NCBI GenBank assembly: GCA_021399445.1
Contig: JAJTUQ010000006.1
Coordinates: 3,782,001 to 3,846,000, forward strand
Reading direction: 5' to 3'
From: Xylogone sp. PMI_703
Lineage: Eukaryota > Ascomycota > Leotiomycetes
Length of the DNA: 64,000 nucleotides
Of the stretch, positions 1-64,000 are shown one piece after another. Made by a program: the position numbers and the translations under genes. Positions within the stretch are counted from its first letter, which is position 1, and every line of letters begins with the position of its first letter. The notes below the pieces were generated by a model. It saw only the letters and a program-made list of their open reading frames with translations. It was not told the origin of the DNA and did no database searches.

Positions 1-1500
1 CCTCCTCAAGCTAGTTAATTCAAGTACCCAAGTACTGATAGTCGTCAAGCATCCACAGAATCCATCTTGAATCCCCTGTAAAACCTGACAGCCTACGAGC
101 CCACCGCCAATACTCCCTCCAGCAGTATGAAGTGATGAATGCTGCAAGTCCCAGCACATGCCTAAGATGGCTGTACCTAGTATGTTGACGGTGAATGTAC
201 CGAGGGGAAATCCCGCAATGAAACTATTCATCCAGATTGAAAGATAGAAACGCATGACGCATCCTAGTGGTGAGAATACAATAGCAAATAGCGCCTCACC
301 ACGCCATGTCTCTCCATGATCCCCCGTTCCCCAGTTACGATCCGGTGGCCATATTACCATTAAAACAGAGCCGAGCCAGAGACCCCAGGAGAATACTGCA
401 GCACATCTATCGAAATTCCTCCGGGTGAGGAATCTTGGCAGCGGAGGAGTGAATTTCTCAACGCCAATGGCAAGATGTGCTCCAAATTTCAATCCTGAGA
501 GACAGATTGATACAGTCATAATAATTACTGCGACGAGTGCCATGAAACTATGTCCGCCATTTCGGGAAGGCGTACTTGAATCTGGAATATGAACCGCAGA
601 GGGGAGATTGGCAAGCTCAAAAAAGACGTCACGAATAAAGGAAGAAAATGATGTGAATGAGCCGCAGAATCCTGTGGTTAACCCAATATATAAAGGTATG
701 GTCTTCTTCATTGCTGTGTGCGCTTTGAGAAGCTCCACTCTATCCTTCTCAGGATCTGCGTCGTTGGATATATGGGGATGCGAGCCCTCAATACCACCAA
801 CGGTTTCTTGGCTCCCTTCCGAATCTTCTGTGCTCTGACTATCTGTGGCATTGTTGTTCCAGACTTTCCTATGCTCATGGAAGAGTCTTCGATCCTCACT
901 GAGAAACCCCATGATCACACTCCCGCCTACATTTGCCCAAAGTTCGCTAGTAGTGACGGGGCTTCCAGGATACGCTGTGATTGCTTGAAGACCAAGTCGT
1001 GCAAGAGTCCCACATATCGAAAAAGAGATCAAATATGATATGGTATAAAACTCTGTTTCAATCTTTGAGGCTCTTTCTACTCCTTTTTCTTGCAACACTG
1101 TCCCGGCTACATCTGCTCGAGATTCCTTGATCCCACCCTGCGCTGCTGCTTCTCGATATGCTTCTTCTGTAGAGCGTCGCTCCTCAAGGTACTCTTGTCG
1201 ATAGATATGATGTTCGTGTGGATTCTGAACAGGCGAGGTCGAAGCCAATTCATCTAATCTGATAAATTCGTCTGGAATGTTGTAGTTATCAGAAGAATCT
1301 GGTTCGTCTTGAGACGGCATTGGGTCTCTCTTGTAGTTCGATGTCTCAGTCTGAGGTTCTTGTATGTGTGAAGGATTTGACAACAGCCTCGATGAAGACT
1401 TCTTTGACCGCCCAAGCAGCCGTGGTACATTCGATGATGACTGGGTCATGTTCGCGCTCTTGTTTGGCCTGGGCTCTTGGTACGTGGCGGCTGGAATCAT
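1..1500 (-). CDS. FEX1: FEX/CrcB-type fluoride exporter, C-terminus beyond window
   Basis: Eukaryotic Fex proteins are plasma-membrane fluoride channels made of two fused CrcB domains. An uninterrupted frame runs leftwards from ATG 1500 past base 1. After about 150 residues of polar, low-complexity N-terminus comes the first CrcB domain, with GTLARLG, WANVGGS and FCGSFTSFSSF. A membrane linker follows, then a second domain with a VMRF motif, FTVNILGTAILG and GFCGCLTTISTW, where the window ends; probably only a few tens of residues are missing. The repeated aromatic/Thr-Ser motif after FCG is the pore signature of the family. An in-frame ATG at 1320 is an alternative start that shortens the cytosolic tail. 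No intron is seen in the part present. Assignment is firm; the start is uncertain. Confidence 0.9.
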   Translation of the reverse strand, partial: MIPAATYQEPRPNKSANMTQSSSNVPRLLGRSKKSSSRLLSNPSHIQEPQTETSNYKRDPMPSQDEPDSSDNYNIPDEFIRLDELASTSPVQNPHEHHIYRQEYLEERRSTEEAYREAAAQGGIKESRADVAGTVLQEKGVERASKIETEFYTISYLISFSICGTLARLGLQAITAYPGSPVTTSELWANVGGSVIMGFLSEDRRLFHEHRKVWNNNATDSQSTEDSEGSQETVGGIEGSHPHISNDADPEKDRVELLKAHTAMKKTIPLYIGLTTGFCGSFTSFSSFIRDVFFELANLPSAVHIPDSSTPSRNGGHSFMALVAVIIMTVSICLSGLKFGAHLAIGVEKFTPPLPRFLTRRNFDRCAAVFSWGLWLGSVLMVIWPPDRNWGTGDHGETWRGEALFAIVFSPLGCVMRFYLSIWMNSFIAGFPLGTFTVNILGTAILGMCWDLQHSSLHTAGGSIGGGLVGCQVLQGIQDGFCGCLTTISTWVLELTSLRR

Positions 1501-2006
1501 TTACAGGAATTGTATATACATCGAAAGTGGAAGGAATAAAAGTAAGCTAATTTGTAAGAGGTGCTCTTTTTGGGAAGTATAATTGGGGGCCTCGGTGCCT
1601 GCTGAGGGCGGAGGGTGGTAGCTGTAGAGGAAGATTAGACCAATGTCGCTTCTACCGGTTGCGACGGAACTGCACCGGATCAACATGCCCTGATCAGGAA
1701 GACGGTGAAAGGTAGACAAAAAGATTTATTGATAGGCAGTAGGTCAGACTACGCCATACCTATAGGCTACTTAAACACCAATATGTCACATCTCCGTGAA
1801 TCTATCACTAAGTTTCCCGCGCCTAGCACTGTGGAAATAATGTACACCACAAAATCTAGGTCTCTTCGCCATTGAGTCCGAGGCAGTCTCACAAGGCCTT
1901 AAATATTCAACTTTCACCTGTCCCAGACCACTATTCATCCGCAACGGGCGCTGATGACCAATCTTCAGAGTAACCAAGGTGAGAGTTGCTGTCGAAGGTA
2001 CTCATA
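1501..2006. other. intergenic: FEX promoter and 3' flank of DUF6594 gene
   Basis: No convincing coding potential on either strand. The part next to 1500 must hold the FEX promoter, and the part next to 2007 the 3' end of the DUF6594 transcript. I recognise no element. Confidence 0.5.
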
Positions 2007-3068
2007 CTAATTAGTTGTTCCTACAAATACAACTTGCACAGCAGCAAAGCTTTATCTGATGTTAGCTTACAGCTTCATCGCCCCTGTGATTCGAAGAACT
2101 TACGCGGCCGTTGCTGCAAAGATATCTTCCATACTTGCTTTCGTTGCTACTCCCATACATACGGAGAAGAACGCCGTGAAACTAGCTACAATTCCCAGTC
2201 TCGCTGTCATATTCCGAACCACATATAATATTACTATGGATATAATAGGAAGTAAAGATGCAACAGCCATTGTGATTATTTTCGTAAAACGCACAATTCC
2301 CGTGTCACTATAAACAACAGTATTGCGCAGGTATTCTTTATCCTTTGGTTTCTTCAACCGCAGTTAACCTTGTCAGTACGGCATATTCCATCAATCGGAG
2401 AGAATGGGGATCGTCGTACCCGTAAAAATCTACCAACGGAGCGATGAAACCAACGAATTGCAGTATTCAATATCCACTCAGTGAATGTATCATCTGCAGT
2501 ACGTGATCTCAGGGATACTAAATCGGGTAAATCAGGATCTGACCATATTTTATAGTCCTGACCGAGTAGGTATACATTGCCCATTGTTGGCCTTTGCATC
2601 CATGACGATAAGAACTGTACGTCTGCGATACTTGGCTGGCCCAGCTTACAAATTTGAGCTTGCTGCAGCAATGCGGTATCTTGGTCGAGGTAAGTACTTA
2701 AATTGGAATATAGAGATAAGTTTGGAAGACTAACTGTATTCATTTAACTTTTGCCTAATTTTCAGGAGAAGTTGCCATTGCCGTCCATCATTCCCCGGAC
2801 GGGATGTTGGCTCCCCCGATTCACTTAGAGTCCACCAATCTCGAGCATATACACATCTGTCTTGGTGACCCGAGTTGTGATCTTCTTTTTGTACTTCTCG
2901 CAATTGTACTTCTAAATCCCGAAGTTCTGCTTGAAGAAGAAGAATATTTTCAACGTTGAGGGCTCCAAAGCGTCTGAAGATAGCAATTTCGGGATAATTG
3001 CCCATGAGACCTGCCATTTTGGCATAGCCGCCCATACTTGTTGAATAGCCATTGTCACCTGTTTCCAT
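2007..3068 (-). CDS. DUF6594 domain membrane protein, four exons
   Basis: Assembled as 3068..2735, 2679..2420, 2342..2104 and 2049..2007 (about 291 aa). The three introns (55, 77 and 54 nt) have good branch sites, for example CTGAC and GCTAAC, and all phases agree. The N-terminal half has the family signature YPEIAIFRRFGALNVENILL followed by an acidic/polar helix and NTALLQQAQICKLGQPS. The C-terminal part has the usual hydrophobic hairpin: a segment around ASLLPIISIVILYVV, then ARLGIVASFTAFFSVCMG, then the terminal FAATAAFAAVQVVFVG segment. DUF6594 proteins are abundant in Pezizomycotina and of unknown function. The last exon is only 43 nt and was placed because it restores the conserved VVFVG ending. 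Confidence 0.85.
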
Positions 3069-3412
3069 GATCCAGTTTTATATTAAAGTTCAAAATGGCT
3101 TTTTGAATAGTATCGCTCTACATCATGTTAGAGTGCGCGGGCTCCTGTTTATTCTTTCGGCAGCCTTGTGACAAGGGCGCTTAGGTACATGATCGTATGC
3201 GGGTCCAGTTTCAGCCCCGTTCCGCAGCACCAACAGCTGGTTCCACAGTAACCTTCCTTAGCAGATCGCGTGGTCTCATTGGTTGAAGACCCAGAGACCA
3301 AGATATGAGAGCTCGGAAGGCTTAGACGCCCAAGCCTCGTCACCTCCCCCAGGGCTTTTATAAATTCCATATCGTGTACTACTCCTTGCACCCATCGCTA
3401 GCGATCATCGTC
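3069..3412. other. intergenic, shared divergent promoter region
   Basis: Lies between the starts of the DUF6594 gene and the retropepsin-like gene. Short open frames here have no family features and are disregarded. I see no clear motif. Confidence 0.4.
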
Positions 3413-4456
3413 ATGCCATTAGAGACAGAGCGTGATTCACGAAGTATACTTGAATTAGTTTGGACTCCATGGATCTGGGTTGAGTGTATATATCACCGGT
3501 GTTACCAATTGATTGGTGGTGGTAGGCTTTGTCGAATCCCCTCGACCCTTCAGAATACTAATAACCTTTGTAGGAAATTATGAGTATAAATTTGATTCTC
3601 CTAAACATCCCACCTCGCCGAAAGAAGAAGAGATAGGCCGTACCACAAAGCTCCAGGATGGATTACCTCGAGTCGAATCATACCCGGCTTCGGACAAGAC
3701 TCTAGACGAAGGAAACAAGCCTACGGAGGAGTCAACGAGTCCGCCCATTGTCAAAGTGAGAAATGCACTGAAGAAATCGCGCTTTATACTAATGTAGTTC
3801 TAGGAGCATGGCAGTATATTGAATGTGGAGGTGTATACCCCGGACGGTGATCGTGTTGATGCAGTTGCTTTGCTGGACACCGGCTGTTTAGTAGGGAATT
3901 GGATATCCTTATCCAAAGTCCGAGAAACTGGGCACACGATCATACCATTGCACGATGACGATGAACTTTCAGACAGTGGTGATAGATGCAACATATTTAG
4001 TGTCAGTGGGCAACCCGTAAACTGTCTTGGTTCAGTGACGCTTGACTGGAAGGTCAAGCACAAGGGTATTCGTGTCCATACTTTGAAGCTCTATGTCTTC
4101 GATGGAGAACATTTTGATATTGTGCTAGGGGCAAAATACCTTCTTGAGACCGGAGCAGTGCGATTTGATAGTGCGGCTTTTGCGCCACTCATCCCCCATC
4201 GAAGGATATTAAAGGGTTAGTCACAGATATCCACTACCTCGTTAGAAATTATCGAGTTAACAATGTATTAGCCGAGTCTATGAAAATGCAAGTATTATCT
4301 GTAGACCACCAAAAGGAGAGACTAGAGAGACAGGCTTTAAGAAAATCGGTAGAGTTGAAAAAGCAACAGCCTTCTAGTGGTAATCAGGCTGCAACTGAGC
4401 AACAAATGGAACCCCGTACCACCCAGCCCCAAGCTGTAGCCCTTTTATTGTGTTAA
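3413..4456 (+). CDS. retropepsin-like aspartic protease domain protein
   Basis: The core exon reads V-D-A-V-A-L-L-D-T-G-C at about 3850-3885: hydrophobic residues followed by D-T-G, the active-site loop of retropepsin-like folds. Further on is FDIVLGAKYLLETGAV, resembling the hydrophobic-G-x-x-x-L segment that closes the fold. The upstream exon encodes an acidic, Pro/Thr-rich region and joins through a 48-nt intron (3750..3797) with branch ATACTAAT. A 56-nt intron (4216..4271) joins a final basic, Gln-rich exon ending at TAA 4454-4456. An acceptor TTTGTAG near 3575 implies at least one further 5' exon; ATG 3413 is a plausible start, but the first donor is unclear. No reverse transcriptase or LTR lies beside it, so this looks like a stand-alone fungal gene, not a retroelement. 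Activity is unproven. Confidence 0.6.
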
Positions 4457-4510
4457 TATGGAAGATATAAAGTAATATAGAAAATATAAAGTAATATGGA
4501 AGATGTAAAG
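4454..4510. repeat. 19-bp tandem repeat, three copies
   Basis: Three head-to-tail copies of TAATATGGAAGATATAAAG with one to three mismatches (4454-4472, 4473-4491, 4492-4510). The first copy contains the stop codon of the retropepsin-like gene. Confidence 0.8.
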
Positions 4511-5100
4511 TAACTCAGCATATTACTTCTATAACGAGTTTATTATGCCAGTCTATCCATCTATAGTCGGCATTTCGAGACCTCAAGAGGATAGACGTTC
4601 TCCCATTGAAACCGGAGAATAACGTCTGAGTATAGATATCATATTGCATCAATAATGAATATGGATTTATGAAACAATCCTATTATGGTCCTATCATGAC
4701 GGAGCGATATATGTATTATATTATCACGCGCTTTCCACTCCAAATCCCAATGATTCTTCCGTCCGTAATGATGCACTCGTGTTAAACATGCCTACATCAA
4801 ATAACAAAACTTTTAAGAGTCTCCTGACCCAGACAGATTGCCCATCCGAACCAAGTGCTGTTCATTCCTTGGTCCGTAAAAGACGCATAACGCAAGAAAA
4901 TACAGCAAGCGAGCAATAATCACAGTACAACGCTATTGAGTAAGGAGATCCCCATCCAACTAAACCAGCCCTTTCATGTACATGACCATAAATTCATACC
5001 AATCGTTATACATTGTAGCGCCAGCGGATGATATGGCGCAAGAATCAGAAGAAGAGAAAAAAGACTTTTGATGATAAACACCCTCCGATAACACAAATAA
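4511..5100. other. intergenic between convergent genes
   Basis: AT-rich 3' flanks of the retropepsin-like gene and TSC1. No coding region or RNA gene recognised. Confidence 0.5.
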
Positions 5101-8100
5101 TCATCCAACGAAATTTCTAATCCCTCTGATGCCTACGCTCTTTTTATCCTTTTTATCATCCGCGGCTTTCTTTGCCTTGTCTTTGTCTTTCTTACCAATG
5201 TTTTGAACGCCCCCTATTTGATGTAGTGATTAGCCGTTGTCATAGAAACACATCTCTGTGGAACTAAAAGATCAAAAGGGATGGAAGTTGATATAAGACC
5301 TACCTCTTCCATAAATTCTAATCTCGCTATCGGGTTTGATTCTCGCCTTCTTTATGTCCGGACTTTCGCTCCTATGACTCGAGTCACCATCGAAACTATC
5401 TTTCGGTCCTAGACTACCCAACGGTGTCCCAGGTACATATTCGGTCCCAGGATGAGGATAGAGAGGCTGTCCTCCAGTTCTCTGTATCTCGGAGCTATTG
5501 GGCCTCGGCTGCGGTCTACCACTGCCAGAAGAGTCTAGCCGGGATGGATGACGTTGTAAACCGGAGCTGCCACTTGCACTATTTGGAGGAGAGTTACGTA
5601 TAGAGCTGGGGTTGGAAAATGGAGGACTGCCGTTATGGTAAAAATGGGGAATGTCAGTTACCCGTCTAGAGCTTATACTAGATAGGAGAGGCTCGTCATT
5701 GAAGGAGCTACCCTCGCCTTGGTCTTTCAGCTCCATATAGGCGGCTTGAAGCGCAGTATATCTCTTGAGGAGGTGGTTATGGGCTTTCTGAATCTCTATG
5801 AAGCGCGAACGGCTAGTTGCCAATGCGCTATCTAGAAGCTGTTTGGTTCCCTGAGTGGTATGGTGGATTTCGGCCGCAGAAGCATTCTCCTGCTTTTCTT
5901 CGAGATCCTGAATCCTTTTCTCGAAAGCTTTCCTGGTTTCAACAAGCTCCCTTTCATTCGCCGCGAGCTGGAGTTTAAGAACCTCAACCTGTGAAAGCGC
6001 TGCCTCGCGGCTTTCTAAGTCGCGTTCAGCCTTATCCTCCGCTGCTTCATATTCTCGGACAGAGGCCCTCAGTCTCTCCACTTCCGCACGCAAGGATTCC
6101 ATTTCATTGAGACTTGCTTGAATAGACTGCAATTTCTGATTAGCGAGTAGTGTTTCGGACTCGCTCTTTGCGACCAGCCGTGTCAAATTTGCACACTCGT
6201 CGCGAGCAGCGGTCAAATCTCCACGTAGTTGATCTCCTTCTATGCCCCATTTCTTTTGTTCCTCTTTAAGTATTCGAAGTTTCGCTGTGAGATCCGTCTC
6301 CCACTTTCTTGAATGGGATTTACTCTTTTCAAACTCCTTTTTCATCTGTACTATGGTACGTTTCGCTTCCTCCAGTTTGTTCTTCAGGGTCCGATTGGAG
6401 TTGACCAGGTTCTGAGTCTCTGCTTCAACTCTTGCTTCTCGAATCTGCTTTCTTCGTAGTCTGCCAATATGAGAGAGATGTTGTTGTTTGAGATAACGTT
6501 CAAAGTTGAGGTCATTCTTGAGAAGCATGATTTCGCGGAGAAGATACGCTACCTGGGTTTGAGGGTCTGCATTCGCTGGGCGGAGAGAGGGTGATCGAGG
6601 GGTCGTAAGTGCTGGCATTGATTGGAGATAGCTGTCAACGTGTGGCGCATTGTCCAAAGTATGGTGGCTTAGAGCAAGAGATTGGACGCTGTCGTTGGCA
6701 AATGTTTGCTGTAGGCTTCCTCGAAGTGACTTCTGATAATTCAGCATTTCATTCACATTCGACGAGGAGGATGTTCTGTGCGGATGCAAAGTTGGACTGT
6801 CCGAACGTTCATCTACCGTCGATGTTGTGTGACTTGTTTGTGACGCCTTGCGAAGGATACCAGAAAGCGTTCTCCCTCCATCCAAGCTTGGGGACGCAAC
6901 TGCTGTTGAAGTAGTATTTCTCCAGCTGGTGTGGCGCGACAGAGATGAATTAGAGGTGACCTCTTGAGTAAGCAGTGGTTCTTCCGGGACATCCAGATGC
7001 TCTGCTTTCAATTCCTCCGGCCGTGCCTTTCTTGAAGCATCCTGCAATGTGCTATCGTATACGCCAGGGTTATACAGAGCCATACAGTCTGCAACGACAT
7101 CAGATGGTTCACTGTTTATCCATCGGTTGTTATCCGTAAGCTCCGTTTCAATTGTCATAGTAAAGAAGTTCGGGTGTAGGAGATGAAGTTGTCGGAAGGT
7201 TTCTGAGCGTTGCCTAATTTCGGTGGGCTGAATATCGAGATCATCCGGACTCGGGAAGTTCGCATGTCTCAAATATCTCTGAGGCTTTCTAATATAGCTC
7301 ATAAAGTTCAACGGATATAGCCCATAGAGGAAGGTGAAATAATGCAGGAGCTCCGGCACCGTTTCGTCGTCAGATTCTAACAGAAATGACTGCTTGTCCC
7401 ATGTTGTGTCGATATTTGGAATAGTCGAAGCAGTATTCTCCAGTGGTTCATGATCATCGTTTTCCCCGTTGCCATCGTTGAGAATGAAGGATTCGGAGGA
7501 CGCCCTTCGCTCCCTATCCCAAAACAACATTCGACTATAGATATTGAACAAAGCAGGGAGATATTTTGCTAAGGAACTAGGAATATGTGGCAGGAACATG
7601 ATCAAAGCAGTCATGGCCAGCGAAATGACTCTGGTCGATGTGTCTATCTGAAGGCAGCGAAGCATGTTCTCAAATAACGGTGTCTCCAACAACTGATATA
7701 GATGGGGCGGCTGGAATCTGATAAATTCGCACAGAAGGGACAAAGTCATTATTCTCGACTCTCGTTTGACAAAGAATTTGTCTATGGTTATCAAGAAATC
7801 CTAGATCTCGTCAATCACAACATTCCCAGGAGTAGTGCCCTTCTGTACGAACCTTTGGCCTCTTCTTCCCAAAAGCAACGAGGATCTGCTGTAGCTTCCC
7901 GCCGACAAACCTAGCCTCATCATCAAACTCGGTAGATTCGAGCGCTGCTTTTTCAAGCCAAATTGACATCAAGTTCTCGGCCAGCGTTCTCGCAGTTTTG
8001 ATTGCACCATCAAGGTCCTTGTCGTCTTCATCATACACCAGTATATCCAGCAAAGTGTCTTGGGTTTCGCCTGCAAGTCCTTTTTCTTCTCCGAGTTGGG

Positions 8101-8468
8101 CCATCATGGGACCGGACAGGATATCCCACCATTGTATCAATCGCCCGGAGCCGGAGATGGCTGGTCTCAAGAATCGAATGACGGCAAGAAAAGTCGCGAG
8201 CCTCGATGGCTTGTCGGCAACATCTTTTTGGTAAATCGAAAGGAGCTCCTCCTGCAATTTTGTAGGATTGCAGTCTTCAGTTGTGCCATGTTTTTCGAGG
8301 TAGGAATGTATGATTTGAATGAGCTCGTCGGAGAGCGGAAGTTGGGATTCAGTGACGGCAGATTTGACGGCTTTGAGAACCTCCTTTAGCGACCTGGAAT
8401 GCGATCATTAGCAACTATTCTCCATCATAATGAATTGATCCAGGCGTAGTAACTGACTCGGCTGTCAT
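5101..8468 (-). CDS. TSC1: hamartin homologue, Tsc1 subunit of the TSC complex
   Basis: Tsc1 stabilises the Tsc2 GAP, which turns off Rheb and so restrains TORC1. Exons 8468..8458, 8393..7853, 7800..5304 and 5213..5101 give 3162 nt, 1053 aa, in frame throughout. The first exon is 11 nt (donor GTCAGT, branch GCTAAT). The N-terminal 300 residues form the helical, hydrophobic hamartin core (LLCEFIRFQPPHLYQLLETP, TALIMFLPHIPSSLAKYLP). A Ser/Thr-rich disordered middle follows. The C-terminal half is a long coiled coil, starting near LRRKQIREARVEAE, as expected for Tsc1 dimerisation. The tail (GGVQNIGKKDKDK, then GIRGIRNFV) lies in a separate last exon typical of fungal hamartins. Length and architecture match the family well. 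Confidence 0.92.
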
Positions 8469-9844
8469 CGTGTTTACTCAAGCCAAGCGGCTGCTGGCCA
8501 GCAGGCTGCGGAGGTAAAGCTCGCCCAGGTTCAGATAAAGCTCGTGCCGTCGGCGGGGTCTCGAAGTTGAGGGAGACAGAACAGCTGATGTCGCAGAGAG
8601 TAGGTGGAACGGCACATGAAGGGCGATGAGGGAGAATCCACCTCCGTGCTAGGGCAGGAGAACACTGGATTTGAAGGGTTTGCGACAAGAAATGCTCAGC
8701 TTGCGATGGAAAAAACGCATATACGAATTAAGGTTGTTGCATCCTGCTTTCTCCTTGCATGCATTGGGCCAAGGGATGCGAGCCTAACAGCCTGACCGAT
8801 AAGCATCTGGCGTGCTCTTATCGGCTTATGTCAGCATGACCCATGAAACAGTGCTTGGCTGAGTTATGCAAGATGCATAAAATCTTCAAGATTTATGCTT
8901 TCAGTACCGTACAACCCAAATACACCTTCACTTTCCGACCGATGACTCCCAATTATCCCTTACGATCAATATCAAATTCGCGGCCAAGCTCGTTATACCT
9001 GCATCTCTCTTGGCGCTATTGCTTGAGATTATTGAAGGTGTTATCAGCTTTATAAATTATACCTCTGTGGCTAAATCCGATATCATTATTGAAAACATAA
9101 ATTTAATTGAGCGATCAAAAAATATTACTTTTAAGATTGAATTATACCCTTTCTCAATTGTCTCCGTTATAATTTATAAAAAATAATACTGGAGCATTAA
9201 CAGAGTTACAGAAGTATAGAAGATGCATGATTATCATGTAATCATACTTGCCATAACCAAAATAGTGAGTACTGCGCATATCATGTGCAGATAGAAGTGA
9301 ATCTATAGAATCGTCATCGGTAGTTCTAGAGCCTTGTGCAAGTTATACACCACTGTTCACAATCGATGTTATACTATCCGATTAATGCTGTCCTAGGTTT
9401 AGATGTTGTAATTGACATATGATTCTCTATTGTAAATAAGCTGCTGGTGAAAGTCGAGCGTTCAGGTCCCAGCTCACGGTCATATGATCGACCAGTTGAG
9501 AGACGATCATCTAGCTCTGCAAGATAATCTCAAGGTACAATCACCCATCAAGCATAGCATAAATGCAGAAAATACCGAGTTTAGTGGAAAGCTGAAGACC
9601 GGCGTGATCACTCTGTCGTAACGCTCCCGCGCTTGGCGAAGAGTTAGTCGATGGGGTGACCATCATTCCACATAAGGAAAATTGGCATATAAACAACATC
9701 ATTGCATATTATTCAGATTATTTAATGGTAGCCACATAAATTATACTGGCAAGTCATAATACATATACTATCACACGATTTTTGATATCTGCGAACCGGC
9801 GATATATACTATTTCTCTGCAACATCCGCCACAATCACAGAGGC
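8469..9844. other. intergenic, no gene recognised
   Basis: Holds the TSC1 promoter at its left end and an AT-rich stretch around 9040-9200. Short frames have no recognisable features. No tRNA or repeat identified. Confidence 0.45.
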
Positions 9845-10357
9845 ATGAACGAAATGCCGTCTACTCTAGAAGAGATGTCTGTATTTGACGTTATATGGGA
9901 CTTGATGGTGGGAATTATGATACTAAGACCGTCGTTCTGGTATTATGCGCTCACATTCACGACTGCCCTCACCGTACGTCTTTCTATTGAGAAATTCGCT
10001 CCCTACTACCACATGGCGCCATACACGGCACAGCTTGTGGAGTGGTCTGTGATTCTGATATCGATTACCGTTTACTCATCGCTTGTCACTTCGTGGTTTG
10101 AGATCCCTAAAGTAAGATGGCTGAGGTTTGCCGTGGGGTTCACGGCTCTCTTTCTCATGCTACTTACGGAGTTCACACGGAGGGTGATCTGCTACGAGGA
10201 AGGATGGAGGAAGGGGATCCTGGAGGAAAGCCTGTTTGATAGCGAAGTGTTTGGGAGTGTTGGGGTGGTGTTCGGGCTCATGCCTTGGATCCTGTCATTC
10301 TGGGAAAAGGATACGTCGATGAGTCAGGAAAAGGCGGCGTTGAAGTCAAAGATGTGA
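9845..10357 (+). CDS. small four-helix membrane protein, function unknown
   Basis: A 170-residue single-exon protein from ATG 9845 (MNEMPSTLEEM). Hydrophobic segments lie near residues 20-45, 65-90, 97-115 and 145-165, separated by charged loops, with a basic Lys-rich C-terminus (EKAALKSKM). The stretch WFEIPKVRWLRFAVGFTALFL suggests re-entry into the membrane after a basic loop. I do not recognise the family. It stands alone, 137 bp upstream of the 3' end of the GFA gene, which it meets head-on. Sequence composition over the whole frame is coding-like. Confidence 0.6.
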   Translation: MNEMPSTLEEMSVFDVIWDLMVGIMILRPSFWYYALTFTTALTVRLSIEKFAPYYHMAPYTAQLVEWSVILISITVYSSLVTSWFEIPKVRWLRFAVGFTALFLMLLTEFTRRVICYEEGWRKGILEESLFDSEVFGSVGVVFGLMPWILSFWEKDTSMSQEKAALKSKM

Positions 10358-10493
10358 AGAGAGGGGATTTTGGGAGCATGTCAGCTTATTACATGAAGAG
10401 ACAAAGCTGTGACAGTATGGTGCGATAAAATCAATTTCAGCACGGAGTTGTGGATGGAGTTTTGAGGTTTATTGGAGAGTTGTTATTCAATTC

Positions 10494-11080
10494 TCAGTCA
10501 TGTATCTCTTTCTTGTGGAAGTCAAGACCTACAGGATAGGCTTTAGCCAACGGTAGATGAGGAAATGTTTTGAAATGACTTACTAGTAAATTCCGGTAAC
10601 CAAGGCTCCTTTACTTTGGTGAAAAATTCGCCCTTAGGTGGAAGAGCATTGGGATCATCCAGTGTCCCATGGAAGATGTATATAGAGTCTCCAGCATGTT
10701 CCTAGTGTTGCATTGGTGTCTGCACAGGAGTAAAAATGTAGAGAGAAACTCACTCCATACTCCAATATGCCAGTTCCACACTCATCGCAGAACTTACGAT
10801 GGAGTTGCGAACCAGAACCGTTATCGGAGAGATGCTCCTTAAGATCTCCTTGAGTTATTCTGAACGAGTTTTTCTTGATCTTTGTAGTAATTCCGAATGG
10901 ACCACCGGTAAATTTCTACAGTACAGAGTAAAAATAAGTAATTGTTGATATATACTCAAACATATGCGGTACCTTGCAATTGCTGCAGTGGCAGAGTGAA
11001 GTCCGGGCGTCATCTGGGGAGCTCAAGTCGATTTCATACTGAACTTTATGACAATAACAAGATCCTGTGTAATGTGGCAT
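10494..11080 (-). CDS. GFA/CENP-V domain protein, glutathione-dependent formaldehyde-activating type
   Basis: Four exons, 11080..10973, 10915..10754, 10701..10584 and 10528..10494, give 140 aa in frame. The GFA zinc-binding pattern is complete: GSCYCHKVQY near residue 7, CHCSNCK near residue 30 and FCDECGTGI near residue 80. The protein ends FHKKEIHD, a tail common in fungal members; this ending depends on removing the last intron (10583..10529, donor GTAAGT, branch GCTAAAG). Reading through that donor instead gives a different, less typical end at 10543. Substrates of fungal GFA proteins are mostly unknown, and carbon-sulphur lyase or S-hydroxymethylglutathione chemistry is only the family prototype. 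Confidence 0.85.
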
Positions 11081-11317
11081 TCTAGTCGAGGTATGATTAG
11101 TTAAATAGATAAATCTGTGCTTGGAAATTATTTATCTACCCTAAAACCCTCCTCCTCTCAGAGATATTTATGTGCGTCTTGCAATGACGTTTTTGGACTT
11201 CTCGGCTGTGGGGCAAGATCTGATAGAATATGACATCACGACATATAACTGAAAGAGTACAGTTTTAGGATCTTCATTTCATAGAACTATAGTATATCTT
11301 TTTAATTTATATGTTCT

Positions 11318-12537
11318 CTAAGTGCTATTATATTTGCCAGTTGTCATAATCATCTTGAATATATCCAGATCCTTTCTTGCATCTTGCGGGGTCGTCTTAA
11401 TTTCTTTCCCCTCTGTCATCCAGGCATGCAGCTCCTTGAATTCTAATGTATAGTTGTCTTCGTAGGTTTTTCTAACCATGGTTTCTTTATACCCGTTGTT
11501 GTCATTCTCTTGGATATGCATTGTCGTTGGGAGACCTTTGACATAGGGCGAGTCATATTGCACTCGCACCACTTTCTTCATCGAATAAACCTCAATGTGA
11601 GCGTCGAACCGAGGAACATCATCGTTTCCAGATTCATATATTACGGAGAAGCCTGGGTATTGCAGAAGAGCACTTTGAAGGTTAGTGATAGGCATTTTCT
11701 CTGGTTAATAGCTATTGAACGCACCTCCACATCGGGTAACCAAGTGATGCTCCCAAGACGGACGTAGGCATTCCGAGTGCTTCTCTCATAGCAGATAGAT
11801 CGTGAGATCCAAGACCCGCAAGTATATCAAACATCTTTCTTGTCTGGGGAGTATCGGAAATACCTCCATACTCTTGTACGAAGGCCTGTCTGTAAATGTC
11901 CTCTTTGGCAGCTTTCTGTTCCTCAATATTTTGGGTCGTGAAATCCGTAAATTTCTTGGGGAATGTTCCGGACTGAGAAACGTATCGTGAATTTGGCCCA
12001 ATTATATCTGCATGGTATTAGTTGATACGCTAATATATATGTTCTTGAATTTCCCAGATACTTGCCTCTAACACGAGCGTATAGTATCTTATCCAACCCG
12101 CCAATTTCTTTCACTGCATCTATGAATGCTGTCGCATATCGTCTCATATACCCAACCATTACCTTGCCCTTCGATTGCTGCTCCGCACTAATAATGAGAT
12201 CTGCATCTCGATATGTGAAACACATCGGCTTCTCCACAAATACATACTTGTCATGTTTCAGCGCAGTCAGAACATGTATAGTATGAAATTCACTGGCACT
12301 CAGCACAAACACAACGTCGACCTCGGAAGATCCGCTGAGCTCTTCAGGATTAGTGGTCGTTGGCGGAATGCCGCCGATAACCTTATTCTTACAGTATTCC
12401 AAAGCTTGTTTTGAGATATCGCAGAGGTAGGTGATTTTGAAGAGATCCGACATGTAGCCCAGAGCTGGAATATGGCTCACCTGGCTGATCTCACCGCAAC
12501 CTATGATGCCAACGCGAATGATGACAGAGGGTGCCAT
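11318..12537 (-). CDS. Gfo/Idh/MocA-family NAD(P)-dependent oxidoreductase
   Basis: Exons 12537..12066, 12007..11725 and 11672..11318 encode about 369 aa. The N-terminus has the Rossmann signature VGIIGCGEISQVSHIPAL, and the catalytic/cofactor motif EKPMCFT sits near residue 100, where the family has EKP. The C-terminal domain includes LGSHDLSAMREALGMP and a beta-rich half with IEVYSMKKVVRVQYD. Substrate cannot be predicted; members act on sugars, inositols and trans-dihydrodiols. The first intron starts with GC (AGAG|GCAAGT, branch CTAAT, acceptor TGCAG); splicing there gives the smooth join ARVRDIIGPN. The second intron is 52 nt with branch CTAAC. Confidence 0.87.
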
Positions 12538-13001
12538 TATTTTGTAGATTCTCTATTTCAGGATATTAAATTTTTATCTCAGCGGAGTGCTATGAGTCTT
12601 CGGCTTAGTTATAACAGCTGACAAGATTGTAGAAGCAAGGGTGGGAGAACCCCGAGGAAATCACATTGTGAGTTCTTTTGCTGTACCAATAAACATCGAG
12701 AAGACGTGAGAAGACGTGGGCAGTCTTGCGCCAAAGGTTCTCTCCCCGCTTTTTTTCTTTGTCACTCCTGCCAATATCTAGCCTTCGCAATTCCAAATAC
12801 TTGGTTGCTACGCTTTTACCCTGCACTTATCTAAGTCTGTACCAAGCCCATACGGCCTAGAATTGAATCGAATACTGGAGTTTCAGAATATCCCATGTCA
12901 GTTGCAGAGCGCACACTCTGTTTATACAAGTCAAGTTTTGAATAGTGTAAAATTGATAAATACATAAATGATGAGTATTGATGTTCGATTAGATCTTTTA
13001 A
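12538..13001. other. intergenic between oxidoreductase promoter and frameshifted hydrolase 3' end
   Basis: No supported gene. A ten-base direct duplication (AGAAGACGTG) occurs near 12700. Confidence 0.4.
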
Positions 13002-14779
13002 TCAATGCGGTAACGCGGCCTGCGGAAGCTTCAATAGGTCGTTGTCTATCTTCAAAAGGACCTCTGGCGTAAGCTCCGTGGTGTGCATCATGATAGCATC
13101 CAAAGTATAAGCGCTAGCACTATTAGGTCGAGAACTTGCCATGATGGTGGGAATATGTTTGTGTAACACTACTCTTGTTGCCTGGTTGTCAAGTAGTTCT
13201 CTAATTGACGTTTTCTTTGTTGAGTACACCATCGGTGGCTGGAATCTTGACCCTGTGTTTAATTGGATTGAGATTGCAAGATTGGCGGCACAATCAAGCT
13301 TCTCCAATAAACTTTTCCCCTCAGCCCCAGCCCTGAGCATATTAGCGGTGAGAGAAGGTCTCACAGTGCCGAACGTATTGATGTTGACGCTCCTGTCTAA
13401 GATAGCTTTGTCATGAATGAAGTGGATGATCGCTATGTCGCGGAATGAAGTCTCCACAAACTGCCATATCATCTTAAATGTGCCTTGATCGATCCAGAAG
13501 CCCCCAGCTACAACTCTAAGTTGCGTAGGTTCATAACCATGGTGCAGTCGAGCACCAGAAATTGTGTATTACCTTCCAGCCAATCTACCAGCCCAACCTC
13601 GACATGATGAACGCCGCGCTCGTCTTGAAGATAGAATGTGCACCTATCGCTACTGAAATCGAGGGCAAAGGCTTGTACAGTGTCCGCATTATGTCCTGCT
13701 ACGAACACCCCGCCAGCTACATGAGGAGATTGCAGTGAATCTACTGGCGAGAGATTTGGTAAGAGTCGCAGATTCTGTAAGCGGCTGGCAAGTTCGTGAG
13801 CCCGTGATGTAGGTAACGGTGTACTAGACGCGAATAGTCTCGGAAAATGGCGCCAGATGAGGGCACGCAAGGCAGTCTCACCACCTGACACGGCACTGGT
13901 TGTCACAAGTATGCCATCCTGCTCTGGAAATACGAAGGCAAACTGCCCGAAAACACCATAAGCGTAGTAACTTCCATGAGGCCCGGTCCACCAGTGGTAG
14001 CCGTAATTATTATTACCTTTAGATGTTGTAGCTCTCTCCACCCACTCAGCGGGCAGCACTTGGCGTCCATCCCAGACTCCCTTTTGAAGATGAAGTATGG
14101 CTAACTTCAGCAAATCAGATGAGCGACAACTTATGCCATTTCCCCCGGAGTTGATATTCTCTGGACCAACATCCCATGTTAGGTCCTCGATTCCTAGCGG
14201 TTGGAATAGTCTCGTTTCTAAAAAATCTCTGGCGCTTTGTCCCGTGGTTTGTGAGATAATAGCAGATAGCATAAAACTTGTAGCACTCGAATACTTAAAT
14301 ATTGTGCCCGGTGGGTGGATCACAGGTATAGCAAAGAACTCGTCAATCCAGCTTGTGGTGATATTACGCCACGTTCCCCCTGATGTGCCCTGTGCATGTC
14401 CGCTCGTTTGAGTTATCAAATCCTCCACCGTCATGCGCAAGAGGTTCGCGTCTGCATCCTTAGGAATCCTATCAGGGAAGAAAGAGACAACCCTGTCTTG
14501 CAGGCTGAAGTAACCCTCGTGAACTGCCAACCCGACAGCAACAGAAAGGAAGCTTTTTGTAGCCGAATGCATCATATGCCGAAGGTCTGGACGGTAAGGC
14601 CACCACCAGCCTTCGGAAATGACGGCTCCAGACCGATATATCATGAAACTATTCAGCTCAACGCCTGAGTCTTTAGCATCATCAATGAAGCGTAAGATAT
14701 CCTGAGAGTTTACTCCTAGTGCTTCAGGCTCTGCCCTTCTCAATCCATCAGTTACAGCTGCTAACATGACTCTCTTCAC
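13002..14779 (-). pseudogene. bacterial-type serine hydrolase (beta-lactamase fold), single-base frameshift
   Basis: Frame one, 14779..13508, encodes 423 aa of a class C beta-lactamase/6-aminohexanoate-dimer hydrolase-like protein. It has the S-x-x-K active site in HSATKSF (about residue 73) and the tyrosine motif as FKYSSATSF; YGYHWWTG and VFGQFAFVFPEQD follow. It then stops early. The second frame, open from about 13566 to 13002, continues with ISGARLHHGYEPTQLRVVAGG and MIWQFVETSFRD, which is how bacterial homologues continue after a W-x-E-G-x-T motif. Loss of one base in the ACACAATTT stretch (about 13558-13566) explains both pieces. An intron would remove the conserved HHGYEP segment, so it is unlikely. 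Intronless and bacterial-looking, hence possible transfer. A sequencing error would make this an intact gene of roughly 590 aa. Confidence 0.72.
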
Positions 14780-15502
14780 CGACGGGTATAAAGTTGGAAT
14801 GAAATTGCTGCTATGTTAATTTTCAATTAGCCTCAGGGCATAACAGCATGCTTGTACTGAAAAGAAATGAAGCAGGAGAGGCTCAGGGATAAGACGGAGT
14901 AGAAATTTACATTTTGTTTATGCAGGTGAGCCGAGTTTTGCAGCATGATTCTTTCGGTCTAACTCATCCAGATTCCGAGCGCCCAATTGAACGTGCTTCG
15001 CCGTAGGCGGGATAAGAACATATGATTCCGGTTGAATGTTGCAAAACTTCAAGGTCCATAGTACTATGCTTAAAGAGGCATTTTTTTGCCCCTGATGCAC
15101 AATGGAAGCTTACTCCGATCCGTAGTCCGATCGGAGTACAGCAATACCGGGAGGTATTCTCCACCCAGACTCCAGATGACTGCTTTTTCGACCTCGCCGC
15201 TAGCCTGAATACCATTCATTCCGCTCCCAAATTAGCATTGTAAGAAGCTCAGTTCTCGTATTGCAAAGAAGATCTTGCAGTACATGGTGTCCAAATTCCA
15301 TGCTACCGAGGCCCACTCAATTCCTTCAATACGTAAAGAATTTTTCGGATTGACCAGGTATCACGAGAAATTTGCACAAGTACACATACTCCTGAAGACA
15401 ATTTAATATCCTAGAGGTCGTAATATAAAATGGCTGGAAAAGGTCTCTTCATTGAGACTTATTCTCTCTGTCATCGTCATTCTTTCTCTTTCTCTTGCTA
15501 TC
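14780..15502. other. shared divergent promoter of two hydrolase genes
   Basis: Lies between the starts of the two beta-lactamase-fold genes. Short open frames here have no domain features. I see no defined motif. Confidence 0.4.
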
Positions 15503-17374
15503 ATGTATATCACTACCTACCTTGCACCGCTCTCTTGCATTTTCTCTGCTACTCTTGCTACTTTTACTCCTTGCCCAATTCTAGGTCCAGACTATCCCAA
15601 ACCTCCAATATCTTCCATTCCAAGCTCAACCATCATTCAAGATGGCATATCTAATCTCAGAACCCTGCTTGATCAGACTATAAACCCAAACAATAGTACA
15701 CATGGACCTACCACCCCAAACACAACATCATTCAGTATCGCCCTTTTCACGACTTCTGATGGGCTACGACCGTCTGGCAAACCCTTTTTCTTTCAGTATC
15801 ATCACACGGCTCCTTTGCTCGACAAAAAAGGGGGAGTAGATGAGAACAGCATCTATCGTATTGGTGAACTCAGCCAGGTTTTCACCGTTTGGACTTTGTT
15901 GTTGGAAGCTGGTGAGAGTTACTGGAACGAACCCGTCACCAAATATGTGCCCGAACTGGCCAAAGCAGCGAAGGAACAAGCAGCAAAGAACGATCCTTTG
16001 AAATGGGTTGATTGGGATGATATCACGGTAGGAGACCTGGCCGGTCACATGGCCGGTATAGGAAGGGAATGTACGAATATCTATGCTCCGAGTATTAGCA
16101 TTTCTAACAACTTGTAGATTCTCTGGAAGATTTAGCATTTCAGAATCGCGCAGTTTCATCTCTTAGACTACCGAATTTCAATCAATCAAACCTCCCACCA
16201 TGTGGACCAAAGAGAGCATGCAGCAGAGAGGGTATGCCATAATCTAGTTTTAATATCACACTTCCTGACGACGGGATAGAATTCTTTGCGGGCTTCACTC
16301 ATAGAAATCCGGTTTATCTGCCTTCAAGCACCCCGATATTCTCAAATTCAGCCTTCCGAATCTTAGGCTATGTAATCGAGAATATTACTGGCGACAGTTT
16401 TGAGTCTGTTCTCACACGAAACATTTTCCTCCCACTGAATATGACGCATAGTTCCACATCAAAGGCACCCATGATATCGCACGGTGTGATTCCCGGGAAC
16501 CAGAGCGCAAGTGGATGGGATCTTGACCTCGGTGATGAAGCTCCGTAAGATACCCCGGTTGTGTAGGAATTGCTCTTGCTAATGTATTAGTGCACTGGGT
16601 ATTTATTCTACAATCACAGATTTGTCTCGCGCAGGTTCCTCCATCCTTGGTTCTTCCCTCCTTTCGCCATCCTTAACCAGACGCTGGCTCAAGCCTATAT
16701 CCCTGACATCCAACAGCGCCAATTCGGTCGGTCGACCCTGGGAAATATTCAGTCAGCAAATTGGCACGAATCTCATTCTTCCTGTTTATACAAAGCTAGG
16801 CACCATTGGATATTACAGCTCGTATCTAGGCGTCTTACCAGACTACGATATAGGCTTTGCCATTCTTGCGGCTGATAGCACAGGCGCACCAGACTTGAAT
16901 GCCCACGCAGATATCATCGGTGATGCCATGGTGCCAGCCCTGATAAAAAACGCGGCTTCTTCGACAGCACAGTTGTATGCAGGAACCTATCAGGGAACAG
17001 ACAACTCATCAATCACTCTGACGGTTGATGACCAGCCAGGAATTTCGGTGGACGTCCTTGTTAGCAACGGGAGTGATATTAGAGCCGCAATTGCGGCTCT
17101 CAGTAACATTGAACCATCTGGGCTGAGCTTTAGACTGTTTCCAACAAACTTGGAATCAAAAACCCCAGCAGGGGGGAGGATCGCATTTCGAGCTGTTTTT
17201 CAGGATGAGAATGCATTTGCTGACGCTGGTACAGCTACATGCATTTCTTGGATGAGCGTCGATGAGTTGGTCTATGGTGGAATTGCACTGGATGAGTTTA
17301 TTTTCGAGCTAGATGCAAGTGGTAAAGCTGTTATGGTGGAAGGAACAGGGTTAAGAGTTGCCTTCAAGAGATAA
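15503..17374 (+). CDS. secreted beta-lactamase-like protein lacking catalytic residues
   Basis: Exons 15503..16070, 16118..16231, 16280..16544 and 16591..17374 join in phase. The N-terminus has a hydrophobic signal-like segment, then CPILGPDYPKP, a start typical of fungal extracellular beta-lactamase-related proteins. The fold continues with VDWDDITVGDLAGHMAGI, FSNSAFRILGYVIE, a GDEAPALGIYST motif and a C-terminal beta domain. The residues that do chemistry in the family are replaced: the expected G-S-x-x-K is G-E-L-S-Q (YRIGELSQVFT), and the Tyr of the Y-S-N motif is Phe. It is therefore probably a pseudoenzyme, perhaps binding a ligand or partner. TTG 15452 extends the frame, but ATG 15503 is the first conventional start. 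Confidence 0.82.
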
Positions 17375-17663
17375 TGAGCGTAGGAGATGTTGCCCTATTG
17401 ATCAAACTCTCGTCTTAGACTACAAAGCTCATACAGGCGTAATTTCAGCGTTTCATTTTTTCCGAGAAAGTAGATGAGCAGGATTAAATTATATTCCCTA
17501 GATAGTTACAATTTTTTCAAATCTGATTATTCTATAAAGCCTTGGATAATTTAGCTTAACCTTTTTCATTAATCAACAAATCTTATTCTTCAGTAATCAT
17601 TATATTTGATTGAACGGTTTATAGCTTATATTATGTTAGGCAGTTCGGAAGATGAGACTTCCT

Positions 17664-19927
17664 CTACTGCTGATCAAATGAAAATTGCATCGTATCGTTA
17701 AAGTATGCATCCTGGTCAGATTCAGTGAAGTAATGCCCTAAACTCATATCAAACATCCCACTTGAATAAGGCAAATAGTCCATACTCAAGGTATTCGTGT
17801 CAAAGTCATCATGCGTACCACTAGGCTGTTGAGTCTCTAAGGATAGAGCGTTATCTTGGTCAGAAGTGGTACCAAACGTATTCTCCGGATTTTGCACATC
17901 CTTTGGGGAAGCTTTCCATGGCTGATCATTAAACCACCGTTGGATTCCTTTTATCCGCCGTTCAAAATCAAGGAAGGCGTCTCTTTCTCCTGGTATACCA
18001 ATCCGAGACTTTCTTACAGTGGAAATGCGTTCCACCGACTGTTCTAAAACTGTTGACATTCCGAGTGAAGTGCGGAAATTTCTTGTTTCCCGGGCGATGG
18101 AGGGTTTAGTTGCCATTGCTGAAAGCTTTGATGCCACAATAAATGCGAACCCTATTTGGATCCATTCGGAGTTATTGAAGGTGATTTCAGCACCGACTGG
18201 AAGTGACAAGTAAAAGTCAAACAGTAGCTTCGCAGAAAAGAGACCAGCACATAGAATCTCAAGATGTGAAGATGATGCCGGTATACCATGAACAAGATCG
18301 TGTTTCTGATGGAGAAGACTGATTTGATAGAGCGCGAGTTCTGTGGTACGGAACTGTATTACAAGCATCTCTGCATAATTGGACTATTTAGTTATATAAT
18401 GGAATGCAGTAATGACTGGAAGACTTACGACTCTCATTCATAGAAAATGGCAAACGTGACTTGAAGTCTTCAAGTTCAGATTTCAATGACATAACAAGTG
18501 CTACGACCGCGGGACTGGATATACTTATCTCTTCGCTAACGTCGGAAAGTAGACGGTTGATCTTCTCCATGATATGCTGTAGTTGTATGATAGAGAGGAG
18601 GTAACGATCGGTTGGATGGTCCTCAGCTTGGCGGAGAAGCCCGCAGCAATTTTCTATGTATATAGAGTATGGAAATGTGGCTAGTTTTTGCAAAATCACC
18701 GAGACGCTTGCAAGATTAAGGTAAGTGATCCAGCGCTAGTTAACCTGGGTCATCTAATAAAAGATACTTACGTTGACGAGAGATAATAGCAACCAGCAAG
18801 AGCCCTTGATTCATCTTTTGTTCTTGAGAGCTCAGGTTTTTGCATGGTATTTGTGGAGGATTCTGGCAACTTAGTAATTGGAGTCTTCCAAGAAGTTCGC
18901 TGCGGTGCCTGATCAAGGTTCATGTCTACTACAAGACTAATAGCAAGCTGAAGAAATTGAGAGTAATGGGGGGGTTTTGGATGATAGTGGTACCTTGAAG
19001 AACAATTAACTAATTAGATAACTTTGGTATAACGTGGTAGAAGGACTTTTTGTACTTAATACAAGTCTTACCATGCAAGATAGACAAGAAGCCCTTGCAG
19101 CATATCAAATGACCCTTCTGAACCAATAATCATTTTGGCACTGACGGTGCGTCTTAATTCGTCACAGAGTCTCTTTTGAAGTGGAGGATCTTTATGTGAT
19201 GACACTGTTAGTACAGCAAGAAAAAGGAAGGGCCTGCTTTGACGCATTTCTTCTGCTGTCATTTCCGGTGGAATGATCACAAATGGAAAGTGGGAAGTAA
19301 AAGTTTGTTTGAAGTCAGCTATGAGGAATACAGCAGCCTCTATTGAGAGCATGCTAGAGCTTATAACGTCTCTGGTTAGGATAGGTAAGGCAGCGGAAAC
19401 CACATGTGTGTCGCTCTCAGTACTTCTATGTGTAGTCGCTGGCAAGGAGTTCCTAAATGCGATTAGTGGACAATTTACCTAGCAAGTGAGTGGCTTGACT
19501 ACTGGTTAGAATCCGGGGACTCGGAAGAACCCAATTTTGTATCGGCGGATTTAGAGCGGCTTAAAAGCTGGTCTACTTTGGCTTCCAGAGCTGATATCCG
19601 CCTAGTGGCTGTCAGCGAAGCTATCCAATAACGCTCCTGATTTTACAAACATGTCCTTCCTAGTGTCATTTCTACGTCGAAGTGCAGGTCTAAACGTACA
19701 CGTCTTGTTTAGACGAAGGCATCTGTTACTTATATTAAAGGAATTCCCTAATCTGGGCCACCTAAGAACGTTTTATACCTATTACATGTAGACGTATTGC
19801 TATTCTTAATGCATTTGACCTTTGCCGTCACGCAATTTTGACAAGTCCGCAGCATTGCTTTATCAAGAGCGGATATGCTAGAAACAGATTGGGAGGTATC
19901 TGATTGTAACGTCTCATCTTCTTCCAT
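17664..19927 (-). CDS. Zn2Cys6 transcription factor
   Basis: Seven exons can be joined. The start is ATG 19927 (MEEDETLQ). The zinc cluster CQNCVTAKVKC ... CNRCLRLNKTC is split by a 56-nt intron after CNR. A linker and short coiled coil (RISALEAKVDQLLS) follow, then the fungal transcription factor middle region (LLVYLAWYHYHPKP, ALAGCYYLSST, TVSVILQKLATFPY). The last exon ends at 17664 with an acidic, Gln-rich tail. Spacing between the third and fourth Cys is eight residues, longer than the usual five to nine midpoint but acceptable. Target unknown; the divergently arranged DUF5071 gene and the convergent pseudoenzyme gene are its neighbours. Individual splice sites were chosen by eye, phase and homology. 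Confidence 0.85.
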
Positions 19928-20688
19928 TATGATTATGCGTATAAATGAGCATAAAGTAGACAAATATTGAGATATTACCGGGATGAAACTAGCAGTAAAT
20001 GATAGAGGCAGTACTGTACTTCGTATCTTAAAGCCAATTCCCAATTCGCGAGATTACCAGTACACGTGATCTTGGCGAGGTGACTTTTCTGCGAATGAGA
20101 GAATTGATAACCTCGAATCATAAAAAAAATTATATTGGATTTGAAAGAGCTAATCGTGCCCGATTTTGTAGTAACTTTCACTGCGTCAGCCAAATGGGAT
20201 CTATATTACGGGTACCTAAGATTACCAACAAAATGTGTGTGCGGAAAAAGCGCGTCGAAAACACCGGTACCGGATTTTGACAACTGTAAATAAGGATGCG
20301 CCCAATGAATTTAGGTTCCACCTTAAGGTATATATCTAGGGTTAGTAACACTATTGATCATATCTGGTAGATTGAAATAGCAAGCAGTCAGGCATGGGGC
20401 CCCTGGATCTTGACTCTATTAGTATCAGGGCTCGAGACTTACACCATGTAGGCCGAACATTTGAGGCATGAACCGCGCTGTCTCAGGATCCCTTGTTCCA
20501 GTATGTCATCACCTTATTTATCAGTCTCGCTTTCTCATTATAGTAATTTGCCGTCCTCTTTCTCCTCTGCTTATGGTCACTAACAATTCAAAGATTTGGC
20601 AAATATATTTAAGCGCTGTGAAACGACCAAGTGCGCGTACTCACGATCTTGGTTCTCAGCCTCTTGCGATAGATCTGACTCTTATACG
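19928..20688. other. divergent promoter between Zn2Cys6 factor and DUF5071 gene
   Basis: No coding region supported. The frame entering DUF5071 is open upstream of its ATG to about 20596, but without family features. Confidence 0.4.
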
Positions 20689-21099
20689 ATGGAAGCGGAT
20701 ACACAGAAACATCTTCTCCCAGAAGGCAAGCACGATATCGCGGCCATCGAAAAACTCCGGGACCTGGGGCCGCAAGTGTGGGGTAACAAACCCATTATCG
20801 ATGAGCTCGTTCGCTGGCCACAAGATGTGAATTGGCCAATTGCAGTCCCAGTGGCATCACTTCTCCTTGAGCATCCTCAATCCTGTGTCGATGTTATCCA
20901 TCAAGTTGTCTTGGATTTTGGAGACGATGACACGTGGATTGCCAATCTCGTTGAATATGTGGTGAAAAAGATGCCGGTAGAGTTAAGGATACGCCTTCGA
21001 GGCGACATACAAAACTTGGTGGAGCAGAGAGGAAACAACATGGATCCAGGTGATAGAGAGGTTCTGGATGAGTACCTTGAAATGACTCCCGACGCTTGA
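20689..21099 (+). CDS. DUF5071 domain protein, 136 aa
   Basis: Single exon from ATG 20689 (MEADTQKHLLPEGKHDIAAI). The sequence follows the DUF5071 pattern: LLP-x-K-x-D, then AIEKLRDLG, an acidic/aromatic ELVRWPQDVNWPIAVPVA core and LLEHPQ, with helical repeats after it. DUF5071 proteins are small, HEAT-like, common in bacteria and scattered in fungi; no function is established. I chose ATG 20689 over the earlier in-frame start because the family begins just before the LLP motif. Scattered fungal distribution suggests bacterial ancestry, which a tree would test. Confidence 0.78.
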   Translation: MEADTQKHLLPEGKHDIAAIEKLRDLGPQVWGNKPIIDELVRWPQDVNWPIAVPVASLLLEHPQSCVDVIHQVVLDFGDDDTWIANLVEYVVKKMPVELRIRLRGDIQNLVEQRGNNMDPGDREVLDEYLEMTPDA

Positions 21100-23025
21100 T
21101 AAATTTATTTCTCGAATATAGCGCCACGTTAAGGATACTTTGTGATGGGATGATGATGCTTTTACGGGGAAATCTTCATATTGCGTGTGGGTTGACATTT
21201 ATCAGCTTCACGCACCAGGTACAACGAGCCGTACATTGTGTACTGTACTGTACAGAGTACAGTAACTCGGGTCACACTTGCCGAGACTTTTACCAAATAA
21301 GAAAATGACCAAAATTACTTTCCTGCCTTGGATATTTTGTTACTCAGTTCAACCTACGTGTCACAGTAAATTAAATGCAATACCCTTGGTAGTGTCTGCA
21401 TTGCTCCGATGGCAGTCATACTGCAGTTACCTTCTAGAAACTTCCCCAGAGCAGGCCGAGTACCGGTGCCATAATTGATTAGGAATTTGGCAATTGACCT
21501 ACTTTTGGAGATTCGTGAAAACACTCAGCTAGCCTTGTCTGGGTGTCATGTCCAGCGCTTGTATCAGCCTCTGTTGTTTCTGATGGAAACAATCCGTATT
21601 ATTGATGGCCTCTCAAATGCTACAACCAACCTTTGAGGAAGCAAACATTCTCGACATCGCCACATTGCAGTTAATTTACCATCGGGTTCTCGGTCGAGGC
21701 TCTTCTCATTTGACACTGCGAAAACAACCCAGTCCCAATTCGTAACGTTACGTGTCCGTCCTAACGCGCTTAATATAGGGAGACTGATAGTAACTGGGCA
21801 CAGTGCATCTTAATTTATGCGATACTAACTGATAATCCTGGAATCACCCCAGGCTCTTGCTGGGCAGGATGTCACGAGGAAACTGGGGTAATATCGGAAT
21901 GCCGAGATCTCAATACCTTTCCCATGTCAAAAAGCACCTTAATGATTATTCAACAGCTTCGCTCTTTGAAAGCGGGGTTGGTGGTCGATGAGTGCCGTAA
22001 CCTATAAGTGGGATAATAAGCTTTCGGGCGTACAATTGGCTTTGTTGGAAAGTAATATGTAGGACGCCGTGGTATTGGCGTTGGCATTGGCAACTTGGCT
22101 GAGGAGTATGAATGGGATTGAGATGTCAAGTCGGTGGCATTGAAAGACTCATTATTCGAGCCAAGCATTCCGTGTAACAGCCAAGATGGGAAAGATGACT
22201 CTTGTTGGCACTCTAAGTAGAGGCGGAGGCCCGGCTAGATGCTGCCGTGTATCCATTTTTGATATTCTCCGACAGCTATCTCCGGAGCTACAGCAAATAG
22301 ATGCCCAGATCAGATAAGCTAAGATTTTATCACACAGTAGCATTGTGCATCCATACCAACAACGCTGTCTTATTCGCAGGAGCTCGTAAATTGTTCTCCC
22401 CCGGCTTCCTATAATGGATAAGCTATACTGCATGCCGGCCGAGCCGTCCGTAGACAACGGGGGATACTTACCCGCAAGGTAGATTGCCGACCAGCGCATC
22501 CACACCCTAACGCTGCCTTGATGGAAAAGCTGCTTTTGTTTGGGAAGGTGGAGCGGAAGTCCCCCAAATCTTGCGCCTGATTGGGCCACTCTCCTGTAGT
22601 TAATATATGCGAGGTTGATATCAATGGGATCTGGACTGCTTCTGGACTGCTTATTTTGTCTTCAATCAGATTTCCCAATTCAAAAGCTAGGGTATTCCTG
22701 CTCGGATTCGCCCGGTCTGCCCTCGAACTGGCAGGTATGAAGCTGAAAGGAAGGTAGTATCTCACATGCCAAGATTGAGTGCTGAGAAGTAGATTCCAAA
22801 TTGCTGGAGGATTAAGAATTCGAGTGGCCAATCAACAAGCATGGCACTATCAACGGTCAAGAATGTACGCATTTGAACGAGCTAATAGCAAGCAATAAGA
22901 AAACTATAAAGGCTTGATTTGGACCCGAAGACTTTCTCAAGTCACAGCCCTTCAAGTCAACATAGCTTCAACCTTCACTAGGTCCCACCTATCTTGTCCC
23001 AACTCTCTTGTCTCACTTTGCAAAA
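21100..23025. other. 1.9-kb region without supported genes
   Basis: Only short open frames without domain features. An inverted repeat (ACTGTACT ... AGTACAGT) lies around 21243-21264. The right end holds the peptidase promoter. Confidence 0.45.
22905..22910 (+). promoter_or_regulatory. TATA box of the glutamic peptidase gene
   Basis: TATAAA 116 bp upstream of the peptidase ATG, followed by a pyrimidine-rich leader (ATCTTGTCCCAACTCTC) typical of highly expressed fungal genes. A PacC-type GCCAAG lies further up at 22768-22773. Function inferred from position only. Confidence 0.45.
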
Positions 23026-23814
23026 ATGAAGGTCGCCGCTTCAGTTCTTCTGCTGGCTAGCACTGCCTTAGCAGCTCCACGAACTGCCAGAGATGCGGTC
23101 CGTGAGTTAGCAGCTCGCCGTGGTCGCGCTAACATGGTCAACTCCACCACCTTCAATGACGAGACCCTTCGTTTTGACCAGCAATCTGGTAACTGGGGAG
23201 GTGCTGCTATTGATATTAGCGGCGGCGTTACCCAGGTTTCCGGCACCTTCACCGTTCCCACACCCAGGACCCCATCAGGGGGTAGCAGTCGCACTGAATA
23301 CTGCGGTGCTGCTTGGGTTGGTATTGATGGTGACTTGGACTGCCAAGCCGCTCTAATCCAGACAGGTGTTTTCTGGTGTGTCCAGGGCAGCGAGACCGCA
23401 TACGAGGCTTGGTATGAGTACATTCCCGCTGCATCCGTTCCATACAGCGGCATCACAGTGAATGCCGGCGACTCAATCACTGTAAACGTTGTAAAGACCA
23501 GCGCCACCAGTGGAACCACTACACTTATCAACAACAGCAACGGTCAGAGAGGAACTCACACCTTCACTAACCAGCGCACTAGCCTGTGCGGAAAGAGTGC
23601 TGAGTGGATTGTTGAGGACTTTTCGTCCGGCGGCTCCTTGGTTCCATTCGCCGACTTTGGGACCGTCACTTTCACAGGCTCCACTGCAGTTGTTAATGGC
23701 CAGACTGTCACTGCTGGTGGTGACAATGCTGTGAACATCCATCTCAACCAGGGACGTGGTGATCTCACTAGCACTACTATCTCTGGCAGCACCGTCAGAA
23801 TCTCCTACGTTTAA
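23026..23814 (+). CDS. secreted peptidase G1 (scytalidoglutamic/aspergilloglutamic type)
   Basis: An acid-active extracellular endopeptidase with a Gln/Glu catalytic pair. Single exon, 262 aa from ATG 23026. Signal peptide MKVAASVLLLASTALA, then a propeptide with the basic stretch LAARRGRAN. The mature domain begins near NWGGAAIDISGG and shows SGTFTVPTP, AAWVGIDGD, the catalytic Gln in ALIQTGVFW and the catalytic Glu in SAEWIVEDFSSGG. The conserved AYEAWYEYIP and the beta-sandwich end (STVRISYV) are present. Length is normal for eqolisins. An upstream in-frame start at 23008 would place extra residues before the signal peptide and is rejected. A possible PacC site upstream fits pH regulation but is not proof. 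Confidence 0.95.
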   Translation: MKVAASVLLLASTALAAPRTARDAVRELAARRGRANMVNSTTFNDETLRFDQQSGNWGGAAIDISGGVTQVSGTFTVPTPRTPSGGSSRTEYCGAAWVGIDGDLDCQAALIQTGVFWCVQGSETAYEAWYEYIPAASVPYSGITVNAGDSITVNVVKTSATSGTTTLINNSNGQRGTHTFTNQRTSLCGKSAEWIVEDFSSGGSLVPFADFGTVTFTGSTAVVNGQTVTAGGDNAVNIHLNQGRGDLTSTTISGSTVRISYV

Positions 23815-25162
23815 GTTAGCCCCAGCTTCGTTTCGCCGATTTGAAATGGTGGAAGGAAAAGGTCAAGGTTACGGGGGAACGACTAGACGTCAAAAGGCTT
23901 ATTGTTGGAGATTTCGAACATGAATTTATGAACATTGAAGTTACCCGGAGCGTGGGGGGCGACAAATGATATGTATGATATCATGATGTATATAGCGCCA
24001 TTTTATCCCATGCCTGATCATGATGTCTTTTGAGTAAATGAATGAATCCTGTTAGGCCAAACCAAAAGCATTTAGCCTGGTTCAGTTATGGTTGAAGAGA
24101 CACTGAAGTAGAGCAATAACTCCTTTGCTGCATCAGAGAAGACCTACCATCAAGTTATTCCAAAGAAATCCGATGTTGTCTAGTGATTGAAGCTTGCAGG
24201 GCCACTCACTTATATGTAGTTCTAGAAACTATCTTTAGTGTACAATGTGATACTACCCACCTTCTCCGTGTTCCTGCATGAAAACGGGCAACCCTTGCTT
24301 CACACCTGCATTATTGTTAGCCAACCACTCCAATGGCTATATGCTACAGCAATGTGTCCTACATAAGATGTTGTGGAGTATCACGAAGTCATCGGGTTCG
24401 CCATAGAGTTTCTCGAAGCTGTAAATTAAAAGCGCTAGTTACATAATATACCAGCCATAGGAAGAAGGATTCATCTTATGCATTTAGAGGAGGACACTAA
24501 TTGAGCGAAAATGAGGGGGCCACAATATGTACCTATCAGTAAGCACATGTCCTATGTCGGCAGCGGTATCGCGATTGATGTGGGAATGATATCACCACGA
24601 TCACTTAGCCGCACTCATGAATCCTATCTCGAAGTATCCCTCCCAAATATAGTCTTGGTCGCTCTAAATCGCTCCAATGAATGCGGTTCGGGCCGAACCA
24701 ATAAACCGAAGTCCATGTCTGCCGCGTGGTTCACGGGGTGGTACCTGCAGGTTACCGATACCTATATTCATGCCATCTATGAGTCTCGATATTCAATGAT
24801 GAGTTGGAGAAACTATTTTTATATGACCGTATAGACCTTGAATTGAACACCTAAAGACCCTCCGAATATCGAACGGTTTCATGGAGATACAACTAAGCTT
24901 TGAGGCGAATAAGCTTATTACAGTATCTGCCGTACCGCCGGTATGTCGTCAATGCCCCATAATGGCCGCGGATACATCCACCCTCGAGAGCGATAAGAAT
25001 AGGGTCGTGCGAAAGGTCATTCCTGTAATAAAAGCTTCACACAGTCAGCACTAATTAATCGGAAGTTCCTAAATCTCTAATTATAACGGAGAGTCCGTTG
25101 ACCGGATGGAAGTTAGCTTACATAAGTTCGTTACCTTCGTTCCGACTATCCCTAAATAAGAC
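23815..25162. other. intergenic, no gene recognised
   Basis: 3' flank of the peptidase and promoter of the next factor. A frame at 24511-24834 lacks any feature I can name. A 15-bp palindrome, GGTTCGGGCCGAACC, lies near 24685. Confidence 0.4.
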
Positions 25163-27068
25163 ATGGACTGCTTCGAAGGCCCCAAGAAATTGTCCTTAGC
25201 ATCAAACATCTGCTTTACATTTGTTCAAGCAGAGTCATTAGATATGATGTCTGAGCAAGTACCAGCCAAAGTAGCATCTTCTGTTTGTGTGCCCTGCAGA
25301 CAGCGAAAAAGAAAATGCGACAAATTGTTACCTACTTGCTCTAGTTGTGCCCGGTAGGTAACTTCGTTGGTTAGGCTTTTGGCGGTGCTGACTTGTCCAT
25401 GCTTTGATTAGACTCCCTAGGTTATGTCGGTATGAAGAAAAGGTTGAGGTGGCGAAGAACAGCCGCCAGCCATTAGGTATTGATAGTGCACAATGGACGG
25501 CTCCGATATTTGAGGTGCTATACAACCTAGAGTCTACATCTATACCCCAGACCAACACTTTACAGATATCTGTAAATGATGTTGTAGTAGAACAAATGTA
25601 TAAGGTTTTTGGCGATCTAGAGAAGCTTAAGTTAGTGACTCAACTATACTTCCGGACTATCCACTCATGGATACAATTTATTTCGAAGCCGTTATTCTTC
25701 AGCCGGGTCCAGAATCTTTGGAACAAGCCAAGGGCAGACCTAGCCCTGTTAGCGATCTCCATGCAGTTAATTACGGAAAGGCCCGATTCATCTGTAACGA
25801 TGGCACAATCTTCCACATATGTGCTAATAAAAATGCTGTGCTCGCTGCTGGAGTCAGCTGGGATAATATCGCTGGAGTTTCTGCAGGCCAAACTTCTGAT
25901 TTGTTTATTCGAATTGGGCCATGGTATCCAGCCAGCAGCTTTCTTAACCATTGGGTTTGCAGCTAGATGTGGAATAATCTTGGGAATTGACAAGAGGTTG
26001 GCCTCCGCTGCTAGCGATAACCCAAGCCAATGGTTAAGGCATGAGGAGGAAAAACGTGTTTGGTGGGCGGTGATAATCATGGATCGGTAAGTGAAATCAT
26101 TATCTCTTGAGATAGCCAATCTTGCGGTCTGTTAGTCCTAATCACTTGACAGGTGGGTGAATCTACTTGCGGGTTCACATAATTTTGCGGCGGAAGATCC
26201 CTCTTCAGGGGACTTCCTTCCAGTTGATGATAACATGTGGGATTTAAATGTAAGTTTGGTGCATTGAATTAAATTAGAAGTTTTGACATGTATCTCACTC
26301 TAAGATTTAGATACATCCCGGAAAGGATCCGCTCCCTCTGGAGACTCCGTCCAGTATGCGAGTGGGTACTTTTGCAAGGCAGGCACAAGTAGCTCACATT
26401 CTTCGTCGCACGCTTACTCATGTATATAAAACGACGGAGGACCATGATTTCAATCATGAAGAAGCAAGACAGCTATTCGACATACTCCTCACACTGTCCG
26501 ACCTCTTACCGAAGGAGGCCGCTGAAACACTCAATGTATTCTGCGGAGCCATTGGAATCTGCAACAGGTGAGAGCTTGATAGTACTCCCTTTGAGATTGC
26601 TCTAGACTAATCTTGATCAGCACCCTAGTATTTCTTCATAGAGCACACTCAGATACTGTATCAGATCATCAGAAGTTCTGCAGCTTCAAGCTAGATCAGG
26701 TCGAAGATATGTGTAAGAATGTGGTTGAGCTAGCTAGGTTCTTCGATGAAGCCAAAGGCTCAATTGGTGTTGATACTCTAACACCATTCATACCCTATGC
26801 GATCTATGATATTGCAACTATTTACACCTCCATAGCGGGTGGTCGACAAGGGCCTGAATATGAAATAGTTCTATTGCTTAAGTCTATGCTATATCAGTTT
26901 GGACAGAGATGGGACATTGCAAGTAAGTGTCGCTACACTTTGTGATCTAGATTTATACTTATATCGCTCATAGGCATATTTCTCCGTCGGCTTGAAGGGG
27001 AAGATAAATCTGACTATAGCGTAGGAAAGATATCTAATCTGCTCAAAGAAAGCTATTTCGTGGTCTAA
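25163..27068 (+). CDS. Zn2Cys6 transcription factor
   Basis: Six exons with five introns (near 25352, 26088, 26251, 26569 and 26923). The zinc cluster CVPCRQRKRKC-x6-CSSCARLPRLC has canonical spacing and is interrupted by the first intron after CAR. The middle region carries the fungal-specific regulatory domain: FRTIHSWIQFISKPLFF, LLICLFELGHGIQPAAFLTIGFAARCGIILGID, and EEEKRVWWAVIIMDRWVNLLAG, where the last two exons of the motif join exactly. It ends at TAA 27066-27068. In-frame ATGs at 25244 and 25247 are plausible shorter starts. No obvious target gene lies next to it: the 4.3 kb downstream has none, and the peptidase is upstream. Confidence 0.85.
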
Positions 27069-30000
27069 AGTTAGTGCTACGTCAGTATCTGAGATAAGCT
27101 GCAAAGGTCGGACCTATAAGGATATTTGGTTAGCCTGGTGAGCAAGGAGTGTACAACACTTCGAACCGACAAAAGATACCGTATTATGTCCACATGTAAC
27201 TGATTGGATACATCAGGAACGGCAAAGCAGTGCATGTATCTATTACCGCTTGATTTTTCGACCAGACATGGAATATTGTCGCTTATGTTATCTCTAGTCA
27301 AAAGCTAACTATAAATGATCTTTTCGAGGTAGTGGGTGGATCTACAAGATTACTTATTTAGTCATGATAGATATTCAGTTGATTGTCATATAACCCGAAC
27401 ATAGGACAAACATAAGGATAATTTATTACCTATATGATTGATCCTGCTTCACTTGACCATACTGCATGCGGCCCTGTGATATCATTGTTGGAATACGCCC
27501 GATGAACCGGCAAAAGAGTTTCTGTATGCCCACAATTTTTGAGTAGTATAAATCGGTTAATATTTGTTCAGTGTGAGGGTAGAAAGGTAGAGGGAGGAGT
27601 GGCACTCCTTTTGTATTCTGTGACCTGTTCCACATAGATGACGGATTGACCCATAGATCAGTACCATTTTTAGCTGATGAAACAGCACATTGAGGTTAGT
27701 TTATCGAATATCGTGAACTAACCAGCAATGAGCATGCTGGAAGTTAGCTAATCCATCCCTGGAGTTAGTAGTCCCGCCGTCCGTGCAGCCGCTCATGCAG
27801 CCGCCCTATGACACGAGCACACACTCCCCCTGAAAATCCCTAAAAGAGTTATTGTGACTTCGCCTCCCTTTTCCTCATTATTTTCTCAAGTTATGATTGT
27901 CATTGTATGATGCGGCGTGTGCTGTAGTGATAGATTTAGGGTGAAAATTTGAAGAACTTCCCAAAGAATCTAGCTTTTATTGCTGACTAGCGGTTTGGTC
28001 TCGAATACTGTACAAGTTAATAATGATCGCAATAAACATAATCCGGCGGCTTCTCTTGAGCTATCGGATTATTATTTGGCCAGATTCTATTATATAGAGT
28101 TCACATCGACTAATATGTCGATGAGCCTGGATTAGCCTATGGAGTCATACCGGGAATAGAAAGACTATGTCTTAGATACTCTAGTGTCAGATGGTTTGGT
28201 ATGCAGAGCGGCAAAGGCTAAGGATAAGGCTTCGGCACCTGGACGTCCTTGTCGACATCAGTGTAATAAAATCTAAATATAAGAACGGTAACAAGATCTC
28301 CCCAGAGGTCTTTCTAGGCATGGGGATTTTGAGCTGATAGAGGTCCACAAACAAATATACGTCTCGAATTCTGCCAGTAGTGCTACTTGACTAAATCACA
28401 TTGGAATGTGGAGAATCTGATAGACAGTTCTCATCTGAATCGTCAATAGCTCACTTTTTATTCAACCAACACTTTTGGCGGCTTTGTATAAGTGCATCAA
28501 GCATTTTCGCCGCTTTTGAACAGTGCATCCGATTTGAATATTTATGAGTAGCAAAGTGACTTAATTCTAAGGATAAGAATCGGTATAATGCTTTCGACTA
28601 TACATTCTCACTACATTGTCTTTCACTTACCGAATAAACAGGAGGTATCTGGGTATTTCATAACCTGGTAGTACCCAAAGATATAGGTGCCCGTTGACTG
28701 GTCTGTGATTTCCTATAATTATATACCGGTCCGCCGATCAAAGGTACTTGACCCACTTGAGAACCCATCATTAGGGCCTTCCAACACACGCATTATTTTG
28801 GGCGTCTTAGATTAACAAATATCAATGTTGATTGAGCATGGCCGATACGCCCAGTCTCGGCCCGAAGGAGCTTACGTAGACATGAACGCGAATCCCAAGC
28901 GCGGGCAAGTCGGAATAGGAATTCGGAAGGTGATCCGAAGCTAGGAACAACGACTGATATCCACGTAAGTCAGGTTTGATTACCCGCATACTAATATATC
29001 GACAAAGATACAGTGAATATTATTGCAAATTTACAAATTAAAGCAACGTGGAGGGAATGGGTCTTGGGATGCTAATGCTAAGAGAGGGTATAGCATAATA
29101 TGGTTTCGATCTCGATAATTGCTCTGGTGCAGTAGTGAACTCCTCATTAATCTACTCGAAAAACATTAATCGCCCCCTGTCTATCGTTGGTAAAACTGAA
29201 ACTCTTATCGTTCTCATTGGAGTTCGAATGAGAATGGGTGATCACCCAAACGCGGCGTGTTATTTAAAACGTTACCTTGAAATTGCAGCCATGCAGACTT
29301 GAAGGAATTTCGAAAGAACTAGGGGTCTACAAGGTTGTTTTGCTTCGTTAAGAGTTAAGTTTGGGAATAAGGTCATTCGGGGAAGACTTAGGTCCGGTAC
29401 AGCCCAAACTATGAACATCCTTAATTAGGGATCCATTCATCAATCAAAATATTAATACCATGTTGATAAATTTGATGATTTGTTTGACCTGTAATTTGTT
29501 ACTCAGTCTTTGAGCGAAAACTTTAGTAAGAAACAACTTTTTGAAAATCGGCTGTAAAATCAGTTTTGGGCCATTTGCTTCCAAACAAGAGAACCGCAGT
29601 TTTAGAAGTCGGCCGCGCTAGCCATAGTGGGAATAGTCGACGGTTACAGGTAGAACTCGGCTACCAGCATTCACCCAATTAGGTCTAACGTACATAGACG
29701 TGGTTTTCACGTGATGGCAGAAACCAACAAATGATGTCAGGAAATGATATATAGCCAGTTAAGTGAGTTGTGGTAATCGAGCTCATTTTGGTCAAATGAA
29801 GTGAATCACTTTGAATTCCTAATAAAAGCTCTCGCTCTTTCCCAACGTGGCACAACTTGACAATAACGCAAACCAAACCTCGAGACCATGATCTGCGAGG
29901 TATTGCGACGAGGAAAGTCAATTGTTTCGAGAATTCAGAAGCATGGGGCCCACCTAGAAAAATCAATCGGTACCACGCTTGCATACCGTGTGGTACCACA

Positions 30001-31325
30001 GATGTGGCGGTGCTCGTACCGCATTTACCCTACAAGTTATTTCCTGAACGGGCAGGACGTTTGAAGATTTTACAACTGGGAACCATGATACGCATCGACT
30101 AGCTTGAGCAAGAATTATCTGGTTATATGTTCTGCCACAAAAAGGTCGTACTACAGGACTCGTCAAACCTTGGTGAAAAGGGCTACACGGACCCTACTCT
30201 CCCATCAGGAAGTTCAAGATACGATTTCTAGTATATGAAGCTAAATCATATTGTAGCACAAACTCTTTCGCCCGGTGCAAAACTGGCAAAGCGCTATGAC
30301 TATATGTTATAAACAGCTGCTAGATAGAGACAGCAGACAGCTTTCTCATATACTCCAGGTAAGCGTACCTGGTATTTGTAAGTCCAAATAAGTTCGATTA
30401 CTAATCGATGAAACGGGGATATTAGGGCCAACGGCTCTATATCTACCGGGATGATTCGGTGCGATTTTAAGAGCTACAGTTGCTCATTAAGCTCTGATAA
30501 TCTTTGCTGCAAAGCGGCATACAACAACTAAATATCAGCGAAGCCGGGTTATGATATAGATAGCTTGAAATCATACAGATCAAGCATGCAAGTGGAGAAA
30601 TGGTCAGAGTAGCAGCGATTTTCAATGATGTATACCTGCGTCGAAAATTCAAATTTCATAATGGTCGGCTACAATTAGCCATTTGTGCAAGTTTAGAATA
30701 GTAGCTAATATCTAAACTACATGAAACGATGAGGCTCATGTGCAGAAATATAATTCACCGGTCTCGATGTGGGCGAGAAACAATCTTATGATCTTCTAGT
30801 GCTACCTAGTACTGCTTACTCAATATGCTCTCAGCATAAAGTGAAATTGTACATTGGATGATCTACATGTGCCTACTCTCTTCTCGTAGAAAAGATCTTT
30901 CAACAAGGGGTACGCAATATTGTAGTAGCCGCCAGAATTCTTTCGATATACAGTAACAAGGCAAGCGATTTCTGGTTACATTGATGTATGCAACCCGTCG
31001 AGATCGTCAATTTTACTCCGACATCTTTCAGAGCGGTGTTCAAATTCAGAGGGCACTAGGGTGGAAGGAGGGAATTCGGGCCAATGTGGTGACTTGTTAC
31101 ACTTACAGAGGAAATAAGGGTTGGGTGATGTCTCTCATCACTCTACTTCCGTATGCTTCTACCTACTGTAATGGAATGGAACTTACGTGAACCCGGAACA
31201 AACCAAGGCTAACCACCAGCGCACGGGCCAACAAGGGCGTACACCAGAGGAAATCGAGATGATATGATATGATGTAGTGAAGACACCAATAAGTATTTAA
31301 ATCCATTAATGATCTCCCCACCGGA
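27069..31325. other. 4.3-kb gene-poor, AT-rich region
   Basis: No frame on either strand has domain features, and I find no terminal repeats, transposase, tRNA or CRISPR. Short open frames at 29685-30102 and 30981-31190 look random. It may be decayed DNA or hold a non-coding transcript, but the sequence does not show which. Confidence 0.5.
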
Positions 31326-32997
31326 ATGTCGCCACCAAATCGACAGCAAGAGATGGAGTTGTTTGTCAATGAGATGCCAAAGGACGAGCCGTCTGAAGCA
31401 CAGGAATTTCAGTTCTTAACATTTACAAACTTGTCGCAGACAGCCCATCCTGAAACCAGGAGAAGGGTTCGCAGCCATGCTATGCATCGAGTGCAGCGGA
31501 GTTTGAGAGCCAGAAGACAAGAAAGGAATGAAACAATTGTTCTCAATATCTCTCCACTAATGGAAGCTAGTAGTAGTTCCCAACAAAGTCTCCAAGGTCA
31601 GGAGCTTGGAACGTCATTGGTTTCACTTCGTTCGACACCGCACCCAAGTGATTTAGGCTCTGGACGTTCAGACCCGTTCAAACAGTACCCAATTGATATG
31701 GACTTGCGGACGCATGAGCTATTTGACCACTGTAAGTATCGCCAACTCATGTTATTAAATACAGCGCTGAGCCAACTCTGTCTTGAAGTGCATGGCGATA
31801 CATGCCCAATGTTTAAGACAATGAAGAAAATTGGTTTCTTCAACATTGTAGAAGACGAAGCCGGTTTTCGACAGATACTCTGTACATCGTCGTCTCATAT
31901 GACACAGCTCCGGAACAGGTCCGACAATCCAGAAGCTATAAGACTGTCCATACAAGCTATCCAATCTCTCAATAGGATGATACCGAACCCTGAATTAGGT
32001 TATTCCAATGCAACTATTGTTGCAATACTCGCGTTTGCATGTCATGCGGTAAGTGATTTACTACTAATCATTGAGTAGGATAACTGGTTTCATTGACTAA
32101 AAAACTAGGTTATGTTTAATGATCTTACAAGCCTTCTCACACATTTGAACGGCCTCTTCCAAATATTACAACAAAAAGGAGGCGTAGAGACACTTAATAC
32201 TTCCCCAGTATTACGCATTATGCTCTTTTGGTCTGCAACCAGTTACTTCATTAACGAATTTCTATATCTGCTCCGACATTGACTAGCATTCTAGGGTTGA
32301 CGTTAATGCGGCCTTTCTCCAGGATCTTGTTCCTCGACTTACACCTCCTTACGATATTCTTCCGCCGCCTTTCACAAGCCAGCAAGCAACGAATATCCTG
32401 GATGATTCCTTGAGATTAAGCTTAGCAGTTGAGCTGGTTCCGATTTTTGAACAAATAATCTTGTTGAATCGATTTATACAAGAAGAGCTCGAGACTAGGC
32501 AGCTATGGGATGATGGGGTCTTTTGTGGCTTACACATCATGCCAATACTTAGCCAGCTGCTCTCAATACGATTTAATATTGATGGGCCAGATCCCGATCT
32601 CGTCCGATACGAATTAATTAGGATATGTGCGACTATCTATCTGGCTAAGCTTCGACAAAAGTTTGGCGTCGACCTCTCTCTCGACATCTACATTCCTAAG
32701 CTCAAATATATTATAGTTGACATGGATGTGTTAAGACTAAGAGGGGCGAATCCGATTCTACTATGGGGGTTGCTGATAAGTGGCCTACAATCTCTTGGAC
32801 ATCCATATCACTCAAGTTTTATAAGCATGGCTGCAACATCGGTTGTAAACGCAGAGTGCAATTCATGGGATGAACTAGTCGATAAAATTGGCAGGACACT
32901 TTGGATACAACAGGCTTTTGATTTAGAGTGTGGCGTTTTTCGTGAAGAGTTGTCTGCTGAGTTATGGGCTTCCTTTGGGGTAGTGTTCTCAGCGTAG
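31326..32997 (+). CDS. tachykinin-type fungal transcription factor domain protein
   Basis: Three exons: 31326 to about 32048, about 32109 to 32230, and about 32295 to 32997. The N-terminal part has the hallmark of this Pezizomycotina family: a short hydrophobic motif (FQFLTFTNLS), then P-x-T-RRRVRSHAMHRVQRS followed by an Arg-rich stretch. The rest is the helical fungal transcription factor domain, including MLFWVDVNAAFLQDLVPRL, which forms only if the second intron is removed with the unusual donor GTCTGC. No zinc cluster is present, as is usual in the group. DNA binding is not demonstrated for the family; a regulatory role is inferred from the domain. Confidence 0.75.
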
Positions 32998-33793
32998 TTG
33001 GTTCAAATCAGCTCCGGTGGATGATCAGTAAACCGGCCTATAAATCCTAGTTTTGAACTTATCTGAGGGAACTGGGTGTAATGAGATGGGCGTAATGAGA
33101 TGGGTGTAATGAGATGGGTGTAATGAGATAATTACATACGCTTTCGTCTCTGTGTTCACACTCTACTGGTGCATTGTATACCGAGATTACTCATTGGATC
33201 TGAATCCCATCATCCATACATCTGGAACCGGTGTACCAGCGTCGAACATATCCCTCAAGATCCCGGATTCAGATGGTAGCAGAGCCCAACAAAGGCATGA
33301 GATCGAGTGCTAAAGAACAGGTGAGGAACCGGTGGATGCAGATGAGCACTTGTGGTGCCGCGTCATTGAGGCTGCCATGGACGACTTGGTTGAAAGGTCT
33401 AGAACAATCAACATTGAAAGCCGATCCGAAACGAATCTGCTGCCCCCTAGCTATGAGAATGCTGGCGTGCCAGAATCAGCTAAGGGAAATCGCAGAGGAT
33501 GAAACTAATAGTTACTTAAACCATTTACAGCATTGTAATTGTAGCCAATTTAGAGCATTATAATTGCTATATTACGGATCCTAAGCGCAAGACTGAAACA
33601 AGGAGACAATTGAATGTGGAAGTTATAACATTAATTGACAGGCCAGTACTAAGGTTATCATAATACAGGTCGGTGTCCCTGATTCATAGCAAATAGCAAA
33701 TTATATCGTCAGTGTGATCTTCCTGTAGGTAATTAATTCATGGCCCACACCCAAGCTCAGGCCTGGTGCTAAGGACAACAACCCATTGAAAGA
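32998..33793. other. intergenic between convergent genes
   Basis: Apart from the tandem repeat listed separately, no feature recognised. A frame at 33231-33563 has no family features. Confidence 0.4.
33074..33129. repeat. 14-bp tandem repeat, four copies
   Basis: Four exact-length copies of GGGTGTAATGAGAT, one with a single T-to-C change, immediately downstream of the tachykinin-type gene. Confidence 0.9.
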
Positions 33794-35146
33794 TCATTGT
33801 TGTAGCGCTTCAAGGCAGTCTTTCACACTCTTAGCTCGCATTTTAGCATATAGCTCAAAGTAATCCTGGACCTCCACCCCGAGAGCACGACAGAATCCTT
33901 CTTTATCAGCGTTTGCACCCCGTGCTTGGTGATTTCGCTGTGTTGTAAGGTCGAGATTTGACTCAAATATGCCCGCTGCGGAAATTGGAAGAAAGTCTTC
34001 ATAGATTATGGGTGCGACATGTAGTATACCGAGCGCTACCAGCTCGTCAAGGTCTATCAATGCAGAGAGTGGGTTCTGAGGGACATGCGCGACGGAATAC
34101 CGGAAGTATGCGAGGTCCCGGCGGCGTAGGGTCTCCCAGTCGTCTGGAAACTCCTCGAACGTGCGCTGGAGAACTTCATTGTATGATTTTGCTCCGTGTT
34201 CTGGCAAAGTCTCACCTAAAGCTTTCGCAAGGAGTCGATCGTACAGCTGCTGTCCTTTTTGTGTCAGAGCAATGCCCCTTTGCTCTACTTCTCCAAAACG
34301 GACTCTGTGTGCTGCAGTCCGAGTTGTGGAATGCGCTGAGATTGCATGAGTATCACTGAAGTAGATCTCTTCCTCGACAGCTTTGAAGCTCGTCTGTCGA
34401 AGCAAAACCGGACAGCGCCGCAACGGAGGGCCTTCTACCCGATTCTTTGCGGCAATCCCTCGTGACATGATTCGACATTGGACTGCATCGATGTCAAGAG
34501 TTCTGGGTGTTAAATGATTGATATGTACTGTCGAGAAAGCAACAACATCTACAAGAATTGGATGCTCCTGCTTTAACATTTCATATGTGTCGTACGAGAC
34601 AGTGGCCAAATGCTGGAATGTAAAACTCTGCAATGCTTCTGTGATAAATTCATCCTCATACTCTTTCACATAATCGCTGGTGGTCTCGAGTATCTCGACG
34701 AGCTCCAGTAACCTGGCAGAAAATATTCGTCGCTTGGAAAGTATTGTCTCAACCAATTCTTTGATATGGGCGCCCAGCATATCAACTCTCAACAGAGTAG
34801 TGAAGACTCTGAATGGATTTACAGCGAGTGCTTCCGTCGTTATTGGTCGAAAAGCCGTGGCGTGGAGAGGGATGCCAGTCGAGGACAAATCGTAGTAGCC
34901 TACAGGAAACATTCCCATGAGCCGAAAAATACGACGAATGATCCGCAATTCTTTCACTGTGCCCAATCTGATTGCCCCATGACGTTCGATTTTAAGTCTT
35001 CCGCCACTGTCATCGAGATTTGAATTAGATCCAGCATTAATCTCTTGCACGATATCTATCAGGTCATTGTAGAGAGAAACTTCTCGTTTGTACAGGTCTG
35101 AAAGAGCCTGTGAAAACTTCGAACGTAGGATATCAGACCGGAGCAT
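33794..35146 (-). CDS. hglS: DUF1338 protein, 2-oxoadipate dioxygenase/decarboxylase-like (copy 1)
   Basis: HglS/YdcJ-type enzymes are Fe(II) dioxygenases that convert 2-oxoadipate to 2-hydroxyglutarate plus CO2 in lysine catabolism. Single exon, 450 aa. The iron- and substrate-binding signatures are present: ERHGAIR (His56 and Arg60, spaced like His70 and Arg74 in the Pseudomonas enzyme), INHLTPRTLDID (His211) and RFGEVEQRG (Glu286/288). Other conserved blocks are GYYDLSSTGIPLHATAFRP, VEGPPLRRCPVLLRQTSFKA and IYEDFLPISAAGIF. It is a clear but divergent paralogue of the gene at 47399. Unlike that copy, no CGG-N7-CCG site is seen upstream, so it may serve lysine breakdown or another route. Confidence 0.9.
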   Translation of the reverse strand: MLRSDILRSKFSQALSDLYKREVSLYNDLIDIVQEINAGSNSNLDDSGGRLKIERHGAIRLGTVKELRIIRRIFRLMGMFPVGYYDLSSTGIPLHATAFRPITTEALAVNPFRVFTTLLRVDMLGAHIKELVETILSKRRIFSARLLELVEILETTSDYVKEYEDEFITEALQSFTFQHLATVSYDTYEMLKQEHPILVDVVAFSTVHINHLTPRTLDIDAVQCRIMSRGIAAKNRVEGPPLRRCPVLLRQTSFKAVEEEIYFSDTHAISAHSTTRTAAHRVRFGEVEQRGIALTQKGQQLYDRLLAKALGETLPEHGAKSYNEVLQRTFEEFPDDWETLRRRDLAYFRYSVAHVPQNPLSALIDLDELVALGILHVAPIIYEDFLPISAAGIFESNLDLTTQRNHQARGANADKEGFCRALGVEVQDYFELYAKMRAKSVKDCLEALQQ

Positions 35147-36361
35147 TTCATCGATGTAAGCAAGCTGAGGAAAGGTAAAGCGTCATCTTAACGCTTCTAC
35201 ATAGGATTTGAGAGAAAATATAAATAGTTTGGTTGCAAACACCCTGTAATTGAACCAAGAACTACAATAGATTCAGCTTCTCCTGCAATGGCGCCTATTC
35301 TAGCTCGTTATGAGCACATGAGTTAACCTTAAAAGGTAATTTCTCGTAGTACCATCATTATAAACCCCTCGGCAAAAGGAAATGATTAAGAAATCACTCA
35401 TAGTAATATATAATAAACTTTCTTAATCAAGTAATATCACTAAGACTTATCTCATTTAATAATGCATCTAGTAAAAGGGCAATAAATAATCATTGTTAAT
35501 AATGTTATAAGTGAAGGTCAGCTGAAAGTTGAAAAGTTAAGGTTATCTGCATCTTCCCCAGGCTAATTAGCATAGAAGGTGCCCCAGAAAACTTTCCGCC
35601 AAGCCTCGCTCTGATTCGCCGTTGAGTCTCCTCGCCGGTTAGATGTCAACCACCTCAAACGAACAAGCTGATTGGCTGTTTTATCGTTTTCCTTAGAAAC
35701 CCCTGGTTCTTCGTACAGATAATTTCTCAAATCGCGACTGTTGTATCTTCGTTCTAGAAAATAAGCACGCAGTACCGTACGCGTAGAACGTAGTATACTA
35801 GCTGTGCTTATTCAGGTTGACTTGAGTTGATTCAGAAGGTGTACGCGTTGCGTAGTGAGGGACTACGGACGAATTCGGGCGAATTTTGCTTCAGCTATTA
35901 TATGATCTTGGCATCAACAATACAGAAACACTATTAGTAAAAGTTGCATCATACGTGGCACGCGTGGTTATTCTCAGCTTATATTCAGCACTTGAGGGTC
36001 CAATGGGCATACTCTCATCTCGCATTGGCCGGCGAATATTGCAATAGCTCGCCGAGACCCGTAAACGGAGTGACATTGGCCGAACTTTTGCTTGGTCGAT
36101 CTATGATTAAAATGAAGTCGACTCTACATGAGGAGGTCGCCGATCGAACTCAAATAGGGGCAGGGATCGGGTTGGCGAACTATTCCGTCGTACGGAGCCC
36201 CAGAAGTGCCTCGGAAGGTGCATATGGGAACATATTGAAGATATCGAGCGAGAACTTTTCGGCATTTCGTCTGATTTTTGGTCTGGGGCGCTTGTCACGA
36301 AGCTAAGTTGAATGCTAACCATAATTTTGTAAAATTAAAAGCGCGTATTGCATAGTACACG
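35147..36361. other. intergenic, AT-rich
   Basis: Holds the promoter of DUF1338 copy 1. A frame at 35944-36306 shows no recognisable features. No cluster-type CGG-N7-CCG motif found here. Confidence 0.4.
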
Positions 36362-36789
36362 ATGGCAGGTATTCGCCTTTTACAACTGCCCCCAGAATTC
36401 ACAACTTTAAATTAAGTCTGATTACCTAGTAGTTGACCCGATTCTGAGCATAAGCAAAACTAAATCTCGAGATTCATCTAAATACCTCAGGTCTAAGGTA
36501 TCTCATAATACCGATAAGCTAGAGCTGCCTCTATTTATAAACTATTTCAAGACTCACATTCACCAATCTGAACAGTATAAATTTAAGACACTCCTTGCTG
36601 AGCAAATTCTCCTTGTGCTTCAAGGACCTGAGAAATTCTGTAGTATTCTCGCTCTTCCCTATCCTCGTTGCTTAATATGCTTTCCCAATATAAACCATAG
36701 GTTATGTGTTGAAAAACTGGAAATAGCAGGAAGATCATGTCCAGCAAAATGGTTTGAAAGTCCTAATAACGCGATCCTTTGTATTTAAT
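36362..36789 (+). CDS. possible small protein, weak support
   Basis: A frame is open from about 36408 to TAA 36787-36789 without any ATG. A short first exon (ATG GCA G at 36362) can be joined through an intron with donor GTATTC, branch CTGAT and acceptor CCTAG. The product would be about 120 residues, with LELPLFINYFKTHIH and a Cys-containing C-terminus. No family recognised, and the length of the open frame could be chance in AT-rich DNA. Confidence 0.22.
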
Positions 36790-37087
36790 GCACAAGGTAC
36801 CCCAGCAATATATTGATCAATATTAGACTCATTGCCTATTGAGTCCTCTGATGGCTTTGGAACTAGTTTGTAATTCCAGAGATATTCGTTTGCACAAGGT
36901 AATTGCGGCAATATTTCGAGAGCGTTGATAACGAACGCATCTAGAGAAGCACTCTGGATCTGTTTGTATATTAATTCCACAACAGTTTAATTTCTTCATC
37001 TTTGCCAGAATAAGAATATTTTAGTAATGCCTCTGGATTAAAATCTTACGGATAGACAATATCTATATGATACCCATTCGATTCCGG

Positions 37088-38546
37088 TTATGGAACATAT
37101 GATGGAGGCAACAAGCTGTCTTCAAATTCTACTTCTGATAGCCGATCCGGGCACTTTTCCAGCGGGCGATGTATTATTTGAATGGGGAGACGCAGTTTCT
37201 TTGGCATAATTCCGTGTCCATATCCGAGCATTATATCAAAATCAAGCGCATATCTCCTTGCTACCAATGTGGATAAAAAGGAGGGAAGGCGGGAGAAGTT
37301 GTGCGGGAGGGTCGTGGTCAAGGTAACTGACGCTTCTAGTTTGGCAAATTCTGCCGTTCCCGCTAAGAAAAGCGGTTTAGATGAGTGGATACCACGGAGA
37401 CAATTGTAAAGTGAACTCACAAGCTATGCCATGACCCTTTCTCCATTTAAGGTGCATCTTTCTCTTGTCGGTTTTGTATTTCGTCTTCTTTGAAACAACT
37501 GAGGGAGAGCGTGTTACCTCTTCGATAGACATTGCAGAGGATTGTTCAAGTGTTGAAAAGTATGTAATAGCATTCAGAGTTATTGAAACTTCGCAATACG
37601 TTAGTTGAGACTCCACGTATGTTTTTTCGTCGCTCTTCATTGAGAGCATTCCGGTCTCAAAGTTCAGAAACACATCAGTGCTCCCAGTTTCTCCTTCGCT
37701 TGTAGGGAATATTATCGGTTGCGGTTCTTCAGCAGAAATGGTCAGTGTGATGTTTTCCCTCTGTTTGGTAGGTGATTTCAATGGCCATGTGGCAAGCAGT
37801 CGAAATTCCCCTTTGAAATCCTCCGGATCAAGTGGCGGTGGTAGATCTGTAACCGGCATTATGATTATCTCTCGGCTGGACTCATAAACCTGTCGTCCGT
37901 TTCTAAAAACTCGCGCCCTGATATAGTACGATACATCGCAGCTATTTACGGATCCATTTGCAAAGTTATCCCAAGCTATAAATTGATTAGGCTTGAGAAT
38001 ACGCATTGAAGGTGGCAGAGTTTGCTGTATCCCCGTTCGATCTGAGGGTATTGACATGTATTCTGGAATATTAAAGAAGAAACTGGTTTGGGTCATCACA
38101 GTGTGAGGTACTTCTGCGACTATCTGTTGGAAATCTTCTGCTACTTTAACGCACGACATGATAATGAGCTTGGATATATTAGCTCCCTACTTCAATGCGA
38201 CTGTGAAGAAATAATATCTACTCACAGGCTTTTCGATCGTTGAAACAACTCCACCTGGCCCCTTCACCGTGCTCTTTACGTCTCCTAAGAGACTTTTAGC
38301 CTTAACCACCTGTATTGGAATCCGAATGTGTTTACCTTGCAGTACTATCTGAGCGGCATCAAAAAGATACCCTTCTTCATGAGAGACATAGAGAACTCCT
38401 CGCAGCCTTTGCCCAGTGAAAATAGTTGGTGCATGCTTAGAGAATTGTAAGGTTACCGTATCGAAGCATTTGTCGGAAACCTCAAAAACAAGGATCGCAC
38501 GCATATTCTGTGACCCAAATATATCATACATATATAACCTAGGCAT
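37088..38546 (-). CDS. arrestin-like protein with C-terminal PPxY motif
   Basis: Fungal alpha-arrestins recruit Rsp5-type HECT ubiquitin ligases to membrane transporters. Three exons: from ATG 38546, through a donor GTGAGT near 38228, a large middle exon, and a last exon after an intron near 37420-37363. The N-terminal arrestin sandwich shows FTGQRLRGVLYVSHEEGY and the IVLQGKHIRIP strand. The middle has FNIPEYM, a P-S-M-x-I-L-K-P-N-Q block and YYIRARVFRNGR. The C-terminal sandwich has LPSFLSTLVARRYALDFDIML. The protein ends LLPPSYVP, where PPSY is a WW-domain-binding PPxY. Start is uncertain because an upstream short exon is possible. Target transporter unknown; a DHA1 transporter lies 4 kb away. 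Confidence 0.8.
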
Positions 38547-40383
38547 AAATTTCAAGAGCTTTAGTTAGTTGGCGATGTCAGCTTTCATATTTGACAGAAT
38601 TGATTCGGACAACCTTGCCACTGAGCCTTACGTAGGACGTGAACTGGCATAGATATTATTGTAGGCTACAAAAAGAAACAATTATAATCTTCCTGAAAAG
38701 ATAAATACGCTACCGGTGGCTTATACAAGGCTACGGGGAATAGTACAGAATACACTACCAATACTGGGAAGTTTGCCGGTGTGGATTTTTTGCCACTATG
38801 TCCTCCCTGCATTTCAGCCCGTGGTTTGTAACACTAAATCGATCCAGCCGCGCTAGAGAGCCAGAGATTAATAAACCAACCGTTCTAGAACGCATTGCTT
38901 CTGTAAGTAACAGAGGCAGAGGTCTCTGCAACATTACTCTTTCCTTTGCTTTTCATTTCATTTTAATTTTTGAAGTTCTTTTTCCCTCAAGGAATATATC
39001 GAGTATACGCCGAGCTTTTCATGTTGAGAAGTATCGCCGAGGCGAATGTATAATATAACTGGCGATGGAAAGTAATCTAGTTAATGTGGCAATTATGCCA
39101 GCGCACTTCTAAAGTATACTCTAATTAGAGTTTATGAGGACGGAGAATCGTAATCTGGCCTTTGCATTACGAGAATAATAAATTAAAAAATGACAGCTGA
39201 ATAATAAATTATTGCTACTTCCATAAGTATCTAGCGGCCGGCTGACGCTCCGGTGCAAGTTGGTTTAATCGCTTCCTGCACCAGCAAATACCTTAAATCC
39301 TTAACATACTAGGTCTGGCCAATCAACTCCGCTGTCATGTTAACCCACGCCCCAAAATCCGAAGCTTAGAAGCTGATAAGTTAATCCAAATATGATTCAG
39401 GTGAAGTCGAAGGAATTTCCATGATCGTCGGTGTCATAAACAAGCAGGATATTATTACGAATACAATTACGTAAACGATCTCCAAACTTCAAATTACTGT
39501 ACGGTCATATATCAAATAGTAGGTAGCTAGTAGAGTGTTAGCTCCTTGGCTGGCGAAGACGGATCGAAGTCAGTGAGGCCAGCAAAATGCAGAGGTACTG
39601 TACTGCCGAACGTTGGGTGACCTCATCAACGGTCTAATCCTTTTGCTTTCTAATACCATTTATCCAATAACTCGTAGAAGATGGCAAGAGTAATGGTTTG
39701 ATACGTTTAGCTTTTCCGTATCTGGCTTTGAACCAGATGATTGGCCATTCCATGTACAGGGAATACCAGGAATATCCAAAAAGACTTTGAAACAACATCC
39801 CTAGAATTCATAATAATAAAACAGAAGAATAGAAAGCGCTGAATAATCATTCTGCTTGTAAAAAACGGAGTGGGTCTACGCCACAGGTTCACCCGGAATT
39901 AGGTTCTATTGTAGTAGTTCAGGCATCCCTAAGTGTTTTTGGGTGCGCGTACGGTATCACCGCCAAGAAAGTCTTCGTTCTAACCTGGATAGGAGAATCT
40001 GGTCCCTGTCTCTTGCATACATCCGCATGTGACAAGGGTCATTTAAAATGAATCACTGAGGCTTTTATTCGTAGATTCACAGGCACCTAGAGTTCAGCAA
40101 ATTCCAGTAGTAACAATTTCGTGGGCTTCTTGAAGACTATTATCGTGATCATTCCAAATAGTAGTGCAATTATTCAGCAACGGTACATGAAGTTGTGTGG
40201 TGTGGCATCAGGTCAACAGGTATATAACAACACTTTGCGCAGGGGAATTACACGATGTAAATCCCACAGCCAATGCTATTATAATTCCTTCTTGTTGCAT
40301 ATCCAGCAGTGACAATCTTCCTTCACCTCAAAGCACTGTTCCAACTACGATATCAATTCTACACAATCTTAGCAACCACAGGC
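38547..40383. other. 1.8-kb intergenic region
   Basis: Divergent promoters of the arrestin-like and NmrA-like genes. Contains one CGG-N8-CCG by chance (39239-39252). No genes recognised. Confidence 0.4.
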
Positions 40384-41453
40384 ATGTCATCGATTCTCAC
40401 CGTTGTAGGTGCTACTGGGGCACAAGGAAAATCAGTTGCAGAGTCAGCGTTACGAAATGGGACGTACAAAGTTAGAGCCATTACTCGGAACGTTCATAGT
40501 AGCAACGCAAAGCATCTAGCTTCACAAGGTGCTGAGCTAGTTGTTGCAGATTTAAATGACGAAGAGTCTCTTGCGAAAGCCTTCGCGGTACGTAGAGCTT
40601 CCCTGGCCATGGAAACTAATGATACTAATAGATTGATAGGGATCAACAGCGATCTTTGCTGTCACCAATTTCTTTGAGCCCTTTGCTAGTGGCGGTCCTG
40701 ATAAGGCTATACAAGTTGAACTTGCTCAAGGAAAGAATATAGCTAATGCCGCCTCCAAGACCGATACACTTCAGCACTTTATCTGGAGCACACTACCGGG
40801 CATATCGGAGATATCAAATGGGAAGCACAAGGTGCCACACTTTGATGCAAAGAGAGAAATTGATGGCTACATCAAAGGTATTCCTACACTGCTCTCCAAA
40901 ACCACTTTTGTGTGGGTTGGTTTCTATGCTCAGAATTATGGTTTTCCGATGTTCTCTCCTAACTTCTTGGTAAGCCTGGCCTATTATTCTTGATTCAAGT
41001 TATTGATTTTATGCTTACATTTTTAAACAGAAATCTGCCCAAAAGTACGTTCAACTACAACCTGTTGTTGCGACTACTCCTGTTGTGTGTATTGGGGATG
41101 TCGGAAAAAATGTTGGCATATTTATTTCGGTAATTCTGAAGCAGCCTCAGCTAACCCACGGTAAATACGTGCTTGCCAGCGTTGAACACACCACGATTGG
41201 TAGGATGCTTGAACTTTGGAGCGAAGTGACAGGAAAGCCTTCCGTCTATGTCCAAACAGATTCAATGGAAACGTTTGACTCTGTATGGCCTATGTGGGGC
41301 CGTGAAATGGGCGTGATGATGAGATATTTTGAAGAATTTGGCGAGAATAGCTGGTCTGGAGAGCAGGTTCTAACAAGCAAGGAGCTCGGCATAAAAGATA
41401 AATTTGTGGGGATCAGAGAGACATATGAAGCCATGGACTGGAGCTCATATTAG
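40384..41453 (+). CDS. NmrA-like family NAD(P)-binding protein
   Basis: Exons 40384..40587, 40640..40969 and 41031..41453 encode 318 aa. The N-terminus is a Rossmann fold with VVGATGAQGKSVAESAL (G-x-x-G-x-x-G) and an Arg after the second strand (AITRNVHS), which suggests NADP preference. GSTAIFAVTNFFEPF and HFIWSTLPGIS follow the NmrA pattern, where the Tyr-x-x-x-Lys of classical reductases is missing. Such proteins act as redox sensors for nitrogen regulators or as reductases of small aromatic compounds. Context does not decide between these. No cluster-type regulatory motif was seen in front of it. Confidence 0.87.
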
Positions 41454-42508
41454 AGTGGAATGAACCTTATTGATAATGGCAATAGCAGCATTTGTATGCA
41501 CTTATGTTTATGTCTTGTGATACGGATAATGTCTCTGTATGCAACTCACGCGCAATAAGCACGGATGGACAAGGTGAGGGAATATAACGGAACTTGAATC
41601 TACCGGATAGGAATCTAACCAATTCGAATCTGGTACAGACAGTTTCTACCATCGGATATCTGGCTTGAGTGTATACAGGTCCTCTTTCGTCTCTGGCAGC
41701 TAGCACAAGCTGGCTTCTCCTCCGTAGAAGAGTAAGAGGAAGTCATAGATCGATGTAACAAAACGCATCTTTGCTTCAGAATGGGGAACAATTCAACAAG
41801 GTTTAGAAATGAATCCTGGCCCACCTCCACATCGCTTTTTACAAACTAGGAATATCAGTAGCGACTCCATGGCCGCATTGGTAAGATTAAAGCTTACCTC
41901 AACATCTAGTCCAACTGCGACCACTTGGAGGAGGTATAATTGATTGGCCTTAAGGTTGGACAAAGGGCTGCCAACGTTACCGATAGTGGCATTCTTTCTT
42001 CGGACCAAGCTCATTGCAGGAGTAGGAGCTCCAGTTCCCATTGTCTCCGTTGTTTACTAGAGAACTAAAGAAAAATGGGTGAGGAAGACGCAAAGAGTCT
42101 AGATAACTTCCAGGAGGTTGACCTAGCCGAAGGCAATTAGTGCTATCTTTTCTACTTGTCTACACTCTCTATGTACTGTACATCTCTATATGAATAGCCA
42201 ATTGACTCTCTCTAATGTGTTCCTACATGCGTAATATCAACCTTACTAAGCGCTCTGACCACTGATGATTGGTAAGTTTTGTAAGCTCTCGCGGCAACGT
42301 TAACCTTAATATCAGAACCTCGCTAGCCAAATTCATAACAAAGCGTATGCTGTTGAATATTTCTGTGCTTCTCAGAGGTTCATTGTATTAAACTTAGGAT
42401 AACAAGACCTAGAACAGGATTGTTATTCCAGAGCCTGGATCGCGTGTGTATGTGACAGGAATGCCGCAAAGAACTGAAGCTTCTGACAGGGCCGGGTCCA
42501 ACCTAATT
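41454..42508. other. intergenic with possible degraded coding sequence
   Basis: On the minus strand, a frame from ATG 42041 (MGTGAPTPAMSLVRRKN) with a good donor GTAAGC near 41897 could lead to a frame containing CASCQRRKRTC, but phases do not join cleanly. Left unannotated as a gene. Confidence 0.3.
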
Positions 42509-44336
42509 CTAATTATTATATTGAGCAAACCTGCTTTTTAATCGAATCCAAGGCCCAAATCTGTAAAATAAGTATGGAACCGTCGTAAAAATAATTCCAA
42601 GAAACCCCAATAATGACAAGGCCCAGTGAACGCCCAGGTTGCGATACATCGGCAGAGATGCTTCGATCATTCCACCAGAAGCAACGTACCTAATCAGTGT
42701 GATCATGGTTAAAGCACTAGCTGCGTAGGTCTCATAACTATCAATCAGGTACATGTATGTAGAGACGAACACCGATAATATGCCAAATCCAAATAGTACT
42801 GATGCCAGAATCGGAGACCAGATACTAATGGTAGGATATGCAGTCCAGCCCATCCAAAACAATGAGATAGGAATAGTAGGAGCTCCAATCATGGCATACC
42901 AGAGGAAAAACTCCGGTGGCAGGCGAGGTGATGCGGTATCGTAAGAAACTTGCAAAACTGCAATTTCCTTTTTCGCCCAATGATATACTAACGGAGTAAG
43001 GGTGACCGACGCCGCCAGTAAGCCTGCTCCAATGCCAACGAACGAAAGACCAGTCAACCCCTGCGAAAGCCCATAAGTGTTGCTAAATACAAAGCTGTAT
43101 CCATCTAGAAATCCGAATAGCATAATATAGATAACAGTCAAGTATGCTGTCCACAACATGATAGCCGGCTCTTTAATAATCATCAGAAAGGGGCGATATA
43201 AAGAGTTGAGCATGCGTTTAGCAAAACCATGACCGTGCAACTCGATGGAAGCAATATAACGCTCATCACCAGTCATTTGACGAAGATGTGTAGCTTTCCA
43301 TTTTAACAAAATTGGTTCGTAGGTTTCAGGTTGGAACAAAATAATCGACGCCAGTACAAGACCGGAGAATATGAGGGTAATCCATTCGGTCCAGCGCCAT
43401 GAGATAACCGAGGATTCAGCAATGAACCCACCGATGATAGGACCAGTAATGGGGCCCATCAAACCGAGAGCTGTTATGATTAGCATCTCGATAATAAATA
43501 AATAACAAGCTAAAATACTTACTTGCAAAAATTGGAAACGCAACCAAGCGATTCATAGGATCCCACATATCCCCTATTGAGCCTCCCACAGTTGATAGGG
43601 GAGACTCGCCGCAGAATCCCGCTAAGAAACGGCAAACAAGCTGACCTGCAACAGATTGTGATAGTCCAGCACCCATCACGAATAGCATATAGAGAGTTAG
43701 GGAACCTATGTAAACAGGGTTCCTCCCGATGGTTTCTGAGATAGGTCCAGCAATCAAGGCGCCGAATCCGAATCCGCATAAGAACTACATCGTTGAATAT
43801 TAGTCTAGTTAACTTCTTATCATGTCGAAGATTGAGAAGACACTCACCAATCCTGTAGCTAGAGCCTCCACAGTTTCGCTCACACCAAACTCGGCCGCGG
43901 CTTGTGGAATGGCTGCCGAATCAATTGAAGCTGCAGTGCCAACGACCAAGGCAATGACGCCAACATTCGCCGTGCAGAGAATCCGCTTTGTCAAAGGCCA
44001 ATTCCGGGGGTTTAACGGATCTCGATCTCCTTCGAAGCCAACGAGAAAGGCCTTGCTAGATGTGTTATCGTGTTCTTGCACAATAACACCCGTGAGTGAC
44101 GCACCTAACCGGGTACCAAATGGCTCGAGTGACGCTGGCTCGGGATCACAGATGTTATCGTCAATTTCTAATGACGTAGATGCTAATGAGGATGCGTAGT
44201 CTGGGTTCAGTTGTGTTTGCTGATTGCTACTATTCAACGCTCGTGCTGTGCTGGAGCTTGTTGTTTTGACCTTATTTTGATCAAGCTGCTCTTGCAGTCG
44301 ACGACCGAGAGCCTGGTACTGGAAAAAAGATTGCAT
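42509..44336 (-). CDS. MFS transporter, DHA1 (drug:H+ antiporter-1) type
   Basis: Three exons from ATG 44336. A 130-residue cytosolic N-terminus ends with DPLNPRNWP, the motif that precedes helix 1 in fungal DHA1 proteins. Intron 1 follows EALATGL and intron 2 follows FPIFA; both joins (GLFLCGFGFGALIAG and PIFATLGLMGPITGPIIGGF) reproduce conserved DHA1 blocks. The loop 2-3 signature is GPISETIGRNPVYI, and RFLAGFCGESPLS matches helix 4. The 3' exon carries the second half, about six helices, with EPAIMLW and GMIEASLPMY. Proteins of this group export drugs, polyamines or secondary metabolites. Nothing in the sequence fixes the substrate. Confidence 0.88.
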
Positions 44337-45297
44337 TTTTCACTTCTGAGACTTAGCAATGAAGATAATTGAGTAGGAAGTAATTTCAATAACTCTATTG
44401 ATATTCTGGTTCGATATATATACAGCCATCATGCTCGTGGTGATGTCGAGTTGATTGACCCATTTTTCTATAATTCCAAATTGTCTCGCAGAGGGTATTA
44501 CGAAGATCCATTTGTCGGCAATAGGCATTATTAACACGAGTTTTCCCTCTTGCCATAGAGAGCGGATCACTTTCAGAATAAAATTATAAGTGAGAAGTTT
44601 ACAATTTGTGCAGCGCAGGTCGTATTTCCGAGTACAAAGGTACTTTCGTTCTAACCGACCGCTAATGATTGGCTAGCGAACACCATTAGTGCCTATGCAA
44701 GAATTCCCAATTCTCGACACAGTTTACCATTTGCCACCGGGCACTTAAGCGCTATTGCTTGCTAGAGTTTCGTGAATTAGAAATTATATCCCTGTGCTAG
44801 AGTCATTCAATCTTTAAACTACCTAGGAATAATTTGTCGGAACAACAGTCCCAATATGGTAAAAGCCAAAGAATTAACTGAATTGACTACCCTATGATGC
44901 AATTACGGTACGATTTTATCCCTTCTCCTGGTAAGCCGCGGCGAATTGTGCGCACGTAACTAATCGTCGGCCTACCCTCTACTCGCATCTCCATATGCTC
45001 CAGCACCACCAAAAGATCTATATCCAGATATGCCATCTTTATATATGTTCTAGCGTATACGCTGGGATATATACGGTATAGCGTCCGACATAACCAATAT
45101 TTACCCTACCCTCTTACATCACTACTTGAACAAAGTATGACCTTGCATACTACAACCTTCTCCCGCACACATTTATGATACGAAAGGTTTTCTAGCTTTA
45201 TCCTTCGTAGCCATATTTTCGCGGGCAGGGTTAATCTGACCTGCCTCTCTTATTAGTCATCTCATCCTAGAGGGAATCAAAGAGCTCACTGGACACT
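44337..45297. other. divergent promoter of DHA1 transporter and bZIP genes
   Basis: No genes recognised. A CGG-N8-CCG lies at 45074-45087, 211 bp upstream of the bZIP ATG; its spacing differs from the exact cluster motif and it may be chance. Confidence 0.4.
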
Positions 45298-46377
45298 ATG
45301 GCGGATTCCACCCCACCTGCCGGGCAATGTTGCAACGACAGCAGAGGATACGATCATACGCAAGCCACTTTTATGCATTCACAATCGTTGAGTCCTCTTG
45401 AAAGCAGTTCAGTGGCAAAAACTAGAGCGGATGGACAGCCTATGAAAAAGCGTGGGCCAAAGCCACGCAATCAGCCTGCCTTGACGAGAAAGCAGGAGCT
45501 TGCAAGGAAAGCCCAAAGAAATCATTGTGAACGAAAAGAATTCTATGTCAAAGCTCTTGAGCAGGAGGTCATTCAATTGAAGCATGATGTAACAGTGCTC
45601 TCAGAACGTTACGAGAATCTAGAAAGAGAAAACGGACAGGTAAAGGGAGCTGCCTGCAACCTGTTAAACAGAAACGCCAGCTTAGAGGAAGAAAACCAGA
45701 GGTTGAGGCAAGTACTAGAACGGCATGAAATTATATTTCCTGCCGCTTCTGAGGAGAGTATTGGTGCGAGTGTCGGCCCTATTTCGTTAGACCCTAGTCG
45801 TTCAATTCTTGATCCACTTGTTGCAGAGACCAGCATATCAAGTGTAACTGCAACACCATCTTCACCACAACGAAACAGCCAGGAACAGCTATTAGAAGGC
45901 ACACAAAATGAGCTTGACTATGAGCAAATAGGCATTGATTTTGTCCTGGCCATCGAAAGACCTTGTTTATGTCACATGCGAGTTAATCCAGAAGATCAGC
46001 TATACGGCCACGCACTAATGGCCTCATGCGTTCCGGGAGTATACCCCGAGATGAACTCAAATACTCCCTCAGATGCCAGTTTTGATACTCCTTCACCAAG
46101 CCTAGAATCCTACACTTTAAGCAAATCCTGTCTCGCCGGCCTGCTTGAGCACAGCAAGCGTCTCAGCCTTAACGGCGAAGTCACCCCTGTCATGGTTTGG
46201 GATATGATTCTGAACTCTCCACGGCTTCCAGAATTCACAGTAACGGATTTTAACAATATTATTGAACAGCTGTCCAAGAAGGTTAAATGTTATGGATTTG
46301 GGGCAGTGTTTGAGGAGTTTGAAGTTCGAGAGGTTATAGAGAATATACTACTGTCCAAGCCTGGACTAGTTAGTTAA
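45298..46377 (+). CDS. bZIP transcription factor, fungal Yap-like class
   Basis: Single exon, 359 aa. Residues about 43-80 form the basic region (KKRGPKPRNQP, then RKAQRNHCERKEFYVKALE), running into a heptad-repeat zipper through about residue 140. The basic region resembles the A-Q-R-x-x-R-E-R-K type of fungal AP-1-like factors but has an unusual Asn-His-Cys. The C-terminal half carries two blocks seen in this class of fungal bZIP: IGIDFVLAIERPCLCH and a terminal region with VTPVMVWDMI and a GAVFEEFEVREVIENILL helix. Targets unknown. It sits 1 kb upstream of the catabolic cluster, but membership is unproven. Confidence 0.88.
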   Translation: MADSTPPAGQCCNDSRGYDHTQATFMHSQSLSPLESSSVAKTRADGQPMKKRGPKPRNQPALTRKQELARKAQRNHCERKEFYVKALEQEVIQLKHDVTVLSERYENLERENGQVKGAACNLLNRNASLEEENQRLRQVLERHEIIFPAASEESIGASVGPISLDPSRSILDPLVAETSISSVTATPSSPQRNSQEQLLEGTQNELDYEQIGIDFVLAIERPCLCHMRVNPEDQLYGHALMASCVPGVYPEMNSNTPSDASFDTPSPSLESYTLSKSCLAGLLEHSKRLSLNGEVTPVMVWDMILNSPRLPEFTVTDFNNIIEQLSKKVKCYGFGAVFEEFEVREVIENILLSKPGLVS

Positions 46378-47398
46378 CTGATATAATACTTGGAAAGATA
46401 AGATAGACAGATGGTTGGGGTTTGTAGATGGGCTCATGCACAAGGGATGAATACGGAACCACTATATTCTATTGATTGTTTAAAGAGTATACAGCTACGA
46501 TTTGCTATATATAGAGAGTAGTACTACCGCCGTACCTATCGCCATATAGGTCTATAGAGCATCGATAATTGTCTAGAGTAAGCCTTAAACGTAAGTACCA
46601 ATAACAGTCACCGAAGAGCCCTGTATAGTGGTATAATCGTATCCTCCGAATATTGCAATGGAAAATTCCGGAGAATAATATATACACTAGTGCAGTTAAT
46701 GTTCCTATTATCTAGAAAGCCGCTATTTTCCACCAGCGAACAGCGAAAATATTGGGCAAAGCGTTTAATTGGGCAACAAAAGACGGGCAAAATATCCATG
46801 TAATATCATCCTGAGAAAATTATCTTCCACAAAGTTGACACTTCTATAAGGTCTAAAATAAGACAGTACTGGCATACGTAGTTGCTGCCGAGGAATTAGA
46901 GCCGATGACTTCTTTCCTCTCAACAGGTCGAAGTCATCTACGCCGAATTTTAATTCTATTGAAATCGTAAATTTCATTGGCTCCTCTTGTTGAGCATGGA
47001 TCAATTATACTAACCCGCTGTGCACTATTCTCTCCAATCCGGGCTGCCTGAGGTATAAAAGAGCAGAGACTGTTCCAAGCTGGTCAAATAACCCAAATCT
47101 TCAAGCATTGCCTAGTAGAACAATTCTAAAACATAGAAATGATAAAAAAATATTGTATTGAGCCATTGTATGCTATTAAGACTCAATTCGGTGGTTTCCG
47201 GCGATAGGTTAATGCCATCGGGCTGCTTCCGCGTGCATAAAACGTGACACATGAAATTATTGCTATACAGAAAAGTCTATATTAATTATTGAGGAGAAAC
47301 AAAAGGGCGGTTCATTTATTTCGATTTCAAAAGTTGAGTGTATTAATACTAAAGTATAGTTGCCGGAAAATAAATTATTAGGTTCCATTTAAACAAAT
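46378..47398. other. promoter region of DUF1338 copy 2
   Basis: No genes recognised. Contains the CGG-N7-CCG site at 47219 and a related CGG-N6-CCG at 47189-47200. Confidence 0.5.
47219..47231. promoter_or_regulatory. CGG-N7-CCG site upstream of DUF1338 copy 2
   Basis: CGGGCTGCTTCCG, 168 bp upstream of the ATG. Inverted CGG half-sites are the standard target of Zn2Cys6 dimers. Same spacing as the sites at 51965, 52161, 56543 and 60059. Confidence 0.6.
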
Positions 47399-48823
47399 AT
47401 GACACATAATTCTTCAACACGCCAGCACATACCGCGTTCAGACATTCGAGATATCTTCTGTCGGGCTATGTCATTGATGTATGCCGCTGAAGTACCTCTC
47501 TATGGAAAACTTTTGTCACTCGTCGAGCATGTTAATAAGAGAACTATTCAGGACGATCAAGACTTAAGGGAAAGACTGGAGGCTACGGATGACCTGGAAC
47601 GAATCCACCTAGAACGACATGGAGCCATTCGAGTTGGTACCATTGCCGAATTAAGATCAGTACGACGAGTACTTCAGGTTATGGGTATGTATCCCACTGG
47701 ATATTATGATCTTTCATCAGCTGGGATTCCTGTTCATGCTACGTGTTTTCGAGCACATGAAGCATCAGAGCTATCCAAGAACCCCTTTCGCATGTTTGTG
47801 TCACTGTTGAGAGTCGAATTTATCACATCAAGTGCACTTCGAAAAGATGTAGTAGATATTCTATCTTGCCGTCGGATCTTTTCAACGCGGTTGTATGAAT
47901 TACTGGAGATCTATGATCAGTATGGCGGCTTGGTCAAAACTGAGGCTGAAGAGTTCGTTTGTGAAGCTAAAAAAAGTTTCCGATGGCATTCCACCGCAGC
48001 AGTTTCTCAAAACAAATATCTAAAGCTACTTCAAGAGAGCCCCGTTTTAGCAGATATTGTTGCTTTTAAATCACCTCACATCAACCATCTTACACCAAGA
48101 ACATTAGACATCGACGCAGTCCAATCAGGTATGCGGGACTGGGATATACCTCTTAAGGAATATGTCGAGGGCCCGCCAAAACGGACTTGTCCAATTCTTC
48201 TGCGGCAAACAAGTTTCAAAGCCATTGAAGAATCCATCGGTTTCCCTAGTAAAGCTGATGATGCTGTCAAAATCATCTCCGGAAGCCACACCGCTCGCTT
48301 TGGAGAGATAGAGCAAAGAGGTGCGGCACTCACTATTAAGGGGCGTCAGCTATACGATTCACTACTCCAGTCAGCATTAGACGAGGCTATTACTGCGATA
48401 GATGGGGATGCATTTTCGCGAAAGTTTGCAGAATTTCCGGATTCATGGGAGCAGATGCGTACTGAAGGATTGGCATGGTTTCAATATTACATTAATCCCG
48501 AGAAACTACAATCACAGATTGTTGAGTCCGATGACTTCGATTATTTGGTTAGAGAAGGATATATAATGTATGAGCCGATTGTGTATGAGGATTTTCTTCC
48601 TGTCAGTGCTGCTGGTATATTCCAGAGCAACTTATCGCAGCACAAGCATCCAAACGGAATGGCAGCAAAATCGAACATTGAAAATGGCAGGCATGGTTTT
48701 GAAAAAGCTCTAGGTGCTAGTGTGGCGGATGAAATGGCTCTCTACCAGAGAGTGCAGGACGATAGCGTAAAGAAATGCCGAGAATGGATATATAAAGTGC
48801 GAAATAGAGAATATCTGGGCTAG
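47399..48823 (+). CDS. hglS: DUF1338 protein, 2-oxoadipate dioxygenase/decarboxylase-like (copy 2, cluster member)
   Basis: Single exon, 474 aa. Retains all signatures of the Fe(II)-dependent HglS family: ERHGAIR with His74 and Arg78, INHLTPRTLDID with His230, and RFGEIEQRG with Glu303/305. The distance between the two His (156 residues) equals that between His70 and His226 of the Pseudomonas enzyme. Other blocks are GYYDLSSAGIPVHATCF, LLRQTSFKAIEE and YEDFLPVSAAGIF. The family reaction is 2-oxoadipate + O2 to 2-hydroxyglutarate + CO2. 2-Oxoadipate is also the product of the animal 2-aminomuconate route, so its place beside the aminomuconate genes makes sense as a terminal step. A CGG-N7-CCG promoter site supports co-regulation. 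It could instead act on the unsaturated analogue 4-oxalocrotonate. Confidence 0.92.
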   Translation: MTHNSSTRQHIPRSDIRDIFCRAMSLMYAAEVPLYGKLLSLVEHVNKRTIQDDQDLRERLEATDDLERIHLERHGAIRVGTIAELRSVRRVLQVMGMYPTGYYDLSSAGIPVHATCFRAHEASELSKNPFRMFVSLLRVEFITSSALRKDVVDILSCRRIFSTRLYELLEIYDQYGGLVKTEAEEFVCEAKKSFRWHSTAAVSQNKYLKLLQESPVLADIVAFKSPHINHLTPRTLDIDAVQSGMRDWDIPLKEYVEGPPKRTCPILLRQTSFKAIEESIGFPSKADDAVKIISGSHTARFGEIEQRGAALTIKGRQLYDSLLQSALDEAITAIDGDAFSRKFAEFPDSWEQMRTEGLAWFQYYINPEKLQSQIVESDDFDYLVREGYIMYEPIVYEDFLPVSAAGIFQSNLSQHKHPNGMAAKSNIENGRHGFEKALGASVADEMALYQRVQDDSVKKCREWIYKVRNREYLG

Positions 48824-49499
48824 AGATACGGAAAATTGGCTAAGCGTAATCTAATAACTACTATTTCTTTGCTTAGGATACTATCTTGTTACAATTTTCT
48901 TTTCAACTATAATACTACTATCTGTTTACCACAAAAGCGTGCCATTTTAATCCGAGCAATTAAGGAACATTTCAACCAAAGCTAGTTTTTCCAAATGAAA
49001 TTCAAGTCCTAAATTTTCGCACTAATTCATGAAAGTCTGGTTGCCCTTCCGTTTTATTATTAATCTAATCGATTTTAGTTACACGTAGCTTTAAATAGCC
49101 GCGAGCAACTTCATATAATCAATGTGGTGCCAGCGCAGAGCTCCCTCCAATCAGCCAAAGTAACCTCACGGCTGATATCCGAGACTGATGTTTGAGATTA
49201 CAGTTTAATAAATTGGCAATAGGCCCAGTCATTACAACTGATTTTGAAACTTGGAATTCACCGAATGAATGCACACTGCGGAAATCTAACCTTCGATAGA
49301 GGCTAGTGCTGTTCTAAGTGTTATGAAGTTGAAGGGTAAATGATGTATCGTGGGGAAAGAGAGAAGAGAAACAGATATCAACTGAATGGCAATTATTATC
49401 TATGGTGGCTCTTATATTTGACTCTGCTAATGATCACACTATTTCTTTGACAATGTTAAGACCTGCGGGAGATTGCTTATAAAAAATTACTGGTTTCAA
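48824..49499. other. intergenic between convergent genes
   Basis: AT-rich 3' flanks of DUF1338 copy 2 and the MFS transporter. No feature recognised. Confidence 0.5.
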
Positions 49500-51527
49500 T
49501 TAAAACTTATGAATTATTGAGTTTCTAGTGAGTTTTCGACACGCCTTTCCGAAGAAGTAGAACAGGATTAGTCCAACAAGAGCAATACCTACAGTCAACA
49601 TTCCGACGGTGATGATAGGTGGAATAAATCCATTTTTCTCCAACCAGGGATTGATGAAATATGTCATTCCGTACTAAATGCTATATAAGATAAATCTTCC
49701 ATTAAGGGAGTATATAAGAAATCATCACTCACACCGAATGAGTTCTTTCCGATGGTTGCCACGACCATAATTTCCCCAGCAGCAGGCTTGTAAGAATCGA
49801 TAGCGTACTATAGATTAACTGAGTTAGAGGATATATCGTCCTTCTCACGGAAGTTCTTACAGTCGTGCCAATGGTTGGAATAGCAACAACAATGATTCCC
49901 GTGAAACCAAAACCCACCATGACAATGGACTCCCAAGACCAGAATCGGTCCATTCCGAGGGCAGAAATCTGTTTATAGTAGTAAAATAAGCGACGTCTGA
50001 ACCGATAATAGCTTTTGTAACATGATTAAATAAAAACACCCACCAGCATTCCTATCACACAGATAATGATGAACGGAATGAAAGAAAAGAGCCGCATTTC
50101 GGGTTCCCGAATTCCGTTATTTCTCCTTGTCAAAGCCATAGATGTCCAGTCCGACACAGGCCCTGCGGTTGCAAGTCCGATAATGCCACCAGCCATGAGC
50201 GCAAAGTTTGTAAAACCCACGGCTTGTGGCTCAAAATTGTATGGAGTGCGTGAGAATGCCTGGGACTGGACCAAATTGAGGACGAGCAGGCATGATGCCC
50301 CAAAAGTAACGCACAGTGCTCCAAACAGGACTATGGGGAAAAATGCCAGATACAATGGCGTCAAGAATTCCCGCAGTGAATTCTTGAAGGTGACCATGTC
50401 AAGCTTGCCGACGATACCCCATCGCTGCTTCAGGCTTGGATAGCCATCGCCCACGAGGTTAGGATATTGTACAGCTTCCGACCCATCGGCTGCCGTTATA
50501 CTCTGCTTTTCACCGTCTGACTTCTTCGATACAAGCCCACTATTGGCTTCACCTTGGGGTGGTACGAGACCAACAACTCTTTCAATACTATATCCCTCCG
50601 TAGTTCGATGATATTTGGTTTCAGGAAATGCAATTAGCATGGTTAAAAAACTAACCTATAATTATAGGTCAGTTTAAAGTCATGCGCTTCATAAGACGTG
50701 ACCTACACCTTGCAAGATTGTCGACAGCCAGAAAAACCACTGCCACGAGACATCAGCGCCAATGCTACCAGAAACAATCGGCCCAATCCAGGCGCCCATG
50801 AAATAGGCCCAACTTCATTGAAGTTAGCTGATACTCTGTACGATAATATCTGACTGGACTTACAAATATGCTCCCATCCATGTCCCTCTCTCGTGCAGAA
50901 ACATGATATCAGAGATCACAACCGGCATCAAGCTTTCACTTGTTGACGCCCCAATTCCTACAAGCACTCTGCCTCCGAGAAATGAACTATATGATTTGCT
51001 TGAAGCTTGCCAAATATGTGAAGCTACACAAATAAGGCAGCAAATAAGAGCTACCGGGCGTCGTCCGAAGATGTTTGCACAGGGTATGATCAGGAGATTC
51101 GCATATCCTAGAGACAGGATACAGGCGCCGGTCTAGATAGATAGCAATATTTAACCTATACTCACAACTGTCTGCATAGGACTGAGGAAGGAATCAATTG
51201 CTCACCAGTGCAGCTACCCTTGATACAGAAGTATTAAAGTATTCCATGAAGATCGGTGTCAGTGGTGCGATAGATAGCGTTGTGAAGTTCCCAAGGAACA
51301 TGAAGTATAACATGTTCCCTAGGGCTAGATACTTCCATGTCCGTGACCAGTTCTTGGTCTCTAATTAGCACTTATCCAAACCACGGATTGATTTAAGTGA
51401 GGAGAAAGAAATTTACCAATGGATCATGCACATCAGTAGAAGGGCGTGGCACTAGTACAATATCATTATCTCCCTTTCCATGGCGATCGTGGGCAAGGTC
51501 CTCTGTGCCTGGAATAGAATCCGCCAT
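49500..51527 (-). CDS. MFS transporter, DHA1/Hol1-like, cluster member
   Basis: Starts at ATG 51527 (MADSIPGTEDL), ends at TAA 49500-49502, and is cut by about seven short introns. Translation of the pieces gives the Hol1-like pattern: DVHDPL and NWSRTWKYLALGN before helix 1, TTLSIAPLTPIFMEYFN, TGACILSLGYANLLIIP, the loop motif GRRPVALI, GGRVLVGIGASTSESL, FLHERGTWMGAYF, and W-Q-W-F-F-W. A long central loop (ETKYHRTTEGYSIERVV onwards) is followed by the second half, with FALMAGGIIGLATAGPVSDW. Members import or export small cations, aromatics and drugs. Divergence from the cluster activator, and shared CGG-N7-CCG sites, suggest uptake of the pathway substrate; the substrate itself is not shown. 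Confidence 0.85.
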
Positions 51528-51964
51528 TTTATGGTAAGTTAGATTATTATCCGAGACAGAGCTTCCGGACTCTCGTCGTGAAATACTTTCGAGTTCACAG
51601 TAAGGTTTGAAGATGTAACAATGTCCCTGAATTTGTGCTCAACATAAACAAAGACTCACAAGTGCGCCTATAGTGTGGGGCGAATAAATCTGTGGTTTTA
51701 TAGTCCACAGAGAATAATAGTAAATACATTTAACGAAACGCCCTTCCTACGCTCTTTTACCAATAATACTGCTTACTATACACTATATCTTATCTCTCTA
51801 TTATAAGCCCGGATCACCCGGTATTATTATTGCTATGGTTTTTATCTTTGGGAGTTGAGTTACCTCTGCCAAATCCCCTGTTTATCAATGGGATGTAACA
51901 AGAAGAATCATGCTGCATATTTTAGTCCCCTCAAAGGCTGAGGATACTTTGCCATCTAGCCATT

Positions 51965-51977
51965 CGGATAAGATCCG
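51965..51977. promoter_or_regulatory. CGG-N7-CCG site, transporter/activator promoter
   Basis: CGGATAAGATCCG, 438 bp from the transporter ATG. Shares the CGGATA half with the sites at 56543 and 60059. Confidence 0.65.
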
Positions 51978-52160
51978 GCCCCGTCGGAACGAGCCGTGAT
52001 TGGCTGTTGAAAAATTGGCGCCTATCGTCATAAATTAATGTATACGGGCCTACACCTGCCATATTATGAACTATTTAAAGTGAGATAGCATTACGTCTTC
52101 TTAGCAAGACGAGATCCTTATCTCTCTTTCCTCTTATCGGGCATTAGAGTAATGGCCATC

Positions 52161-52173
52161 CGGAAACCTTCCG
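52161..52173. promoter_or_regulatory. CGG-N7-CCG site, transporter/activator promoter
   Basis: CGGAAACCTTCCG, a near-perfect palindrome 571 bp upstream of the activator ATG. Confidence 0.65.
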
Positions 52174-52743
52174 ATGTTGGCTCGTGCCTCTTATCACGAC
52201 TTCCTTTATCAAGACTTAAAGGCCATTATAATGAATTATCTATGTGCGTAATTAACTTGTTAAAGAAACAGGGCTAGAATTTCTCCCTGCAATTAGTGTC
52301 CAAAGCATAAAGAATCACGTCTTAGAAGTTGCCTACAGCTTAGAGAGATATGTACTTAGAGGCAGTCTTGATGACTAATAAAGGCATGATTTATTCCTAA
52401 AAATAGAGGGCTTTCCATTATACCTACAGCTAAGCATTTCTTAGCTATTCAGCAGATAGCTCCACAACCTAAATCAATAATCCAATGACTAAATCCCTAT
52501 AGTTACCCAATAGTAATAAACAACTCTATGGTCAACGCGGTAGACATAAAATTGTACTCCAATTACAGCTTGACCTACTGGAATCTTAGTCAGCTGAGCG
52601 AGGTATTCCGCCCGCAGCCATGATCTGTAGCCGACAACGCGGGGAAATGCATAAGCCGTATTGGACGTCAATCTGCATCCAAATTGTTGAATTCGTGATA
52701 CCGATATAGATTAACTGAATACAGTGGTTACTGCTCAGATATT

Positions 52744-55214
52744 ATGACTTTATCCGAGCGCCAAAGAGTGTGGAGGGCTTGCGATGCCTGTCGGAAGAAG
52801 AAAATCAAATGTGATGGCCAACAACCGTGTCAAAGCTGCTGTCGAAACAACATCGACTGTGCTTATGCTGATCCGCTGGAAAGTATGCGAGGAATTGACG
52901 CTATGTTAGCTCCCCTGGAGGCAACAGAAAGACACTAGAGAGTTATAATACTGATACTTCAACTAGGTATGTCGCGAGACTCGAGAATAAGATCCGATCG
53001 ATGGAACAGCGTCTGCTGGAGCTTAGTGATAAACAACCTGAGGGCGGATGCGAGTCAGTAGGCGACGTCTTGATTCCATCACTAGTGCGTGAAAGCCAGG
53101 ACCCCCAACTTCAACAAAATACCCAGACCCTTCCAACAGAGGATGACGTCCAACTCGCTCATCAGCGCGATGAAACAGCGACTGGTATCACAGAAAGGCA
53201 GAACGGCCGTGACGTAGAAGTCGCGCCCACTCCCCAGCAACAGCTACAGCAAAGGCCGCAAAGTTCCAACGACTCTGGGTGAGTATTCTATTACTATGTA
53301 CGGAATTTACTATTAAGTACAACTCGTAGTTCTCTCGAGCTGGCGAATGCACAGCTGCCTGTGAACGAACGGCTGGAGGAGGAGGATGCACACTACCCGA
53401 TGAATGGCCACAACTCTGCGCCAAGTAATCCCAACAGCTTGCTACCAATGGGATCTCTAGGTGATTCCGAGGATACCGCCATTCTTGATCAATCACCGCA
53501 GCAAAGAGTCAGAAACCTGCCTGATTCTTTAGCGAGAGCATTGATCGATTTGTTTTATAAAACAATATTTCCAATGTTCCCAATAATCAGTGAATATGAT
53601 TTCCGAAGGCAATATGCGAACTATGATACATCTTCCCGGGACCAGAAGACTGGACTCTCTTTTTTATTGCCAGCGCTATTGGCTGTTTCGGCACCTCTTT
53701 TGCAACCTAGCCATCCTATCTTTGATGAACTTGGTAATCAACCTTACCAGTCTCTCGACCTTGGCTCAATTTTTTATTCACTCGCCATAGAGGAAAGGTT
53801 CGGCAATCCCACATCCGGTCCCGTCGATGACGACTCTAGACGTTCAATGAATATTGTCATTGCTCAAGGCCTTCTTAGTCTCTATCTTGTTGAGAAAGGA
53901 AATGCTAATGATGCCTGGGTGACTGTTGGCCATGCAGTAAGGCTATACCATGCATTGAACTTGGAGGATACTACGGAAGTGAGAACAGATTATAATAATC
54001 TGCGATGGTGTCTCTACACTCTTGATTGCTCTCTTTCGACTGTTCTTCTAAAACCACTAGCTATGGATGAGGTCGAATATGATGCCGACATGTCTACTTC
54101 TGCTGAACGAGTTTCAGGGGAGGTACCTGATACAGAGCAATGGTTCCCTGTCATTACGAATGTTCATATTACCCTGGGTAGGGTATATCGGGCGATCCGT
54201 CCTCTGAGGAGCCGCGATAAGCTTCGTAGCCTAAAATCTAATGACGCTCTCAAATCATCTATACAGAAACACGATTCAGAATTAGAGAACTACTTCACTG
54301 AGCAAGTCTTACCCAAGATTAAAAGCACTCCTTCCTGGAGTAAGGCAATCGGGCTACAAAATATTGCCATCTCATCGTATCATGTCGGACTAGTCCTCCT
54401 CTATGGCCGATTTATTCAAAGTTCTGAAATAGCAACTGCCGAAGCCTATTTACGTTGCGCTGAGGCGGCGTCCAATTGTATCAATTTTGCACCAAATCTG
54501 ATTGCTACTGTTCCAACTAGTCATTTTGTGATCCAACAGTATCGTGCACTCTATGTCAGTATGAATGTGCTGCTATACTGTATGAGATTTTCTCGACATG
54601 TAAGCTTCACTGCCCATGCGTGGCCTGATCTCGAGAGAGGGCTTGAAGTGCTCCGGAATCAGAAGATCCAGTGGCCAGAAATTGAGAAATATCGACTACT
54701 CACCGAGGAAAAAATGGAGCGAACCAGGGTCGAGCTCAATCAGCATGAGCTGGTCCGTTCTGTATTTGACGATTACACAGCGCGATATTATGCACAACAT
54801 TCTCCAGGAACCTCTAGGCATCAATCAGAAAGCCAAAGTGATAACTATGGGATACCTGACGAAGGCACATTTAATCAAAGATCCACTACATCAGAGAAGA
54901 GGACTTCTCCGAATCACATAAATTCGGAAGGACCACGAAATTCAGTTTCTAGATTAGGGTGTTCAGCGAGCGAAAATGGTAGAAACATGCCGGTAAAATA
55001 TAGAAAAATATCACATCAAGCGACCGGATCCATGGAAGAGCCTGTCCTCGGAATAGATAGACACTTCATATCATCTTACGATAATACTAGTACTGCAGAC
55101 TTTCTAATCCCAGAGCTTCAGCCCTCCGCACTTGACCTGGAAACGTCTCAGTTATTCGACGACTTACTTCTCATGCCAGATGCCGGCCACTACATGGTAC
55201 AAATCGACGAGTAA
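52744..55214 (+). CDS. Zn2Cys6 transcription factor, probable cluster activator
   Basis: Three exons. ATG 52744 opens MTLSERQRVWRACDACRKKK; the zinc cluster CDACRKKKIKC-x5-CQSC-x6-C lies at residues 14-40. A 60-odd-nt intron (donor GTTAGC near 52906) leads to a coiled coil (YVARLENKIRSMEQRLLEL), then a Gln-rich linker. A second intron near 53281 precedes the large exon with the fungal transcription factor domain: LIDLFYKTIFPMFPIISEYDF, then LLSLYLVEKGNANDAWVTVGHAVRLYHAL and LRWCLYTLDCSLS. It ends at TAA 55212-55214. It sits between the transporter (divergent) and the dioxygenase (convergent, 168 bp). Inverted CGG half-sites in the neighbouring promoters are the natural binding sites for such a factor with a coiled-coil dimeriser. 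The inducer, presumably a pathway intermediate, is inferred. Confidence 0.88.
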
Positions 55215-55382
55215 CGGAGTATACTCTTCCAGTTGTAACACTATCTTTTTACGTCGTGGAGGGCTGGCGTTCTATCATACAAATATCGCGTTTCAAGCGG
55301 GCGACAGAATTTCAACTAAATGCTAGATGCTCTAGAACATCCTGTATTTCCGTAGTTATATACACCATCTATTCACCTCCCT

Positions 55383-56212
55383 TCAATACGGAGGAGCAAT
55401 TGCCCCGCAGAGTTTACATTCCCGACTCTTCTCATTAGTTTGCCAATCCTGGATTATGACCTTCAGACTCTGCTCAATATTATCACACAAAAATGACTCT
55501 TCTCGAATAATTGACGGCGTATCCTGATGCGCAGCCTTATTGGGACAATACCAGCGTAGACGGTCAATACTTTCAAGGCCTCGCTGTCGTTCCATGACTA
55601 GACCGAGTGTCCCCGGCTTGCGAATCGGACTATGGGGAGTGTTTCCTGATGACAGAATATAAGCAGTTGATCCTTTCCAGTCTTCCAAATATTAAAAGAT
55701 GACGATACCTTTCAAAAGGTACATCTCTCCTTCGTCTATCTCGATATCTCGAAACTGGTCACCGTTTTCTACGACTTTGAGAAGTAGCTTGCCTCTAATT
55801 TGGTAGAACCATTCCTATATATGAAATTCATTCCAACTATTTAGTTTTATCCTACCATATATTGATTGGCCTTTAGAAAATTCAGGGTGCACACCTCCGT
55901 TTGGTTAACTATATGATCAGATTAACAAATGCTATTTAGTTTGGTATTTAAAAAGTATGATCACTCACTATGATAATCGTTTCTTGTGTTTGGTCCGGCG
56001 ACCGCTTGTAAAATAAAATCATTTCCCATGAAAAGGGCCAAATTGCTGACTGGAGGTTTCAGTTTGTCTAAGTTTGCATCGATCCACGAAGATAATGCAA
56101 ACGGTTCGGGGAAATTGAAGGATGCTGTTATAGACGCTGCTACAGAGGGCTCAGATTCAATAGATCCAAGGGTACGAGGTACCGTTGTAGACGATGTTGT
56201 CGTGGTGGCCAT
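55383..56212 (-). CDS. BNA1: 3-hydroxyanthranilate 3,4-dioxygenase
   Basis: Opens the ring of 3-hydroxyanthranilate to 2-amino-3-carboxymuconate 6-semialdehyde. Exons 56212..55969, 55910..55897, 55814..55709 and 55645..55383 give 208 aa. The cupin iron site is intact: GPNTRNDYH supplies the first His, [13 protein letters not shown] the Glu, and [12 protein letters not shown] the second His. The second exon is only 14 nt and encodes the conserved stretch between the first His and the Glu. The C-terminus carries RECKLCG, half of the rubredoxin-like C-x-x-C metal site of microbial enzymes, with further Cys in LRWYCPN and FLCDN. An N-terminal extension of about 35 Ser/Thr-rich residues is unusual. 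Divergent from the ACMS decarboxylase gene, which points to catabolism, not NAD synthesis. Confidence 0.93.
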
Positions 56213-56791
56213 AGTGTAGATAAATTTTAAAACTATATTCGGAATGGGCTATATAGTTTACAGTTTTCTGATCAATAAGCTTTAAAGGTTAAAGTTGATA
56301 AAATGTGAACGGTGCCTGGAAACTTTTAAAGCTACGTGATGACCGTTAACCGGCTATTACATCCAGGCTTCAGGGCCAGTCGGAGAGTGATCCGGTGGTC
56401 TACTATGGTGTTCGGATTGGCTACTTAGTGGATTTTGGCCAATTAGGAGAAGCGAGGAGAATGACAGGGTTACGAATTATTTATTATCCCAACACCGCAG
56501 TAGAGTTCTTGTCTAAGATCATATGGATTAGATCTTAAGGAACGGATACTAGCCGGTAATCATAATAGTGTCTATGAGTGACTAATTAATTTGTCGAGCT
56601 CTCTGGGTGTCCTAGTCGGTAGCCTAACCTAGAGAATTGCCACAATAGTCTAAGATTCTAAATATGCAAGACAAGATGCCACTTCCGTATGCAGATAAAG
56701 AAAGGATACCTCACTCAGACTCCATAAGTTTATATTTCATTCCTTGGTATACCATACCATAACAACACATGCATCATCCTGCATTATATTT
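56213..56791. other. shared promoter of dioxygenase and ACMS decarboxylase
   Basis: 579 bp between divergent ATGs. Contains CGG-N7-CCG at 56543 and a CGG-N8-CCG (CGGAGAGTGATCCG) at 56381-56394. Confidence 0.6.
56543..56555. promoter_or_regulatory. CGG-N7-CCG site, dioxygenase/decarboxylase promoter
   Basis: CGGATACTAGCCG, 237 bp upstream of the decarboxylase ATG and 331 bp upstream of the dioxygenase ATG. Confidence 0.7.
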
Positions 56792-58038
56792 ATGGACCGC
56801 ATTTCTGGCTGTTTCTGTTCAAAATCAGACCACAATGAGATTTCCAATGGCGGTAGTGCACCTAGTTCTTCAGTGCGGATTGATATTCACACCCACATAA
56901 TGCCCCCATCTCTACCGGATTTCAGCGACGACGAGTCAGAGTGGGTAAATCTCCGGCCACACGAATCGAAAGACAACCCAAAAGATGCACTAAAAGTAGA
57001 TATGTATGTCGGAAGCAAATTTTTTAGAACTGTGGAACCCAATTGCTTCGACCCGGAGACTCGGCTTAGGGATATGGATGCTTCTTATATTGATATTCAA
57101 GTTCTGAGCACAGTCCCAGTTCTATTTGCATATGATAAGAATGCTGTACTCGCAGCACGATTAGCAAGTTATCTCAACGATCATTTGGCTTCAGTTTGTC
57201 TAAAATATCCTGAGCGGTTTGTGGGTTTGGCAACTGTACCACTTCAAGATGTGAAATCATCGGTCAAAGAACTCCACCGCGCGAAAAATGAACTTGGCCT
57301 AAAAGGTGTCGAAATTGGTACAACGATCAACGGAAAGAATCTGGATGATAAAGCTTTTGATCATTTTTGGGAAGCATGTGAAGAGCTCGATTTCCCTGTT
57401 TTTGTTCATCCGCTGGGATATGAGCTGCAGAAAGAGAATGCAGTGCGCTGGAACGATTACTGGTCAGCGTGGCTTATTGGAATGTAAAGCCAAATTCATA
57501 TATCCTATAAGCTATTGAATGAGAAGGTTAACTTATATTTAGGCCATCCGAAACTGCACTCGCAATTCATTCAATCTTGTCATCTGGTATTCTGGCTCGA
57601 CATCCCAAGCTCCGATTTTGCTTTGCACATGCTGGCGGCGCATACTTACCTCTCCTGGGAAGGATACAGCACGGATACAAATGCCGTCCAGATCTGGTAG
57701 CCAAGAACTCCCACGGAATCTCACCGATACAGTGTCTCCAGATTTATAAAGATAATATTTGGCTTGATAGCCTTGTTCATGACGTTGACCTGTTAGAGTA
57801 TATATGCAAAAAGCTTGGATCTGACAGGATCATTATGGGGAGTGATTATCCCTTCCCACTAGGGGAAATGCCTATCCCGGGTCAGATGCTGACAACGGAT
57901 ATCACGGTGAAGAAACTGTTTTCGGACGTCGAGAGAGGACGGATGCTAGGTGGAAATGCGGTTGATTTTTTACGGCTAGAGGACATGATTCTAGACATCT
58001 GTTATAAAAAGAAAGCGGAAATAAATAAAGAGAGCTAA
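56792..58038 (+). CDS. ACMSD: 2-amino-3-carboxymuconate-6-semialdehyde decarboxylase (amidohydrolase 2)
   Basis: Decarboxylates ACMS to 2-aminomuconate 6-semialdehyde, diverting it from quinolinate and NAD. Exons 56792..57483 and 57543..58038 give 395 aa. ATG 56792 (MDRISGCF) precedes a 38-residue tail before the metal motif [10 protein letters not shown]. Zinc ligands follow the ACMSD pattern: His-x-His, [22 protein letters not shown] and the Asp of [13 protein letters not shown]. The blocks [39 protein letters not shown] and [16 protein letters not shown] track animal ACMSD closely, more so than the resorcylate decarboxylases in the same superfamily. The 59-nt intron falls inside WLIGMPSET and restores it exactly. 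Neighbours encode the enzymes immediately before and after it in the pathway. Confidence 0.93.
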
Positions 58039-58207
58039 ACGTAAAATATTCGACTACAAGTCATTCATATGATAGTAATTCTATAGTATATTTAAGTTAT
58101 AGTTTGCAATAGTTAAATATCAAGATCAATATAATAGTCTTTAAGTTACAGTTTGATTAGACACTGATGTTTTCACATTACAACTAATTCTCAGCAGAAC
58201 AGCGAAT

Positions 58208-58221
58208 CGGATATTCTTCCG
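58208..58221. promoter_or_regulatory. CGG-N8-CCG variant, aldehyde dehydrogenase promoter
   Basis: CGGATATTCTTCCG, 102 bp upstream of the dehydrogenase ATG. Same CGGATA start as other cluster sites but one extra spacer base; may be a weaker or chance site. Confidence 0.45.
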
Positions 58222-58322
58222 TAAGTCTTGACATTTCTTTGATACATAAATGAATTCTCCTAGCCAGTTACTGCCTAATATCGCAACCTCGCTCTATAAT
58301 ACAGCGCCAATCATTCGCTACT

Positions 58323-60019
58323 ATGGATCTTATTTCAAAGTTATGGGAAATTGATCAGCCTGAAGTGGCAGAGGATTTCCTTCACACAGCGTCAACACAG
58401 CCACTCCACTTGGCAAATTTTATCAACAACGAATTTTCAAAGCCTTCGGATTTAAACTGGCTGAATTCTCATAACCCACGATCCGGGAAGGTTATATTCA
58501 AGATCCCGAGAAGTTCGAAGCTAGATATCGATCGAGCTGTAGATGCAGCGGCTACAGCCTTTCCTAGCTGGTCCAAGACTACCCGTCAATACAGATCCAG
58601 ATTGCTACAACGGGTAGCAGATATTCTAGAAGAGAAAAGGGATACATTTGCTCTTTGGGAAAGTATCGACCAAGGAAAAACGTTCGAAAGAGCTAGGATA
58701 GAGGTGGATCGTGCAATCGCAAATTTTAGGTATGTGTCGCGGAGACCATACTAGGAAGGAAACTAAGAGCCAACATTATTCCTGAAGATACTTTGCTACC
58801 TATATTTTACACCAAAATGACGCGGTAAGATTCATCGACGGAGAACCTTCAACCTTGACATATGAGCATCGATCGCCTGCCGGTGTCTTTGCTCTCATTT
58901 CCCCTTGGAATATGCCTATCTACCTCCTGACGTGGAAAATCGCACCGTGTTTGGCATTTGGCTGCACAGCCGTTGCCAAACCAAGCGAGATTACTAGTAT
59001 CAGTGCATTCCGTAGGTGAAAAATCACCTTCACTTTCTCCAAAATCTTACTGAAATTTATGAACCCACCGTGCAACAGTACTGGCGGGGGTATTTGGTGA
59101 AGCAAAAGTCCCTCCCGGAGTCATTAATATCGTATTTGGTGATGGGGTTGGGGCTGGTGCCCCTTTGGTCCAGTCCCCCCGTATCCAAGGTGTCTCTTTC
59201 ACGGGAGGGACAGTTACAGGTATTCGGATTCGTCAGGACACCGCAGCGGATATTGGAAAACATCTCTCGCTGGAACTTGGTGGGAAGAATCCAACGCTAG
59301 TATTTCCTGACGTAGATCTCGAAAAAGCTGTCCCACTTGCTGCAAGAGCAGCTTTTGAGAATACTGGCCAGGTAAGTGAAATATGACTTTGCCGAGTCTT
59401 CATGACCTAACGTACATACTCATGAGCCTGACAGATCTGCCTCTGTGGTTCACGGATATATGTACATCGAGATATCTATCAGGATTTCCTAACACAAATA
59501 GTAGCCTACGTAACTAAACATTACGTTATCGGAAAGACGATGGGGCCTGTCGTATCTCTAATTCATTATCACAAAATTCGCTCTTACCTTATTCAGGCGC
59601 AAGAAGAGGGTGGTACTTTTCAAATCGGATCCGTTCCACCAGAGACACCGGTAGATGGTTATTGGATTCCTCCGATTGTACTGACGGATCTCGCTGCGGA
59701 TAGTAAAGTGGTGCAAGAGGAGATTTTTGGGCCAGTGGTCACAATATCTACTTTCGATTCTGAGGAACAAGCTATTTTACGTGCAAATGACAATCCAAAC
59801 GGACTTGCAAGCATCGTATTGACGGATGATGTGTCCCGTATGCGGCGGGTTGGGGAGCAACTCGAAGCCGGCCTAGTATGGATCAATTGCTGGCTCGTTC
59901 GTGAGCTTGGTACCCCCTTTGGTGGAATGAAATCATCGGGAATGGGTCGTGAAGGCGGCGATTATAGTCGTGATGTTTTCACTCATACTCGTACTCTCCA
60001 CATCCCATCAAGCTGGTAA
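58323..60019 (+). CDS. 2-aminomuconate 6-semialdehyde dehydrogenase (ALDH8A1/AMSDH type)
   Basis: Oxidises 2-aminomuconate 6-semialdehyde to 2-aminomuconate with NAD. Exons 58323..58729, 58788..59011, 59079..59371 and 59435..60019 give 502 aa in frame. ALDH hallmarks: [26 protein letters not shown], the general-base Glu in [10 protein letters not shown], and nucleophile Cys310 in GQICLCGSR. The C-terminal [25 protein letters not shown] has the N-C-W-L-x-R-E/D-L block of AMSDH and ALDH8A1, whose Arg binds the substrate carboxylate. That block separates it from betaine-aldehyde and other ALDHs, though 2-hydroxymuconic semialdehyde dehydrogenases are close relatives. It starts 284 bp after the decarboxylase stop. 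Confidence 0.92.
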
Positions 60020-60058
60020 ATAGCGCGATTACGAACATAGAACCTTTTTTTTGGTCCA

Positions 60059-60071
60059 CGGATACCATCCG
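60059..60071. promoter_or_regulatory. CGG-N7-CCG site, deaminase promoter
   Basis: CGGATACCATCCG, 213 bp upstream of the deaminase ATG. Matches the 56543 site in the first seven bases. Confidence 0.7.
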
Positions 60072-60283
60072 AATACTGAGAGGCTGTTCGGTAGCTTATT
60101 AATAGTAACTATCTTTCATCCGCCCCGCATCCAGAACAAGAATCATCTTCATAATCGAATTCTTCCTCTGGCTACTTCTCAAAGAATAAACCATACAATA
60201 CCCTGAGTAAAGCGCCCTTTTCTCCATCAGTTTCTATTATCCCTACTGGTCTCTTTATCTACGTGTGTATCGTCAATTGAGCA

Positions 60284-60751
60284 ATGGCAGATTCTCGAGC
60301 CTTCGTTCTACCCTCGTCAACGCACGCTCAAGGCCTGGCAAATTATCCACATGCACGGATCGTGCCAGGTCCAGGCAATGGAATGAATATCTACGTCTCC
60401 GGGACATCCTCTCGCCGCGCCGATGGAACATTTGTTGGCGCTACTAAAAACTCCGAAGGCGGCCTCACCCTAAAAATTGGTTCTCAAACCGCTCAAGTCT
60501 TTGCAAATATTGATACCGTCATCAAGGGGGCCAGTGATGGGAGAGCCGGGCTAGAAAATGTTGTCGATGCAACAGTTTTCCTCGTCAACCTCCCCCGCGA
60601 TTATGCCGGAATGAATGCAGAGTGGAATAAAGTCTGGCCTGATCGCACGAAAGCTCCAGCGAGGACAACGGTTGAAGTACGAGGGTTGCCGAATCCAAAT
60701 ATTCTTGTTGAGATCAAATGCACAGTCTACGTTCCACCAACCACAGACTAA
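60284..60751 (+). CDS. RidA-family 2-aminomuconate deaminase
   Basis: Converts 2-aminomuconate to 4-oxalocrotonate and ammonia in bacteria (AmnD/NbaF). Single exon, 155 aa, ATG 60284. Family features: NYPHARIV, the VSGTSSRR-x-DGTF block that marks the aminomuconate deaminase subgroup, VVDATVFLVNLPRDYAGMN, the conserved Arg in APARTTVEVRGLP, and the Glu in ILVEIKCTVYVP. General RidA proteins (enamine/imine deaminases) lack the GTSSRR block, so the specific assignment is supported by both sequence and position, directly after the dehydrogenase (264 bp) and with a cluster regulatory site in between. It is slightly longer than bacterial forms because of a small insertion near residue 30. Confidence 0.9.
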   Translation: MADSRAFVLPSSTHAQGLANYPHARIVPGPGNGMNIYVSGTSSRRADGTFVGATKNSEGGLTLKIGSQTAQVFANIDTVIKGASDGRAGLENVVDATVFLVNLPRDYAGMNAEWNKVWPDRTKAPARTTVEVRGLPNPNILVEIKCTVYVPPTTD

Positions 60752-61868
60752 AGCTGCGCATAGTAGTACCTTGATGACTTTCTGGGCTAAGAGACTGATT
60801 GCTTTCATCTGGAGTTTGCGGCCGCACCAAAACGACAACAGTAAGGACGATAACAATGTTGATGATATTCTGAAAGTGCACTCCTCGTTTATGAGTATGA
60901 CTGGTTGATTATCTGCTTGGTGGGGATAGATTACATGATCAGCATATGTATAATGGCGAATCTAGCTAGCTCTTGTCCAACCTTTTATATAGCCATGATC
61001 ATCACACTGCAAAACAAAACTGCCACAATATCAAAACGGGTATTTCGTTTGGACAGAACAGACCTCAGAAGTCCCATTTTTAATAATCGTATTTTGACAG
61101 AATTGCTTCTCACCGTAGACCAGATTACTCTGCTTTGTGTCTAACTGGCTAGTCATCTTCAGACTTTGTACTTCTACTATGGTGTAACAGATCTAGTGCA
61201 AGAAGCCTCTTTCTCTCGTAGCTCGCGTAACCTAAGCTCTTTGATACCATCCTCAGCACAATGTTCTCCTTAGATCATTTCCCACTTTTATAGTAGACCG
61301 TACTATAGCTACATCAGAGCACACAGAGAAGTAGACTACCATTACGATTTTTACCTCCGGATTGTATAACATGACGTGTAAGTAATTGATATTTTTTTTG
61401 GCGTGCTCCATATGAGTCTATAGAGGAGCCGTTAAGTACAATAAGTGCGAACATAGCGTTTCCTTGCTTTAGACTTATTACCCTCGTCACTTAGTTTGAT
61501 CTGTGCTAGGGGAAATGCTGAGTCGCGTGGCAATGGTTCTGTTAATTCTGAAAAGGCACCGATTAGAAGGATTGAATGCAATAAGGCACGTCCACTCATC
61601 AATATTGATCACCAATTTCAGTCGCCCAGTCCAAACGATATCTCTAGCGGGACCCATTTCGCTGAAAGGTTTTATTTACTGAAAGAGGATGGAATGGTAT
61701 CAATTATGCTTAAGACGTTGAAATCAAAATAACATCGTTTGGTTTGAAACAGCTAATATCTTCCACGCAATTATACTGAATAGCAACTTTGACATCATTA
61801 TATTTCCGGCAGTTTCAGCATAACTTTGGCGTAACATAAATGCCTTCCAATGCCCTTAGAGATGATCT
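60752..61868. other. intergenic, end of catabolic cluster
   Basis: 3' flanks of the deaminase and of the dipeptidase gene. A frame at 61496-61732 has no family features. No CGG-N7-CCG site. Confidence 0.45.
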
Positions 61869-63493
61869 TCAAGGTAAACCATTCGGTCGTCTTATCCTTG
61901 TTTTTTCGCTTCCCAAGAACATCTGTGGGTATATCCAACTTGATCTTGTCCATTTTCTACCTTCCCAGACATCTTCCCATGGCATTTCCCCATTATCCTT
62001 CAAACGCTGGCTTATCTCTTCATTCGCTTTCCAGACTCTCAAGACATTTTCCCCTAATAGCTTTCTAACCTGTGCATCGGTTGCACCTCGTTTCATTACA
62101 GCTTCTATGAGTTTAGGGTAGGTTGCGACGCTCTCCAAGCCATTCGTGAAAACCGTGATAGCGTCAAAGTCTCCCCCAATTCCTACGTGGTCCCACCCTG
62201 CTACTTCAACAATATGGAAGATATGATCCACTACCGCTGATATATCAGCAGCGTCGGGCTGTCGAACGTTTACAAAGTATGGTACGAATGTAATCATAAT
62301 AACACCTCCATTGCGGGATAGCATGCGAAGAACGTGATCGGGGGCGTTCCGTGCATGGTCACTAATACTCCGCGAGTTTGAATGACTGAAGATAACTGGG
62401 CTTCTACTGATCTGAAGCGCATCTTCCATAGTTTTTATCGACACATGGCTCAGATCAACTAGGAGACCAAGACGATTCATTTCTAGTACAGCGGTCCGCC
62501 CAATGGAGCTTAGGCCGTTATCAGTGCCACCCGCTGTAACGTGGGTTGCTGAGGTCGCGAAAACATTGTCGCAGTTGTGTGTAAGGGTAATGTAACGTAC
62601 TCCGAGCTCATACACCTCCCTGATGGCTGCTATGGACCCATCAATTTGATGTAAACCCTCAATCCCGATCATCGATGCGATCTTCCCTGACTCAAACGCT
62701 GGCATCACACATGAAGCGTTTCTGCAAAATTCAAGCTGTCACAAGTTTCAGCATAGTAAGAATATATGAAAGCCTATGCTCTATCTTTACCTCTTCGTAC
62801 TCATCAAAAAGCCTTTTGGAAACATCGATCTGCTCCAGGGTATCTCGGAGTAAGTGCTAGAAGTTACCATCAGCAAGCAAGCCTCTTCGCTTCTACATGT
62901 CCAAAACAGATTGGAAAGAAGCTTTGGATGGGGTCACATGCTGTTGGAACGTTAAAATCGTCTGCAACATCATCAACACAAGGTATATAAGCACTCCAAA
63001 ACTGGCCTCCCACTCTTCCGGCCCTCAGTTTCACTAAATCCGTAGTGCTAAGAAGTCCTTCCCGGAACGTAAACCGCCTGTCGTAGATGTGGTTCTTCAG
63101 CTCTACTCTGATCAATGCTGGCAAATCGTTATGTCCATCGATTAACGGAGTTGTACTCATCACATGCTTAGTCCGTGCCGCATAGTCAGTGGGTGTGATG
63201 CTAGGATCTCGCCTCAGGAAGTAGCCCAGACTCAAGACAAAAAGAATTGTGCCAAAAAGTCGATACGCTTTCCCGGGCTTCAGTCGACGTAGATACGTGG
63301 TGTCTTGACGCCGCACAACAAGTTGCCGATGAGGCGAAACATCGGCGTTACGGCCCCTTCCATAGACAGTAAGTTGAGACTCGGACCCAGTTTGGTTTCT
63401 ACGGTATGAAACTATTCGAGGGTAACGTGGATCTTCCCCTTCAGGTCTTGGGGCATTCACAGCTACGGCTAAATCATGCTCCCCGGAAGCCAT
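61869..63493 (-). CDS. membrane dipeptidase (renal dipeptidase-like, peptidase M19)
   Basis: Zinc dipeptidase. Exons 63493..62938, 62843..62791 and 62735..61869 give 491 aa. A basic cytosolic N-terminus leads to a membrane anchor at about residues 75-93 ([18 protein letters not shown]), so this is a type II, outward-facing enzyme. Zinc and catalytic motifs: [11 protein letters not shown] (His-x-Asp), [11 protein letters not shown] (bridging Glu), [11 protein letters not shown] and [11 protein letters not shown] (His ligands), and HVGIGGDFD. The 53-nt middle exon encodes [17 protein letters not shown] and fits in phase. Adjacent to the aminomuconate cluster, but without its promoter motif; a role in supplying tryptophan from peptides is only speculation. 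Confidence 0.9.
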
Positions 63494-64000
63494 GATGAGT
63501 AAAATGGTTGGTGGGTGATTCAGTTTTCATTTGTGAGATGAGACATATATAGAAGCAACTCACTTGAAATTTAACCTCCGATTTGGACCCGGCGGATGCG
63601 CTAACCGATTTCCTTCCCTCGCGCCATCCCACCTATTAGTTCCTAATTCTCTTCATAGTTAAGATTAATAAACATAGCACTTTTGATTAATTCCCTCATA
63701 GATATGAGCAGTACTTACGTATGAACTAACCGGAATGGCTTACTTTAACCAGAGCGTAGATAAAGAAAGTTGCAGTATCAAACAGAGGCAATTGCTAAGA
63801 ATTTATTCATCAGATTCTTTAATGAAGAGAATTATTATCTTTCTGGTTCGGACGAAGAATGGGAGATTAGGCTCTTTAGGCGTTCATCATTCTCATATAC
63901 ACTCAACATCCTCCCTTTCCACTCTGGCTAACCTTCCACTACTCCAAAAGCATTTAAAAATTGCATTTGCCAGCGGCAAGGCATATGCCCACACCGGCTC
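63494..64000. other. intergenic, window end
   Basis: Promoter of the dipeptidase gene. No second gene recognised before the window ends. Confidence 0.4.

Follow-up and report, generated by a model that had tools for sequence, protein, structure and literature searches.

The window analysed here, a stretch of 64,000 nucleotides from Xylogone sp. PMI_703, carries a four-gene cluster extending from position 55383 (the stop of HAO) to position 60751 (the stop of AMDA), in exact agreement with the coordinates of a preliminary description of this DNA. All four adjacent genes claimed there are in place with intact frames, and the five motifs it had quoted are all present, with DYHINQTEEWFY being split across three HAO exons. 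The splice sites of the core gene models were placed by hand from the DNA alone, and all spliced models are in frame with GT..AG introns. HAO is divergent from ACMSD, AMSDH, and AMDA, and the gene order along the DNA corresponds to the predicted reaction order. These genes, together with a neighboring regulator and transporter and two HglS-family genes, are as follows:

33794..35146, minus strand: HGLS1, second HglS-family protein (450 aa; PF07063, 452 bits)
47399..48823, plus strand: HGLS2, HglS family (2-oxoadipate dioxygenase/decarboxylase, DUF1338; 474 aa, intronless; PF07063, 485 bits)
49540..51527, minus strand: transporter, MFS/sugar-transporter superfamily (ends approximate, several introns; Sugar_tr, 41 bits on a 90-residue piece)
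52744..55214, plus strand: Zn2Cys6 transcription factor, probable cluster regulator (outer ends only; Zn_clus, 46 bits; Fungal_trans, 34 bits)
55383..56212, minus strand: HAO, 3-hydroxyanthranilate 3,4-dioxygenase (208 aa; 4 exons: 56212-55969, 55908-55895, 55814-55709, 55645-55383)
56792..58038, plus strand: ACMSD (395 aa; 2 exons: 56792-57483, 57543-58038)
58323..60019, plus strand: AMSDH, 2-aminomuconate-6-semialdehyde dehydrogenase (502 aa; 4 exons: 58323-58729, 58788-59011, 59079-59371, 59435-60019)
60284..60751, plus strand: AMDA, 2-aminomuconate-deaminase-type RidA protein (155 aa; 1 exon, intronless)

The Zn2Cys6 factor and the adjoining transporter, of which the piece 50026-50640 had no match, would probably regulate and feed the route.

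The assignment of HAO is supported by the Pfam 3-HAO model (144.5 bits, 2.5e-42) and the solved HAO 1zvf (126 bits, 1.6e-35), and the protein passes the cut-off of TIGR03037. ACMSD matched the solved ACMSD 2wm1, which we take to be the human enzyme, with 259 bits (8.6e-76), compared to 180 bits for the bacterial enzyme and at most 103 bits for other decarboxylases. That this comparison discriminates is evident from a paralogue in the same genome, which scores 423 bits with uracil-5-carboxylate decarboxylase and 79 bits with ACMSD. Furthermore, the motifs HxH, FVHP, FAHAGG, GRI, and YWxxW align with 2wm1, the aligned residues presumably being those that contact metal and substrate. A DxHxH pattern proved too narrow (32 of 120 rows), the HxHI motif being found in at least 80 of the 120; the rows shown without HxHI begin late and are apparently incomplete. 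AMDA scored 67 bits (1.4e-17) with the solved 2-aminomuconate deaminase 6izh, with which it has SGTSSRR in common, and 43 bits with the next RidA protein. The predicted AMSDH is by score the weakest of the four assignments: its top five solved matches are all AMSDHs (349-355 bits; 6.5e-105 for 4i1w), followed by betaine aldehyde dehydrogenase at 345 bits, a margin of 10 bits, and none of the 25 listed of 40 NCBIfam models reached its cut-off. Arginines that we assume to bind the substrate align with those of solved AMSDH.

Judged by match score, the four core proteins appear to be assigned to the right subfamilies, with matches that far exceed chance expectation, and the predicted pathway chemistry is well supported. 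The identities originally proposed for HAO, ACMSD, and AMDA hold by this measure, while for AMSDH the margin is narrow, at 355 bits versus 345 bits for betaine aldehyde dehydrogenase. The preliminary description had also considered that a decarboxylase of resorcylate type and a housekeeping RidA protein would speak against its proposal, in which case (with a resorcylate/dihydroxybenzoate-type enzyme) the four genes would not constitute this pathway. Both proteins do belong to broad superfamilies, and the NCBIfam search yielded no model naming ACMSD or AMDA at its cut-off, with both RidA models scoring AMDA below it. However, the scores of 259 versus at most 103 bits and of 67 versus 43 bits, the paralogue control, and the position of both genes beside HAO and AMSDH make this reading extremely improbable.

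Contrary to the statement in the preliminary description that no fungal cluster of this kind had been described, the same four genes (3HAO, ACMSD, AMSDH, and AMDA) have been published as a cluster across Ascomycota (Martins et al. 2021, PMC7842363). According to the parts of that paper available to us, Aspergillus, Fusarium, Metarhizium, and Penicillium carry the cluster, in which HAO, ACMSD, and AMSDH are adjacent and AMDA is recurrent, and the A. terreus cluster is up-regulated on salicylate. The syntenic genes named in these parts are a BVMO, an SDR, and an amino acid transporter, HglS not being among them; the steps after 2-aminomuconate were left unsettled by the authors, with decarboxylation and hydration given as one option (PMC7842363). 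Like the cluster reported there, the Xylogone locus has the four adjacent ascomycete genes, and another HAO for NAD synthesis is encoded elsewhere in the genome. In the Xylogone copy, the neighbors include a gene of the HglS family together with a Zn2Cys6 regulator and a transporter. From sequence comparison, the locus is very likely an intact copy of this published cluster for 3-hydroxyanthranilate catabolism in fungi, and as the core cluster was already known, its occurrence in Xylogone adds only one more ascomycete.

A search for a second dioxygenase serving NAD synthesis, suggested in the preliminary description, revealed a BNA1-type HAO on C12 that is 46% identical to the HAO of the window. 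In addition, a quinolinate phosphoribosyltransferase (QPRTase) was found on C1, and kynureninase matches at three places in the genome. With these genes present elsewhere, the HAO of the window need not serve NAD synthesis. Further copies of two core genes were identified, C11 carrying a second cluster-type HAO and C2 a second AMDA (81%). A second complete cluster in the genome was ruled out, since the next-best ACMSD match is merely 29% identical, and a match on C23 was dismissed as an HAO, being 22% identical to the HAO of the window over one stretch.

While the core chemistry of the route as first described, which stops at 4-oxalocrotonate, is upheld, the HglS-family genes of the same window had been overlooked. 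HGLS2 lies 6.6 kb from HAO, beyond the transporter and the Zn2Cys6 regulator, and scores 428 bits with the solved hydroxyglutarate synthase 6w1g. It keeps ERHGAIR, HINHL, GEIEQRG, and EDFLPVSAAG, which cover the HHE metal triad, Arg74, and the Val402-Ser403 loop (residue names from PMC7286885; the exact metal positions in HGLS2 are those suggested by the motifs). In addition to this likeness in score, metal-site motifs, arginine, and loop, there is a difference in setting, as the established role of the HglS/DUF1338 enzyme is in lysine catabolism of bacteria and plants, whereas HGLS2 adjoins aromatic-amine genes. In the parts of the HglS paper available to us, the P. putida enzyme is active on 2-oxoadipate only, within the panel tested, and the authors expect fungal homologues to use 2-oxoadipate and raise lysine catabolism, leaving the fungal role open (PMC7286885). 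No description of an HglS-family gene beside a fungal 3-hydroxyanthranilate cluster was found in the literature. In the 50-Mb genome, 3 HGLS genes were found, 2 of them inside the window and the third on C2. HGLS1 is separated from HAO by 20,237 bases, and its membership in the cluster is uncertain; neither HGLS1 nor the C2 copy lies beside such a four-gene cluster.

Co-location in other fungi was assessed by taking listed matches on contigs of equal size as lying on the same contig. Among the matches listed, ACMSD and AMDA share 21 contigs, including that of Xylogone, compared to 0.18 expected, and HGLS shares a contig with ACMSD or AMDA in 9 of 120 listed matches including its own (8 of 119 others), compared to 0.4 expected. 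On two short contigs among those shared, equal size could be due to chance. In Penicillium psychrofluorescens, the corresponding locus tags are 6659, 6662, and 6664, i.e., five apart, and in A. parasiticus, a merged AMDA-HGLS gene model (P0250) was found, which implies that AMDA and HGLS are immediate neighbors there. A true fusion was rejected, a merged gene model being more likely, since the AMDA part ceases to match relatives at residue 142 and thereby lacks its end, and the HGLS part begins exactly where related proteins have their start codon. In P0251, one of the contig-sharing HGLS members, a cysteine replaces the specificity arginine. An HGLS tree was built from 55 rows (52 hand-chosen of the 119 listed matches and the 3 Xylogone genes), with fragment P0258 dropped and P0250 trimmed to its HGLS part. 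HGLS1 falls outside the HGLS2 clade; its closest partner in the tree is the C2 copy, but the branches of both are long and their placement is unsure. In the wider HGLS2 clade, 11 of 20 rows are without contig sharing, unlabelled rows being unobserved rather than negative, and the co-location labels did not cluster on the tree beyond shuffles (9 changes versus 8.6).

For comparison, 80 bacterial AMDA loci were fetched, of which 61 contain all four genes; the most common order is AMSDH-AMDA-HAO-ACMSD (45 of 80), and an HGLS gene was found in none of the 80. These bacterial 3-hydroxyanthranilate clusters, which we take to be nba-type, share the four genes with the Xylogone locus but differ in their order and in a nearby DmpG aldolase (PF07836), which is present in all 3 bacterial control genomes and lies approximately 2 kb from AMDA in 2 of them. 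The Xylogone genome has no PF07836 match, and hence none for this DmpG-type 4-hydroxy-2-oxovalerate aldolase, a marker of the bacterial lower pathway. In animals, the genes of the ACMSD branch of the kynurenine pathway are unclustered and the flow leads to glutaryl-CoA; the fungal ACMSD scores higher with 2wm1, presumably human, than with the bacterial enzyme.

Whereas protein families, intact frames, adjacency, and co-location in other fungi are observed, we infer the substrates, the order of flow, the regulation, and all steps past AMDA as follows. 3-Hydroxyanthranilate would stem either from tryptophan, by way of kynurenine, or from an external aromatic amine; HAO would open its ring, ACMSD would decarboxylate the product ahead of cyclisation to quinolinate, AMSDH would oxidize the resulting compound to 2-aminomuconate, and AMDA would remove the amino group to yield 2-hydroxymuconate/4-oxalocrotonate. 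This C6 acid may then be reduced to 2-oxoadipate by a putative reductase, no reductase gene having been found within the cluster, and HGLS2 would convert 2-oxoadipate to 2-hydroxyglutarate and CO2, the former subsequently entering central metabolism as 2-oxoglutarate. That HGLS2 is the downstream enzyme of a route ending via 2-oxoadipate and 2-hydroxyglutarate has, in our estimation, about an even chance. In its favor are the 428-bit match, the kept arginine and loop, the presence of 2 of the 3 genes in the window, the contig sharing, the P. psychrofluorescens locus tags, and the absence of DmpG. Counted against it are the clade rows without sharing, the cysteine of P0251, the short contigs, the absence of HglS from the synteny given in the available parts of PMC7842363, the lack of a reductase, and the link to lysine.

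The main competing explanation is that HGLS2 serves lysine/pipecolate catabolism and merely lies beside the cluster, which would be as published and have another ending. The definition of HglS in lysine catabolism and its authors' mention of lysine for fungal homologues (PMC7286885, as far as available) are consistent with this, as are the positions of HGLS1, 20 kb off, and of the C2 copy, and the 11 of 20 wider-clade rows without sharing; yet the 8 other contig-sharing matches, the P. psychrofluorescens tags, and the merged A. parasiticus model point the other way, leaving it a serious but somewhat doubtful option. A bacterial-type ending, in which 4-oxalocrotonate would be decarboxylated and hydrated and then split by an aldolase into pyruvate and acetaldehyde, gains support from the shared four genes in bacterial loci, the proximity of DmpG to AMDA, and the option given in PMC7842363 (in the parts available), but is unlikely given the lack of a DmpG match in the fungal genome, the aldolase search covering the DmpG family. 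Similarly unlikely is direct action of HGLS2 on the AMDA product 4-oxalocrotonate, bypassing reduction: while the adjacency of AMDA and HGLS in A. parasiticus, the cluster without a reductase, and the departure of P0251 from the specificity arginine would suit it, HGLS2 keeps the specificity residues of an enzyme restricted to 2-oxoadipate in the tested panel (PMC7286885, as far as available).

Returning to the ending via 2-oxoadipate, we tentatively propose, at slightly below even chance, that an ascomycete lineage has its own HglS in the 3-hydroxyanthranilate cluster and channels tryptophan or aromatic-amine carbon via 2-oxoadipate and 2-hydroxyglutarate, the boldest form being HglS acting directly on the AMDA product. 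If true, this ending would set such fungi apart from bacteria, with their aldol route, and from animals, in which the flow leads to glutaryl-CoA, and one fungal DUF1338 clade would gain a role beyond lysine breakdown. The HGLS2 link would join two questions left open in the available parts of the respective papers, the fungal pathway after 2-aminomuconate (PMC7842363) and the role of fungal HglS homologues (PMC7286885). Regarding the missing reductase, two flavin reductases were considered: an OYE gene adjoins the C11 HAO and a nitroreductase gene adjoins the C2 AMDA. With OYE matches in 30 stretches at about 21 places in the genome (our own count) and nitroreductase matches in 7 stretches at 6 places, chance adjacency is plausible; either gene represents no more than a lead.

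The four genes proposed for 3-hydroxyanthranilate degradation were found intact at window 55383..60751, together with all motifs quoted in the preliminary description. All introns of their models are GT..AG, and all reading frames close.

Core genes of the cluster
Minus strand, HAO (3-hydroxyanthranilate 3,4-dioxygenase), 208 residues, three introns
Plus strand, ACMSD, 395 residues, one intron
Plus strand, AMSDH, 502 residues, three introns
Plus strand, AMDA (2-aminomuconate-deaminase-type RidA protein), 155 residues, intronless

An M19 membrane dipeptidase gene (61869-63493, minus strand) comes after the cluster.

The pathway reading is sound. HAO matches Pfam 3-HAO at 2.5e-42, passes the TIGR03037 cut-off, does not reach that of NF009763, and has as its best solved structure an HAO (126 bits), presumably the yeast enzyme. 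ACMSD scored 259 and 180 bits to two solved ACMSDs, which we take to be those of human and P. fluorescens, respectively, compared to 103 bits for 5-carboxyvanillate decarboxylase and 81 bits for gamma-resorcylate decarboxylase; none of the NCBIfam models matched it. This test discriminates between ACMSD and such decarboxylases, because the amidohydrolase ranking second in this genome, used as a control, reached up to 423 bits with uracil-5-carboxylate decarboxylases and 79 bits with ACMSD. For AMSDH, the five best solved relatives are all named AMSDH (349-355 bits), followed by a betaine aldehyde dehydrogenase (345). Of 40 NCBIfam models, the 25 listed all fell short of their cut-offs; the assignment relies on the VREL motif and the gene neighbourhood. 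AMDA matches the 2-aminomuconate deaminase 6izh with 67 bits, and the next RidA with 43. The ACMSD and AMSDH residues relied on align in position with solved relatives; their functional roles are assumed here.

The preliminary description knew of no fungal cluster of this kind, a claim of novelty that fails because the literature already covers it. In the available text of Martins et al. 2021 (PMC7842363), a "3-hydroxyanthranilate catabolic cluster" comprises the same three enzymes and a recurrent RidA gene named AMDA, and is spread across Ascomycota, including Aspergillus, Fusarium, Metarhizium, and Penicillium. The A. terreus version, which lacks AMDA, is up-regulated on salicylate, and the authors suggest that certain aspergilli gained a second version by more recent horizontal transfer. 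Likewise, 3-hydroxyanthranilate is one of eight fungal central ring-opening intermediates in FAMeDB (PMC13094099, as far as available).

Between the best 120 of 7163 ACMSD matches and the best 120 of 918 AMDA matches, 21 pairs (own included) were on contigs identical in length, with 0.18 expected when contig sizes were shifted by 1-25 bases; since these lists stop at 120 entries and give one contig per sequence cluster, 21 is a lower bound. Locus tags place several pairs close together.

Locus tags of ACMSD/AMDA pairs
P. argentinense, 4059/4057, near neighbours
P. herquei, 7245/7247, near neighbours
P. malachiteum, 509/507, near neighbours
P. psychrofluorescens, 6662/6664, near neighbours
Cercospora kikuchii, 588300/588500, near neighbours
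Pestalotiopsis fici, 02126/02122, near neighbours
P. macrosclerotiorum, 2312/2301, looser spacing

The genome also holds the second dioxygenase for which a check had been proposed: contig C12 encodes a BNA1-type HAO with the usual CxxC pairs and 46% identity to the window HAO. Together with a single QPRTase match and kynureninase matches at three places, this indicates that a separate HAO is available for NAD synthesis. A second cluster-type HAO, 62-70% identical exon by exon to that of the window, lies on C11, and a match on C23 is weak (22% identity). Both cluster-type HAOs lack the second Cys of the first CxxC pair. In the window HAO (within 55383-55645) and in the C11 copy (within 4975-5250 of locus L027), WYCPN(K/A) and a short insertion replace the CxxC of the C12 enzyme, so the second metal site may differ. 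A second AMDA (81% identity) was found on C2; the genome has no second ACMSD orthologue, the next match being 29% identical.

Upstream of HAO lie, in order, a Zn2Cys6 regulator, a transporter, and HGLS2, one of two window genes of the HglS family (DUF1338; 2-oxoadipate dioxygenase/decarboxylase).

HglS-family genes of the window
33794..35146, minus strand, HGLS1, start 20,237 bases from HAO with other genes in between
47399..48823, plus strand, HGLS2, end 6,560 bases from HAO

HGLS2 matches PF07063 at 3.4e-145 and the solved hydroxyglutarate synthase 6w1g with 428 bits, and it retains ERHGAIR, HINHL, GEIEQRG, and the Val-Ser loop; the Arg within the ERHGAIR-type motif sets HglS specificity (PMC7286885, available in part). 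Three HGLS genes were found in the 50.1 Mb genome, two of them inside the 64-kb window, and the chance that at least one of three randomly placed genes falls within 7 kb of the cluster, computed post hoc, is approximately 0.001. Between HGLS1 and HGLS2, at 40285-46377, are genes for an NmrA-like protein and an MFS transporter, together with a possible bZIP-type factor whose match stays under the Pfam cut-off.

The same co-location recurs in other fungi. Among the best 120 of 8000 HGLS matches, 9 (own included) are on contigs equal in length to a listed ACMSD or AMDA contig, with 0.4 expected. These include P. psychrofluorescens (locus tags 6659 for HGLS, 6662 for ACMSD, and 6664 for AMDA), A. 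parasiticus, A. sydowii, and Pleurostoma richardsiae, as well as four further contigs, of which two are short, at 7,098 and 7,754 bases. The A. parasiticus annotation combines AMDA and HGLS in a single protein; although this is more likely a merged gene model than a true fusion, it implies that the two genes are adjacent. In the HGLS tree, HGLS2 falls inside a 16-row clade (SH-aLRT 98), 8 rows of which share contigs with ACMSD or AMDA, and HGLS1 and the C2 copy lie outside it on long branches. Arguing the other way, 11 of 20 rows of the wider clade show no contig sharing, and the co-location label did not cluster above shuffles on this tree. One co-located relative (P0251) has Cys at the specificity Arg position, and another listed relative (P0242) keeps the Arg with a changed adjacent residue. 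An HGLS 64% identical to that of the window (P0244), on a 7.49-Mb contig filed as a Kocuria palustris MAG, adjoins a Penicillium protein in the tree; the contig is probably a mislabelled fungal one.

From the established chemistry of their families, HAO, ACMSD, AMSDH, and AMDA would catalyse steps one to four, and the route could then end via 2-oxoadipate and 2-hydroxyglutarate. This HglS extension is a new and testable proposal, to which we give about an even chance. In the open-licence literature, as far as available, no paper was found linking HglS/DUF1338 to the 3-hydroxyanthranilate pathway or fungi; text finds returned neither DUF1338 nor HglS in PMC13094099, and neither DUF1338 nor hydroxyglutarate in PMC7842363. 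The available text of PMC7286885 calls for future study of fungal HglS homologues. The cluster contains no reductase, and two flavin reductases were found beside the paralogues.

Reductase genes beside paralogues
L027 (C11:57000-66999, of a 159-kb contig), 4975-5826, minus strand, HAO
L027, 3143-4489, plus strand, OYE-type ene-reductase
L028 (C2:424500-434499), 4907-5416, minus strand, second AMDA
L028, 6123-6812, minus strand, nitroreductase family

The OYE-type gene (527 bits to the solved protein 7fev), approximately 0.5 kb from HAO and with a Zn2Cys6 gene nearby, could provide the missing reduction; the nitroreductase gene lies approximately 0.7 kb from AMDA on the same strand. Because of the base rates of both families in the genome, they are leads only.

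The comparison with bacteria covered the 80 best of 413 AMDA loci, which span 5 to 20 kb, with 60 reaching at least 20 kb. All four genes are present in 61 of these loci, and AMSDH-AMDA-HAO-ACMSD is the commonest order (45/80). HGLS was found in none of the 80 within the fetched DNA, beyond which more distant genes would be missed. DmpG (4-hydroxy-2-oxovalerate aldolase, PF07836), a marker of the bacterial lower pathway, was present in all 3 of these genomes tested, approximately 2 kb from AMDA in two and outside the fetched locus in the third, and had no match in the Xylogone genome. Thus, fungal and bacterial clusters have the core four genes in common and appear to differ at the lower end.
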